A DNA stretch of 64,000 bases from Homarus americanus (Eukaryota; Arthropoda; Malacostraca; Decapoda; Nephropidae). The stretch's first letter is position 1; each line of letters begins with the position of its first letter. The DNA is taken from NCBI RefSeq assembly GCF_018991925.1, contig NW_024756586.1, forward strand, positions 1-64,000. The letters are read 5' to 3'. The notes under the pieces are model-generated. The model was not told where the DNA came from. It saw nothing but the letters and a program-made list of their open reading frames with translations, and searched no databases. The translations under genes and the position numbers were made by a program. Shown here piece after piece: positions 1 to 64,000 of the stretch.

Positions 1-199
1 TGGTTCAGAATGAATTGGTGGACCAGAGTGGAACAAGCTTAACAACTTTGCTGTGAAGTGCGAACTCTGAAGTTTCAAAGGAGGTGAATTGATTCATGGA
101 CGATAAGGAAATGGTAGTAACTCTCGACAAGAGCTGCCATCAGGCCAATCGGCTATGCAGACTCATTTATTTTCTCATGTTCTAACAGTGTGAGTTTTT

Positions 200-322
200 A
201 AATGCCACATTATGACGTTCCAGGTTTTTTAGTTGTGAAGGAATGTGTGAGACTTTTACAGACCATTTCACAAAAATTTCTCACATTCCTTCACAACTAA
301 AACCTGGAGCTATGTGGCATTT
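200..322. repeat. Inverted repeat (fold-back) made from PLE sequence
   Basis: The arm at 200-250 is matched in reverse complement by 281-322, with a spacer of about 30 bases. Both arms correspond to the PLE region just upstream of the GIY-YIG domain that is seen uninterrupted at about 44,940-45,000. The structure is therefore a rearranged piece of a Penelope-like element and not an independent stem-loop gene. Bases 1-199 show nothing I can assign. Confidence 0.75.
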
Positions 323-404
323 AACTCATCACTGTAAACAATGTTAATCAAGAATTCAACAACACAATTGGTTGCATTTATAAAAATTCCTTGCAAGGGA
401 ATAA

Positions 405-1030
405 TATGTTTTACTTAGGCCAGACAGGTGAAGTCTTGCAACTAGAATTAAACAACACAAATACAGTGTTAGGACAGGCTGGAATCCAATGCTCTGTTTG
501 TTCATTTGAGGATAACAAGCATTGCAGTGACTGGGATAATGCCTCCTCAATTTCCTTGTAATTCAATTGATCGTGAACATCTTAAAATCTAGTCTTATTA
601 AGCATACCGAAGCTGAACATGGATTTGTGTAGCGTATGCATGCTGGACAGTTTTATGATTAAGAAGATTTGTAACCAGGTGAAAGGCCGGGTCACTGACC
701 ATCTGACCTAATGTAATATGTTTTACTTAGGCCAGACAGGTAAAGATTTTGCAACTAGAATTAAACAACACAAATACAGTGTTAGGACAGGCCAGAATCC
801 AATGCTCTGTTTGTTCATTGAGGGATAACAAGCATTGCAGTGACTGGGATAATGCCTCCTCAATATTACCATGTAATTCAATTGATCGTAGGAACATCAT
901 AAAATCTAGTCTTATTAAACATACCGAAGCATTGAACATGAATTTGAGTAACGGCATGTACATGCTGGACAGTTTTGTAATTAAGAAGATTTGTAACCAG
1001 GTGAGAAGGCCGGGTCACCTGACCATCTGA
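405..1030 (+). repeat. Tandem duplication of PLE GIY-YIG segment
   Basis: The segment from about 405 to 717 is repeated at 718-1030 with an offset of about 313 bases; both begin with TGTTTTACTTAGGCCAGACA. The first copy carries several extra one-base differences compared with the second. It is either a real tandem duplication or an assembly join of two imperfect reads. Confidence 0.75.
719..1030 (+). pseudogene. PLE GIY-YIG endonuclease fragment (copy A)
   Basis: The reading starts with MFYLGQTGK and retains the Arg and His of the RIKQHKY stretch, the typical GIY-YIG signature of Penelope-like nucleases. It then shifts frame before continuing as SSLIKHTEALNMNLS. The acidic residue that precedes SLIK in copies B and C (VEASLIK, IESSLIK) is Lys here. 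With the shift and this substitution it is unlikely to be an active nuclease. Confidence 0.7.
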
Positions 1031-1213
1031 CCTGACCACCAACCGTTGTGTGCAATTTAAAGATTAGTAGGGTTCTTACCTAATACCTGACCATTGTGGA
1101 CCTGGTCTCACCCTCTGTATATATTCACCTTGGTTTGTATTTTCTCTCTAGTCTGTACTCACCCCTGAAGATGTGAATTACACAGCGCTTGGGAACTTGT
1201 TTCTTTTCTTCTT

Positions 1214-1215
<2 letters not shown>

Positions 1216-1298
<83 letters not shown>
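1216..1298. repeat. (TA)n microsatellite between two PLE ends
   Basis: An uninterrupted TA dinucleotide tract of about 83 bases. PLE copy A ends on its left and PLE copy B begins directly on its right. ORFs in it (Tyr-Ile repeats) are not genes. Confidence 0.97.
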
Positions 1299-1300
<2 letters not shown>

Positions 1301-1402
1301 TGATAAAATCACACGGGAAAAGCGAAACAACGGAACACCTTAGCTTTCGTCTTTATTCAAGACATCTTCAGAGGCAACTGGATTACATGGACAGAGAGAG
1401 GC
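1299..1402 (+). repeat. PLE pseudo-LTR, 3' side (inverted repeat arm 1)
   Basis: Its reverse complement matches 2,285-2,393 with only a few differences over about 105 bases. Shared landmarks are TTTATTCAAGACATCTTCAG and the GGATTACATGGACAGAGAGA block. Confidence 0.85.
1343..1371 (-). ncRNA. Hammerhead-ribozyme-like motif in PLE copy B 3' end
   Basis: Read on the minus strand, this site has CTGAAGA, one extra U, a perfect five-pair stem GTCTT/AAGAC closing a short loop, and then GAAA. That order (CUGANGA, stem II, GAAA) is the conserved core of hammerhead ribozymes, which are reported in the terminal repeats of Penelope-like elements. The extra U after CUGAAGA and the unclear stems I and III are departures from the consensus, so activity is uncertain. 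Confidence 0.45.
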
Positions 1403-1566
1403 ATAAATATACAGGGTGACCTTAAAAACATAAGGTCAGGTCAGGTCAGGTCATAATGATGTCATCCACTAATCCCCACACCAACACTTACGTAGAGGAG
1501 CTTAAGAGAAGAGGGTGACGTGACTAGTCAGGTCAGGTCAAAAATAAGGAACCCACTAAATAACTA

Positions 1567-2259
1567 TCATACATCTAGATCAAAGGTTTTCAAAGCATTT
1601 TTAACCTTGGGCCTTTGACAAATAAATTTATGTAACATATTATCAGTTTTGAACTGACCGTCACTAAGGTTTATTGATTTTAATTCCTTAATCAAACTAG
1701 CTTCAACCAGAAGTCTTTCTGTGACACAAGATGATTTAAATACTTCTAAGTTTTTTTCCCAAACAATGGGATGATTATTATTCCTAACATGAACGAACAA
1801 GGCACTGCTTTCAGATGCTGTTCTGATATTGTATTTATGTTGTTTGATTCTGAGCTGCAGTGTTTTTCCTGTCTGTCCTACATAATTACAATTACATTTG
1901 CTACATGGAATACAATAAACACTTCCATTTACATTCAAACTTTGGCTATTTCTTATTAACATATTGGTAATGGTTGAGTCATATTTGAAAACAACATTAA
2001 TATTTAGTAGCTCGAGGGACCGAACTAACGGGACAAATTCATTACGATAGGGCAGAGTCAAAATATTGTTAAGTGTAGGAATTTGCCTGTTTTGAGAGGA
2101 ATGAAAGGATTTTTCAGCCCCTTTAAAACAACGATCAACAAACACAGAAGGGTACCCGAGTTTCTGTGCAATGGAACGAATGTGTTTCAATTCATCGTCA
2201 ATAAATTCAGAGTCACAAATACGTAGACATCTTAAGAACATAGCAGAAAAAACTGACAT
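1567..2259 (-). CDS. PLE polyprotein C-terminus with GIY-YIG endonuclease
   Basis: The 230-codon frame holds the linker (SEFIDDELKHIRSIAQKLGYP near residues 17-36) and then a Cys-rich GIY-YIG region: PCSKCNCNYVGQTGK, RIKQHKY and, further on, VEASLIKEL. These carry the two Tyr positions, Arg, His and the acidic residue expected of the nuclease. In the intact family this nuclease nicks the target DNA for reverse transcription. The RT domain that should precede it is absent, so the copy is truncated and the Met at 2,259 is only the first in-frame one. No stop interrupts the frame. It lies between the inverted pseudo-LTR arms and ends at 1,567. Confidence 0.8.
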   Translation of the reverse strand: MSVFSAMFLRCLRICDSEFIDDELKHIRSIAQKLGYPSVFVDRCFKGAEKSFHSSQNRQIPTLNNILTLPYRNEFVPLVRSLELLNINVVFKYDSTITNMLIRNSQSLNVNGSVYCIPCSKCNCNYVGQTGKTLQLRIKQHKYNIRTASESSALFVHVRNNNHPIVWEKNLEVFKSSCVTERLLVEASLIKELKSINLSDGQFKTDNMLHKFICQRPKVKNALKTFDLDV

Positions 2260-2284
2260 TTTGGTATACTCCAGGTATATTTTA

Positions 2285-2393
2285 GCCTCTCTCTGTCCAT
2301 GTAATCCAGTTGCCTCTGAAGATGTCTTGAATAAAGACGAAAGCTAAGGTGCTCCGTTGTTTCCATTTTCCCGTGTGATTTTATCAAATTTTA
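2285..2393 (-). repeat. PLE pseudo-LTR, 5' side (inverted repeat arm 2)
   Basis: Inverted partner of the repeat at 1,299-1,402. Relative to the PLE reading direction this arm is in antisense orientation. Confidence 0.85.
2316..2342 (+). ncRNA. Second copy of the hammerhead-like motif (inverted arm)
   Basis: The same CTGAAGA / GTCTT stem / GAAA arrangement as at 1,343-1,371, on the opposite strand because it lies in the inverted pseudo-LTR arm. It is antisense to the PLE coding strand. Confidence 0.4.
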
Positions 2394-2434
2394 TCTTATC
2401 CAAGTTTTCATTGTGGATCTACATGAAATATATA

Positions 2435-2723
2435 TGATGGTTACAAGTTTTCCCTGAAGAATGCAGCGATGGGTAGGGAAACACCGTGTAACACTGAAGT
2501 CCGTTTATTAAGGGATAGGAGAAATACAAGTGGTGACTAGCGTGTGCCATGCACGGCTCACACAGTCAGACTGAGACTGCCTTGCCATATGGCAGCCTCG
2601 GGGCAATGTTGCCACATAACACGTGCAGTGTTGCCACGTAATTATATACATAGGTGCTACTCGGCACAGTAGCTTATATACAAGGTTGCTACTCGGCACA
2701 GTAGCTTATATACATAACCTACA
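2435..2723 (-). repeat. 3' LTR of the Gypsy element
   Basis: Direct repeat of 7,860-8,146. Near its right edge it contains a short tandem doubling of the block GCTACTCGGCACAGTAGCTT. It ends in TG/CA and borders a purine-rich tract on the internal side. Confidence 0.92.
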
Positions 2724-3119
2724 TCTCCCTCCCCCCTCACGCTCATAGTCTTTGTCTTGAGCAGACTTCTTAGTCCTAAGTCGCTCTGAGCGTCGAGGTG
2801 CACTGTGGGGTGGATCCTCGTGAGGTGTAGGTGACTCGTCCTCGGTCAGGGGGCCAGCAGCAGGGGGTGGGACTGGCCGGAGGAAGTGGCGGTTCCTCCA
2901 CCAGACACGGCCACTCGGCATCCTGACCTTGTAGTCCCGCGACCGGCCGACGCCCATCACTATGCCCACCTTGTCCCAACGTGTCGTCGTCGGGTCCTGG
3001 ACGCGGACAAGGGCACCAATCTCCAGTGGCTGAAGAGGGCGGGCACGGTCGTCATACCGAGCCTTGGCGTCCTGGGCACGTGAAGCGGCGCGGCGGTCGC
3101 AGCTCTCGGCTCTGGTCTG
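2706..3119 (-). pseudogene. Gypsy pol C-terminal tail after an in-frame stop
   Basis: This segment stays open in exactly the same frame as the pol ORF that stops at 3,120, so a single TGA separates the two. It carries the integrase C-terminal region: a basic stretch, a small SH3-like segment around GIVMGVGRSRDYKVRMPSG, and a Pro-rich, Arg/Lys-rich tail (RRSERLRTKK). A one-base change at the TGA is the simplest explanation. The last few codons overlap the 3' LTR edge. Confidence 0.75.
2724..2739 (-). other. Polypurine tract of the Gypsy element
   Basis: On the minus strand the bases just before the 3' LTR read TGAGGGGGGAGGGAGA, a purine run typical of the plus-strand primer of LTR retroelements. 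It directly abuts the LTR. Confidence 0.8.
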
Positions 3120-5510
3120 TCACTCCTTCGCAAAGGCCTTGGCGTGTGCAGGAACGCAAGAGCGGAGAGGGTGACCATACAGGATCTGGGCAGGGGAGCG
3201 TCCTGTGTGGATGGGAGTATTACGTAACTCCAGGAGTCCTTTGTCAAACGCCTCACAGTCTATGTTGCCTGAAGGGGCCACCTTGAGGATGAGGTGCTTG
3301 ACTGTCTTGACCGCAGCCTCAGCATGGCCGTTTGACTGTGGGTAGTGGGGTGTTGACACGATGTGGCGGACTCCCCAACGCTCCAGGAATCCTGTGAAGT
3401 CCCGGCTGGTGAACTGTGGCCCACCGTCCGTCCGCAGACGTACGGGGACGCCCAGGTCACGAAAGAGGTGCCGGAAGTGACGAATGGTGGCCGCGGACGT
3501 CGTGTCCGAGCCACAGATTACCACCACAGGCCAGCCAGAGAGTCGGTCGGTGACAACTAGGAAATGTTTCCCAGCTGTGCTGAAAAAATCAGCCGACACG
3601 GACTCGAAGGGCCTGGTGGGTTCGTCATCGCACAAGAGGGGCTCCTGCTGTTGACTGGGCTGCATGATCTGGCACGGCTCACAGGCACGGACCGTATTGA
3701 CGATATCCGCGTCAATGCCGGGCCAGTACACAGCCTGCCTTGCGCGGCGCTTGGTGGCCTCTGCTCCACGATGGCTGTCGTGTAAGCGGGCCAGAACGCG
3801 ACGACGGAGAGCTGCAGGGACGACCACACGGGCACCGTACAGGACGAGGTCCCCATCTGCGTAGAGGTCCTCACGTATCTTCCAATACGGGCGTAGGGCG
3901 TTGTGGAGGTCAAAACGGTCGCGAGGGAACCCAGTCCTCACACTCTCCAAGAGCTGAGTGTAGGAGGGGTCGTCGCGTGCCGCGGTCCGTAGTTCCTCAA
4001 GGGCCAGATCGCTGTCGGGTGGCGACACTGAGGCCTGGGTGCTGGCGAGGGACTGTACGGCCTGCAAGGTGACGATGTTGCTGACGGAGAAACCGGCCTC
4101 GGTGCTGAGCATCTCGTCTTCAGGTGTAGGGCGGCTGACTGGGGAGCGGGAGAGGGCATCCGGGATGCACAATTCCTTACCTGCGTGCCAAGCCGCGGTG
4201 AAGACGAAGGCCAAAATCTTCTCCTTCAGGCGCTGGAGGCGGGGATTCTCGATGGCGTCCAGCGAATAGTGACTAAGAGTGGGGACCAAGGGCCTGTGGT
4301 CTGTGATGAGGACAAAGTGCTGTAGGCCAATCAAGTAAAACTTGCACTTCGATGAGGGCCATACCACTGCCAGCAGCTCCAACTCGATGGTAGCGTAGCG
4401 AGACTCAGCATCGGTGAGGAAGCGAGAGCCACACTGTACGAGCCGGTACTTTCCTCCACCGTGATCCTGGAGAAGAGCGTAACCAACCCCGTACAAGCGC
4501 GAGGCGTCTGTCTGGAGGACGGTGGGGAGCGCTGGGTCGAAAGTAGCGAGGATAGGTGGACTTGACAGGGCCTCCTTCATCTTATGAAAGGTGAGGTCGT
4601 GGTCAGGGGTCCACGTGAACGTCCTCTTGGGGCTCATCAGGGGGCGGAGAGGCCCGGCAGCGGCGGAGACGTCAGGAGAAAATTCTGCCAGCTGGTTCAC
4701 CAGGCCCATGAAAGGCCTGAGATCCGTAAGGTTGGCAGGTTTTGCAAAGTCTGCTATGGAGCGAACTTTCTCCGGGTCCGCAGCAATGCCATCCCTTGAG
4801 AGTCGGTAGCCGGCGAAAGACACTGCAGGTGCGGCCAAGACGAACTTCTCGGCATTCAGAGTGATGCCGTGCGTCCTACACCTGGTCAGTACCTCGTCGA
4901 TGCGGCGAAGGTGCGTCAGGTAGTCCTCATCGTAGAGGAGGACGTCATCCACTACTTTCACACAGTTGGTCACGCCTTGAAGTGCCATGTCACCACGGAG
5001 ACAGAAGGCGTCCCCTGTAGCAGCGAATCCCATAGGGCCACGGCAGTAGCGGAAGAGTCCGTAAGGCGTGATGAAAGTGGTCAGTGGCTGATCCTCCTTC
5101 TTCAGTGGGATCTGCCAGTAACCACAGAGGGCGTCCATCGTCGAGAAGTGCCGTACCTTCGGATCCACACTCCGTATAGCTGCAAAAGGTGTGGGTGAAG
5201 AGTGGGCGGGACGGGACACCTGGCTGTTAAGCTTAGACAAGTCGGTAGTAATCCGCACTCCACCGTTAGTCTTAGCCACAGCGACTAGAGGGTGGCACCA
5301 AGGGGACAGGTCGTCACCAACGGGTACGATGACACCCTGGGCCACCATGGAATCCAGTTCCTTCTTGACTGAATCCCTGAAGGCGAGAGGAATCAACCGG
5401 GGAGTGTGTATGGCAAACGGCTGTGCATCTTCCCGCAGGTGTATCCTTATAGGCGGACCCGCCATAGCCTTCAGTGGCGCGGTCCGTAGGGCCTCCTTCG
5501 TCACCAGCAC
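3120..5510 (-). CDS. pol: Gypsy pol: reverse transcriptase, RNase H, integrase
   Basis: 796 codons. RT occupies about residues 40-280, with the catalytic block VVDDVLLYDED at 186 (the usual first position is F or Y, here V). RNase H follows at about 330-455 with QTDAS, ELELLAVVW, TDHRPL and PDALSR. The integrase zinc-binding part uses H577, H580, C610 and C613; the catalytic triad is D641, D695 and E731 with the D(35)E spacing. The polyprotein copies the element RNA and inserts the DNA. The frame is open upstream of the first listed codon, and the true start depends on the frame change from protease near 5,540. A TGA at 3,120-3,122 cuts off the integrase tail. Confidence 0.92.
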   Translation of the reverse strand: MLVTKEALRTAPLKAMAGPPIRIHLREDAQPFAIHTPRLIPLAFRDSVKKELDSMVAQGVIVPVGDDLSPWCHPLVAVAKTNGGVRITTDLSKLNSQVSRPAHSSPTPFAAIRSVDPKVRHFSTMDALCGYWQIPLKKEDQPLTTFITPYGLFRYCRGPMGFAATGDAFCLRGDMALQGVTNCVKVVDDVLLYDEDYLTHLRRIDEVLTRCRTHGITLNAEKFVLAAPAVSFAGYRLSRDGIAADPEKVRSIADFAKPANLTDLRPFMGLVNQLAEFSPDVSAAAGPLRPLMSPKRTFTWTPDHDLTFHKMKEALSSPPILATFDPALPTVLQTDASRLYGVGYALLQDHGGGKYRLVQCGSRFLTDAESRYATIELELLAVVWPSSKCKFYLIGLQHFVLITDHRPLVPTLSHYSLDAIENPRLQRLKEKILAFVFTAAWHAGKELCIPDALSRSPVSRPTPEDEMLSTEAGFSVSNIVTLQAVQSLASTQASVSPPDSDLALEELRTAARDDPSYTQLLESVRTGFPRDRFDLHNALRPYWKIREDLYADGDLVLYGARVVVPAALRRRVLARLHDSHRGAEATKRRARQAVYWPGIDADIVNTVRACEPCQIMQPSQQQEPLLCDDEPTRPFESVSADFFSTAGKHFLVVTDRLSGWPVVVICGSDTTSAATIRHFRHLFRDLGVPVRLRTDGGPQFTSRDFTGFLERWGVRHIVSTPHYPQSNGHAEAAVKTVKHLILKVAPSGNIDCEAFDKGLLELRNTPIHTGRSPAQILYGHPLRSCVPAHAKAFAKE

Positions 5511-6237
5511 ATCCGAGTACTCCTTCAGGAAGTAGGCCCTTGTGGCTGAAGGAGAAGGTCTTGCTGTGAAGAGGAAGCAGCCGTAACTTGGGTGGAGGCG
5601 GGGCGGGAGTGGACACGGGTTCTGGGCAGCTCTGTGCGGCAGCGCCAGGCGCGTCGCTCATTGATTCCCGCACCCTGCTGGCGGTGTACCAAGCAGCTGG
5701 GAACTGCTCAGGAAAGTCTCTGGGCACCACGCCTAACTCCTTGCAGTACTCCCACGAAAACAAGGGTGTAGCGAGAGTAGGCTGCACGTCGATCCATCTG
5801 TGACACGACCTGTCGCCGTAGGTGATCTCGGCTTGAAAGGAGCCCACAGCGTCCGGCATCTGGGAACCGTCCGCATTGTAGTACTGCAGCTGCGGCGGTG
5901 GTCCCAGGCCGCGTTTGGTGAGGCCCAGCTTCTGTAGGTGCTTCAACCCAATCACCGTAGTATCAGCGCCGGTGTCCGGTATCACCTCGATGTGACCTGA
6001 CACATCACCGTGTGTGACGGCGACGCGGATGGTAGGGGAAGGGGTAGCCCTGGGGCCTGTGGTAGAGTCCACCCTCCTGATGTGACTCCGCTGCTGCTTG
6101 GGGCTGCGTGGGCCATCTGAAGGGGGCTGCGTGCAAACCACCCGAGGGAAGTGCACTGCTTTCCTCCTCGTCTCGGGCTTTTGGGCATGGGTTGGCGGCA
6201 GCACTTGTAGTGTCCGTAGCGACCGCAGGCCTGACAC
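5314..6237 (-). CDS. Gypsy aspartyl protease region
   Basis: This frame carries the retropepsin motif PDTGADTTVIG and downstream GSFQAEITYGDRSC, the region expected between gag and RT. It overlaps the gag frame by about 256 bases and lies in the -1 frame relative to gag, the usual arrangement for frameshift expression of gag-pro. After about position 5,560 the translation loses similarity, while the pol frame (shifted by +1) continues it; this is either a mutation or a consensus error. The protease matures the gag-pol polyprotein. Confidence 0.82.
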   Translation of the reverse strand: MSGLRSLRTLQVLPPTHAQKPETRRKAVHFPRVVCTQPPSDGPRSPKQQRSHIRRVDSTTGPRATPSPTIRVAVTHGDVSGHIEVIPDTGADTTVIGLKHLQKLGLTKRGLGPPPQLQYYNADGSQMPDAVGSFQAEITYGDRSCHRWIDVQPTLATPLFSWEYCKELGVVPRDFPEQFPAAWYTASRVRESMSDAPGAAAQSCPEPVSTPAPPPPKLRLLPLHSKTFSFSHKGLLPEGVLGCAGDEGGPTDRATEGYGGSAYKDTPAGRCTAVCHTHSPVDSSRLQGFSQEGTGFHGGPGCHRTRW

Positions 6238-7355
6238 TTGCGGCCTCGTGCAGGGCCCCTGTCTGTGTTAGACCAGTGGCCCTTACGGTCACATCCACGA
6301 CACAGTGCGTCGGCGGCCGGGCATGTCTTGGGGCTGTGCTGCTTTCCACAGCTGCCACAGGAAGCACTAGGCGGAGGCGTGGAAGAACGTGCGGCAGCCT
6401 TCACGTTGTTGCCCGCCTTCTTATCCTTCTTGTATTGTGAGATAGCTCTCACAGCAGGTGGGGCCCGTAAGGCAGGGGTGGCGGACTTGGTGGCCTCATA
6501 CGACCGACATTCAGTCACTACCACCTGGAGTGTGGAGGAAGCGTCCAGGGGGATGAGTCGCTGCACCATCTCTTCATGCCTGACACCTGTCAAGATCCCG
6601 TGCTTGATCCAGGATTCCTCACATTCCTGGCTGTGCGCCTTGCAGACGTCAATCTCCTCTGACAAACTCATCAAGCGTACAAAAAAGTCGTCAAAGGATT
6701 CGTTCTCCCCCTGCTTGCAGCTGGTGAAGGCGCGGCGACGCAAAGCTTCGTTATTCCGACCCTTAAGATGCTCCTGTAAAAGGTCGAGCACATCCGTCAC
6801 TGAAGAGGTACAATCGGGAGGCACTTGCAACGTGTGCTCCAAAACTCTCTGGGTCTCCAGCGACAAACACATCCGCAGTTGGATGAGCTGTTTGTTCGGA
6901 GGCGTGCTGTCAAGGTCCACCATCGTGGAGTAATCTGTCCAACGCCGCCTCCACTCACGAAAAAGCTGAAACGTGACGTCTGGTGAGAGGGCGGGTGGGG
7001 GTTGAACAGATACCTTGGGAACTGTTTGTTTGGAGGCAAGAGTACCTGGAGGACGCTGGTGTGGTGGAGGAGGGAGGTTATTGGCTCCTTGATGCGCGCT
7101 ACCTGCGAGTGAGGGAGGGTGGGTTAGCGCCAGGGTCGCCAATAGTGCCTCAAAACGCAACTTTTCCTCCTCTCTTCGTGTCTCCTCCCTCTGAAGTTCC
7201 ATCTCTCTGCGTCTCTCGTCCCGGTCGTCCATCCACCTCAGAATTGTGGCAATGTCCGTCACTGGAGGTGGAGGATGAGAGTCTGCGCCCGGTGGAGGGG
7301 AAGGTGGTGGGGAGTCGTGTCTCCCATCTTGACGTTGTCCCTTCTTACAGCCCAT
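5982..7355 (-). CDS. gag: Gypsy gag (capsid/nucleocapsid)
   Basis: I chose the Met at 7,355 (MGCKKGQRQDG) because the upstream 55 in-frame codons are encoded by a CA/TG-rich microsatellite-like leader. The product of about 457 residues has a Pro-rich and charged N-terminus (DERRREMELQREETRREEEK, a likely coiled coil), a capsid-like middle, and a Cys-rich nucleocapsid with several CX2CX4H knuckle-like units near the end (CGSCGKQH, CRGCDRKGHW, CQACGRYGHYKCC). Gag forms the particle and packages the element RNA. The last knuckles are not perfect CCHC boxes. Confidence 0.85.
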   Translation of the reverse strand: MGCKKGQRQDGRHDSPPPSPPPGADSHPPPPVTDIATILRWMDDRDERRREMELQREETRREEEKLRFEALLATLALTHPPSLAGSAHQGANNLPPPPHQRPPGTLASKQTVPKVSVQPPPALSPDVTFQLFREWRRRWTDYSTMVDLDSTPPNKQLIQLRMCLSLETQRVLEHTLQVPPDCTSSVTDVLDLLQEHLKGRNNEALRRRAFTSCKQGENESFDDFFVRLMSLSEEIDVCKAHSQECEESWIKHGILTGVRHEEMVQRLIPLDASSTLQVVVTECRSYEATKSATPALRAPPAVRAISQYKKDKKAGNNVKAAARSSTPPPSASCGSCGKQHSPKTCPAADALCRGCDRKGHWSNTDRGPARGRKCQACGRYGHYKCCRQPMPKSPRRGGKQCTSLGWFARSPLQMAHAAPSSSGVTSGGWTLPQAPGLPLPLPSASPSHTVMCQVTSR

Positions 7356-7841
7356 CTTAGTGTGTGCGTGGACTGCACTGTTTAGTATATAAAGTGGCGC
7401 CTCAACAGCTCGAACCACATATATATGACATAAACAGCGCAGAAATAACGCATAGAGTCCACTGTTCTGTCCGTGAGTGAGTGCGTGCGTGCGAGTGTGT
7501 GTGTGTGTCTGAGAGAGCACTTCGTGGTGGCCTTAATGCCCGTGGCTAGAGCCGCCAGCGGGGTGAGACCGTCAGTGTCTTCCCGGATGTCACACGAGAA
7601 GGGTGTACGCCTGCGTGCTCCGTGGGTACCACAAAAAACAGGCCAATGCTCAACTCTCAGCTCTAGACACACACTAATACACTGACACTAACACTGCCAC
7701 CATCACTAAAAAGCACTGTGACGGCCCAACACTGCACATCGCGGCGAAACACAGCGAACACAACACAACACACTATGAGTCGACGGGCATATCGCCGGCA
7801 GATGTAACCGTCGGCATTGTTCACACATTGTAAGTCCACAG

Positions 7842-7859
7842 ATCCTAGTCACTGCGCCA
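7842..7859 (-). other. Primer binding site of the Gypsy element
   Basis: Directly after the 5' LTR the minus strand reads TGGCGCAGTGACTAGGA. It begins with the TGG expected opposite a tRNA CCA end and has no spacer from the LTR. I cannot name the tRNA with confidence. The leader between here and gag (7,356-7,841) contains a GT-rich microsatellite near 7,490-7,510. Confidence 0.75.
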
Positions 7860-8146
7860 TGATGGTTACAAGTGTTCTCCGAAGAATGTAGTGATGGGTA
7901 GGGAAACACCGGGTAACACTGAAGTCCATTTATTCAGATGGGAGAAATACAAGCGGTGACTAGCGTGTGCCATGCACGGCTCACACAGTCAGACTGAGAC
8001 TGCCTTGCCATATGGCAGCCTCGGGGCAATGTTGCCACATAACGCGTGCAGTGTTGCCACGTAATTATATATATAAATGCTACTCGGCACAGTAGCTTAT
8101 TTACAAGGTTGCTACTTGGCACAGTAGCATACATACATAACCTACA
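7860..8146 (-). repeat. 5' LTR of the Gypsy element
   Basis: Direct repeat of 2,435-2,723, with TG...CA ends. The differences from the other LTR cluster in the first ~80 bases and the last ~80 bases; the middle is almost identical. Confidence 0.92.
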
Positions 8147-8182
8147 GGAACTTCGTGTTTTCTTCTTTCCTTGTGGTTATCA

Positions 8183-8184
<2 letters not shown>
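8147..8184 (+). mobile_element. PLE tail fragment (family of copies A and C)
   Basis: The 38 bases match the terminal bases of the PLE at 45,551-45,588 (GGAACTTCGTGTTTTCTTCT and onward) almost exactly, and again run into (TA)n. The Gypsy LTR ends immediately before them. Confidence 0.8.

Positions 8185-8275
<91 letters not shown>
8185..8275. repeat. (TA)n microsatellite
   Basis: A pure TA tract of about 91 bases followed by a short AGAGAG run. Confidence 0.97.
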
Positions 8276-8278
<3 letters not shown>

Positions 8279-8282
8279 AGAG

Positions 8283-8990
8283 AGAGAGATACGACTGTAA
8301 GAAATATTTAGGTGTAATGATAAGTAGGAATCTAATCCAAGAGAACAATACGCATTTGCTGGAAATAAAGCTAACATAGTACTTGGGTTCATCATACAAA
8401 GGAGTATTAGTTACAAGACTAGCGAGGTTATCCCAAAACTATATCCTGCTCTTGTGAGACCTCATCTGCATTAAGCAGTTCAGTTCTGGTCACCGTACTA
8501 CAAAGTGGATATACTGTACAACCTTTAGAAAGCATACTGAGGAGGATGACAAGACCAATCCCGGGCATTAGTAACCTTGAGGAGAGAGATAGATTAAAGC
8601 ATCTGATTTTGCACTTCCTTGAGAGTGAGGGCTGATATGAATGAGGTGTATAAACGGAAGTCAGGGTTAAACATAGGTGATAATTCAAAGGTACTGTACT
8701 TAAATTATCCCTCCAGGAACGAACTCGTAGCAATGGTTTCAAATTAGGCAAATTTAGACGTAGGCACGAGATAGATAAACATTGGTTTGGAAATAGAGTA
8801 GAGGATGAGTGGGACAAGTTACCAAACTTAATCATTAACACAAATACGCTGGATAGCATCAAATATAGGTTGGACGGATTATATGAGAGATAGGGGTTGG
8901 GTGTAAACGGGACTGCTCAGTTTAGCCCAATAGACCCACTGCAGTTTTTTTCCATTCTTATGTTCCTATGTTCTTATGTTCTTTTGTTCA
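8283..8990 (+). mobile_element. Degenerate CR1-like LINE 3' end
   Basis: In shifting + frames the translation recalls the C-terminus of CR1/L2-type reverse transcriptases: LGVMISRN, then YKTSEVIPKLYPALVRPHL, AVQFWSPYYK and a final W..LP-like region near 8,810. Many stops and shifts show that it is old. The 3' end, a block of near-repeats of TTCTTATG at about 8,950-8,990, is the short tandem tail such elements carry. Confidence 0.65.
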
Positions 8991-9026
8991 TCTGATGATT
9001 AAACACCCAAATGCTAAGCTAACCTA

Positions 9027-9073
9027 ACCTTCCGCCATCCCACACCCATCCTAACCTAACCTAACCTAACCTA
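9027..9073. repeat. Short CCTAA (telomere-type) array
   Basis: CCTAA units, first interrupted and then four in a row at 9,051-9,072. CCTAA/TTAGG is the arthropod telomere repeat; this is an interstitial patch. The stretch from 9,074 to about 9,560 shows no gene or repeat I can identify. Confidence 0.8.
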
Positions 9074-9624
9074 CCTCCCACTGCTATCCTGTAACAATGC
9101 CATGGTTTTTTAGAGTAAATTGTGTCATGTATTAGATGAAATACGTAGGAAAATTCAGCATAGAAAAAATTTACTCGCCATAACGCCTTTACGACAGTGT
9201 TCCCGCCGAATCTATGAGTGCCTGAGAAGCCTGAGGCAAGAGCCAATCACAGTGACCTCTGAGTGTGACATCATAGGCCTAACTGTGCTGAATGGCTGGA
9301 AGCTGAGTTTGTGCCCCAGCAAGAAGGGCACTCAGTTTTCAAACACACAGTCTGGTTAGAGGTAGTGAAGTGTAATAGGTAGTGCGCAGCTATCAAACAG
9401 GGAGGTACTGCCGCCTGGGAAGATATTGGAAGCATACTGTATTGTCTAATGGTAGATCCTGCTGCCATATGGCATCAAGAGAATTGTGACCAAGCCCCAG
9501 GTTGCTGATCTGTCTTTCTGCCTCATTTATACACAATTGCAGGGTCTCAATTGTCTATCTTACTATTGACAACACAACAAATATAACCGGGCTCAGGGCA
9601 CGACTTGATTATCAAGTTATTGGA

Positions 9625-10280
9625 GCCTCAACTGACGCCACCGCGGTTGCTGGAGGATCGGCTTTTTACACACTTCATCTTTCCCAAATTCGCGGACTGA
9701 GACTCAATTTTCCTTCTGTGGAGCACCATCTATTAACCTCTTCGCCCGACCTCTTACTACTTTCCGAACTTCAACTGACCAAAGCAGCTTCACCCAAACC
9801 TTTTCAAGTCTCCAACTACAACTTTTATACCTCCTTCCGTTCTAAGAGAGGTGTATGCGCCTACTGCAACACACGTACACCTATAGCCCGACTCACGGAT
9901 CTTGAATCTCCCCTTTATGATGTCATCTGGCTCAAAATATCTCTACCAACTGTGACTATTTTTCTGTTTCCTATACTGTTCTCCCAATTCTACCAACTAT
10001 TCCGAACTCTTTGACTATCTCACTTCTTGCCATGAGTCGTTGCTGTCCACACACCCCAACACCGAGATCCTCTACCTAGGGGATTTCAATGCACATCACA
10101 GAGAGTGGCTTGGCTCTGCAAGGGATGACCCAGGTGGAGTTGAGGCACTCTATTTTTCCCAACTTGATGATTTGGAACAAATAATTATCAAATACCCTAC
10201 ACGCGTTCCTGATCGACACGATCAACTTGCTAACATTCTTGATCTTTGTTTTACCTCTAACCCCTCACACTATTCATAGC
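9625..10280 (+). pseudogene. LINE endonuclease domain fragments
   Basis: The first frame contains HLSQIRGLRLNFPSVEHHL and SSPDLLLLSELQLTK, the start of the endonuclease in such LINEs. After a shift near 10,014 a second frame carries YLGDFNAHHREWLG, with the GDFN and H catalytic motif, and ILDLCFTSNP. The enzyme nicks target DNA in intact elements. At least one frameshift breaks it here. Confidence 0.8.
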
Positions 10281-10740
10281 AAATTTTTGCCCCCTTAGGG
10301 TCTTCTGATCACAATCTTATTTCTATTAAATCAAACTGGGCACGACCACCTCCCTCACCCTCCTCTAAAGTCAACTATGACACCATCGGAGGGCAAGCTG
10401 GCAATCCTTGCGAGAATTCTTCACTGACTTTCCTTGGGATGACTGTTGCTTTTCCACTCGGGACGCCTCGGTATGTGCTGACAGCATTGCTGGGGTTATA
10501 CAGGGCGGTATGAGTGAATTTATCCCATCTTCTACCAAAACTTTACTTTACAATCATGGTTAGATCGCTCCTGCTCTCTTGCATGCAGGGTGAGAGATAG
10601 GGCATATCGAGCTATGAAACTATCTCCTTCTCCTATTACCCACACCTCTTTCATTACTTCTAGGAATCGTTGTAATCGTAGGGCCAAACTGACTAACTCT
10701 TCTTCTAGCAAATCCTTATGGTCCTTAACCAAAAATATCT

Positions 10741-11787
10741 GTGAGCTGCATTCCTTATTTTCCTCCTCGTTTCCGACTTGATAACTCTATAGCCAACTCT
10801 CCCCCTGACAAAGCCAATCCTTTTGGCACCTTATTCTCCTCTAATTCCACCTTAGACGATTCCCACTCTATCCGTCCTACCCCTACACCTCCTACTGAAC
10901 CTACGCACTTTCCTATAATCTCCACTCGCAGGGTTGCCGGTGTGTTATCCAGGTTGGATGTGAGTAAGGCAAATGGACCGGACGGAATACCCCCTCGTGT
11001 TCTGAGGGAGCGTGCTGAAGCTCGGGCCCCTGTGCTTGCTCGCCTCTTTCGCCTCTGCCTCAAAAACCAAACTTTTCCCTCTTCTTGGAAGCATGCTTTG
11101 GTTCAGCCTATCCCGAAGAAGGGTGACCATTCTAATCCCTCTAGTTATTGACCCATTACCTTAACTTCATCCCTGTCTAAGATTTTCGAAACTATCTTGA
11201 ACTCCCATTTTCTCCGTCACCTTGAATGCCATTCTTTTTTGTCGGGTCACCAGTATGGCTTTCGCCAGGCGAGATCTACTGGTGATCTGCTCTCCTATTT
11301 CACCCATCTTAAGGATTATGGGAAACTTTCATCGTGGCCCTCGACATCTCCAATGCACAAGTCTTTGCTTTATAAACTTCCCTCTTATGGTTTCTCTCCC
11401 GCACTTTGTTTTTTAATCTCTAGCTGCCTTGAGAACCGATCCATGGCAGTTGTTGTCGGGGGATCGCTCTCTTGCTCTATCTCTACCACTAGTGATGTCC
11501 CACAGGGTTCTGTTCTTTCACCAACTGTCTTCCTTCTTTGTATCAATGGTTTACTTCACACTACAACTAATTCTATCCATTCTTACGATGGTGATTCTAC
11601 TCTTCAATCTTCTTCACATTTTCCCCTTTCCCCTAACTCTCAAAGTAGATCTGTTTCTAGAGCTGATATCATTACTTCTATCATTGCGGATCTCTGCAGC
11701 ATCTCTGAATGGGGAGGTACAAACTTGGTTAAATTCAATAGTAATAAAACTCGGTATTTACCAATTACACTTTCTTTAATTAGATGA
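10741..11787 (+). pseudogene. LINE reverse transcriptase fragments
   Basis: Two open stretches (10,741-11,151 and 11,197-11,787) hold KANGPDGIPPRVLRERAE, PIPKKGDHSNPSSY, then GHQYGFRQARSTGDLLSY and SDVPQGSVLSPTVFLLCINGL. The catalytic box, normally YADD, reads SYDGDSTL, so the active site is destroyed as well as the frame (stop at 11,149). Confidence 0.82.
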
Positions 11788-11920
11788 TCTCCCACCAATT
11801 ACATTTTAGGACGCTATCATTCTGCCAAATTCTGAAATAGATATGTTAGACCTCACCATTTCCTCCAATATGTCATGGAAGTCACACATTAACACCATTG
11901 CTAAGGCTGCCTCCTGAAAG

Positions 11921-12424
11921 TTGGGAATGCTGTACAGATGCCGTAACTACTTCACTCCTGAGCAGTTGCTTCAAGTTTATAAGGGATTCATTCGTCCTAA
12001 CTTGGAGTACTGCTCTCATGTCTGGGGTGGCTCTTCTTCTGTCCAACTGTTAGATAGGGTGGAATCAAAGGCATTTCGTCTTATTAACGCTCTTCCTTTA
12101 ATTGACAATCCTTCTTCTCTTTCTCTTCGCCTCATTGTTGCTTCACGCTCTCTCTTTTACCGGTACTTTAACGGGCAATGTTCGGTGGATTTGGCATCCT
12201 GTGTACCGCCGGCAAGGCCGTGGGCTCGAAACACACGTCTTGCCCGCGGTGCCCACCGTTTCTCTGTGGATGTCGGTCACACTAGAATAACCCGTTATAG
12301 TACATCCTTCTTTCCTCACAGAGCCAAACTGTGGAATGCTCTGCCTTCTTCTGTGTTTCCATACTTACACAATCTGACTTACTTTAAAAAGCTGGTTTTC
12401 CGGCATCTTCGTGGTGTAGATTAA
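11921..12424 (+). pseudogene. LINE C-terminal region
   Basis: 167 open codons: YFTPEQLLQVYKGFIRPNLE, YCSHVWGGSS, RVESKAFRLI, and a final WNALPSSVFPYLHNLTYFKK ending close to a short 3' UTR. This is the region after the RT in Jockey-like elements. Good preservation compared with the upstream RT pieces probably reflects chance. Confidence 0.78.
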
Positions 12425-12544
12425 TACAGTATAACCTTTTTCTTTTCTATTTTTAATTTCTTGCTGTTCTTATTTTTCCCCTCCTAGGCTCCGTTGTGGG
12501 TCTTTCGACCTGTGCCCCGGTGGGCTAATTCCTTAAAAAAAAAA

Positions 12545-13140
12545 GACGCAGTGGGTGGGCAGGTTTTCAGCATGGCGATATAAATGTATCTCAAAGTAAG
12601 TACACTTAAGGATTATCCGTTTCACGAAATAAACTGCAATTCATGTGACCCCTTTTTAACTAGCCAGGGGAATAGGTTATTGTTTTGAAAGTGTAACTCT
12701 CTATTCTGAGTAACGTCATTAATAAACGAAGAACCTTTATGATTAGTTCTCAATTCCCTCCTTGTGTATTGAGAAGAATATGTCCTCCTAAGTGTCTTGG
12801 TGGTGTGCCGCGATACAGTGAGTCCTGAATAACAATACAACTCACCTGTTTCCCTCAGTGTCTCAGTTATCGCATGTTATTCCCGTTCACCCTTTATCAT
12901 CGTTCCCGTCCATTCTCCCTCTCCTCTCTCCCGTTTGGGTGTGAAGCCGGCCTAACCACAGATCAGCCTCCCCCTCCCTCCTCTCGCTCCTCCTCCCTCC
13001 TCTCGCTCTCCTCTCGTACCTCCTCCCTCCTCTCACTCCCACCTCACTTCCTCCATCTCACGCGTGTACAGAGAATGAAGGAAAGAAATTAGAGTAATGA
13101 GAATTAAGAAGAAAGAAAAGAAGAAGTAAAATAAAAGTGC
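12545..13140. other. No gene seen; CT-rich low-complexity stretch
   Basis: Unique-looking AT-rich sequence followed by a pyrimidine-rich block at about 12,960-13,060 built of CCTCCCTCCTCTCGCTC-type units. No exon of the neighbouring P450 was recognised here. Confidence 0.6.
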
Positions 13141-13146
13141 TATTAC

Positions 13147-13500
13147 AATCCTAACCTAACCTGATGTAGGGTGGGTTAAATTAGGTTATGTTATGTGAGG
13201 TTAGGTTAGGTTAGGTTATGTTATGTGAGGTTATGTTAGGTTAGGTTAGGTTAGGTCAGGTTATGTGAGGTTATGTTATGTTATGTTAGGTTAGGTTAGG
13301 TCAGGTTAGATTAGTTTAGGTTAGATTGGTTTAAATTAAAATGGGTTAGGTTGTTATGTTATGTTAGGTTAGGTTAGATTAAGTCAGGTTAGATTAGATT
13401 AAATTTAATTAGGTTAGGTTGTTATTTTAGGTTATATGCTAGAATAGGTTAGGTTAAGTTAAATTACATCATATTAGGCAGTTTAGGTTAGTTTAGCGTT
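13147..13500. repeat. Degenerate TTAGG array
   Basis: Dense TTAGG units mixed with TTATG, TCAGG and TTAGA variants on the + strand, becoming more diverged towards 13,500. It looks like an old interstitial telomere-type array. It lies about 100 bases upstream of the first visible P450 exon. Confidence 0.85.
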
Positions 13501-13604
13501 TGTGTATATAATAATTAGAAAAAATAAGCTATGATATCTAATCTTCATGGTCAATACATCATGGTATATTAAGGAATGATAATGATGGGTGTATTTCCCT
13601 ACAG

Positions 13605-14106
13605 GGGACACTGTTTATGGCATGTATTGAGGGATGCCATCATGACCCGAGGTACTGGGAGCGACCACAAGACTTCAACCCTGACCATTTCCTCGACCAA
13701 CAGGGGAAACTCCTCAACAAGAAAGATGGATTCTTGCCCTTTTCTTTAGGTCAGTCACTTAGGGGTCCACAGTTCGCACAATGTCATTTTCATTTTAGAA
13801 CCTTTGTCTATACTAGGAATTCTCTCTTTCTCTTTCTCACCCTTATCTCTATTAGGAAGTCTCTCATCATCATCTCTCTCCATATCTAACACTGCATCTC
13901 TATCTCTCTCATCACACACAGGTCGACGTCAGTGTTTGGGAGAATCTCTGGCCCGCATGGAGTTGTTTATCTTCGTGTCGGCGCTGTTGCAGAGGTTCAC
14001 CATCTCGCCTCCCCCTAACGTGCAGCTCTCGACGGACAGTGATCCCTCCAAACCTTTCTTCAATTTTGCTAAACCCTATAAAGTGATCTTGGCCAAGCGA
14101 GGCTAA
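13605..14106 (+). CDS. Cytochrome P450 (CYP2-clan type), last two exons
   Basis: Exon 13,605-13,749 follows a pyrimidine tract plus ACAG acceptor and encodes [20 protein letters not shown], then the PERF-like FNPDHFLD and FLPFSLG. A 172-base intron (13,750-13,921, GT...AG, phase 1) separates it from exon 13,922-14,106, which encodes [20 protein letters not shown] and ends ...ILAKRG, stop TAA. Together they form the heme-binding loop F..G.R.C.G, whose Cys ligates the heme iron. P450s are membrane-bound monooxygenases; the CYP2 clan handles xenobiotics and, in arthropods, some ecdysteroid steps, but the substrate cannot be read here. The upstream two thirds (I-helix, ExxR) is not in the window before 13,605, so this is either the 3' end of a gene with a distant 5' part or a gene fragment. 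No frame damage is seen. Confidence 0.88.
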
Positions 14107-14129
14107 ACAAAGAAGCCTTAAGAGATGAT

Positions 14130-14690
14130 AGATAGAGGATTCAATCGCTAGAGGATTAGACTGACAGATTGAGGATAGGATTGATAGAAGATTAGACTGA
14201 CAGATTGAGGATAGGATTGATAGAAGATTAGACTGACAGATTGAGGATAGGATTGATAGAAGATTAGACTGACAGATTGAGGATAGGATTGATAGAAGAT
14301 TAGACTGACAGATTGAGGATAGGATTGATAGAAGATTAGACTGACAGATTGAGGATAGGATTGATAGAAGATTAGACTGACAGATTGAGGATAGGATTGA
14401 TAGAAGATTAGACTGACAGATTGAGGATTAGACTGATAGATAGAGGATTAGATCGAATGTTAAAGGATTTGGCTGATATATAGAGGATTTGGTTGATAGA
14501 TAAAGGATTCGACGGTTAGATAGAGGATTATAACTGATAGAAGATTAGACTGATAGAAAAGGGATTCGACTGATAAATAGAGAATTAGACTTATAGATGG
14601 AGGATTAGACTGATAGATAGATGATTAGTCTGATAGATATATGGTTAGATTGATAGATAAAGGATTAGATTAATAGATAAAGGAAATTTT
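14130..14690. repeat. 36-bp minisatellite just after the P450 stop
   Basis: About seven near-perfect 36-base units containing GATTAGACTGACAGATTGAG at about 14,159-14,430, then progressively diverged GATAGA / GGATTAGACTGA units to about 14,690. It begins within 30-50 bases of the P450 stop codon, so it probably lies in the 3' UTR if the gene is expressed. Confidence 0.88.
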
Positions 14691-15109
14691 GCCTATTTTC
14701 CGAGACACATGTTCTTAGTGTTCACCAGAAGGCTTTATGAGCACCACCTTGATTGTTTTTAACTACAGGGTGAGCGAGGATTCCCTGTCTACCTGTCGTG
14801 AATAATAATACACACCTGTAGTTAGGTTGTTCCTCGTTATACCTACACTGTTATAAATAGATCAAGGTAAATAACTGTACTGGTAATAGCTGCAGGTGTA
14901 CAAGGACTTTTGAATTATCCTGTATTATAGTAGTTTTTTTTGTTTATAATGATATGTTATTATAGTTTTGGTTGAAATTAACAATAATGTAATGTCAGGG
15001 GTGGTTTGTAGGTATTAGGGGGTCGATTTTTATGTGGTAGTATTCTTTGGTGATGTTCAATGTGTAATGATCATTGTGTGTTGTGTGAGTCTTCTACAGT
15101 ACTTATCCC

Positions 15110-15330
15110 CTCGAATACAATGATTTAACTTCTTTAGTACAATGACTTAACCCCTTGAGTAAATGACTTAACCCCTTGAATACAATGACTTGACCCCTTG
15201 AGCACAGTGACTTATGACTTAACTACGATAATTTAACCTCTTGAGTAAGATGATCTAATCCTTTGAGTACAATGACTTGACTCCTTGACTAGAATAACTT
15301 AACACCTTCAATACAATGACTCAAGGGTTA
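15110..15330. repeat. Degenerate ~22-bp tandem repeat
   Basis: About ten imperfect units of the type AATGACTTAACCCCTTGAGT. The stretches 14,700-15,110 and 15,480-16,630 hold no gene I can support. Confidence 0.7.
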
Positions 15331-15447
15331 AGTCACCGTTCTCAATGGGTTAGGATATTATCAGCAGAACAAAAGAATAAGAAACTTAATAATACGTAAT
15401 ATGATTCACAATCTCAAATAAATAGACAACCCAAGTTCACACCAAAC

Positions 15448-15479
15448 CTAACCTAACCTGACCTGACCTAACCTAACCG
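15448..15479. repeat. Short CCTAA/CCTGA array
   Basis: Six telomere-type units, two of them CCTGA variants. Confidence 0.7.
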
Positions 15480-16634
15480 TCCTATAGTGAGTTGGGAGCA
15501 GTCACATATGGTGACGCCTTGGTTGACGTTTGATTGTTTAATTTTTTTGAGGATAGTTGTCAGGCTAAGTCTTTTCTGTGGCCAGGTATAATAAAATGAA
15601 TGCCCTATATTTTCATAGTACTCCAAAATATAGGTGTTATAGCAAAAAAAAAATATTACAAGGAAACACCAGGCTTTTCGCTGATGACATGGACGAAGCA
15701 ACTCCACTTTTTTTTACTTTTTAGCAATTTAAAGATCTTTCTTTTGCCAGACCTGGCAAAGTGAATATCTGAGGATACTCGGGAAAACTAGATATTGTCT
15801 TACAATGTACACTTAAGAAAATAGAGCAAATATCTCTCGGTGTTAAACACCACGACCGTCGCTGGTAAATTAAGTTATGTAACCATGTTTTTCTTATATT
15901 ATTGTTTTGTTTTTTGTCAGACGTGGCAAGAACAATGTATAATGGTCTTCTGAATGACCTGATATTGACTGATATTGCAGAATTAAGAAACTACAAGAAA
16001 TCTTCCCTCACGTCCTAAATTAAGCACAGTGTTGACACCTGAAACCCACGTACCGATGAACATAACTTTCATTTTTTGAAGATTATCAAATATATTCGGA
16101 GTTCTTTTTGGCTACATATGGGAAGACGAATGTCTCACCTTCCTGTAGATACCTGGATATCTACATACATTCCAGTTAAACTAATGTATCGTTAAAAAGG
16201 ACTTCTTTACTTAAGGAGTACACCCTATGAGAAGTATTATGTGCTGATATTGAGGCTAAGTCCCATCTCTTCTTATCTGGTCGCTCCTGTTTTTGAAACT
16301 GAGCTAATGCAACCCATTTCCTATGCCAAAGGAACTAGTATGAAGTAGTACGAATGAGAAATGACATATTTCCTGATTTTATATAGCAAGGACTAGAATG
16401 CTTGAACACAGATAATACAATACATGCTGCACCAGATTTTGCCGTAGGAAGTTGTCGGGTCGGTACACTCCTTGGATACAATGGTGTAATTTTTATTGGT
16501 GACACTCTTAACTACACTGTCTTTACTCTGTACTCAAGTCAAGATGATGCCTGTTTACAACAGTCATACCACGATTCTGTGCATTATGGGTAAATCAAAT
16601 GTTTGAAATATCCTTACTAGGATATGATCCTTGA

Positions 16635-16812
16635 TCTAACCTAACCTAAACTAACCTAGCCTAACCTAACCTAACCTAACCAAACATAACCTAACCAAAC
16701 CTAACCTATCCTAACCTAACCTAACCAAACCTAACCTAACCTAACCAAACCTAACCTAACCAAACATAACCTAACCACCCAAACCAAACCAAACCAAACC
16801 TAACCTAACATG
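16635..16812. repeat. CCTAA array with CCAAA variants
   Basis: About 35 units of CCTAA and CCAAA/CATAA variants on the + strand, the reverse polarity of the array at 13,147-13,500. The following 16,813-17,240 holds nothing I recognise. Confidence 0.85.
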
Positions 16813-17254
16813 ACCTGACGTTTCAAGCCAGTCAAAGGTCAAATATAATCCACAACCATATGAAATGAATTTTTCTCTGTAATTCTGGCTGTAATTTAGT
16901 TAAGTCTATTATAAAGTTACAATGAAACCTCCACATAACGAATTTTCCTCTCCATATAATGTAATCCGTGAGATGGGATTTTCACGTCTAATAAACCCCG
17001 GTATAACGCCTTTTCATCTTCATGTAACACACATTCCTCTCCATATAGTCCTATAAATAGAGGATTTACTGTACTTGAGATTGAATTAGAAATGTTTATC
17101 TAGCTAGAAGGGCAGTACATTCTTTGTTTGTTTGGCCTTTTGAGTGTAAATAATGTGGTCTGGTAAAGTCAATGTCCTTATAGAAGTTGTCATGACGGTA
17201 GACAATAACAGTAAATAAAACTACTTTAACAAGTAATATAAGAGACTTTTAATG

Positions 17255-20200
17255 TGTACCTCCATCAGTCTGTGCCTCCATTAGTCTGTACCTCCATCAG
17301 TCTGTACCTCCATCAGTCTGTACCTCCACCAGTCAGTACCTCCATCAGTCTGTACCTCAACCAGTCTGTACCTCCATCAGTCTGTACCTCCATCAGTCTG
17401 TACCTCCATCAGTCTGTACCTCCATTAGTCTGTACCTCCATTAGTCTGTACCTCCATTAGTCTGTACCTCCATTAGTCTGTACCTCCATTAGTCAGTACC
17501 TCCATCAGTCTGTACCTCCATTAGTCTGTACCTCCACCAGTCTGTACCTCCACCAGTCTGTACCTCCACCCAGTCTGTACCACCACCAGTCTGTACCACC
17601 ACCAGTCAGTACCTACACCAGTCAGTACCTCCACCAGTCTGTACCTCCACCAATCAGTACCTCCACCAGTCTGTACCTCCATCAGTCTGTACCTCCACCA
17701 GTCTGTACCTCCATTGGTCTGTACCTCCATTGGTCTGTACCTCCATCACTCTGTACCTCCATTAGTCTGTACCTCCATTAGTCTGTACCTCCATCAGTCT
17801 GTACCTCCATTGTGCCTCCACCAGTCTGTGCCTCCCGTCGGCCCTCCACCAGTCAGTACCTCCACCAGTCTGTACCTCCACCAATCAGTACCTCCACCAG
17901 TCTGTACCTCCATCAGTCAGTACCTCCATCACTCTGTACCTCCATCAGTCAGTACCTCCATCACTCTGTACCTCCATCAGTCAGTATCTCCACCAGTCTG
18001 TACCTCGACCAGTCTGTACCTCGACCAGTCTGTACCTCCATCAGTCTGTACCTCCACCAGTCAGTATCTCCACCAGTCTGTACCTCGACCAGTCTGTACT
18101 ACCTTCAGTCAGTACCTCCACCAGTCTGTACCTCCACCAGTCTGTACCTCGACCAGTCTGTACCTCCATCACTCTGCCTCCACCAGTCGCACCTCGACCA
18201 GTCTGTACCTCCATCACTCTGTACCTCCACCAGTCTGTACCTCGACCAGTCTGTACCTCGACCAGTCTGTACCTCCATCAGTCAGTACCTCCATCAGTCA
18301 GTACCTCCATTACTCTGTACCTCCATCAGTCAGTACCTCCATCAGTCAGAACCTCCATCAGTCTGTACCTCGACCAGTCTGTACCTCGACCAGTCTGTAC
18401 CTCCATCAGTCAGTACCTCCATCACTCTGTACCTCCTTCAGTCAGTACCTTCACCAGTCTGTGCCTCCACCAGTCTGTACCTCCATCACTCTGTACCTCC
18501 ATCACTCTGTACCTCGACAAGTCTGTACCTCCATCAGTCAGTACCTCCTCACTCTGTACCTCCATCAGTCTACACCTCGACCAGTCTGCACCTCCATCAC
18601 TCTGTCACCTCCATCACTCTGTACCTCCATCAGTCTACACCTCGACCAGTCTGTACCTCCATCACTCTGTACCTCCATCACTTTTACCTCCATCCTCTGT
18701 GCCTCCATCAGTCCACCCCTCGACAGTCTGTACCTATATCCTCTGTACCTCCACCAGTCCCACCTCGACCAGTCTGTCCTCCATCACTCTGTACCTCCAT
18801 CAGTCAGTACCTCCATCACTCTCGTACCTCCATCAGGTCTACACCTCGACCAGTCTGTACCTCCATCACTCTGTACCTCCATCACTCTGTGTCCTCCATC
18901 AGTCTACACCTCGACCAGTCTGTACCTCCATCACTCTGTACCTCCATCACTTTACCTCCATCACTCTGTACCTCCATCAGTCCACACCTCAGCTCTGTAC
19001 CTATATCTCTGTACCTCCACAGTCCCACCTCGACCAGTCTGTACCTCCATCACTCTGTACCTCTCACTCTGTACCTCCATCACTCTGTACCTCCATCAGT
19101 CCACACCTCGACAGTCTGTACCTGTATCACTCTGTGCCTCCACCAGTCACACCTCGACCAGTCTGTACCTCCATCCTCTGTACCTCCATACTCTGTACCT
19201 CCATCAGTCTACACCTCGACCAGTCTGTACCCCCATCTGCGTACCTCCATCACTTTATACCTCCATCACTCTGTACCTCCATCAGTCCACACCTCGACCA
19301 GTCTGTACCTCCATCCTCTGCCTCCATCACTCTGTACCTCCATCCTCTGTACCTCCATCCTCTGCCTCCTATCCCACACCTCGACCAGTCTGCCTCCATC
19401 ACTCTGACCTCACCAGTCCCCTCGACAGTCTGTACCTCCATCACTCTGTCCTCCCAGTCACCTCCGACAGTCACTACCTCATCACTCTCCTCCTCCACCA
19501 GTCCACCTACACACCAGTCCACCTCGACAATCTGTAGCCTCCATCCTCTGTACCTCCAGATCTACCTCTGACCAGTCTGTACCTCCATCACTCTGTGCCT
19601 CCACCAGTCCACCCCTCGACCAGTCACTTCCTCCATCCTCTGTGCCTCACCAGTCCACCTACACCAGTCTGTACCTCCATCCTCTGTGCCTCCATCAGTC
19701 TGTACCTCCAGATCCCACACCTCAGTGATCTGTGCCCTCCATCACTCTGTACCTCCACCAGTCTCCCTCGACCAGTCTGTACCTCCATCCTCTGTACCTC
19801 CCCAGTCACCCCTCGACCAGTCACTACCTCCATCACTGTGCCTCCACCAGTCACACCTACACCAGTCTGTACCTCCATCACTCTGTGCCTCCATCACTCT
19901 GTGCACTCCACCAGTCTCCACACCTCGACCAGTCTGTACCCCCATCACTCTGTACCTCCACCAGTCTACACCTCGGCCAGTCTGTACCTCCATCACTCTT
20001 ACCTCCTCCAGTCCCTCACTCCAGTCATGCATCCCGTCCACTCTGCCTGCACTCTGTCCCTCCACTCTGTGTACCTCCTCCTCTGTACCTCCATCCACCT
20101 GTACCTCCATCACTCTGTACCTCCCCTCTGCACCTCCATCACTCTGTACCTCCATCACTCTGTCCACCACATCCTCTGTCCCTCCATCAGTCTGTACCTC

Positions 20201-23200
20201 CAACACTCTGTACCTCCATCTCTGCGTCCATCACTCTGTACCTCCATCACTCTGTACCTCCATCAGTCCACACACATCGACCACTCTGTACCTCCATCAC
20301 TCTGTACCTCCATCACTCTGTCCCTCCATCCTCTGTCCCTCCCACCACTCTGTACCTCCATCAATCTCATGTCTCCTCCATCACTCTGTGACCTCCATCA
20401 CTCTGTACCTCATCAGTCCACACCTCGACAGTCTGTACCTCTATCACTCTGTACCTCACCACTCTGTCCCTCCACATCCTCTGTACCTCCACCACTCTGT
20501 ACCTCCATCACTCTGTCCCTCCATCCTCTGTCCCTCCATCCTCTGTCCCTCCACCACTCTGTCCCTCCATCACTCTGTACCTCCCACCACTCTGTACCTC
20601 CTCCACTCTGTACCTCCATCACTTTGTCCGTCCATCACTCTGCCCTCCCCCTCTGTACCTCCATCCTCTGCCTCCATCACTCTGTACCTCCATCACTCTG
20701 TACCTGCATCCTCTGTACCTCCACCACTCTGTACCTGCATCACTCTGTCCTCCATCTTTGTCATCCATCACTCTACAGCCTCCACCACTCTGTACCTCCA
20801 TCCTCTGTACCTCCATCACTCTGTACCTCATCACTCTGTACCTCCATCACTCTGTACCTCCACCACTCGCACACCATCACTCTGTACCTGCATCCTCTGT
20901 ACCTGCATCACCTTCCTCCATCACTCTGTACCTCCACCAGTCCACACCTCGACAGTCTGTACCTCCACCACTCTGTACCTCCATCACTCTGTACCTCCAT
21001 CCTCTGTACCTCCATCACTCTGTACCTCCATCACTCTGTACCTCCATCCTCTGCCCTCCATCACTCTCTTCCTCCCCCACTCTGTACCTCCATCACTCTG
21101 CCTGCATCACTCTGTACCTGCATCACTCTGTACCTCGTCACTCTGTACCTCCATCCTCTGTCTCCCACCAGTCTACACCTCGGCCAGTCTGTACCTCCAT
21201 CACTCTGTACCTCCTCAGTCTCCCTCTCCATCACTCTGTACCTCCACCGATCCACACCTCGACCAACAGTACCTCCATCACTCTGTACCTCCTCCAGTCC
21301 ACACCTTGACCAGTCTGTACCACCATCACTCTGTACCTCCATCACTCTGTACCTCCACCAGTCTACCTCGACCAGTCTGTACCTCCATCCTCTGCCTCCA
21401 CCAGTCACACCTAAGACCAGTCTGTACCACCATCACTCTGTACCTCCATCAGTCCCACCTCTCGACCAGTCTGTACCCACCATCACTCTGTACCTCCATC
21501 CAGTCTACACCTCGACCAATCTGTGCCTCCATCCTCTGTGCATCACCAGTCTGTACCTCCACCAGTCTGTCCTCGTACTCTGACCTCCATCACTCTGTAC
21601 CTCCATCACTCTGTACCTCCATCACTCTGCCTCGGCCAGTCTGTACCTCCATCAATCTGTACCTCCATCAGTCCACCCTCGACCAGTCTGTTACCTCCAT
21701 CACTCTGTACCTCCACCAGTCCCACACCTCGACCAGTCTGTACCTCCATCACTCTGTACCTCCTCCAGTCACACAGTCTGTGCCTCCATCCTCAGTACCT
21801 CTCCAGTCCACATCTCGACCATTCTGCCTCCATCACTCAGTACCTCCTCAGTCCACACACTGACCAGTCTGTACCTCCATCACTCTGTGCCTCCACCAGT
21901 CTACACCTCGACCAGTCTGTACCTCCATCACTCTGTACCTCCACCAGTCCTCGACCAGTCAGTACCTCAATCACTCTGTGCCTCGACCAGTCCACACCTC
22001 GACCAGTCTGTACCTCCATCACTCTGTACCTCCACCAGTCCACACCTCACATGTCAGTACCTCCATCACTCTGTACCTCCACCAGTCCACACCTCGACCA
22101 GTCTGTACCTCCATCACTCTGTACCTCCACCACTCTACACCTCGGCCAGTCTGGCACCTCCATCACTCTGTGCCTCCACCAGTCCACACCTCGACCAGTC
22201 TGTACCTCCATCATTCTGTACCTCCATTAGTCACACCTCGACCAGTCAGTACCTCCATCCTCTTGCCTCCATAACTCTGTGCCTCCATCACTTTGTGCCT
22301 CCATCACTCTGTGCCTCCATCACTCTGTACCTCCACCACTCTGTACCTCCCACCACTCCTGTGCCTCCACCAGTCCCACCTCGGCCAGTCTGTACCTCCA
22401 TCACTGACCTCCCATCACTTTGTACCTCCATCACTCTGTGCCTCACCAGTCACCTCGACAGTCTGTACATCCATCACTCTGTGCCTCCATCAGTCACACC
22501 CTCAGCCAGATTGTACCTCCATCACTCTGTGCCTCCTTGATCTACACCTCAGCAGTCTGAATCTCCATCCTCTATACCTCCATCAGTCTGTACCTCCACC
22601 AGTCACACCTCGACCAGTCTGTACCTCCATCACTCTGTACCTCCACCAGTCCCATCTCGACAGTCTGTACCTCCATCCTCTGTACCTCCATCAGTCCACA
22701 CCTCGACCAGTCTGTACCTCCATCACTCTGTGCCTCCATCACTCTGTACCTCCACCAGTCAACACCTCGGTCTGTACCTCCATCACCTGTACCTCCATCA
22801 GTCCACACCTCGACCAGTCTGTGCCTCCATCACTCTACACCTCCTCCAGTCCACCCTCGACCAGTCAGTACCTCCATCACTCTGTCCTCCATCACTCTGT
22901 ACCTCCATCACTCGTGCCTCCCATCACTCAGTACCTCCATCCTCTTACCTCCATCCTCTGTATCTCCACCACTCTCTGTACCTCCATCTCTCTTACCTCC
23001 ATCACTCTGCACCTCCATCATCTGTAGCCTCCTCCTCTGCCTCCACCAGTCTCTCCTCGACCAGTCTGTGCCTCCATCACTCTGTACCTCCATCAGTCTG
23101 TACCTCACCAGACCCACCTCGACCAGTCTGTACCTCCATTACTCTACCTGCCTCATCGTCTGGCCTCCACCAGTCCACACACCTCGACCAGTCTGTCCTC

Positions 23201-26200
23201 CTTCACTGCTACCTCCATGAGTCCACCTCGGCCAGTCTGTACCTCCATCACTCTACACCTCCTCCAGTCCACCTCGACCAGTCTGTACCCCTCCATCACT
23301 CTGTACCTCCATCAGTCTGCACCTCACCAGCCACACCTCGACCAGTCTGTACCTCCATTACTCTGTGCCTCCATCAGTCTGTACCTCCACCAGTCTCCTC
23401 CCGACCAGTCTGTACCTCCTTCACTCTCCTTGTACCTCCATAGTCCACCTCGGCCAGTCTTTGCCTCCATCAGTCTGTGCCTCCCCAGTCCACACCTCGA
23501 CCAGTCTGTCCCACTTCCTTCACTCTGTACCTCCATGAGTCCCTCAGTCTGCCTCCATCAGTCTGTACCTCCCCAGTCCACACCTCGACCAGTCTGCCTC
23601 CTCTTGCCTCACCAGTCCACACCTCGACCATTCTGTACCTCATCACTTTGGCCTCACCAGTCCACCTCTCGACCAGTCTGCCTCCATCACTCTGCCTCCT
23701 CCAGTCAAACCTCATCCAGTCGTGCCTCCATCACTCTGTACCTCCACGAGTCTACACCTGACCAGTCTGTACCTCCATCCTCTGTACCTCCACCAGTCCA
23801 CACCTCGGCCAGTCTGTACCTCCATCACTCTGTACCTCCACCACTCTGTACCTCCATTACTCTGTACCTCCATCCTCTGCCTCCATCACTCTGTACCTCC
23901 ATCACCTTGTACCTCCACCACTCTGTACCTCCATCACTCTGCCTCCATCCTCTGTACCTCCATCACTCTGTACTCCATCAGTCTGTACCTCCATCACACT
24001 ATACCTCCACCACTCTGTACCTCCATCACTCTGTACCTCCATCACTCTGTACCTGCATGACTCTGTACCTCCATCACTATGTACCTCCATCACTCTGTAC
24101 CTCCATCACTCTGTACCTCCACCCCACACCTCGACCAGTCTTACCTCAATCACTCTGTACCTCCTCCTCTGTACCTCCACCAGTCCCACACCTCGACCAG
24201 TCTGTACCTCCACCACTCTGCTACCTCCATCCTCTGTCCTCCATCCTCACCTGTACCTCCATCACTCTGTACCTCCATCAGTCTGTACCTCCATCCCTCT
24301 CTGCCTCCACCCACTCTGTACCTCCATCCTCCGTACCTCCATCACTCTGTACCTGCATCCTCTGTACCTCCATCACTCTGTACCTCCATCCTCTGTCCTC
24401 CATCCTCACCAGTCCAGCCTCGGCCAGTCTGTGCCTCAATCACTCTGTACCTCCATCACTCTGTACCTCACCAGTCACACCTCGTTCAGTCTGCACCTCC
24501 CATCACTCTGTACCTCCTTCCTCCTGTACCTCCATCACTCCTGTACCTCCACAGTCCAGGCCCTCCGGCCAGTCTGTACCTCAATCACTCTGTACCTCCA
24601 TCCTCTGTACCTCCACCAGTCCACACCTCGTTCAGTCTGTACCTCCATCCTCTGTACCTCCATCACTCTGTACCTCCTTCCTCTGTACCTCCATCCTCTG
24701 TGCTCCATCACTCTGTACCTCATCACTCTGTACCTCCATCACTCTGTACCTCTCTCTCTATACCTCACCAGTCCACATCTCGACCCAGTCTGTACCTCCC
24801 ATCCTCTGTACCTCCACCAGTCAACTCGACCAGTCTGTACCTCCATCACTCTGTGCCTCCACCAGTCCCACCTCGACCAGTCTGTCCTCCATCCTCTTTA
24901 CCTCCATCAGTCCACACCTCGACCAGTCTGTTCCTCCATCCTCTGTACCTCCATCACTCTGTACCTCCATCACTCTGTACCTCCATCACTCTGTACCTCA
25001 CAGTCCCACACCTCGACCTGTCTGTACCTCCACTCTGCCTCCATCTTCTTACCTCCACCAGTCCACCACCTCGACCAGTCTGTACCTCAATCACTCTGTG
25101 CCTCCATCAGTCCCACACCTCGACCAGTCTGTACCTCCATCACTCTGTGCTCCATCAGACCACCTCGACCAGTCTGTACCTCCTCGCTCTGTACCTCCAT
25201 CCCTCTGTACCTCCACCAGTCCACACCTCACCACTCTGCACCTCCATCCTCTGTACCTCCATCACTCTGTACCTGCATCACACTGTACCTCCCATCCTCT
25301 GTACCTCCATCACTCTGTACCTCCATCATTCTGTACCTCCTGTGCCTCCACCAGTCCACACCTCGACCAGTCTGTACCTCCATCACTCTGTACCTCCATC
25401 CTCTGCTACCTCCATCACTCTGTACCTCCATCACTCTGCCTCACCAGTTCACACCTCTGACCAGTCTGTACCTCCATCACTCTGTACCCATCACTCTGTA
25501 CCTCCCACCAGTCCCCTCAACCAGTCTGTACCTCCATCACTCTGTACCTCCATCACTCTGTACCTCCATCACTCTGTACCTCCATCACTCTGTACCTCCA
25601 CCAGATCACAGCTGACAGTCTGCCTCCATCACTCTGTACCTTCACCAGTGCACACCCTCGACCGGTCTGTACCTCCACCAGTCACCTCGACCAGTCTGTA
25701 CCTCCATCACTCTGTACCTCCACCAGTCCACACCTCGACCAGTCTGTACCACCATCACTCTGTACCTCCACCAGTCCACCTCTGACCAGTCTGTACCTCC
25801 ATCCTCTGTACCTCCACCAGTCCCCTCGACCAATCTGTACCTCCATCGCTCTGTACCTCCATCACTATGTGCCTCCATCACCCTGTACCTCCACCAGTCC
25901 CCACCTCGGCCAGTCTGTACCTCCATCCTCTGTACCTCACCAGTCCCCAACTCGACCAGTCTGAACCTCCATCACTCTGTACCTCCACCAGTCCACACCT
26001 CGTTCAGTCTGTACCTCCATCACTCTGTCCTCATCACTCTGTACCTCCATCACTCTGTCCCTCCATCACTCTGTACCTCCATAAGTCTGTACCCTAATCA
26101 CTCTGTACCTCCATCTCTCTATACCTCCACCAGTCCACATCTCGACCAGTCTGTACCTCCATCACTCTGTACCTCCAGCAGTCCTCACCTCGACCAGTCT

Positions 26201-29200
26201 GTACCTCCATCACTCTGTACCTCCACCAGTCCACATCTCCGACAGTCTGTACCTCCATCACTCTGTACCTCCACCAGTCCAAACCTCGACCAGTCTGTAC
26301 CTCCATCACTCTGTACCTCCACCAGTCTCACCTCCGACCAGTCTGTACCTCCAACACTCTGTACCTCCCTCAGTCCTCCTCGACCAGTCTGTACCTCCAT
26401 CACTCTGTCACCTTCATCAGTCCACACCTCGACCTGTCTGTCCTCCATCACTCTCTTACCTCCATCAGTCCACACCTCGACCAGTCTGTGCCTCCATCAC
26501 TCTGAACGTCCATCACTCTGTACCTCCACCAGTCCACACCTCGGCCAGTCTGTACCTCCATCACTCTGTACCTCCCTTCAGTCCACCTCGACCAGTCTGT
26601 ACCTCCATCCTCTGCCTCCATCAGTCCACCTCCTCGACCAGTCTGTACCTCCATCGCTCTGTACCTCCATCACTCTGTACCTCACCAGTCCACACCTCCA
26701 CCACTCTGCCTCCATCCTCTGTACCTCCATCACTCTGTACCTGCATCACACTGTGCCTCCATCACTGGCCTCATCACTCTGTACCTCCATCACTCTCTGT
26801 ACCACCACCAGTTCACCTCGACCGGTCTGTACCTCCATCACTCTGCTTCCTCCATCACTCTGTACCTCCACCCTGTACTCAACCAGTCTGTACCTCCATC
26901 ACTCTGTACCTCCATCACTCTGTACCTCCATCACTCTGTACCTCCACCAGATCACAGCTCGACCAGTCTGTCTCCATCCTCTGTTGCCTCCAACAGTGCA
27001 CACCTCAGCCAGTCTGAACCTCCATCCTCTGTACCTCCACAGTCCCACCTCGACCGTCTGTACCTCCATCACTCTGTACCTCCATCACTCTGTACCTCCA
27101 TCAATCCACACCTCGACCAGTCTGTCACGTCTTTCCTTCACCTCCAGATCCACACCTCGACCAGTCTGTACCTCCATCTCCTGCCTCCATCACTCTGTAC
27201 CTCCATCACTCTGTACCTCCATCAATCTGTACCTCCATCCTCTGTACCTCCACCACTCTGCCTCCATCACTCTGTACCTGCATCACTCTGTACCTGCATC
27301 ACTGTGCCTCCATCACTCAGCACTCCATCCTCTGTACCTCCATCACTCTGTATCTCCATCACTCTGTACCTCCACCAGTCCCCACCTCGACCAGTCTGTA
27401 CCTCTATCAATCTGTACCTCCACTAATCCACACCTCGACCAGTCTGTACCTCCATCCTCTGTACCTCCATCACTCTGTACCTCCATCACTCTGTACCTCC
27501 AAGTCCCACACCTCGTCAGTCTGTACCTCCATCCTCTGTAGCTCCACAGTCACCTCGACCAGTCTGAACCTCCATCACTGTGTACCTCCACCAGTCCACA
27601 CCTCGACCAGTCTGTACCTCCATCACTCTGTACCTCCATCACTCTGCCTCCATCACTCTGTACTTCCATCCTCTGTACCTCCATTCCTCTGCACCCAAAC
27701 TCACTCTGTACCTCCATCCTCTGTGCCTCCACCAGTCCACCTCTGACCAGTCTGTACCTCCATCGCTCTGTACCTTCATCCTCTGTACCTCCTCCAGTCC
27801 ACACCTCGACCAGTCTGTACCTCCATCGCTCTGTACCTCCATCGCTCTGTACCTCCTCCTCTGTACCTCCATCCTCTGTACCTCCATCCTCTGTACTTCC
27901 ATCACTCTGTACCTCCATTCCTCTGTACCTAAATCACTCTGTACCTCCATCACTCTGTACCTCCACCAGTCCCCACCTCGACCAGTCTGTGCCTCCATCG
28001 CTCTGTACCTCCATCACTCTGTACCTCCATCACCCTGTACTCCACCAGTCCACACCTCGACCAGTCTGTGCCTCCATCCTCTGTACCTCCACCAGTCCAC
28101 ACCTCGACCAGTCTGAACCTCCATCACTGTGCACCTTCACAGTCCACACCTCGACCAAGTCTGTACCTCCATCACTCTGTACCTCCATCACTCTGTACCT
28201 CCATCACTCTGTGCCTCCCATCACTCTTTACCTCCATTACTCTGTACCTAAATCACTCTGTGCCTCCTCCATCACTCTGTACCTCCACCAGTCCACCACC
28301 TCGACCAGTCTGTACCTCCATCACTCTGCCTCAACAGTCCAAACCTCAGCAGTCTGCCTCCATCCTCTGTACCTCCACCAGTCCCACCTCGACCAGTCTG
28401 TACCTCCATCCTCTGTACCTCCACCAGTCCACCCTCGACAAGTCTGACCTCCATCCTCTGTACCTCCATCACTCTGTACCTCCATCCTCTGTACCTCCAT
28501 CCTCTTTACCTCCATTATTCTGTACCTCATCCTCTGTCCTCCACCAGTCCACCTCGCAAGTCCTCCATCTTCCTCCATCCTGTACCTCCATCACTTACCT
28601 CCATCCTCTGCCTCCATTCCTCTGCCTACATCCTCTTCCTCCACCACTCAGTACCTCCACCAGTCCAACCTCGACAGTCTGTACCTCCATCCTCTGTACC
28701 TCCACCAGTCACCTCGACCAGTCTGTACCTCCATCCTCTGTACCTCCACCAGTCCACACCTCGACCAGTCTGTACCTCCATCACTCTGTACCTCAACCAG
28801 TCCAAACCTCGACCAGTCTGTACCTCCATCACTCTGTACCTCCACCAGTCCACACTCGACCAGTCTGTACCTCCATCACTCTGTGCCTCCACCCCACCTC
28901 ACAAGTCTGTACCTCCTTTCATCCCTCTGTACCTCCATCACTCTGTACCTCCATCACTCTTTACTCCATTATTCTGTACCTAAATCACCTGTACCTCCAC
29001 CAGTCCACACCTCGACAAGTCTGTACCTCCATCACTCTGTACCTCCATCTCTGTACCTCCATCACTCTGTACCTCCATCCTCTGTACCTCCATTCCTCTG
29101 TACCTAAATCACTCTGTTCCCCACCACGTACCTCCACCAGTCCACACCTCGACCAGTCTGTACCTCCATCACTCTGTACCTCCACCAGTCCACACCTCGA

Positions 29201-29285
29201 CCAGTCTGTACCTCCATCACTCTGTACCTCCACCAGTCCACACCTCGGCCAGTCTGTCCTCCATCACTCTGTACATCCATCAGTC
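17255..29285. repeat. 12-kb minisatellite, 16-bp unit
   Basis: Roughly 750 tandem units of the type CCATCAGTCTGTACCT. The left ~1.3 kb is almost purely 16-base units. From about 18.5 kb a three-unit (48-base) higher-order pattern appears, combining a CAGTCCACACCTCGAC unit, a CAGTCTGTACCTCCAT unit and a CACTCTGTACCTCCAC unit. Units with one to three bases missing (TCCTCTG for TCACTCTG, GTCCTCC for GTACCTCC) become common to the right. The unit lacks stop codons in several frames, which creates very long spurious ORFs on both strands. The right edge passes directly into a decayed LINE. Confidence 0.97.
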
Positions 29286-29289
29286 ACAA

Positions 29290-30893
29290 CGAAACAGATA
29301 CCTATACGTAACATCAAAGGCAACAGAGAACAACATACCAATCACAACATATCGAACGCTACATGGACATCCCGATGATTGCGAATGCTCCAAGTACAAT
29401 ACAATAACATAATGATATACATACAAAATTATCCACCAACTAACATGAGAGAGCTTGAGCTTCAAATACAACAAGTTAAGAGATGAAAGCCTGATAGCAC
29501 CAACAGATATGGAACGAACTAAAACGAACCAATAAACAACCTGGATACCACAAGAAATGACAAGAACTTCTAGCAGAACGTAAAAACAGCTAAAGCTGGA
29601 AACGACAAGCCTCAACAAAATACATAAAGGACCAAAACGGGAAAACTCTTGAAGAAAAAGAGATAGAATCCGCATACAGAAAAGAATGGAAAAAAAAAGT
29701 ATTTCAAATATCAGAAGAAGAAATGAGGAATTTGATGAGGAACACGAAAATCATACCTGCAGAGAAATGGCTGAAATGATACATAGGATAACCCATACCA
29801 TGTGGTGGAGCCAAAACCAGGCTCAACCTGATAGAACCAATTACAGTAAGGAGAACTCGCTACACCATCAGGCACACTAAAGAAAAGCACCAGGATTTAC
29901 AAAAAATCATAAGAAATATGATCCTATACCTACCCAATAACTGCACAATAAGGCATCCTTGAAATAGTTTAACCTTGCTTTTGGCAAGTGAATACTATTG
30001 ATGGCTATAAAAAAGCAAAACTCATATTCATACCAGAAACCAGCCAAAGACCACACCCAAGTAATAAACTACAGACCGATTTCCCTACTGGTTATAGGAA
30101 AACTATTTTATAAAGGGCAATAAACAAGAGAATCAGAAACACAGAAGTGAAAAACGGACTACTAAACCCCAGACAACATGATTCACTGGAAAAAGGAACA
30201 CATACTGCACTAGCCATAATCACGGGAAACGTAGCCAACAAAGAAAGAAAGAAACCAAGTCAATACAGCTAAGAGACGTTAAGAAAGGCTCGATAAAGTA
30301 TAGCACCCAGGATTAAAATTCTAAACTTCTTCAATTAAATTTCCCAGAACCTAGACGATCGCACGGCACAATGATAAATTGGCAGCTTTATAGGACCACC
30401 CATAAACTGAAAAGGCGGAGTACCCCAAGGCAGTGTCCTTTCACCCACGATACAATAATATCTACACAGCAGACCTACCAGAACTTATCTCCCACAGTGA
30501 ATACATAAGTTTTGGTAGACGATATCACACAAATCATCATGATACCTGGCAAATCAACAGCAATAATGGCACAAACATACTGCCAACACAATAGAGAACA
30601 TCAACCATCATTAAAAAAAGTGGAAGATACAAACGAACACCAACAAGTTCAAAATAATACCAATCGCTAAAGTGAAAAAAAACATTATAGTAGACAACAA
30701 AGTGATTCCATATGCCATGGAAGGCACTGCCCTTAGGGCTGAAGATAACAACAAAAGGCTACAAAACATTCATCACCGAAAACTTGCAAAAACCAGAAAC
30801 ATGGTAAATAAATTAAAACGCTTCAGAAGCCCGCAAAAACAAGTTAAAGTTATATAGAGCCTTTTGTCCAATCCTTCGACTAGTATATCCACC
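29290..30893 (+). mobile_element. Decayed LINE, 5' portion (outermost host of the nest)
   Basis: The + strand translation in shifting frames gives RT signatures of a Jockey/I-like LINE: YRPISLLVIGKLFYK near 30,078, an RQH.S..KGTHTALAII stretch near 30,170, GGVPQGSVLSP near 30,415, VDDITQI near 30,510, and finally KLKLYRAFVQS at about 30,840. The element resumes at 41,787 after the insertion of an LTR element. The frame is broken many times, so this is an old copy. Confidence 0.78.
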
Positions 30894-32269
30894 GTCATGA
30901 TCGTGATAATGGCTAACCTGAAAACCTACAGATTCATATTATGCTCAAACGTCCACAAACCTTCCGATCTCTGTGCGGAAGTCCCCGTTTTCTGTTTCCA
31001 TGATGACGTGTCATTGATAGGCCGTCTTTAAGGAACTTTGAATATAATCCGCGGATTTGTAGCAGACGCCAGGTATGTTGGGGACCTGTTGCCATCCAAC
31101 CCTTGTAATCAATTTAATTTTGCTTTATAGCTGAGCCAGAGCATTGTTAGTGAGGATAATAAGAGGGAATGAAACTGAGTTCATAGTCTCAGTTTCAACG
31201 TCAGAGTGTACAGTAAATTAATCATCGAAATAGAAGTAGGTGGACTCCGTGTTCATTTTTGAGTGAAGTGCCGGTATTTCTAACGTTAGTAAGTGCCCGT
31301 CCCTTCACCTACAGGCATGCCATTCCACTGTGTTATAATCTTTGACTTCTTTAAGTGATTTGACCCACTAATAGTTGTTGATTGTGCAGGTGTTACAGTA
31401 ACTTAGGTGATATGCTCTGAGTGAAGTCATATTTACGTCTTTAACGTCCCCTGAAATGTGATTTCGTTGTCACTGTTAGTAAGTGCTCGCCCCTTCATCC
31501 ATACAGGTCCCTAACGCAGCCTAGGCCGTGTCTGTAGCGTGGATGTTGTATCCACTATGTCTGGGGAGATGTCGGAGGTCCAGTAGGATCAGTTACCTTC
31601 GTGAGCCTCGGCCGTCAGACACTTCAGACTACCTATGGCCCCCATAGCTGGCTCGTCTGGCCCTAACGCTAGGCCTGCGAGGTGACCCCGTATCACCAAG
31701 CCACACAACACTACCAGCCCCCATCATTGGTGGATGAGTGTCTAACTCAGCAGGGCTATTTGTGTGGTGGAGTTAATCCACTGGGATCTTCAGAGTTCGT
31801 CGGAAAGTACCCCATGGTGGCTGGACCCCATGGCTGTTGCTTGAGTATCACTCCTGACGACTGAGTGTTGTAATGGCAGTTGCCCCTGGTCTTAATGGTG
31901 CTAAGTGACTATAAGAGTTATGAGTTATTGAGTATGTCCACCCAATAGGGTTGGAAGTGTTATTGAGTATGTCCACCCAGTAGTGGTGTATGTTGAGCCT
32001 GAGGGCCTAGTACTAGATTTCGTCTGATGGTACATATAAATTCTTTCTCCTAATTTCATATTAATTTTTAAATAAATTTTGTATTTGTATATTGTGTCTA
32101 TTATTTACCTACAGTATTTACCGTTATTTCTTCCCTATTACTTGATACTAACATTACATAAACCCACGAGCCTCCTCTCGTCACGCTACCAATGGTAATA
32201 AGTATGAGAGTAAAAGGAATTGTTACTGACACACAGGCCCTTATAAAATGGTGGCAGCTCAGGCCCTCA
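30894..32269 (+). repeat. Left LTR (~1.38 kb) of the long-LTR element
   Basis: Direct repeat of 40,391-41,780 with scattered substitutions and small indels. It includes an internal doubling of TTATTGAGTATGTCCACCCA near 31,925-31,980 and an AATAAATTTTG stretch near 32,072 that could be a poly(A) signal. The T of the expected TG start seems lost (C instead). Confidence 0.9.
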
Positions 32270-32273
32270 TAAA

Positions 32274-32292
32274 TGGTGGCAGCGGTAGGATG
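32274..32292 (+). other. Putative primer binding site
   Basis: TGGTGGCAGCGGTAGGAT four bases after the left LTR; it starts with TGG as expected opposite a tRNA CCA end. A partial duplicate (TGGTGGCAGC) lies inside the LTR end at about 32,249. Confidence 0.6.
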
Positions 32293-32882
32293 TAATGAAC
32301 ATAGTATTGAGTTGGGAGGAATGACTGTGATATTGTAGTTTTTTAACGGAGTTATAACCATTTCTCTGTACTGGTATTTAATAACCATTCCACTGTAACT
32401 AATGAGTATTTCAGATTGCTAATAATTTTGTTCCATATTTTTCCGAGGTACAGATTTTTGTGGTGGTTTGCAGAGAAAGTGAAATAAGTTCAAAGAAATA
32501 CCTTGGAGTTAGGTTATAAAAAAAAGTCTTGTTTAAAGTAAATGATACCTGCAACAATAACTTGAGTGGAGAGTGTGAATAAGGTTCATTAATATTTGAA
32601 GAATTTTGATGTGTAACAATCTGCCCAAATTTTTTTCCGTTGTTAACTCAGTATTACTTACAGACAGTGAGTACATGTTTGGGCAGTGGCACTAGTTTGT
32701 GAAATGTTTCCATCGTGGGAGTGCCGAGTGTTTTAATTCTGAGTTGCTAACAGAAGCATTGCACTATATGCAAAGGTTAAGTGGATGCTAATTCTGTACT
32801 TGTAATATTCTTTAGTTTATGTGTTAGGTAGGCTATACATTCCATTTGCTTAATATCTCGGGGTGTTTTACAGTTCCTTGTA

Positions 32883-32910
32883 CAGTTAACCCTCACTTTA
32901 CGCGGTCCCG
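32883..32910 (+). repeat. Left TIR of the Tigger element
   Basis: CAGTTAACCCTCACTTTACG, matched in reverse complement at the right end (about 38,592-38,617). Confidence 0.9.
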
Positions 32911-33326
32911 CATTCCGCGTTTCCACGTTAACGCGGTGCCTTGCCAGAACCTCACGTGCTCACATTACGCGGTACGTGAACCCCATTATGCGGAGAGTGT
33001 CCGGCGCGACGCTATTTTTAGATTCGCCCCACCCGCCCGCCTGCCTGCCTGCCTCTCTCTCCTCCTCCCTCCGCTTGGGCAAGCGGCGCAGTAAGGTTGC
33101 GCAGTGTGTGTCTTTGTTGCGTTATCACTGACGTCATATGAAGTATCAGACCTGTGATTGGCCATGCATCCCTACCCCCTCTGCTGCTAGCTGTAATTGG
33201 CTTAAAGAATTATGACGTGTCCACCCGGGGGAGGGAGGGAGGGAGGAAAGACGACGCTTGACCTAGCCGCGGCAGTTTCATCCCTCAAGGCCACTCCGTG
33301 TAAACGCGCATCCATTGTTCCGTAAA

Positions 33327-34655
33327 ATGGCTTCCACCGGACCACCACCAAAAAAGAGAGAAACCTTTCCTTACCTGGACCCAGCGGCACTAAACCAAAG
33401 AAGACACGACGTTCCTTAAGCTACGAGGTGAAGTATACCATCATCCAAGAGTTGGAGAAAGGAACAAGGCAGGTTGATTTGGCGCGCCAGCATGGTGTGA
33501 ACGAATCTACGATCCGGACTATAAAGAAGGATTCAGCCAAGATAAAGGAGCACATGAAGATCACAAAGTCTACAGGTGCTTCTATGATCAAGTATTTTCA
33601 CAACCAGGTGCTTCTCAAGACAGAAAAATTACTTGTGAGGTACTTGGTGCGTCAGGCGCGACGGAACATGGCGGTCGACACGCGCTCTGTTAAGGACTAC
33701 GCACGTGAACTGTACATGGCAGTGGCACGAAAGATGGGAATTACAGAGCCCAAACCCTTTAATGCTTCCTCTGGGTGGTTACAGAGGTTTAAGATCCGGA
33801 ACAAGATCACCAATATAAACATTGGTGGTGAAGAAGCGAGTGCTGATCGTGCTGCGGCTCGGGAATTTCCTCCGTTTTTACGTGAGATTATGGAGGAAGG
33901 ACAGTACAGTGACGACCAGGTGTTTAACATGGACGAATCTGGTCTTTTCTGGAAAAAGCTACCTTCCAAGTCCTTCGTTGTGAAGAATGCCAGCAGGATT
34001 CGGGGCCGGAAAATGCAGAAGGAACGCATCACCGTCCTGTTTACCACCAATGCCTCCGGTACCTGTAAGCTCAAGTTATCGGTGATCCACACAGCACGCA
34101 AGCCGCACGCCTACAAAACCATGGACATGACCAAGCTAAATGTCCACTGGCTGACCGCACGTAAGGCGTGGATGTTCTCTACACTGTCCCTCTCCTGGTT
34201 TGATGACTGTTTTGTTCCCGATGTAAAAAAATTCTGTGAGCGACAGAATGTGCCATTCAATATTTTGTTGCTGCTGGACAACGCACCAGGACACTCGCCC
34301 CTACTGTTAGATCGTCACCCCAACGTAAAAGTGGTCTTCCTTCCTCCCAACACTACGTCATTAATCCAGCCCATGGACCAGGAGTTGATTTGCAATGTGA
34401 AAGCTGCATTCTCAACCAAAAAATTCCAGCTCCTGAACGACTACACCAACACCAGGGAAGAGTTGCGTAACCTGAGTGACACCACCACCGATAGCAAGAG
34501 CGAAGAAGATGAGGATCAACAGTTGGCACAGCAAAAAATACTGTTCAAACAATTCTGGAGAATATTTAACATCAAGAAAGCTGTGGACTTCTTGGTGGAG
34601 CCATGGGATCAGCTGTCTATTGCTACAATTCGTCACGCATGGAGACATGTGTTGC
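33327..34655 (+). pseudogene. Tigger transposase, N-terminal and catalytic part
   Basis: The Met at 33,327 (MASTGPPPKKRE) opens the protein, and a one-base shift near 33,370 moves it into the long frame that continues to the insertion point. That frame has the CENP-B-like helix-turn-helix region (LEKGTRQVDLARQHGVNEST), a second DNA-binding segment (SSGWLQRFKIRNKI), and the DDE catalytic domain with MDESGLFW, LLLDNAPGH and LIQPMDQE carrying the three acidic residues. The enzyme cuts and pastes the element at TA sites. The protein is cut at 34,655 in the stretch HAWRHVL by the nested element. Confidence 0.9.
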
Positions 34656-34675
34656 TAGGGTGTGTCATACGGAGG
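34656..34675 (+). repeat. Left TIR of the unassigned transposon
   Basis: TAGGGTGTGTCATACGGAGG; pairs with the right end allowing one substitution and one inserted base. Confidence 0.85.
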
Positions 34676-34993
34676 CGAATTTTTTATTTTGTTTGAAAAA
34701 TCGGCCCATGGTATTAATGATGTAGTTCTATGTGCAGAATCATGTGATATCTTCAGATTTGAAGTTTTCATTTTTTGCTTGGTAAATTTTAACTTGAAAT
34801 CTTATGAAAATTCAGTATTCCCACCCTTTTACCAACACCACTAAATAGCTTATTTAAAGTAAAGTAAATGTATCAGGTTAATTTATTAGGATGAAAATGA
34901 TCCAGAATAGTGAAACGAATGATCTTGACACATTTATTAAATTTAATATTCCTTTAGAAAACAAAATCATCAAATACAAAACCGGTTTTACTA

Positions 34994-36190
34994 CTACGAC
35001 CCGGTGTTGCTGCACACCATAGAGAACATGTCTTTCTTGCTTCTGTTTCTACTCATCACCTCCCTGCTGACCACCTGAGCTCGGATGTAGCCTTCCCTCC
35101 TCTCCTGGCTGTACACGTGACTGCTGGCCTCGCTCACTTGCTGTACACAACGCTCTATACTCTGGGTGTGCGAGGGCCAGGCAGGGACATGCATGGGGTT
35201 GTCCAGGAAAGCTCTGACTTGAACATTGGTGAGGCTGCAGGTAAGAGGGGGCTCACTGCCAGCCTGGATGTTATCCAGATCTATGAGATCAGTGAGGGTC
35301 TTGGTACCTAGATTGACTTCAGGAGTCTTCCTGACCCTGAAGGAATCGTCACCAACTGATTCGTCATGCCCAGATCCTCTCATAAGTCTCATATCCAAGA
35401 TCTTTTTGACTGCCACTCTTCTCTCCTCCTCATCCTTACTGCAGAGCATTGTCTGCAGAACTGCCTCGGGATGAGCATACCAGGAAGATCTCCTCACAGT
35501 CTGCTCCACAATCTGAACAACCTTCCTTGGCTGACTCCTCAGGAGCTCAAGCTGGAAGAGAACATGCCTCGGACCTTCGGAGAACGATGACTTGACCTTG
35601 GTGTTGAACCAATTTGGCAAGTAGACACTCACGATGAATTGGACAATAAGTCTCAGGTTGTGAAGCTGGTTCCCTTTCAGTTTATGATGAGCAACCCAAA
35701 TTCTGCAGAACCTGAGAGCCGTTGTGAGCCACCTAGAATGTGAGACTGGACCTATCTGCAGGTAAGCAAGTCTATCAGGCATGACCCCAGTTTTGATGGC
35801 ACTGCAAATCATGTAACCATAGTACTGGTCAGTACTCAGGTCGTCAATGACAGTATGTGCAAGCTCAACGAGTGGAGGGCCAACTGTGATTTTTTCAAAG
35901 CTCGGATTTATTTCTAACTCAGTGGCAGAGTCCAGCATCTTGCCAAGAGGACCAGACCATCTGTTGTTTGAAAGAGTCTTGCCATCCAGCTCCTGGATCA
36001 GATGTCTGAGTGGCAACTCGTTGGTGTGGAGGTCACAAACAATCCAGACCAGCTTCCTCCCAATCTTCCGCTCTATCCACTGTATGACCCCCCTTGCCAC
36101 CCTGTGTTCGTGTTGGTGCTGTCCCCTCCAATGGCCTGGTAGGCCCTGGTCTACACGCTCCTCTCTCTGAGCCAGTTCAAATGTTATCTG
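34994..36190 (-). pseudogene. Unassigned transposon protein, C-terminal segment
   Basis: The open part is 34,994-36,100 (368 codons). Upstream to about 36,190 the homologous reading changes frame at least twice through single-base length differences, one in the six-C run at about 36,088-36,093. Landmarks are WIVCDLHTNELPLRHLIQEL, LDGKTLSNNRWSGPLGKMLD, a basic middle region, and a C-terminus with HTQSIERCVQQVSEASSHVY and SREVMSRNRSKKD. These blocks look strongly constrained. The whole protein would be roughly 760 residues, long enough for a transposase. Confidence 0.7.
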
Positions 36191-36216
36191 CCACTATCTC
36201 AGCTGGTTTCCTGATG

Positions 36217-36720
36217 TCATCTTTTCTGGAGGAAATGCCACAAATACTTCCCTCCTGGTTCACTGCAGCAGGAGTAGTGTTCCTCCTTCACCATGGCAGG
36301 GAACAACTTGTCAGAATCTCCAACTTTCATGAACACTTTAGTGTCATCCCTTCTCCCATCAAAGAACAAACAATTGATTCCATTTTCTCTTATCCCCTTA
36401 TCAAACTCCTCTTCTAGGTTACTGGCAAGTTTCTCCTGAGCCCTCCTTACTTTGTTATGATCTATCACCAGGTGAACACCATCAGGTGTTATCAAACCAC
36501 CGTCAATCCAGGCAGCTATTGCTATCTCTGCAGTTTCTCTGAGACCAGTGTGGTGTCGCATGCTGGCCAGAGCTATGCTCGGGATATCTTTCCTATTTCG
36601 AATCTTATGCCTGGAAGGTTTGGGATCATTATTTTCTGGGTTAGGGACAAAGTCACCATTCTCCTGGTCAGCACTCGGATCAGCCATGGGGAAGTCATTA
36701 AACTCTGAATCAGCTTGACT
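36217..36720 (-). pseudogene. Unassigned transposon protein, middle segment
   Basis: Continues the protein in another frame: SIALASMRHHTGLRETAEIA, then LITPDGVHLVIDHNKVRRAQ, CLFFDGRRDDTKVFMKVGDS and MVKEEHYSCCSEPGGKYLWH. Stop at 36,217. The acidic residues in CLFFDGRRD and the later GGDST stretch (about 36,110-36,130) are candidates for an RNase H-like catalytic core, but this is a guess. It runs directly from the N-terminal segment with no intron-like sequence between. Confidence 0.65.
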
Positions 36721-36737
36721 CCAATCATCGGCCTTTT

Positions 36738-37412
36738 TTACCTCACCCTGGGCCTTCTCAAGTCTCTTTTCCTCGGCAACTCTTCTCTCTTCTGTCTCTC
36801 TGTGGCAGCCTCCTGTCTCTTGGACTCCAGAATATCTTGGCTAGAAATCATGAGAGCCCCTATACTGCCAGTCTTCTCTCTCTGTGCTTTGACAAATGCC
36901 AGTTCGATCACAGGAATCTTCAGTTCACGCTTGCAAATACAGGAGATGTGGGCCTCGGATTTACAGTCACGATCGCATCCAAACTCAGGACAGAGAACAA
37001 TTGGGCACTTGCAAGTAATTATGTCAAATAACTGGTTCAGTTGCTTGGCAAAGCTGTCCTTAACTGCAAGTTTTCCTCTCCCAAGAGAGATATCTCTTGC
37101 CTTTTCCCAACTGGCTAGCAGTCTCTCACTAATCTTCTTCTGACTTGTTATGACTGGAGGCTTGAACTGAGCGTTAGCCAGAGTATACTGTGCCAAGACA
37201 GCTTTGGTCATATCACTGGCAATGTCTTTGTTTGTGTAAGTTCTTTGGTTCTTTTCACTGATTTGCCTGATTAAAACACCGTATCTCAAAGCATCTCTCA
37301 ATGTAGGCAACTCCGACTTCAGGAGCTCTCTCCCAGACCCAAGATAGTGACTGAGATGGCTGGATTTTGGGTTCCTCGTCCTGACACAAGCAGCCATCGC
37401 AAATATTATCAA
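36738..37412 (-). pseudogene. Unassigned transposon protein, N-terminal segment (Cys-rich)
   Basis: 224 codons; the likely start is the Met at residue 6 (MAACVRTRNPKSSHL). It has a helical region with SELPTLRDALRYGVLIRQIS and then a zinc-binding-like cluster with eight or so Cys/His: CKCPIVLCPEFGCDRDC, AHISCICKRE. It is followed by the conserved-looking IPVIELAFVKAQREK and a charged coiled-coil tail. A one-base shift near 36,790 moves the reading to the next segment, where a frame continues as RVAEEKRLEKAQGEVKKADD. Proteins of this general look are, to my recollection, common in arthropod genomes as uncharacterised, repeat-encoded ORFs, but I cannot name the family. Confidence 0.7.
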
Positions 37413-37660
37413 CTTATAAATGCATCAGAATCTGAAACAGAAAAATATTGTTAGTTGGGTTGTTAAAGAATGAAGTCAGAAAGCAATGTTCACTATTTAA
37501 TTGTAATGCACTAATGCAGCTGTACGTTAGATTTTCGATAAATTTCACGCTAAAATTTACCTAGCAAAAGGTTGCAAAATATTGAAACTGAAATTATTTT
37601 CTGTTTATATACACAAAAATCTACCAAAAAAGTGATGGGCCATTAGTTTTAGCTGATCTT

Positions 37661-37680
37661 CCCTCCTATGAGACACCCTA
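37661..37680 (-). repeat. Right TIR of the unassigned transposon
   Basis: Reverse complement TAGGGTGTCTCATAGGAGGG, followed by the second copy of the 9-bp duplication. Confidence 0.85.
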
Positions 37681-37689
37681 ATGTGTTGC

Positions 37690-38264
37690 ATGGAATACCA
37701 GGTGAGAGGAGGAGTCAATCTGTGACTGGTGAGGTTCAGAATGTTGCAGTAGCAGTGGACCTTGCCAGAGAAGCTGCGCAGACTGTTACAGTTCCAGGCT
37801 TCTCCGAGACCACCAACGACGACATCCTGGAGGTGATCAGAGATCCTGAAGTGACTGCCGACGAGATGTTGGAAGAAGAACACGTCAGTGAAGAGGAGGA
37901 AGAAGGTGCGTCATTCTCCGAAGAACACAATTTAAGTCATAGTGATATTAAGGGTGCCATGGAGTGTGCAGAGAAGATGAAGTCCTTCCTTTCCCGCGAC
38001 AATGACGATGACCGCTATGAAGTCTTCCATACCCGGCTGGTGCAGGCTATGGAGCCCTACATCAAGGTGTATCACGACAACATCAACGCCAGCCGTCAGC
38101 AAAGCATAACAGATTTCTTCGCCCGCAACCCACCACAGCCAGCCCAAGCCAGTGATAGTGGCAGTGAAGATGACTTTGAGGGATTTGTCAGGGAAGCCCT
38201 GACAACTGTAAGTGACAGTGATGGTGATTCACCTAGTAATGGTGATTCACCTGAGGGCCAGTAA
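37690..38264 (+). pseudogene. Tigger transposase, C-terminal part
   Basis: This frame resumes at HGIPGERR, directly after one copy of the 9-bp duplication, in the frame of the N-terminal part. It carries the acidic tail typical of Tigger proteins (SEEEEEGASFSEEHNLS), a MKSFLSRDNDDDRYEVFHTR stretch and the ending ITDFFARNPP. The tail is common in pogo-type transposases and is not catalytic. Confidence 0.88.
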
Positions 38265-38591
38265 TCTGCCCTCTGCCTCGGAACCAGCCTCCATCCCCGT
38301 ATGCCGACCCATCTCTTCTACTACCGTAAGTGTTACACCAAATTTTTAGTTTTCTAACCAAACCTTTATTTTTCCTATGTTAACCTTTATCTTTCCTAAC
38401 CTAACCTCTTCTATATTACTTGTTTTTTCATACCATCATAAAGTTAAGATAAAATTTTTACTACAACATAGTTGTGTGTCGTCAAAAAGTGGAATTTGGG
38501 GATCGGCCTGGACTCCATTTCAATTAATCCCATATGTTATGTTATTCACTTTACGAGTTTCTCGCTTTCCGCGGTACCCTCCGGGTTACAT

Positions 38592-38617
38592 TAACCGCTT
38601 AAAGTGAGGGTTAACTG
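38592..38617 (-). repeat. Right TIR of the Tigger element
   Basis: Reverse complement of the left TIR with very few differences, followed by the TA target duplication. Confidence 0.9.
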
Positions 38618-38952
38618 TATTAATATTTCTATGTATATGCTATAATTTTAAAGTGTATTTTAATCAGGTGCTAACGGTTCATTATTTGGTGAAACGTATG
38701 TTATGTGAACTCTAATGCCAGTATACTTTCAGAATACAGTATTATATATGTGAGGACCTTATGGTGATACGGTATATGGAAAGTGTTATACAAGTGTATG
38801 GACCCAGAATTGTGAGTACAGAAATTTGTGAAGTGTTCACACAGTGTTGCACCATACAGAGTTTGTGAATAGCAAAGTGTCTCAGTGTATTTTTCATGCA
38901 ATAATATTATCTTTTGGGAGATTAATAATCTGAACAGTATTTTGAATAGTTA

Positions 38953-39231
38953 ATGCATAGAATGTTAAATCGTATTGCAGAAAAAATCAGTACCAGTCCT
39001 TGGGTCTTGAGTGAGCACTGTGCATGTTATTGTATTTACAGTGGGTTAGTATTGATTTGTTGTAACACGATGGCAGATGCTAATGCAAATCAGGGGACCA
39101 TGACGGCCAAAACCGCAGGTGAGCTAGCAACGGAAGCCCAAGCTCTTTTGGCTAAACTCGCTAAAGCCATGGGTAAAGGAGGAGAAAACCAGTGGTTAGA
39201 CTGGATCTTTAAGAAACAGTGGGCTTTATAA
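38953..39231 (+). CDS. Small ORF in the internal region of the long-LTR element
   Basis: 92 codons; the Met at 39,070 (MADANANQGTMTAKTAGELA) is the more likely start and gives a 53-residue acidic/Ala-rich peptide with a helix-prone segment EAQALLAKLAKAMGKGG. Its place after the primer site and before the purine tract is where gag would begin, so it could be a remnant gag N-terminus, but no family motif is visible. The rest of the internal region (32,293-32,880; 39,232-40,372) shows no gene. Confidence 0.35.
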   Translation: MHRMLNRIAEKISTSPWVLSEHCACYCIYSGLVLICCNTMADANANQGTMTAKTAGELATEAQALLAKLAKAMGKGGENQWLDWIFKKQWAL

Positions 39232-40372
39232 GTGAATCTCCTTGGTTGTTGATGGGTAGTGAAGTGCACAATCTGTTGTAGGTAACTTTTGGTAATTGAA
39301 GAAGTGAAGAAAAAAAATGGAGAGAAAGGAAAAGAATGGAGGATGTTTTTTTGGGGGGTTGGAAGAATTTTACAGAGGAATGGTCAATTTGCAGTAAAAG
39401 ACAGAGATTGGAAGATGTATTGGCAGTTATGCAATCATCTGAAGGGTATCTGTTACTAGTTTGAGTAAAGATACCAGTGGTGAATTCTCAACTTCGGTTG
39501 GTAAGTCCTACGTAGGCTGGGTGTTGTTGGTATATAGGTGTAGAGTTCGTGACTTTCAGGGAGTATTCAGGCATAGAAATATGGTGCTATTACTTCTACA
39601 TGGCAAATGCCATAAGTACAGACAGTTTTTGGTTTGGTGGTGTTCTCATGAGGACCGTTTCGTTAGCATTGAATTCTTGGGAATACCTGCTCGTTCGGAA
39701 TCCCTTGAATGGTGCCGCCTCTCGCAAGTGTGACACGACTCTTTAGATTAAGGGCAAACAAATCATTCCTTCGACTTGATGGGGTCCGTTCGTCTATGTC
39801 CTAGCTTGAGAAATCTATGTTAAATCTCAGTGTGTCCTGTAAGCATTTGACCAATCGCGTAAAAGAAACTTTCATGTATGAACATCGAAATTTGAGTTCT
39901 GTAAGGAAATTTTGAGTGTGCACTTTATCTACCGATGTGAGGGTGTATTTTGTAACATGTAACACCATTTATTATTATTATATGATATGAGGTATCTAAC
40001 TCAATTCATTATTATTCTATGATGATGTACCTAACCCCATTTATTATTATATGATATAATGTATGTAAAACCATTTATTATTATGATATGACATGATGGA
40101 CCTAACCCCATGTGTTATTATTTTTGGTGCTATTATGTTATGATATATGTATCCCAATATATTTTTTATGAAGGGGTGTCACATTCTAGTTGTATGTTAA
40201 CAGATTTCCATTTCTTTTGCCCAATTCTGACCACCAGTAGGGAATTATTTTTCTATTTTTATTGATATAAAATGTGCAATGTTTTGTATGAGGATTTATA
40301 CTTTATATTAATCATTTAATGTGTATGTCACTACTTACGTGTTTTCCGAACGTTACCGCATAATATAAATCT

Positions 40373-40390
40373 TGGGGAAGGGGGAAGCTT
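40373..40390 (+). other. Putative polypurine tract
   Basis: A purine run TTGGGGAAGGGGGAAGCTT lies immediately before the right LTR, where the plus-strand primer of an LTR element is expected. This sets the element orientation to the + strand. Confidence 0.6.
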
Positions 40391-41780
40391 TGTCATGATC
40401 GTGATGACGGCTAACCTGAAAACCTTAAGGATTCATATTACGCTCAAACGTCCACAAAACCTTCCGAGTCCCCCAGTGGAAACGTCCCCCGTTTTCTGTT
40501 TCCATGATGACGTCATTGATAGGCCGTCTTTGTCTTAAGGGAACTTTGAATATAATCCGCGGATTTCGTAGCAGACGCTGTATGTTGGGACCTGTTGCCA
40601 TCCAACCCTTTGTAATCAATTTAATTTCGCTTTTGATAGCTGAGTCAGAGCATTGTTAGTGAGGATAATAGTAGGGAATGAAACTGAGTTCATAGTCTCA
40701 GTTTCAACGTCAGAGTGTACAGTAAATTAATTCATCGAAATAGAAGTAGGTGGACTCCCTGGCCTATTTTGCGTGAAGGTGCGGCGGGCATTTCTACCGT
40801 TAGTAAGTGCCCGTCCCTTCACCCATACAGGTATGCCATTCCACTGTGTTATAATTCGCCCTTCTTTAAGTAATTTGACCCAATTAATAGTTGATTGTGC
40901 AGGTGTTACAGTAACGTAGTTGATATGCTCTGAGTGAAGTCATATTTACGTCTTTAACGTCCCCTGAAATGTGATGTCGTTGTCACTGTTAGTAAGTGCT
41001 CGCCCCTTCACCCATACAGGTCCCTAACGCAGCCTAGGCCATGTCTGTAGGGTGGATGTTGTATCCACTATGTCTGGGGAGATGTCCGAGGTCCAGTAGG
41101 CTCAGTTACCTTCGTGAGACCCGGCCGTCAGACACTTCAGACTACCTATGGCCCCCATAGCTGGCTCGTCTGGCCCTAACGCTAGGCCTGCGAGGTGACC
41201 CCGGATCACCAAGCCACACACCACTACCAGCCCCCATCATTGGTGGATGAGTGTCTAACTCAGTAGGGCTATTTGTGTGGTGGAGTTAATCCACTGGGAT
41301 CTTCAGAGTTCGTCGGAAAGTACCCCATGGTGGCTGGACCCCATGGCTGTTGCTTGTGTATCACTCCTGACGACTGAGTGTTGTAGTGGCAGTTGCCCTG
41401 GTCTTTATGGTGCTAAATGACTATAAGAGTTATGTGTTATTGAGTATGTCCACCCAATAGGGTTGGAAGTGTTATTGAGTATGTCCACCCAGTAGTGGTG
41501 TATGTTGAGCCTGAGGGCCTAGTACTAGCTTTCGTCTGTTAGTACATATAAATTCTTTCTCCTAATTTCATATTAATGTTTAAATAAATTTTGTATTTGT
41601 ATATTGTGTCTATTATTTACCTACAGTATTTACTGTTATTTCTTCCCTATTACTTGTTACTATCATTACATCTACCCACGAGCATCCTCTCGTCACGCTA
41701 CCAATGGTAATAAGTATGAGAGTAAAAGGAATTGTTACTGACACACAGGCCCTTATAAATGGTGGCAGCTCAGGCCCTCA
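40391..41780 (+). repeat. Right LTR (~1.39 kb) of the long-LTR element
   Basis: Direct repeat of 30,894-32,269. It begins TGTCATGATCG and ends GGCCCTCA, that is TG...CA. Confidence 0.9.
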
Positions 41781-41786
41781 TACACC

Positions 41787-42175
41787 AATTCCCCTACATG
41801 CAATAAAACAAACAAACATAAAGAAACTGAAGACAATTCAAAACTTAGCCCTAAGGGATGTATATAACATCAGATATCCTGACATAGTCACCAACCGTCA
41901 ACTACACCAACGAGCGCAAATAGAACCCCTAAACGTTTACCTACACGAACACTCAAAAGAATATGGACAAAGTTAGAAGAAATAGAGCCAGGACCAATCA
42001 AAGAAAGGATGGAAGAGACAGAAGACGGAAGAAGAGAACACTCGTGGTTCCCTAGCAGTAAAAGAAGAGCCCTAGAACCCACACCAACTCCACTCTATTG
42101 AAAGATGCAACGTTACCCCAGTGACAACCTTGGCAGCCCTACCACTCACAACATTAGATCATAAAAAGACGGGAT
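41787..42175 (+). mobile_element. Decayed LINE, 3' portion
   Basis: It continues the reading that stops at 30,893: IPLHAIKQTNIKKLKTIQN, LALRDVYNIRYPDIV and QIEPLNVYLHEHSKE match the C-terminal region of the same LINE type. Joining the two sides with one copy of the shared CACC makes the sequence read through the junction in one frame. The 3' end is placed at an A-rich stretch near 42,160-42,175. Confidence 0.75.
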
Positions 42176-42686
42176 GTTCTTAGCAGAAACACAAGTACAG
42201 GTAGTTCTGCTATAACGCGATAGTTGTGTTCTTGTAAAACATCGTGTTATAGAAATTCGTGTAATAGAAATAACAGGGCTTATGGAGAAAATAGGGTTAG
42301 GTGCAGATTACTCCAAATCGAAAAAAAATTTCGTAGTTAGCCTAACACAAAGGATAGCACAGTCTAAATAAATGTTACATTCATATCTAATAATGAAATC
42401 ATACAGTAAATGTTACACTTAACCTTGAAAAAATATGAATATAACTTGATGGGGGAGAAGGGTGATGTTGAGGCTGAGGAGTCATGAAACATCAAGCTTT
42501 TCTTCAAGTGTTATAGCCTTTCTTTTATGATCACCACCGGAAATGCGATCACCAGAGTGCTTCCCAAAGATATTCTCCTTTTCCATAGTCACAAAATTGG
42601 AGAAACAGTAATCAGAATTCACTGAGGACACTTAAAAACTTCACACGTGTTTCAAACAAAGTGTGGAGTAAACAGAGCGCGCGGGT

Positions 42687-43105
42687 CTAAAACGCTATGT
42701 ATTTTGTTTTTCTCTTATTTAAAATTTTACATTTTACATATACTGTACAGGTATACTGTATACAAAAATATTACATTAATTATTTCAGCAATTCTTCACA
42801 AACAAAACACATAAATCAATTGAACATGTGATGTCGAACGTGAACTGTAAACACTGCATAACCCCGCGCCAAGCCACAATGTACAGTACACTTTAAACGC
42901 TACTTATTTTGTTTTCTCTCTTATTTAAAATTTTACAATTTACATATACTGTACAGGTATTTCTTCACAAATAAAACACATAAATCAATTGAACAAGTGA
43001 TGTCGAACGTGAACTGTAAACATTGAGCCAAGCCACAACACTGTACAGTACACTTTAACACTTTAAACGCTACGTATTTAGTTTTTCTCTTTTATTTAAA
43101 TTTTT
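42687..43105. repeat. Imperfect tandem triplication (~190 bp)
   Basis: Three successive copies start at AAACGCTA(C/T)GTATTT-like sequence (about 42,689, 42,895 and 43,066); the first two continue through CATAAATCAATTGAAC and TGTCGAACGTGAACTGTAAA, the third is cut short by the TA tract. Between 42,176 and 42,687 I see no gene. A CAGGTAGTTCTGCTATAACG at 42,197 could be one end of a mariner-like MITE, but no partner end was found. Confidence 0.7.
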
Positions 43106-43218
<113 letters not shown>

Positions 43219-44766
43219 AAATTGTAATTTACATATTCATATTATGCTACAGCAACCACAAAACATAAGAAACGTTTGAGCCCCCCAGTAGAGATGTCCG
43301 TTCTCTATCCACTTCAGGATGTCTTAGTCATCCATTTTCTTTTTGTGTACTCGCTCAGGGACTCAAGTATTTCTGTATATAACACAGGATGATAAGGGAA
43401 TTTGAATTTATTTGATTATTTATTTATTTATAATATACTGTAATATATTAAATATACTGCAAGTATTTTCTTTAATTTATATACTTTTTTCTCGAAAAAG
43501 GGAGGCTACCATTATACCTGGTAATGTACATTTATGGTGATCGTTAAGGACCAAACTCCGAATCCATGACGTGACTTCTGTTCATCATTCATATCCTAAA
43601 TTTACCACTGTAGGTAGTTTCAGGAATTAACGCAGTCATTTACTGAATATTCTTTGCAAAAAAATTAATTTTAAATGAATTATTTATAGGAGATAAGTAT
43701 TATGATCAGTAAATATACAGATATGCATAACTGACCACCTCCGAACACAAGGACGGCTAAAAATAGCCACAGGCGGTCACAGTCAAGGTCACTTTCCCTT
43801 TCTTGTCACTGGCAAATGGGGGGGAGGGTGGTGATGATAGCAGCGGTGTTTATTACCGTGGTATATTGTTCTTTTATGGTATGTTAGACTGGTTTATAAT
43901 ACATTTTTATTATTTTAATATACCGGGAATCTTCATTTTAATCCAGCTTCCCAAATGTAAGTTTCAGTATAAAATAATTAGTGGTACTGTAGGACCTTGT
44001 GAGTGGTTTGCTGTATACATAAATATTACAAACACAAACATGAGAAAACAGAAGCACTTGGGTTGAGCCCCAAGACCTAGCATTCTACTACTATTTTCCA
44101 ATTTCCTCGCTTTTCTTCTGCACTATCCACCAACCCCAAGTCCCTCCAAATTCCACCATTATTCTTCAAGTCCAGTTCCCGCACCACCAATCTACGCACC
44201 TGCATCAAGATTTCTTCATACTTTACTTCACCCATCGATCGATCGATCGGGAGACCATTCTACACTCGGCTACTGGACCAGCAACATCTCTCACAGCTCC
44301 TCACCTAGTCACTCCTAAGCACTGCGCTGTACAACAATATATATACAGAAAGCGCATTGTGAGTTTCTATCCTACCTCATTCTTGAGTGGAGATATCTAC
44401 ATGTACGTACGTATGTGTGCCCATACAAAGAGATAATAGACAACTAAAGAGTATTGACAACTGGCCACATACAGTACGCTACACACTTACCAACCTTCCC
44501 CACATATCACAGTGTATACGTATCGTTTTATAACTCATCGATCTCACTCTGCACCGATACTTCAAGGTGTGAGTGCACATTATATATTTTATTGACCAAT
44601 ATTACCCAAATTAGAACTAACAACGACCTGCCACAGTGCTAGCATAAACCTTATAATGAACGACATACGTTGTTGAGACTGGATAAGAGTTTTTAACACA
44701 AATTTAGTCAAAATGATAAATAACAAAATTTAAATCCAATTTTATTAAAGAATGAGTAAATAATGA

Positions 44767-45384
44767 ATGTGTAGCCCGGAATTCATTGATGAGGAATATA
44801 AATATATCTATAATATTGGCTCAAACCTTAAGTACCCTAGATCTTTCATAGACAAATGCCTTAACATTACTAAGAAATCTTTCTACAGAACTGATCCCAA
44901 GCCCACCCATGACCATAAGAATCTCTTAGTATTATCATTTCACAAAAATTTCTCTCAAATTCCTTTACAACTAAAAACCTGGAACGTCAATGTGGCATTT
45001 AAAAACTTATGCACTGTTAAACAAATGTTAATCAAGAACTCCCCCAACAACACAATTGGTTGCATTTATAAGGTTCCTTGCAAGGAATGTAATATGTTTT
45101 ACTTAGGCCAGACAGGTAAAGATCTTGTAACTAAACTTAAACAACATAAATATAGTGTTAGGACAGGCCAGGAATCCAATACTATGTTTGTTCATTTGAG
45201 GGATAATGCCTCCTCAATATTACCTTGTAATTCAATTGACAGTAGGAACATTATAGAATCTAGTCTCATTAAACAAACCGAAGCAGTAAACATGAATTTG
45301 AGTAATGGTATGTACAAACTGGACAATTTTGTAATTAAGATGATTTGTAACCAGGTGAGAAGGTTGGGTCACCTTACCCTCTGA
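44767..45384 (+). CDS. PLE C-terminal protein with GIY-YIG endonuclease (copy C)
   Basis: 205 codons, uninterrupted. The linker PEFIDEEYKYIYNIGSNLKY aligns with copy B; GCIYKVPCKECNMFYLGQTG gives the CX2C and GIY-YIG start. The usual Arg of the RIKQH stretch is Lys here (TKLKQHKYSVR), and about seven residues seen in copy A (KHCSDWD) are missing in frame. The acidic residue in IESSLIK is kept. In intact PLEs this nuclease makes the nick for target-primed reverse transcription; the Lys substitution makes activity doubtful. The RT domain is absent. Confidence 0.8.
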   Translation: MCSPEFIDEEYKYIYNIGSNLKYPRSFIDKCLNITKKSFYRTDPKPTHDHKNLLVLSFHKNFSQIPLQLKTWNVNVAFKNLCTVKQMLIKNSPNNTIGCIYKVPCKECNMFYLGQTGKDLVTKLKQHKYSVRTGQESNTMFVHLRDNASSILPCNSIDSRNIIESSLIKQTEAVNMNLSNGMYKLDNFVIKMICNQVRRLGHLTL

Positions 45385-45517
45385 CTTGACTACCGACCAT
45401 GGCGGTGTTTTTTGATATTAGTAGGGTCATTACCTAATACCTGACCATTGTGGACCTGACCTCACCCTCTGTATATATGTACCTTGTTCTGTACTTCTCC
45501 TTAGTCTGTACTCACCC

Positions 45518-45540
45518 CTGAAGATGTGAATTACACGAAA
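45518..45540 (+). ncRNA. Hammerhead-like motif in PLE copy C 3' end
   Basis: CTGAAGA, one U, a short stem GTG/CAC with loop AATTA, then GAAA followed by GCGC. It has the same order and the same extra U as the copy B motif, although the surrounding tails are otherwise different. The position is also the same: sense strand, about 130 bases after the stop. Confidence 0.45.
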
Positions 45541-45586
45541 GCGCTTGGGAACTTCGTGTTTTCTTCTTTCCTTGTGGTTATCGGTA

Positions 45587-45708
<122 letters not shown>

Positions 45709-45814
45709 ATATATACATACATACATACATATACAGTGATACCCCAATATAAGTGGTCAATTGAAGCAGACTACAGGACAGTATGTGTAGTTGTTCTTTG
45801 GGGAGCTGCAAAGA

Positions 45815-46180
45815 AGTCTAGCAGTGTGAGTTTAGTCTAGCAGTGTGAGTTTAGTCTAGCAGTGTGAGTTTAGTCTAGCAGTGTGAGTTGAGTTTATTCT
45901 AGCAGTGAGAGTTTAGTCTAGCAGTGATAGTTTAGTCTAGCAATGTGAGTTTAGTCTAGCATTGAGAGTTTAGTCTAGCAGTGTGAGTTTAGTTTAGCAG
46001 TGTGAGTTTAGTCTAGCAGTGAGAGTTTAGTCTAGCAATGTGAGTTTAGTCTAGCATTGAGAGTTTAGTCTAGCAGTGTGACTTTAGTCTAGCAGTGTGA
46101 CTTTAGTCTAGCAGTGTGAGTTTAGCCTAGTAGTGTGAGTTTAGCCTAGTAGTGTGAGTTTAGTCTAGTAGTGTGAGTTT
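45815..46180. repeat. 19-bp minisatellite
   Basis: About 19 units of AGTTTAGTCTAGCAGTGTG with AGAG and ATTG variants. Adjacent AGTG/ATTG variant pairs recur as blocks, which suggests local duplication of multi-unit stretches. Confidence 0.92.
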
Positions 46181-47700
46181 GTGTTTTTCATTAATCAAAG
46201 TTGAGGGTGGAAGGAAGGGTGAAACACCAACCAGTAGTTTTAACTAATTATTTTAGACATAATAAAAATACTGCACTGTGTGACAATACAAAAATAGTTG
46301 ACCTTCCCCAAGCAATTAAGGTCACAGCACCACACAAACATAACTGACCTTCTCCCATAAATGACGGTCTCTTCTTCTCCATACAAAATAACTGACCTTA
46401 ATACTATCATTACACACTTAACATTATATACACAGACACTGGTATAATACAACATACAACAGTACCTTGAGTTCTCCCGTAATACTATCAGTACACACAC
46501 TTATCATTATATACACAGACACTGGTATAATACAACATACAAATTACCCCTTCAGAGTCTTTACTGTGACACTACCCAATAGAAAACTTAGATACTCCCT
46601 TAGTGAGGTGAGTGTGAACGTTATGCAGCTGTAATAAGAGTCACAAGAGATTATAGGGACCTGTACTAATGTATGCAGTACACAGTATTTACATAAAACT
46701 CTATATTCATGTCCACAAAATTAATGCCATTCTTGAAGCAATCATTTTTTTAAATACCATTGTTAGATAAACACATGCCAGTACTATTAGAAAAAGTTGT
46801 ATATAAGAACAGCAAATATCTAAATACTGTAAGTTAATTTAACCAAGTCTTCTACTTAACATGATCAAAAATCAAATTTTAACCCAGAGTTTGGCATTTC
46901 AGCATTGGCTACATTAAGAAAATGACTGCCCAAGGATGAATTGATATATAACCAAGAAGAGTTACCTAACTAAGGCACAAGATGCTAACTGAACAATATA
47001 TTAAACATGATATTATATACAGTTAAGAGGTGTTAAAGTTCATCTGCCCCATAACACCAGCTACTATATATGAACCCTAACCATTATTTACCAGACAATG
47101 GTACCATATATCTGTAAGTAATGAAAGAATATATTTAAAACATGAATCAAAACTACCAACCATTTTAGTCAAGATAAAATATCAAAATATCTCGTAAGAG
47201 TTGAGCAAAAATTATCAAATATTTACGTACAATTTCAACAGAGATTGAACAGTTTCCGTGAGATAATGACAACACCTTGACTATAACAAATGGTCTACCA
47301 CCACTGTACTACTTTACCAAGATGATTTACTGCCTGCGTTAATGTACGTACTTGTGATAAAACTTACGTCTGTCCAACACAACTTATCCAGTAAAGATGA
47401 AAATTTAAGCATATAGACGACAAGTTTAACCTTTGTTCACTACTGTAATGTAAATAACATTATTAAAAAGGCTGATGAAACAAAATGGAGTATTATTATG
47501 AGTGATATTTAACCAACACCATATGTCTACACTAAGGCCATGGTAGAAGTAATTTACATCTTAAGAGCAGATAACTTGTGTTTAATATCTATAAAAGTGG
47601 CATTTGTCACTTGTCTTTATTTCTGCTACATTCATAGAGTTTTTTCAAGTGGTTTTATATTGATGTATATCACTGTATTCAAGTTTGTGTGTCACATTTA
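46181..47700. other. No gene seen; short duplicated segment
   Basis: AT-rich sequence. A 38-base block containing ATATACACAGACACTGGTAT occurs twice, at about 46,430 and 46,506. Nothing else is recognised before the zinc-finger gene. Confidence 0.5.
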
Positions 47701-47725
47701 CCTCCTGTTAAAGTCATTCAAACAT

Positions 47726-50014
47726 TTATTGAATTCTGTTTTTTTCATGCACAAATTTATGACGTTTGAGAAGACCGCTGCGGGAGAAACATTTCCCACA
47801 TTCTTCACATTCAAACTCCTTCACACCACTGTGTCCAAGAATGTGTCTCTTGAGAGTACTCTTCTGGGAGAAACATTTCCCACATTCTTCACATTCAAAC
47901 TCCTTCACACCACTGTGTCCAAGAATGTGTCTCTTGAGAGTACTCTTCTGAGAGAAACATTTCCCACATTCCTCACATTCAAACTCCACACCACTGTGTC
48001 CAAGAATGTGTCTCTTGAGAGTACTCTTCTGGGAGAAACATTTCCCACATTCTTCACATTCAAACTCCTTCACACCACTGTGTCCAAGAATGTGTGTCGT
48101 GAAAGTACTCTTCCGGGAGAAACATTTCCCACATTCCTCACATTCAAACTCCTTTATACCATTGTGGACAAGAATGTGTTTCTTGAGATCACCCTTCCGG
48201 GAGAAACATTTCCCACATTCCTCACATTCAAACTGCTTTATACCACTGTGTCCAAGAATGTGTGTCTTGAGATCACCCTTCCAGGAGAAACATTTCCCAC
48301 ATTCCTCACATTCAAACTCCTTTATACCATTGTGGAAAAGAATGTGTTTCTTGAGATCACCCTTCCGGGAGAAACATTTCCCACATTCCTCACATTCAAA
48401 CTCCTTTATACCACTGTGTCCAAGAATGTGTGTCGTGAGAGTACTCTTCCGGGAGAAACATTTCCCACATTCCTCACATTCAAACTGCTTTATACCACTG
48501 TGTCCAAGAATGTGTGTCTTGAGATCACCCTTCCGGGAGAAACATTTCCCACATTCCTCACATTCAAACTCCTTCACACCATTGTGTACAAGAATGTGTG
48601 TCTTGAGAGTACTCTTGTGGGAGAAACATTTCCCACATTCCTCACATTCAAACTCCTTCACACCACTGTGTCCAAGAATGTGTGTCTTGAGAGTACTCTT
48701 GTGGGAGAAACATTTCCCACATTCCTCACATTCAAACTCCTTTCACCACTGTGTCCAAGAATGTGTGTCTTGAGAGTACTCTTCCGGGAGAAACATTTCC
48801 CACATTCCTCACATTCAAACTCCTTCACACCACATGTACAAGAATGTGTCTCTTGAGAGCACCCTTATGGGAGAAACATTTCCCACATTCCTCACATTCA
48901 AACTCCTTCACACCATTGTGTATGAATGTGTGTCTTGAGAGTACTCTTTTGGGGAGAAACATTTCCCACATTCCTCACATTCAAACTCCTTCACACCACT
49001 GTGTCCAAGAATGTGTGACTTGAGATTACTCTTCCGGGAGAAACATTTCCCACATTCCTCACATTCAAACTCCTTCACACCATTGTGTACAAGAATGTGT
49101 CTCTTGAGAGCACTCTTGTGGGAGAAACATTTCCCACATTCCTCACATTCAAACTCCTTCACACCATTGTGTACAAGAATGTGTGTCTTGAGAGTACTCT
49201 TGTGGGAGAAACATTTCCCACATTCCTCACATTCAAACTCCTTCACACCACTGTGTCCAAGAATGTGTGACTTGAGATTACTCTTCCGGGAGAAACATTT
49301 CCCACATTCCTCACATTCAAACTCCTTTATACCATTGTGGTCAAGAATGTGTGTCTTGAGATTACTCTTCTGGGAGAAACATTTCCCACATTCCTCACAT
49401 TCAAACTCCTTCACACCATTGTGTACAAGAATGTGTGTCTTGAGAGTACCCTTGTGGGAGAAACATTTCCCACATTCCTCACATTCAAACTCCTTCACAC
49501 CACTGTGTCCAAGAATGTGTGACTTGAGATTACTCTTCCAGGAGAAACATTTCCCACATTCCTCACATTCAAACTCCTTCACACCATTGTGTACAAGAAT
49601 GTGTGTCTTGAGAGTACTCTTGTGGGAGAAACGTTTCCCACATTCCTCACATTCAAACTCCTTCACACCATTGTGTACAAGAATGTGTGTCTTGAGAGTA
49701 CTCTTGTGGGAGAAACATTTCCCACATTCCTCACATTCAAACTCCTTCACACCATTGTGTACAAGAATGTGTGTCTTGAGAGTACTCTTGTGGGAGAAAC
49801 ATTTCCCACATTCCTCACATTCAAACTCCTTCACACCATTGTGTACAAGAATGTGTGTCTTGAGAGTACTCTTGTGGGAGAAACATTTCCCACATTCCTC
49901 ACATTCAAACTCCTTCACACCACTGTGTCCAAGAATGTGTGTCTTGAGAGTAGACTTGAAGCCAAACTGTTTGCCACATTCCTCACAGGAGAACTTTTTA
50001 TCTCTGCTTGACAT
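47726..50014 (-). CDS. Tandem C2H2 zinc-finger protein, about 27 finger units, three frame breaks
   Basis: Starts at MSSRDKKFSCEECGK (50,014) and runs to a TAA at 47,726 as back-to-back 28-residue (84-base) C2H2 fingers of the type FECEECGKCFS-x-KSTLKTHILVH with linker HNGVKE/HSGVKE. I count 13 units to about 48,910, then two, one and eleven more after frame changes near 48,945, 48,835 and 48,735, each a one- or two-base length change. C2H2 arrays bind DNA; here the specificity positions (SHKSTLKT, SRKGDLKK, SQKSTLKR, SWKSNLKS) fall into a few recurrent types. The linker lacks the classic TGEKPY. An AATAAA overlaps the stop codon. No KRAB, BTB or ZAD domain is seen. A TTTCAG before ATACTG at about 50,062 may be the acceptor of an intron leading to a 5' exon. 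If the frame breaks are consensus errors the gene is intact; otherwise the first product is a 13-finger protein. Confidence 0.82.
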
Positions 50015-50204
50015 TGTGAACTTCTACTTAGTTACACTTGGTCTTGAGATGTGACATTACAGTATCTGAAACAAAATATTTTGCCTTAGACGATATTCTT
50101 ATAAAAAAACAATTTATAAATGAAAACTACAAGTGACTAAATCAATTTGTGTAAAATAAGAGAAAAAATAAAATAAAAATGTAAAATAAAAAGGTTATAT
50201 TAAT

Positions 50205-50730
50205 GTACACTGCGAAGATGCCGGAAAACCAGCTTTTTGAAGTGAGACAGATTGTATGAGTATGGAAACACAGAAGAAGGCAGAGCATTCAACAGTGTGA
50301 GGAAAGAAGGATGTACTATAATGGGTTATTATAGTGTGACCCACATCCACACAGACACAGTTTGGCTGTGTGAGTAATGAAGGATGTACTATAATGGGTT
50401 ATTATAGTGTGACCTACATCCACACAGACACAGTTTGGCTGTGTGAGTAAAGAAGGATGTACTATAACGGGTTATTATAGTGTGACCCACACTGTGGGCA
50501 AGACACCAGCCCACGGTGCCGCCCGTTAAAGTACCTGTAAAAGAGAGAGAGTGAAGCAACATTGTGGTGAAGAGAAGAGAGATTATCAACTAAAGGAGGA
50601 GAGTTAATAAGCCTTTGATTCCAGCCTATCTAACAGTTGAAGAGCCACCCCAGATATGAGAGCAGTACTCCAAGTTAGGACCAATTAATCCCTTATATAC
50701 TTGCACCAACAGCTGAAGTAACAGTCCAGG
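50205..50730 (-). mobile_element. LINE 3' fragment related to 9,560-12,544
   Basis: On the minus strand the sequence reads the same C-terminal region as at 11,980-12,420 (VYKG, GPNLEYCSHIWGGSS, LFYRYFNGR) and ends in the same FRHLR-like tail. It has several deletions. It lies 0.2 kb upstream of the zinc-finger start codon and could affect its 5' UTR. Confidence 0.8.
50295..50513. repeat. 73-bp tandem triplication inside the LINE fragment
   Basis: The unit containing GGATGTACTATAATGGGTTA starts at about 50,295, 50,368 and 50,441, exactly 73 bases apart. The unit is made from LINE sequence present once at about 12,260-12,330. Confidence 0.88.
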
Positions 50731-51084
50731 CGACACTAGTGACTCACCTCATCTAATAAAATTAAAAAATTAATATCTCGGTTATCATTAATTTCCGGCA
50801 GAAATCTCATAGAAGAAAAAGGTCTTAGAATTGTCTAAACATTACAAAAAAAACATATTAATAACAGCGAGAGAAATAACAGTGTAAGATTGATAATTCA
50901 CCAAAGAAAATTATCTGAATATGGTGGGCAAGGCAACATGCAACTTGTCTCTGCAATAACCAGACTGTCTGGCCCATTAAACTGTATATGTATGTGATTT
51001 TAAATCCATGTGCTTAAAATAGTTACAATAAAAAGACCTTAAAAAGTCTGACATCGTCCCAGCTAATGTGAGGCCGAGACCCCC

Positions 51085-51500
51085 ACAGTCTCTGGGCCGA
51101 GATCACTGGGCCTAGATCACGCCTAGTCTTCACCCTGGTTCAGATCACTGCGCCCAGGATCACTGGGTCAGCTCCACCGGGCCAAGCCTAGATCACCAGG
51201 CCTAGATCACTGGGCCTAGTCTTCACCGGGTGCCTAGTTCACCGGGCCTAGTTCAACGGGCCTAGATCACCGGGGCCTGATCACCGGGCTCAGATCACCG
51301 GGCCTAGATCACAGGGCCTAGATCACTGGGCCTAGTTCACCGCCTAGATCACCGGGCCTAGTTCACTGGGCCTAGTTCACCGGGCCTAGTTCACCGGGCC
51401 TAGTTCACTGGGCCTAGATCACCGGGCCTAGTTCACCGGGCCTAGTTCACCGGGCCTAGATCACCGGGCCTAGTTCACCGGGCCTAGATCACTGGGCCAA
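51085..51500. repeat. 14-bp minisatellite
   Basis: About 28 units of CGGGCCTAGTTCAC with CCTAGATCAC variants; the left ~150 bases are more diverged. The flanks 50,731-51,084 and 51,600-52,030 show no gene. Confidence 0.9.
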
Positions 51501-51539
51501 GTGACCAACAAGGTCTGCCTCCCTGCCACAAAACATTTA

Positions 51540-51600
51540 CCTCAGGCAGCTGTTGTTGTTTACCTCATGGCGGACCGACGCTCAGTCAGGGTTTACACCA
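51540..51600 (-). promoter_or_regulatory. Possible first exon and donor site for the zinc-finger gene
   Basis: On the minus strand, GTCCGCCATGAGGTAAAC is a Kozak-like ATG followed at once by a consensus splice donor, with a second GAGGTAAAT 23 bases on. It lies about 1.5 kb upstream of the finger ORF and in the same orientation. The link is conjecture; no promoter element was identified. Confidence 0.25.
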
Positions 51601-52032
51601 GGCAATAGTTTTAACTTATATTTATTATTTAAACCATCTAACAATGATATAATTACTATATAATATTATTAATTATCTTAAACTGTGTAAACTTTGTCAC
51701 TGTTGTTTAATAATAATAATGACTTAATAATTTTATATAAGGTCTCCCTCAACACAATATATTTCAAGTCACTAAATTAACAGAGAATAATACACATCAA
51801 TTTGTTATATACATATATGATTTATGATTAATAGAATGTTAAAGAACTCTTGTTAAAACTAGGCGGGCTAGTTAGCATGTTAACCAGCTCCTTTTGATGT
51901 AATTGTCAATATTGAATTTGAATTAAAAGAGAAAAGAGTTTCACTCCAACTCGGCCCAAGTGTCCAAGTAAGGACTGAGTAGTGCCCCTTGAGATGATGA
52001 TACTGTACACCTCTATTAGGTCACCCTTCTGA

Positions 52033-55000
52033 ACTGGCTCTGTTACGTTCTGTTGGCATGTACTGGCTCTCTGTTATGTACTGTTGGCACTGTGGGCATG
52101 TACTGGCTCTCTGTTACGTACTGTTGGCACTGTGGGCATGTACTGGCTCTCTGTTACGTACTGTTGGCACTGCTGGTACGTACTGGCTCTTATGTACTGT
52201 TGGCACTGTTGGCATGTAATTTGTTACATACCGTTGGTAACTGTGAGGATGTAATTGGCTCTCTGTTACGTACTGTTGGCAACTGTGGGCATGTACTGGC
52301 TCTCTATTACGCACTGCTGGCATGTACTGGCTCTCTGTTATGTACTGTTGGCACTGCTGGCATGTACTGGTTCTCTGTTACGTACTGTTGGCACTGTTGG
52401 CATGTACTGGTTCTCTTGTTACGTACCGTTGGCATGTACTGGCTCTCTGTTATGCAATTGCTGGCACTGCTGGCATGTACTGGCTCTCTGTTACGTACTG
52501 TTGGCACTGTTGGCATGTACTGGCTCTGTTATGTACTGCTGGCACCGTTGGCATGTACTGGCTCTGTTACATACCGTTGGCAACTGTGGGCATGTACTGG
52601 CCTTCGTTACGTACTGTTGGCAACTGTGGGCATGTACTCGCTCTGTTACGCACTGCTGGCAACCGTGGGCATGTACTGGCTCTCTGTTACATACCGTTGG
52701 CAACTGTAAGTATGTACTGGCTCTCTTACGTACTGTTGGGTAACCAGGGTATAAAAATACTGGCTCTCTGTTACGTACTGTTGGCACTGTGGTCATGTAC
52801 TGGCTCTCTGTTAGGTACTGTTGGCACCGTGTTCATGTACTGGCTCTCTGTTAGTACTGCTGGCACTGTGGACATGTACTGGCTCTGTTACGCGTACTCA
52901 TTGCTGGCCACCGTGTACTGGCTCTCTGTTACGTACTGTTGGCCACCGTGAGCATGTACTGGCTCTCTGTTACGTACTGCTGGCACTGTGGGCATGTACT
53001 GGCTCTCTGTTACGCACTGCTGGCAACTGTGGAGCATGTACTGGCTCTACGTACTGTTGGCCACCGTGAGCATGTACTGGCTCTCTGTTAGGTACTGCTG
53101 GCCACTGTGAGCATGTACTGGCTCTGTTACGTACTGTTGGCCACTGTGAGCATGTACTGGCTCTGTTAGGCACTTGCTGGGCCACTCGTGAGCATGTACT
53201 GGCTCCCTCTGTTTCACGCACTGCTGGGCAACTGTGGTCATGTACTGCCTCTGTTACGCAATTGTTGGCACTGTGGCATGTACTGGCCTCTGTTACGTAC
53301 TGTTGGCAACCGTGAGCATGTACTGGCTCTCTGTTAGGTACTGCTACCGTGAGCATGGTACGCTCCTCTGTTACGTACCACTGCTGCACCGTGGGCATGT
53401 ACTGGCCTCTGTTACGTACCGTTGGCCACTGTGGTCACATAATCACTGGGCTCTCTGTTACGCACTGCTGGCCACTGGGTGAGCATGTACTGGCTTCTCT
53501 GTTACGTACTGTTGGCCACTGTGAGCATGTACTGGCTCTGTTACGTACTGTTGGCCACTGTGGGCATGTACTGGCTCTCTGTTATACCAAGTTGGCCACT
53601 GTGACATGTACTGGCTCTCTGTTACGTACTGTTGGCCACTGAGAGCATGTACTGGCTCTCTTGTTACGTACTGTTGGCCACTTCGTGAGCATGTGTACTG
53701 GCTCTCTCTGTTACGTACCGTTGGCCACCGTGGGGCATGTATCGCCTCTGTTACGTACTGTTGGCCACTGTGAGCATGTACTGGCTGTCTGTTACGCAAT
53801 TGCTGGCAACTGTGTTCATGTACTGGCTCTGTTACGTGCAGACTGCTGCACTCGTAAGTATGTACTGGCTCTCTCTGTTACGTACTGTTGGCACTGTGTT
53901 CATGTACTGGCTCTCTACAGTACTGTTGGCAACTATGGCATGTAATGGCTCTCTGTTACGTACTAAGTTGGCAACTGTGAGCATGTACTGGCTCTCTGTT
54001 AGGTACTGTTGGCAACTATGGGCATGTACTGGCTCTCGTTACGTACTGTTGGCAACTGTGGGCATGTACTGGCTCTGTTACGTACTGCTGGCACTGTGGT
54101 CATGTACTGGCTCTCTGTTACGTACTGCTGGCACTGTGTTCATGTACTGGCTCTGTTACGTACTGTTGGCACTGTGTTCCGCGCCGCTCACATGTACTGT
54201 TGGCACTGTGTTCATGTACTGGCTCTCTGTTACGTACTGTTGGCACTGTAGGCATGTACTGGCTCTATGTTACGTACTGTTGGCACTGTGAAAGCATGTA
54301 CTGGCCTTCTGTTACGTACTGTTGGCACTGTGAGCATGTACTGGCTCTCTCTTGTTACGTACTGCTGGCACTGTGGTCATGTACTGGCTCTCTGTTACGT
54401 GTACTGCTGGCACTGTGGTCATGTACTGGCTCTCTGTTACGTACTGTTGCCACTGTGGTCATGTACTGGCTCTCTGTTACGTACTGCTGGCACTGTGGTC
54501 ATGTACTGGTTCTCTGTTACGTACTGTTGGGCACTGTGTTCATGTAATTGGCTCTCTGTTACGCAATTGCTAAGTAATTTGTGGTCATGTACTGGCTCTC
54601 TGTTACGTACTGTTGGCACTGTGTTCATGTAATACTGGCTCTCTGTTACGTACTGTTGGCACTGTGGCCGGGCGTACTGGCTCTCTGTTACGTACTGTTG
54701 GCAACTGTGTTCATGTAATTGTCTCTGTTACGTACCGTTGGCAACCGTGGGCATGTACTGCTCTCTGTTACGTACTGTTGGCAACTGTAAGTGGCATGTA
54801 CTGGCTCTCTTGTTACATACTGTTGGCACTGTGGTCATGTACTGGCTCTCTTGTTACGTACTGTTACCGTGGTCATCATGTACTGGCTCTGTTACGTACT
54901 GTTGGCAACTGTGGTCATGTACTGGCTCTTGTTACGTACTGCTGGCACTGTGGTCATGTACTGCCTCTGTTACGTACTGTTGGCAGTGTGGTCACACCGG

Positions 55001-58000
55001 TTTGTTACGTACTGTTGCCACTGTGGTCATGTACTGCTCTCTGTTACATAGTGCTGCAACCGTTCATGTACTGTCTCTCTGTTACGTACTGTTGGCAACT
55101 GTGGGCATGTACTGGCCTTCTGTTACGTACTTGCTGGCAACTGTGGGCATGTACTGGCTCTCTGTTACGCACTGTTGGTACTGTGGTCATGTACTGGCTC
55201 TCTGTTATGTACTGCTGGTACCTGTGGTCATGTACTGGCTCTACGCACTGCTGGCACTGTGGTCATGTACTGGCTCTCTCTGTTACGTACCGTTGGCAAC
55301 CGTGGTCATGTACTGGCTCTCTGTTACGCACTGTTGCCACTGTGGTCATGTACTGGCTCTCTGTTACGTACTGCTGGCAGTGTGGTCATGTACTGGCTCT
55401 CTGTTACGTACTGTTGCCACTGTGGTCATGTAATTGCCTTCTGTTACGTACTGTTGCCACTGTGGTCAGCGTACTGGCTCTGTTACGTACTGTTGGCAAC
55501 CGTGTTCATGTACTGTCTCTCTGTTACGTACTGTTGGCAACCGTGGGCATGTGTACTGGCTCTCTGTTACGCGACTGTTGGCAACTGTGGGCATGTACTG
55601 GCTCTCTGTTACGTACTGTTGGTACTGTGGTCATGCATCATTTCTGTTACGTACCGTTGGCAACTGTGGGCATGTACTGGCTCTCTCTCTGTTACATACT
55701 GCTGGTACTGCGGTCATGTACTGGCTCTCTCTGTTACGTACTGTTGGTACTGTAGGTCATGTACTGGCTCGTTACGTACTGTTGCGCGTGGGCATGTACT
55801 GGCTCTCTGTTACGCACTGTTGGTACTGTGGTCATGTACTGCTCTCTTGTTGGCTGCAACACTGTTGGTACCGTGGTCAGCGTGTACTGGCTCTCTGTTA
55901 CGCAATTGCTGGTACTGTGGTCATGTACTGCCTCTGTTACGTAATTGCTGGCAACCGTGGGCATGTACTGGCTCCCTGTTACGTACTGTTGGTACTGTGG
56001 TCATGTACTGCCTTGTTACGTACTGCTGGTACTGTGGTCATGTACTGGCTCTCTGTTACGTACTGTTGGCACTCTGTCATGTACTGGCTCTGTTACGTAC
56101 TGTTGGCAACTCGTGTTCAAGTGTACTGTCTCTGTTACGTACTGTTGGCAACTGTGCGCTGTACTACTCTCTGTTACGTACTGTTGGCAACTGTGGGCAT
56201 GTACTGGCTCTCTGTTACGTGACACTGTTGGCAAATCAGGGTATGTACTGGCTCTTGCCGTACTGTTGGCAACTGTGGGCATGTACTGGCTCTCTGTTAC
56301 GTACTGTTGGTACTCGTGGTCATGTACTGGCTCTGTTACGCAATTGTTGGTACTGTGGTCATGTACTGGCCTCTGTTACGTACCGTTGGCAACTGTGGGC
56401 ATGTACTGGCTCTCTCTGTTACGTACCGTTGGTACTGTGGTCATGTACTGGCTCTCTGTTACGTAGTGTTGGCACTGTGAGCATGTACTACTCTTCTGTT
56501 ACGTACTGTTGGCACTGTGGTCATGTGTACTGGCTCTCTGTTACTTACTGCTGCACGTGTCTATGTACTGGCTCTCTTGTTACGTACTGTTGGCACTTTG
56601 TTCATGTACTGGCTCTCTGTTACGTACTGTTGGCACTGTGAGCATGTACTGGCTCTCTTGTTACGTACTGTTGGCACTGTGTTCATGTACTGGCTCTGTG
56701 TTACGTACCGTTGGCACTGTGGTCATGTACTGGCTCTGTTACGCACTGTTGGCACTGTGGTCAGTGTACCGCCTCTGTTACGTAATGTTGGCACTGTGTT
56801 CATGTACTGGCTCTCTGTTACGTACTGTTGGCACTGTGAGCATGTACTGGCTCTTCGTTACGTACTGTTGGCACTGTGTTCATGTACTGGCTCTTGTTAC
56901 GTACTGTTGGCACTGTGAGCATGTACTGGCTCTCTGTTACGTACTGTTGGCACTGTGTACATGTAATTGGCTCTCTGTTACGTGTACTGTTGGCACTGTG
57001 GTCATGTACTGGCTCTCTGTTACGTACTGTTGGCACTGTGTTCATGTAATACTCTCTGTTACGTACTGTTGGCACTGTGAGCATGTACTGGCCTTCTGTT
57101 ACGTACTGTTGGCACTGTGTTCATGTACTGGCTTCTGTTACGTACTGTTGGCAACCAGAGCATGTACTGGCTCTGTTGCGTACTGTTGGCAACTGTTGGC
57201 ATGTACTGCCTCTGTTACGTACTGCTGCTACCGTGCATGTACTGGCTTCCTCTGTTACGTACTAAGGGCAACTGTGAGCATGTACTGGCTCTCTGTTACG
57301 TGAATTGTTGGCAAACTGTTGGCATGTACTGGCTCTCTGTTGCCGCAATTGCTGGCACTGTGGGCATGTACTACTCTCTGTTACGTACTGTTGGCAACCG
57401 TGAGCATGTACTGGTTTCTGTTACGCACTGTTGGCAACTGTGAGCATGTACTGGAGTTCTCTGTTACGTGACTGTTCGCACTGTGGGCATGTACTGGCTC
57501 TCTGTTACGTACTGTTGGCAACTGTGGATATGTACTCGGCTCTTTACGTACTGTTGGCAACTGTGGACATGTACTGGCTCTGTTACGTACTGTTGGCAAC
57601 TGTGGGTATGTACTGGCCCTTTGTTACGTACTGCTGGCAACTGTGGGCATGTACTGGCTCTCTGTTACGTACTGTTGGCAACCGTGGACATGCACTGGCT
57701 CTCTGTTACGTACCAAGTTGGCAACTGTGGGCATGTACTGGCTCTCTTACGTACTGTTGGCAACTGTGGGCATGTACTGGCTCTCTGTTACGTACCGTTG
57801 GCAACTGTGGGCATCAACTGGCTCTCTGTTACGCAATTGCTGGCAACCGTGGTCATGTACTGGCTCTGTTACGTAATTGTTAGCAACTGTGGGCATCAAC
57901 TGGCCTCTTGTGACGTACTGTTGACACTGTGGTCATGTACTGGCTCTCTGTTACGTACTGTTGACACTGTGGTCAGTTCGGCCCTCTGTTACGTACTGTT

Positions 58001-58285
58001 GGCAACTGTGGACATGTACTGGCCCTCTGTTACGCAATTGTTGGCAACTGTGTGGATTACGTACTGGACCTCTGTTACGTACTGTTGGCAACTGTGGGCA
58101 TGTACTGGCTCTGTGTTACGTACTGGCAACTGTGGGCATCAACTGGCTCTCTGTTACGTACTGTTGGCAACTGGTGGTCATGTACTGGCTCTCTGTTACG
58201 TACTGTTGGCACTGTGTTCATGTACTGGGCTTCTGTTACGTACTGTTGGCACTGCTGTGTTCATGTACTGGCTCTTGCTACGTAT
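52033..58285. repeat. 6.25-kb minisatellite, ~40-bp unit
   Basis: About 155 units of the type TACTGGCTCTCTGTTACGTA followed by CTGTTGGCACTGTGGGCATG. Variants of the second half (TGGTCATG, TGTTCATG, TGAGCATG, GCAACTGTGGGCATG, GCCACTGTGAGCATG) form local blocks: GCCAC...GAGCATG at about 52.9-53.8 kb, GGTCATG at 54.3-55.4 kb, GCAACTGTGGGCATG at 57.4-58.2 kb. ORFs in it are spurious. Only about 60 non-repetitive bases separate it from the next array. Confidence 0.97.
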
Positions 58286-58349
58286 TAAGCAAAGTGTGCT
58301 TACAAATGCAACACACACACACAAATAAGGGATACGGTCCACCATGAAA

Positions 58350-61300
58350 GAGGAGGACTATGAAGGGTTGGGGAGGACTCATTAAGGGTTGGGAAGACTA
58401 TGAAGGGTTGGAGGACTATTAAGGGTTGGGGAAGACTATGAAGGGTTGGGGAGGACTATTATGGTTGGGGAAGACCATGAAGGGTTGGGGAAGACTATGC
58501 TGGCTGGGGAAGACTATGAAGGGTTGGGGAAGACTATGAAGGGTTGGGAAGACTACAAGGATTGGGAAGACTATGAAGGGTTGGGGAAGACTATGAAGGG
58601 TTGGGGAGGACTATGAAGGGTTGGGGAGGACTAAGGGTTGGGGAAGACTATAAAGGCTGGGGAAGACTATGAAGGTTGGGGAGGACTATTAAGGGTTGGG
58701 GAAGACTATGAAGGGTTGAAGACTATGAAGGGTTGGGGAAGACTATGAAGGGTTGGGGAAGACTATGAAGGGTTGGGAAGACTATGAAGGGTTGGGGAAG
58801 ACTATGAAGGGTTGGGGAGGACTATTAAGGGTTGGGGAGGACTACATGGGCTGGGGAAGACTATGAAGGGTTGGGAGGACTATTAAGGGTTGGGGAAGAC
58901 ATGAAGGGTTGGGACTATTAAGGGTTGGGGAGGACTATTATGGTTGGGGAAGACTCATGAAGGGCTGGGGAAGACTATGAAGGCTGGGAGGACTATTAAA
59001 GGTTGGGGAAGACTATGAAGGGTTGGGGAAGACTATGAAGGGTTGGGGAAGACTATGAAGGGTTGGGGAGGACTATGAAGGAAGATTGGGGAAGACTCAT
59101 ATGGTTGGGGAGCACTATTAAGGGTTGGGGAAGACCATGAAGGGTTGGGGAAGACCATGAAGGGTTGGGAAGACTATGAAGGGTTGTGGACGACTATGAA
59201 GGGTTGGGGACGACTATGGCTGGGTTTGGGAAGACTCAGAAGGGTTGGGGAGGACTATTAAGGGTTGGGGAAGACTATGAAGGGTTGGGGAGGACTATTA
59301 CGGTTGGGGAAGACTATGAAGGGTTGGGGAGGACTATTAAGGGCTGGGAAGACTCATGAAGGGTTGGGGAAGACTATGAAGGGTTGGGGAGGACATTAAG
59401 GGCTGGGAAGACTATGAAGGGTTGGGGAAGACTATTAAGGGTTGGGGAAGATTATGAAGGCTAGAAGACTATTAAGGGTTGGGGAAGAATATGAAGGGTT
59501 GGGGAAGACTATGAAGGGTTGGGGAAGACTATGAAGGGTTGGGGAGGACTATGAAGGGTTGGGGAAGACTATGAAGGGTTGGGAGACTATTAAGGGTTGG
59601 GGGAAGACTATGAAGGGTTGGGGAAGACTATTAAGGGTTGGGGAAGACTATGAAGGGTTGGGGAAGACTATGAAGGGTTGGGAAGACTATGAAGGGTTGG
59701 GGAAGACTATTATGGTTGGGGAAGACTATTAAGGGTTGGGGAAGACTATGAAGGGTTGGGGAAGACTATGAAGGGTTGAGGAGGACTATTAAGGGTTGGG
59801 GAATTATGAAGTTGGGGAAGACTATGAAGGGTTGGGGAGGACTATTAAAGGTTGGGAAGACTATGAAGGGTTGGGGAGGACTATTAAGGTTGGGGAAGAC
59901 TATGAAGGGTTGGGGAAGACTAGAAGGGTTGGGGAGGACTCATGAAGGGTTGGGGAGGACTATTAAGGGTTGGGGAAGACTATGAAGGGTTGGGGAAGAC
60001 TAAGTGAAGGGTTGGGAAGATCATGGAAGGGTTGGGAAGACTATGAAGGGGAAGACTATGAAGGGTTGGGGAAGACTATTAAGGCTGGGGAAGACTATTA
60101 TGGTTGGGAAGATCATGAAGGGTTGGGGAAGACTATGAAGGGTTGGGGAAGACTATGAAGGGTTGGGGAAGACTATCAAGGATTTGGGAAGAAATGCCGC
60201 GTTGGGGAAGACTAAGAAGGGTTGGGGAAGACTATTAAGGGTTGTGGAAGACCATTAAGGGTTGGGGAAGACTGTCAAGGGCTGGGGAAGACTATGAAGG
60301 TTGGGGAAGACTGTCAAGGGTTGGGGAAGACTATTAAAGGTTGGGGAAGAGTATGAAGGGTTGGGGAAGACTATGAAGGGTTGGGGAAGACTATCAAGGA
60401 TTTGGGAAGACTATGAAGGGTTGGGGAAGACTATGAAGGGTTGGGGAAGACTATGAAGGTTGGGGAAGACTGTCAAGGGTTGGGGAAGTGTCAAGGGTTG
60501 GGGAAGACTAGGAAGGGTTGAGAAGACTATGAAGGGTTGGGAAGACTATGAAGGGTTGGGGAAGAATATGAAGGGTTGGGGAAGACTATTAAGGGTTGGG
60601 GAACACTATTAAGGGTTGGGGAAAAGACTATGAAGGGTTGGGGAAGACTAGAAGGGCTGGGGAAGACTACTATGAAGGGTTGGGGAAGACTATGAAGGTT
60701 GGGGGGGAGGACTATGAAGGGTTGAGAAGACTAGAAGGGTTAGGGAAGACTATGAAGGGTTGGGGTAGACTATGAAGGGTTGGGGTAGACTCATGAAGGG
60801 TTGGGGAAGACTATGAAGGGTTGGGGAAGACTATGAAGGGTTGGGAAGATTATGAAGGGTTGGGGAAGACTAAGCATGGGGTTGGGAAGACTGTCAAGGC
60901 TGGGGAAGACTATGAAGGGTTGGGGAAGACTATGAAGGGTTGGGGAAGACTATGAAGGGTTGGGGGAAGACTATGAAGGGTTGGGGAAGACTATATGGGT
61001 TGGGGAAGACCATGAAGGGTTGGGGAAGACTATGAAGGGTTGGGGAAGACTATCATGGCTGGGGAAGACTGTGAAGGGTTGGGGAAGAGTGCCTATGGTT
61101 GGGAAGACTCATCAAGGTTGGGGAAGACTATCAAGGGTTGGGGAGGACTATGAAGGTTGGGGAAGACTAGTGAAGGGGTGGGGAAGACTATGAAGGGTTG
61201 GGGAAGACTATTAAGGGTTGGGGAAGACTATGAAGGGTTGGGGAAGACTATGAAGGGTTGGGGGGTACTATCAAGGATTTGGGAAGACTATCAAGGGTTG

Positions 61301-64000
61301 GGGAAGATTATGAAGGGGTTGGGAAAGACTATTAAGGGCTGGGAAGACTATTAAGGGTTGGGGAAGACTCATGAAGGGTTGGGGAAGACTATGAAGGGTT
61401 GGGAAGACTATCAAGGATTTGGGAAGAATGTCAAGGGCTGGGGAAGACTATGAAGGGTTGGGGAAGACCATAAGGATGGGGAAGACTATCATGCTGGGGA
61501 AGACTATGAAGGGTTGGGGGAAGACTATTATGGGTTGGGGAAGACTGCCGCGTTGGGGAAGACTACGAAGGGTTGGGGAAGACTGCCCATGGTTGGGGAA
61601 GACTAGTTAAAGGTTGGGGAAGAGTATGAAGGGTTGCAAGACTATGAAGGGTTGGGGAAGACTATCAAGGATTTGGGAAGACTATGAAGGTTGGGGAAGA
61701 CTATGAAGGCTGGGGAAGACTATGAAGGGTTGGGGAAGACGACGAAGGGCTTGGGGAAGACTGTCAAGGGTTGGGGAAGTGTCAAGGGTTGGGGAAGACC
61801 AGGAAGGGTTGGGAGGACTATGAAGGGCTGAGAAGACCATGAAGGTTGGGAAGACTATGAAGGGTTGGGGAAGACTACGAAGGGTTGAGGAAGACTATTA
61901 AGGGTTGGGGAAGACTACATGGTTGGGGAACACTATTAAGGGTTGGGGAAGACTATGAAGGTTGGGAAGACTGGCATGGTTGGGGAAGACTATGAAGGGT
62001 TGGGGAAGACTTGCGAAGGGTTGGGAAGACTATGAAGGGTTGGGGAAGACTATTAAGGGTTGGGGTAGACTATGAAGGGTTGGGGAAGACTATGAAGGCT
62101 GGGGAAGACTATGAAGGGTTGGGTAAGATTATGAAGGGTTGGGGAAGACTATGAAGGGTTGGGGAAGACTATGAAGGGTTGGGAAGACTATGAAGGGTTG
62201 GGGGGAAGACTATGAAGGGCTGGGGAAGACTATGAAGGCTGGGGAAGACTGTCAAGGGTTGGGGAAGACTATGAAGGGTTGGGAAGACTATGAAGGGTTG
62301 GGGATGACTATGAAGGGTTGGGGATGACTATGAAGGGTTGGGGAAGACTATGAAGGGTTGGGAAGACTATGAAGGGTTGGGAAGACTATGAAGGGTTGGG
62401 GAAGACTATTAAGGGTTGGGGAAGACTATGAAGGGTTGGGGAAGACTATTAAGGGTTGGGGAAGAATATGAAGGGTTGGGGAAGACTATGAAGGGTTGGG
62501 GAAGACTATGAAGGGTTGGGAGGACTATGAAGGGTTGGGGGTGGGAAGACTATGAAGGGTTGGGGAGGACTACAAGGTTGGGGAAGACTATGAAGGTTGG
62601 GGAAGACTATTAAGGGTTGGGAAGACTATGAAGGGTTGGGGAAGACTATGAAGGGTTGGGGAAGACTATGAAGGGAAGACTATTAAGGGTTGGGGAAGAC
62701 TATTAAGGGTTGGGGAAGACTATGAAGGTTTGTGGCACCGCGAAGGGCTGAGGAGGAATTTATTAAGGGTTGGGGAAGACTACAGCTGCTGGGAAGACTA
62801 TGAAGGGTTGGGAGGACTATTAAAGGTTGGGGAAGACTATGAAGGGTTGGGGAGGACTCCACATGGGTTGGGAAGACTATGAAGGGTTGGGGAAGACTAT
62901 GAAGGGTTGGGAGGACTCATGAAGGGCTGGGGAGGACTATTAAGGGTTGGGAAGACTCCATGAAGGGTTGGGGAAGACTATGAAGGGTTGGGGAAGACTA
63001 TGAAGGGTTGGGGAAGACTATGAAGGCTGGGGAAGACTATGAAGGGTTGGGGAAGACTATTAAGGGCTGGGAAGACTATATGGTTGTAAAGACTATGAAG
63101 GGTTGGGGAAGACTATGAAGGGTTGGGGAAGATTCATTAAGAAGGGTTGGGGAAGACTATCAAGGATTTGGGAAGACCGTCAAGGGTTGGGGAAGACTAT
63201 GAAGGGTTAAAGACTATTATGGGTTGGGGAAGACTATTAAGGGTTGGGGAAGACTGTCAAGTGGCTGGGGAAGAATTATGAAGGGTTGGGGAAGGACCTG
63301 TCATAGGGTTGGGGAAGACTATTAAAGGTTGGGGAAGAGTATGAAGGGGTTGTAGCACTCATAGCGCTGGGGAAGACTTTTTCATCAAGGATTTGGGAAG
63401 ACTATGAAGGGCTGGGGAAGACTATGAAGGGTTGGGGAAGACTATGAAGGGTTGGGGGAAGACTGTCAAGGGTTGGGGAAGTGTCAAGGGGTTGGGGAAG
63501 ACTTTGGCGAAGGTTGGAGAAGACTATGAAGGGTTGGGGAAGACCATGGGCTGGGTTGGGAAGAACATGAAGGTTGGGGGGCTAACTACAAGGCCAGGAA
63601 CACTATTAAGGGTTGGGGGAAGACTATGAAGGGTTGGGGAAGACCTTTCAGTGAAGGGTTGGGGAAGACTATGAAGGGTTGGGGAAGACTATGAAGGGTT
63701 GGGGAGGACTATGAAGGGTTGGAGAAGACTAAGGAAGGCTAGGGGAAGACTATGAAGGGTTGGGGTAGACTATGAAGGGTTGGGGGAAGACTATGAAGGG
63801 TTGGGGAAGACTATGAAGGGTTGGGGAAGATTATGAAGGGTTGGGGAAGACTATGAAGGCTGCAACACCGTCAAGGGTTGGGGAAGAATTGGCGAAGGGC
63901 TGGGGAAGACTATGAAGGGTCAGGAAGACTATGAAGGGTTGGGGAAGACTATGGAAGGGTTGGGGAAGACTATGAAGGGTTGGGGAAGACTATGAAGGGT
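58350..64000. repeat. Minisatellite, 20-bp unit, runs off the window
   Basis: About 280 units of the type GGAAGACTATGAAGGGTTGG with TATTAAGGG, GTCAAGGG and GAGGACTAT variants. Longer blocks recur; for example the series ending GGGGAAGTGTCAAGGG appears at about 60,480, 61,765 and 63,475. The right end lies beyond 64,000. Confidence 0.97.

Follow-up and report, generated by a model that had tools for sequence, protein, structure and literature searches.

A probable CxxH-group DDE transposon with a Hermes-like predicted fold, inserted into a Tigger element of Homarus americanus

The hAT superfamily, represented by Hermes and Kat1, provides the closest described counterparts of the element reported here. 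In Hermes the second catalytic Asp and the catalytic Glu are about 324 residues apart (D2-E spacing), and an element start of TAGGG fits the hAT end consensus. Members of the superfamily are 2.5-5 kb long with terminal inverted repeats (TIRs) of 10-25 bp, and the transposase of the hAT element BuT2 contains DUF4371 (PMC3942097); the lengths recorded for hAT target site duplications (TSDs) vary among 5, 6, 7 and 8 bp (PMC12730594). According to PMC4763223, an aromatic residue stands two positions after the first catalytic Asp (D310/W312 in Kat1, W182 in Hermes) and this Trp matters for cleavage or hairpins, mutation of the CxxH motif of Kat1 abolishes hairpins while nicks remain, and Kat1 can form hairpins without the residue that corresponds to Hermes W319.

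The window, meaning the whole 64,000-nucleotide stretch of DNA that was analysed (assembly GCF_018991925.1, contig NW_024756586.1, positions 1 to 64,000, forward strand), contains an interrupted Tigger transposon of the pogo/Tc1-mariner group and, nested within its transposase frame, a DNA transposon with proven ends at 34656-37680 (3025 bp), with 9-bp copies of ATGTGTTGC directly on both sides. The two elements are laid out as follows:

32883..38617, plus strand: host Tigger, interrupted; 2701 bp without the insert and the second TSD copy
33326..34655, plus strand: opening part of the stop-to-stop Tigger transposase frame, left TSD included
34647..34655, no strand: left 9-bp TSD ATGTGTTGC, an exact copy of the right one
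34656..37680, minus strand (that of the transposase gene): nested cut-and-paste transposon, 3025 bp
34656..34679, plus strand: left TIR TAGGGTGTGTCATACGGAGGCGAA, 24 nt
34773..34811, plus strand: left subterminal inverted repeat, 39 nt, a putative extra transposase binding site
37531..37569, minus strand: right subterminal inverted repeat, 39 nt, partner of 34773-34811
37657..37680, minus strand: right TIR TAGGGTGTCTCATAGGAGGGAAGA, read from the end, 24 nt
37681..37689, no strand: right 9-bp TSD ATGTGTTGC, an exact copy of the left one
37690..38264, plus strand: remainder of the Tigger transposase frame, which runs on from the opening part once the flanks are joined

When the flanks are joined with a single TSD copy, one open Tigger frame results, from 33326 to the stop at 38264, and the continuity that the initial annotation had predicted on removal of the insert was borne out. 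Upstream of the insertion the Tigger frame matches DDE_1 (1.3e-30), and the Tigger transposase also matches HTH_Tnp_Tc5 and CENP-B_N (Pfam). Because Tigger has inverted ends of 26 nt, 96% matched with the flanking TA included (32881-32906 and 38594-38619), the nesting is complete; a 20-nt stretch from its right end has two occurrences vs 0.01 expected (≤3 mismatches). The Tigger transposon is itself complete, and nothing but the nested insertion breaks its transposase frame before the stop, so that it was probably young when it was hit.

The nested element starts with TAGGGTGTGTCATA and finishes, read from the opposite side, with TAGGGTGTCTCATA, and TAGGGTGTnTCATA is common to both ends. Local alignment of the outer 24 nt scores 30, where 2000 first-order Markov resamplings reach 22 at most, and global alignment of the outer 170 nt scores 79, against a resampled mean of -2.3 (SD=12.3, maximum 47, n=1000). 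The 39-nt subterminal repeats are placed symmetrically, about 112-156 nt in from each end. The duplication is read as nine bases because the ends are then symmetric, whereas an eight-base reading needs unlike ends; the coordinates originally given for the element are exact, and its matched TIRs and perfect 9-bp duplication were confirmed. At up to two mismatches the TIR pattern has three matches in the 64-kb window (both ends and one two-mismatch site) vs 2.73 expected, and hence no further copy was found there. No second copy with flanks was found in viral contigs (alignment A1, P0178, P0140 and the TIR pattern), prokaryotic genome contigs, phage records or the window itself, at the sensitivity of the few short peptide patterns with which contigs were scanned.

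Elsewhere in the window, tandem arrays at 17255-29285, 52050-58284 and 58352-64000, with units of about 16, 40 and 20 bp, occupy more than a third of the sequence, and the long ORFs found in several frames of the first two are probably spurious. TTAGG/CTAAC arrays, an arthropod telomere-type repeat, lie in the window interior at 13181-13461 and 16636-16809, and an 84-bp tandem array at 47782-49952 encodes minus-strand C2H2 zinc fingers in two ORFs with 12 zf-C2H2 stretches each. Taken with the closest named relatives of the nested transposase, the TTAGG arrays suggest that the host is a decapod crustacean. A piece of a Gypsy-like polyprotein occupies the minus strand at 3123-5657 (reverse transcriptase, RNase H, H2C2 and integrase core by Pfam), and two ORFs, one with a GIY-YIG nuclease domain (1570-2343) and one with a reverse transcriptase fragment (11152-11784), are perhaps pieces of other mobile elements.

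The transposase of the nested element is read from the minus strand, and its features are numbered here by an open relative, P0140 (801 aa):

34994..37397, minus strand: broken transposase gene with four frameshifts and one in-frame stop (tblastn and frameshift-tolerant alignment to P0140)
36933..37013, minus strand: N-terminal Cys/His cluster, P0140 residues 129-155, 7 Cys and 1 His (conservation, domain model)
36358..36360, minus strand: predicted first catalytic Asp, P0140 D347, motif FDGRxDxT, strand b1 (conservation and model)
36121..36123, minus strand: predicted second catalytic Asp, P0140 D426, motif GGDSTNxNTGW (conservation and model)
36026..36037, minus strand: CxxH motif, P0140 C455-H458 (CDLH), immediately downstream of strand b5, where the helical insertion starts
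35729..35731, minus strand: Trp conserved without exception in the insertion domain, P0140 W557 (HSRWLTT), which may correspond to Hermes W319
35153..35155, minus strand: predicted catalytic Glu, P0140 E749, motif HTQSxER (conservation and model)

The window gene consists of three overlapping or adjoining open pieces that are 87%, 79% and 89% identical to P0140; over the whole frameshift-tolerant alignment 725 of 802 columns are identical, and the window copy differs by four frameshifts and one inserted in-frame stop. The length of about 760 residues proposed in the initial annotation gives way to a full length of about 800. The first Asp, second Asp, CxxH and Glu are all kept in the window copy, which is unable to make its own enzyme. 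Three of the four frameshifts fall within about 150 bp, and the interrupted Tigger frame has none. The copy may already have been defective at insertion and mobilised by the enzyme of another copy; alternatively, the small indels may be local assembly errors.

A Cys/His cluster had been noted near the N-terminus, and it is indeed present, with the pattern C-x-C-x4-C-x4-C-x3-C-x4-H-x2-C-x-C and its His kept in 66 of 78 rows. The N-terminal 200 residues are modelled as a confident domain (pLDDT 88.4, pTM 0.81), to which a PDB fold search found no solved structure of like fold; the cluster may bind zinc and recognise DNA.

The predicted fold of the transposase is RNase H-like, with D, D and E conserved at the canonical places, and structure model, fold matches and residue conservation agree on the RNase H-like DDE core for which a fold prediction had been suggested as a check. 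Conservation and model together support D347, D426 and E749 as the catalytic triad. Between the second D and E lies a [C/D]xxH motif (C455 in 109 of 112 rows, H458 in 112 of 112), and Trp fills position 557 in every one of the 108 rows, out of 112, that are not gapped at that position. The model places a large helical insertion after b5 and before the last helix, as in Hermes, which is the top fold match with six entries; the P element is the second match by Foldseek, and the viral fold library returned nothing at E ≤ 0.001.

Sequence searches of Pfam, NCBIfam and PDB sequences yielded no credible match to a described transposase family, in keeping with the initial failure to tie the protein to one. 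Pfam gave no family at E ≤ 1 for the three window pieces and no match at E ≤ 10 for P0140. Only scattered weak matches were returned for ten relatives (apart from a Tnp_P_element match in P0084), for ten further proteins (two repeats) and, among the best 25 of 33 families, for 26 members (alignment A2), the remaining eight families having one member each at E 0.25 or more by table order. NCBIfam returned one chance-level match only for the three window pieces, PHROGs nothing credible for three relatives, and the PDB sequences no credible match for the protein or the family profile. The Tnp_P_element match of P0084 (1.5e-6, residues 251-303) was rejected as family evidence, since it sits after the homologous part and in one leech model. 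In this Helobdella robusta protein the new transposase is followed at its C-terminal end by the P-element HTH domain, and the sequence is probably a fused or nested gene model.

Three protein searches (E ≤ 0.001) gave 167, 85 and 99 relatives, the names from the first resting on the best 120 of 167. The protein belongs to a large animal family whose members mostly lack a name, in line with the uncharacterised arthropod ORFs mentioned at the outset. Named sources among the matches listed are the crustaceans Scylla paramamosain, Chionoecetes opilio and Amphibalanus amphitrite, the other arthropods Araneus ventricosus and Daktulosphaira vitifoliae, and Helobdella robusta, Biomphalaria pfeifferi, Hydra vulgaris, Myxine glutinosa, Mantella aurantiaca, Aldrovandia affinis and Chaenocephalus aceratus, in total at least twelve animal species in five phyla; most remaining relatives are unnamed contigs. 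Six species have at least two different members, which agrees with expectation for a transposon. The database names among the matches listed are "uncharacterized" or "hypothetical" except for P0084 (THAP9-like HTH) and the spider proteins P0181 (DUF659) and P0185 (DUF4371).

A tree was built from the C-terminal 363 residues of 35 chosen rows (the window copy, 17 named relatives and 17 unnamed), with the named rows P0071, P0084, P0167, P0169, P0173, P0179, P0180, P0182 and P0185 outside it. The window copy, P0140 and two proteins of the mud crab Scylla form one clade (100/100), which sits within a group of eight that also takes in leech proteins and P0127 (99/94). A snow-crab protein is placed, with weak support (81/80), on the vertebrate and Hydra side of the tree, and a second one pairs with a barnacle protein (100/100), so several lineages coexist in crustaceans. 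The tree does not simply track hosts, and horizontal transfer is one possibility.

We consider the element, with a probability of roughly 0.88, to be an inactivated cut-and-paste copy whose CxxH-group DDE transposase has a Hermes-like predicted fold and matches no transposase family in the libraries searched. The further proposal that the family makes up a separate animal-wide superfamily of the CxxH group, one that is a sister of hAT and lies outside it, is put forward tentatively, at a little under even odds. The traits that would define such a superfamily are proposed with the same reserve: transposases some 800 residues long, a DNA-binding Cys/His domain at the N-terminus of a kind not described before, TAGGG ends and 9-bp duplications. 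Its signature, held just short of an even bet, would be FDGRxDxT ... GGDSTNxNTGWxGG ... CxLHTNELPLRHL ... HSRWLTT ... HTQSxERxVKxVTEA.

The family may instead be a very divergent hAT branch whose duplication was extended to 9 bp and whose N-terminal domain was replaced, a possibility that we place somewhat below an even chance. The six Hermes entries at the top of the fold matches, the CxxH and RW motifs with the invariant Trp, the D2-E spacing of 323 residues, the 3-kb size and short TIRs within the hAT ranges and the varying TSD lengths on record all speak for it, as do the UniProt names of P0181 ("DUF659") and P0185 ("DUF4371 domain-containing"), the latter domain being that of BuT2. These two labels, however, were not reproduced by Pfam at E ≤ 10, at which threshold P0140 has no match either, and no hAT domain is among the best 25 of 33 Pfam families of the 26 members; at the sequence level hATC (PF05699) was found neither in P0140 (E ≤ 10) nor in two sets of ten relatives nor among those best 25 families. 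The profile of 112 members does not match Hermes at E ≤ 10 (PDB sequences), the residue two positions after the first Asp is R in 98 rows and K in 12, with an aromatic residue in 0 of 110, and the duplication has nine bases, against the 5-8 recorded in PMC12730594.

It is rather unlikely that Repbase or Dfam already lists the family, under an established or a provisional name, in which case only the link would be new. The occurrence of copies in many sequenced animals speaks for it, but no description of the family appeared in the open literature by titles and abstract starts among the matches listed, a scope that leaves out most subscription journals, and the relatives' names are, with the three exceptions above, uninformative.

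A MuDR/IS256-type element (MULE), which the 9-bp duplication would suggest, has a slim chance: the length falls in the 4-10 range given in PMC10045372, but in a comparison that represents the group by ISCth4 alone, Hermes scores about 4 Z units higher and aligns over 347 residues, 84 more than the 263 of ISCth4, and at the sequence level no Mutator-type Pfam family is among the best 25 of 33 for 26 members, in the window pieces or in two sets of ten relatives. That a 9-bp duplication and matched ends surround a captured host gene by chance is extremely improbable and for practical purposes already refuted, for although only one copy was seen, the nine flanking bases are identical, the TIR score exceeds all 2000 resamplings, a second inverted repeat is placed symmetrically inside, and excision gives back an uninterrupted frame as well as a Tigger of 2.7 kb that carries TA and TIRs.

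For the transposon as we read it, a mechanism of four steps can be proposed. The N-terminal Cys/His domain would bind the 24-nt TIRs and 39-nt subterminal repeats at both ends; D347, D426 and E749, from conservation and the model, would hold metal ions and nick the DNA beside TAGGG. The second strand would be cut via a hairpin on the flanking DNA, with CxxH and perhaps W557 helping, by analogy with Hermes and Kat1. The freed ends would then join the target nine bases apart, and gap repair would leave the 9-bp duplication, which is observed in one copy.

The family is present, mostly unnamed, in crabs, barnacle, spider, phylloxera, leech, snail, hydra, hagfish, fishes and frog, and with its ends, duplication length, predicted catalytic triad and fold described, genome projects can recognise it. 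It would add a branch to the hAT/P/MuDR group, in which the mechanisms of Hermes and the P element are known, and transposition can be tested directly with the open members, which are about 790-800 residues long.

Among the other superfamilies, Dada likewise has a C/DxxH-group transposase without a plain match to others and was declared a superfamily on the same kind of evidence, but from the insertion sites of several families rather than one; by the description in PMC3706591 it is set apart by the absence of TIRs, 6-7 bp duplications and small RNA gene targets, whereas here TIRs are present and the target is the Tigger coding region. Kolobok belongs to the CxxH group and has zinc-finger elaborations, and is set apart by its description in PMC9587614, with TTAA-specific 4-bp duplications as opposed to the 9 bp of ATGTGTTGC. 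Duplications of 8 or 9 bp are recorded for Merlin, the ends of which are 5'-GG (PMC8101967) and not TAGGG, and its DDE_Tnp_IS1595 domain was not seen here; 9- or 10-bp duplications are recorded for AcademH (PMC10045372). In the Pfam searches no THAP domain was found in the window pieces, two sets of ten relatives or the best 25 of 33 families of 26 members. The P element (DmTNP, THAP9) resembles the new transposon in an insertion at the same position of the RNase H fold, a [C/D]xxH at the insertion boundary (PMC8230255), a duplication of about 8 bp, and a P consensus, YARNG, with which TAGGG agrees (PMC2820524). From hAT (Hermes, Kat1) the element differs in FDGRxDxT with no aromatic residue two after the first D, in a duplication of 9 bp (single copy) against 5-8, and apparently in an N-terminal 7-Cys/1-His domain that takes the place of a recognisable BED finger. 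It shares with hAT a DDE core of RNase H type into which a large helical insertion is set after b5, ahead of the last helix, the CxxH motif, and a length of about 3 kb with short TIRs and subterminal repeats, and the invariant Trp of the RW motif in its insertion may correspond to that of hAT; it probably works like hAT, yet is not filed as hAT.
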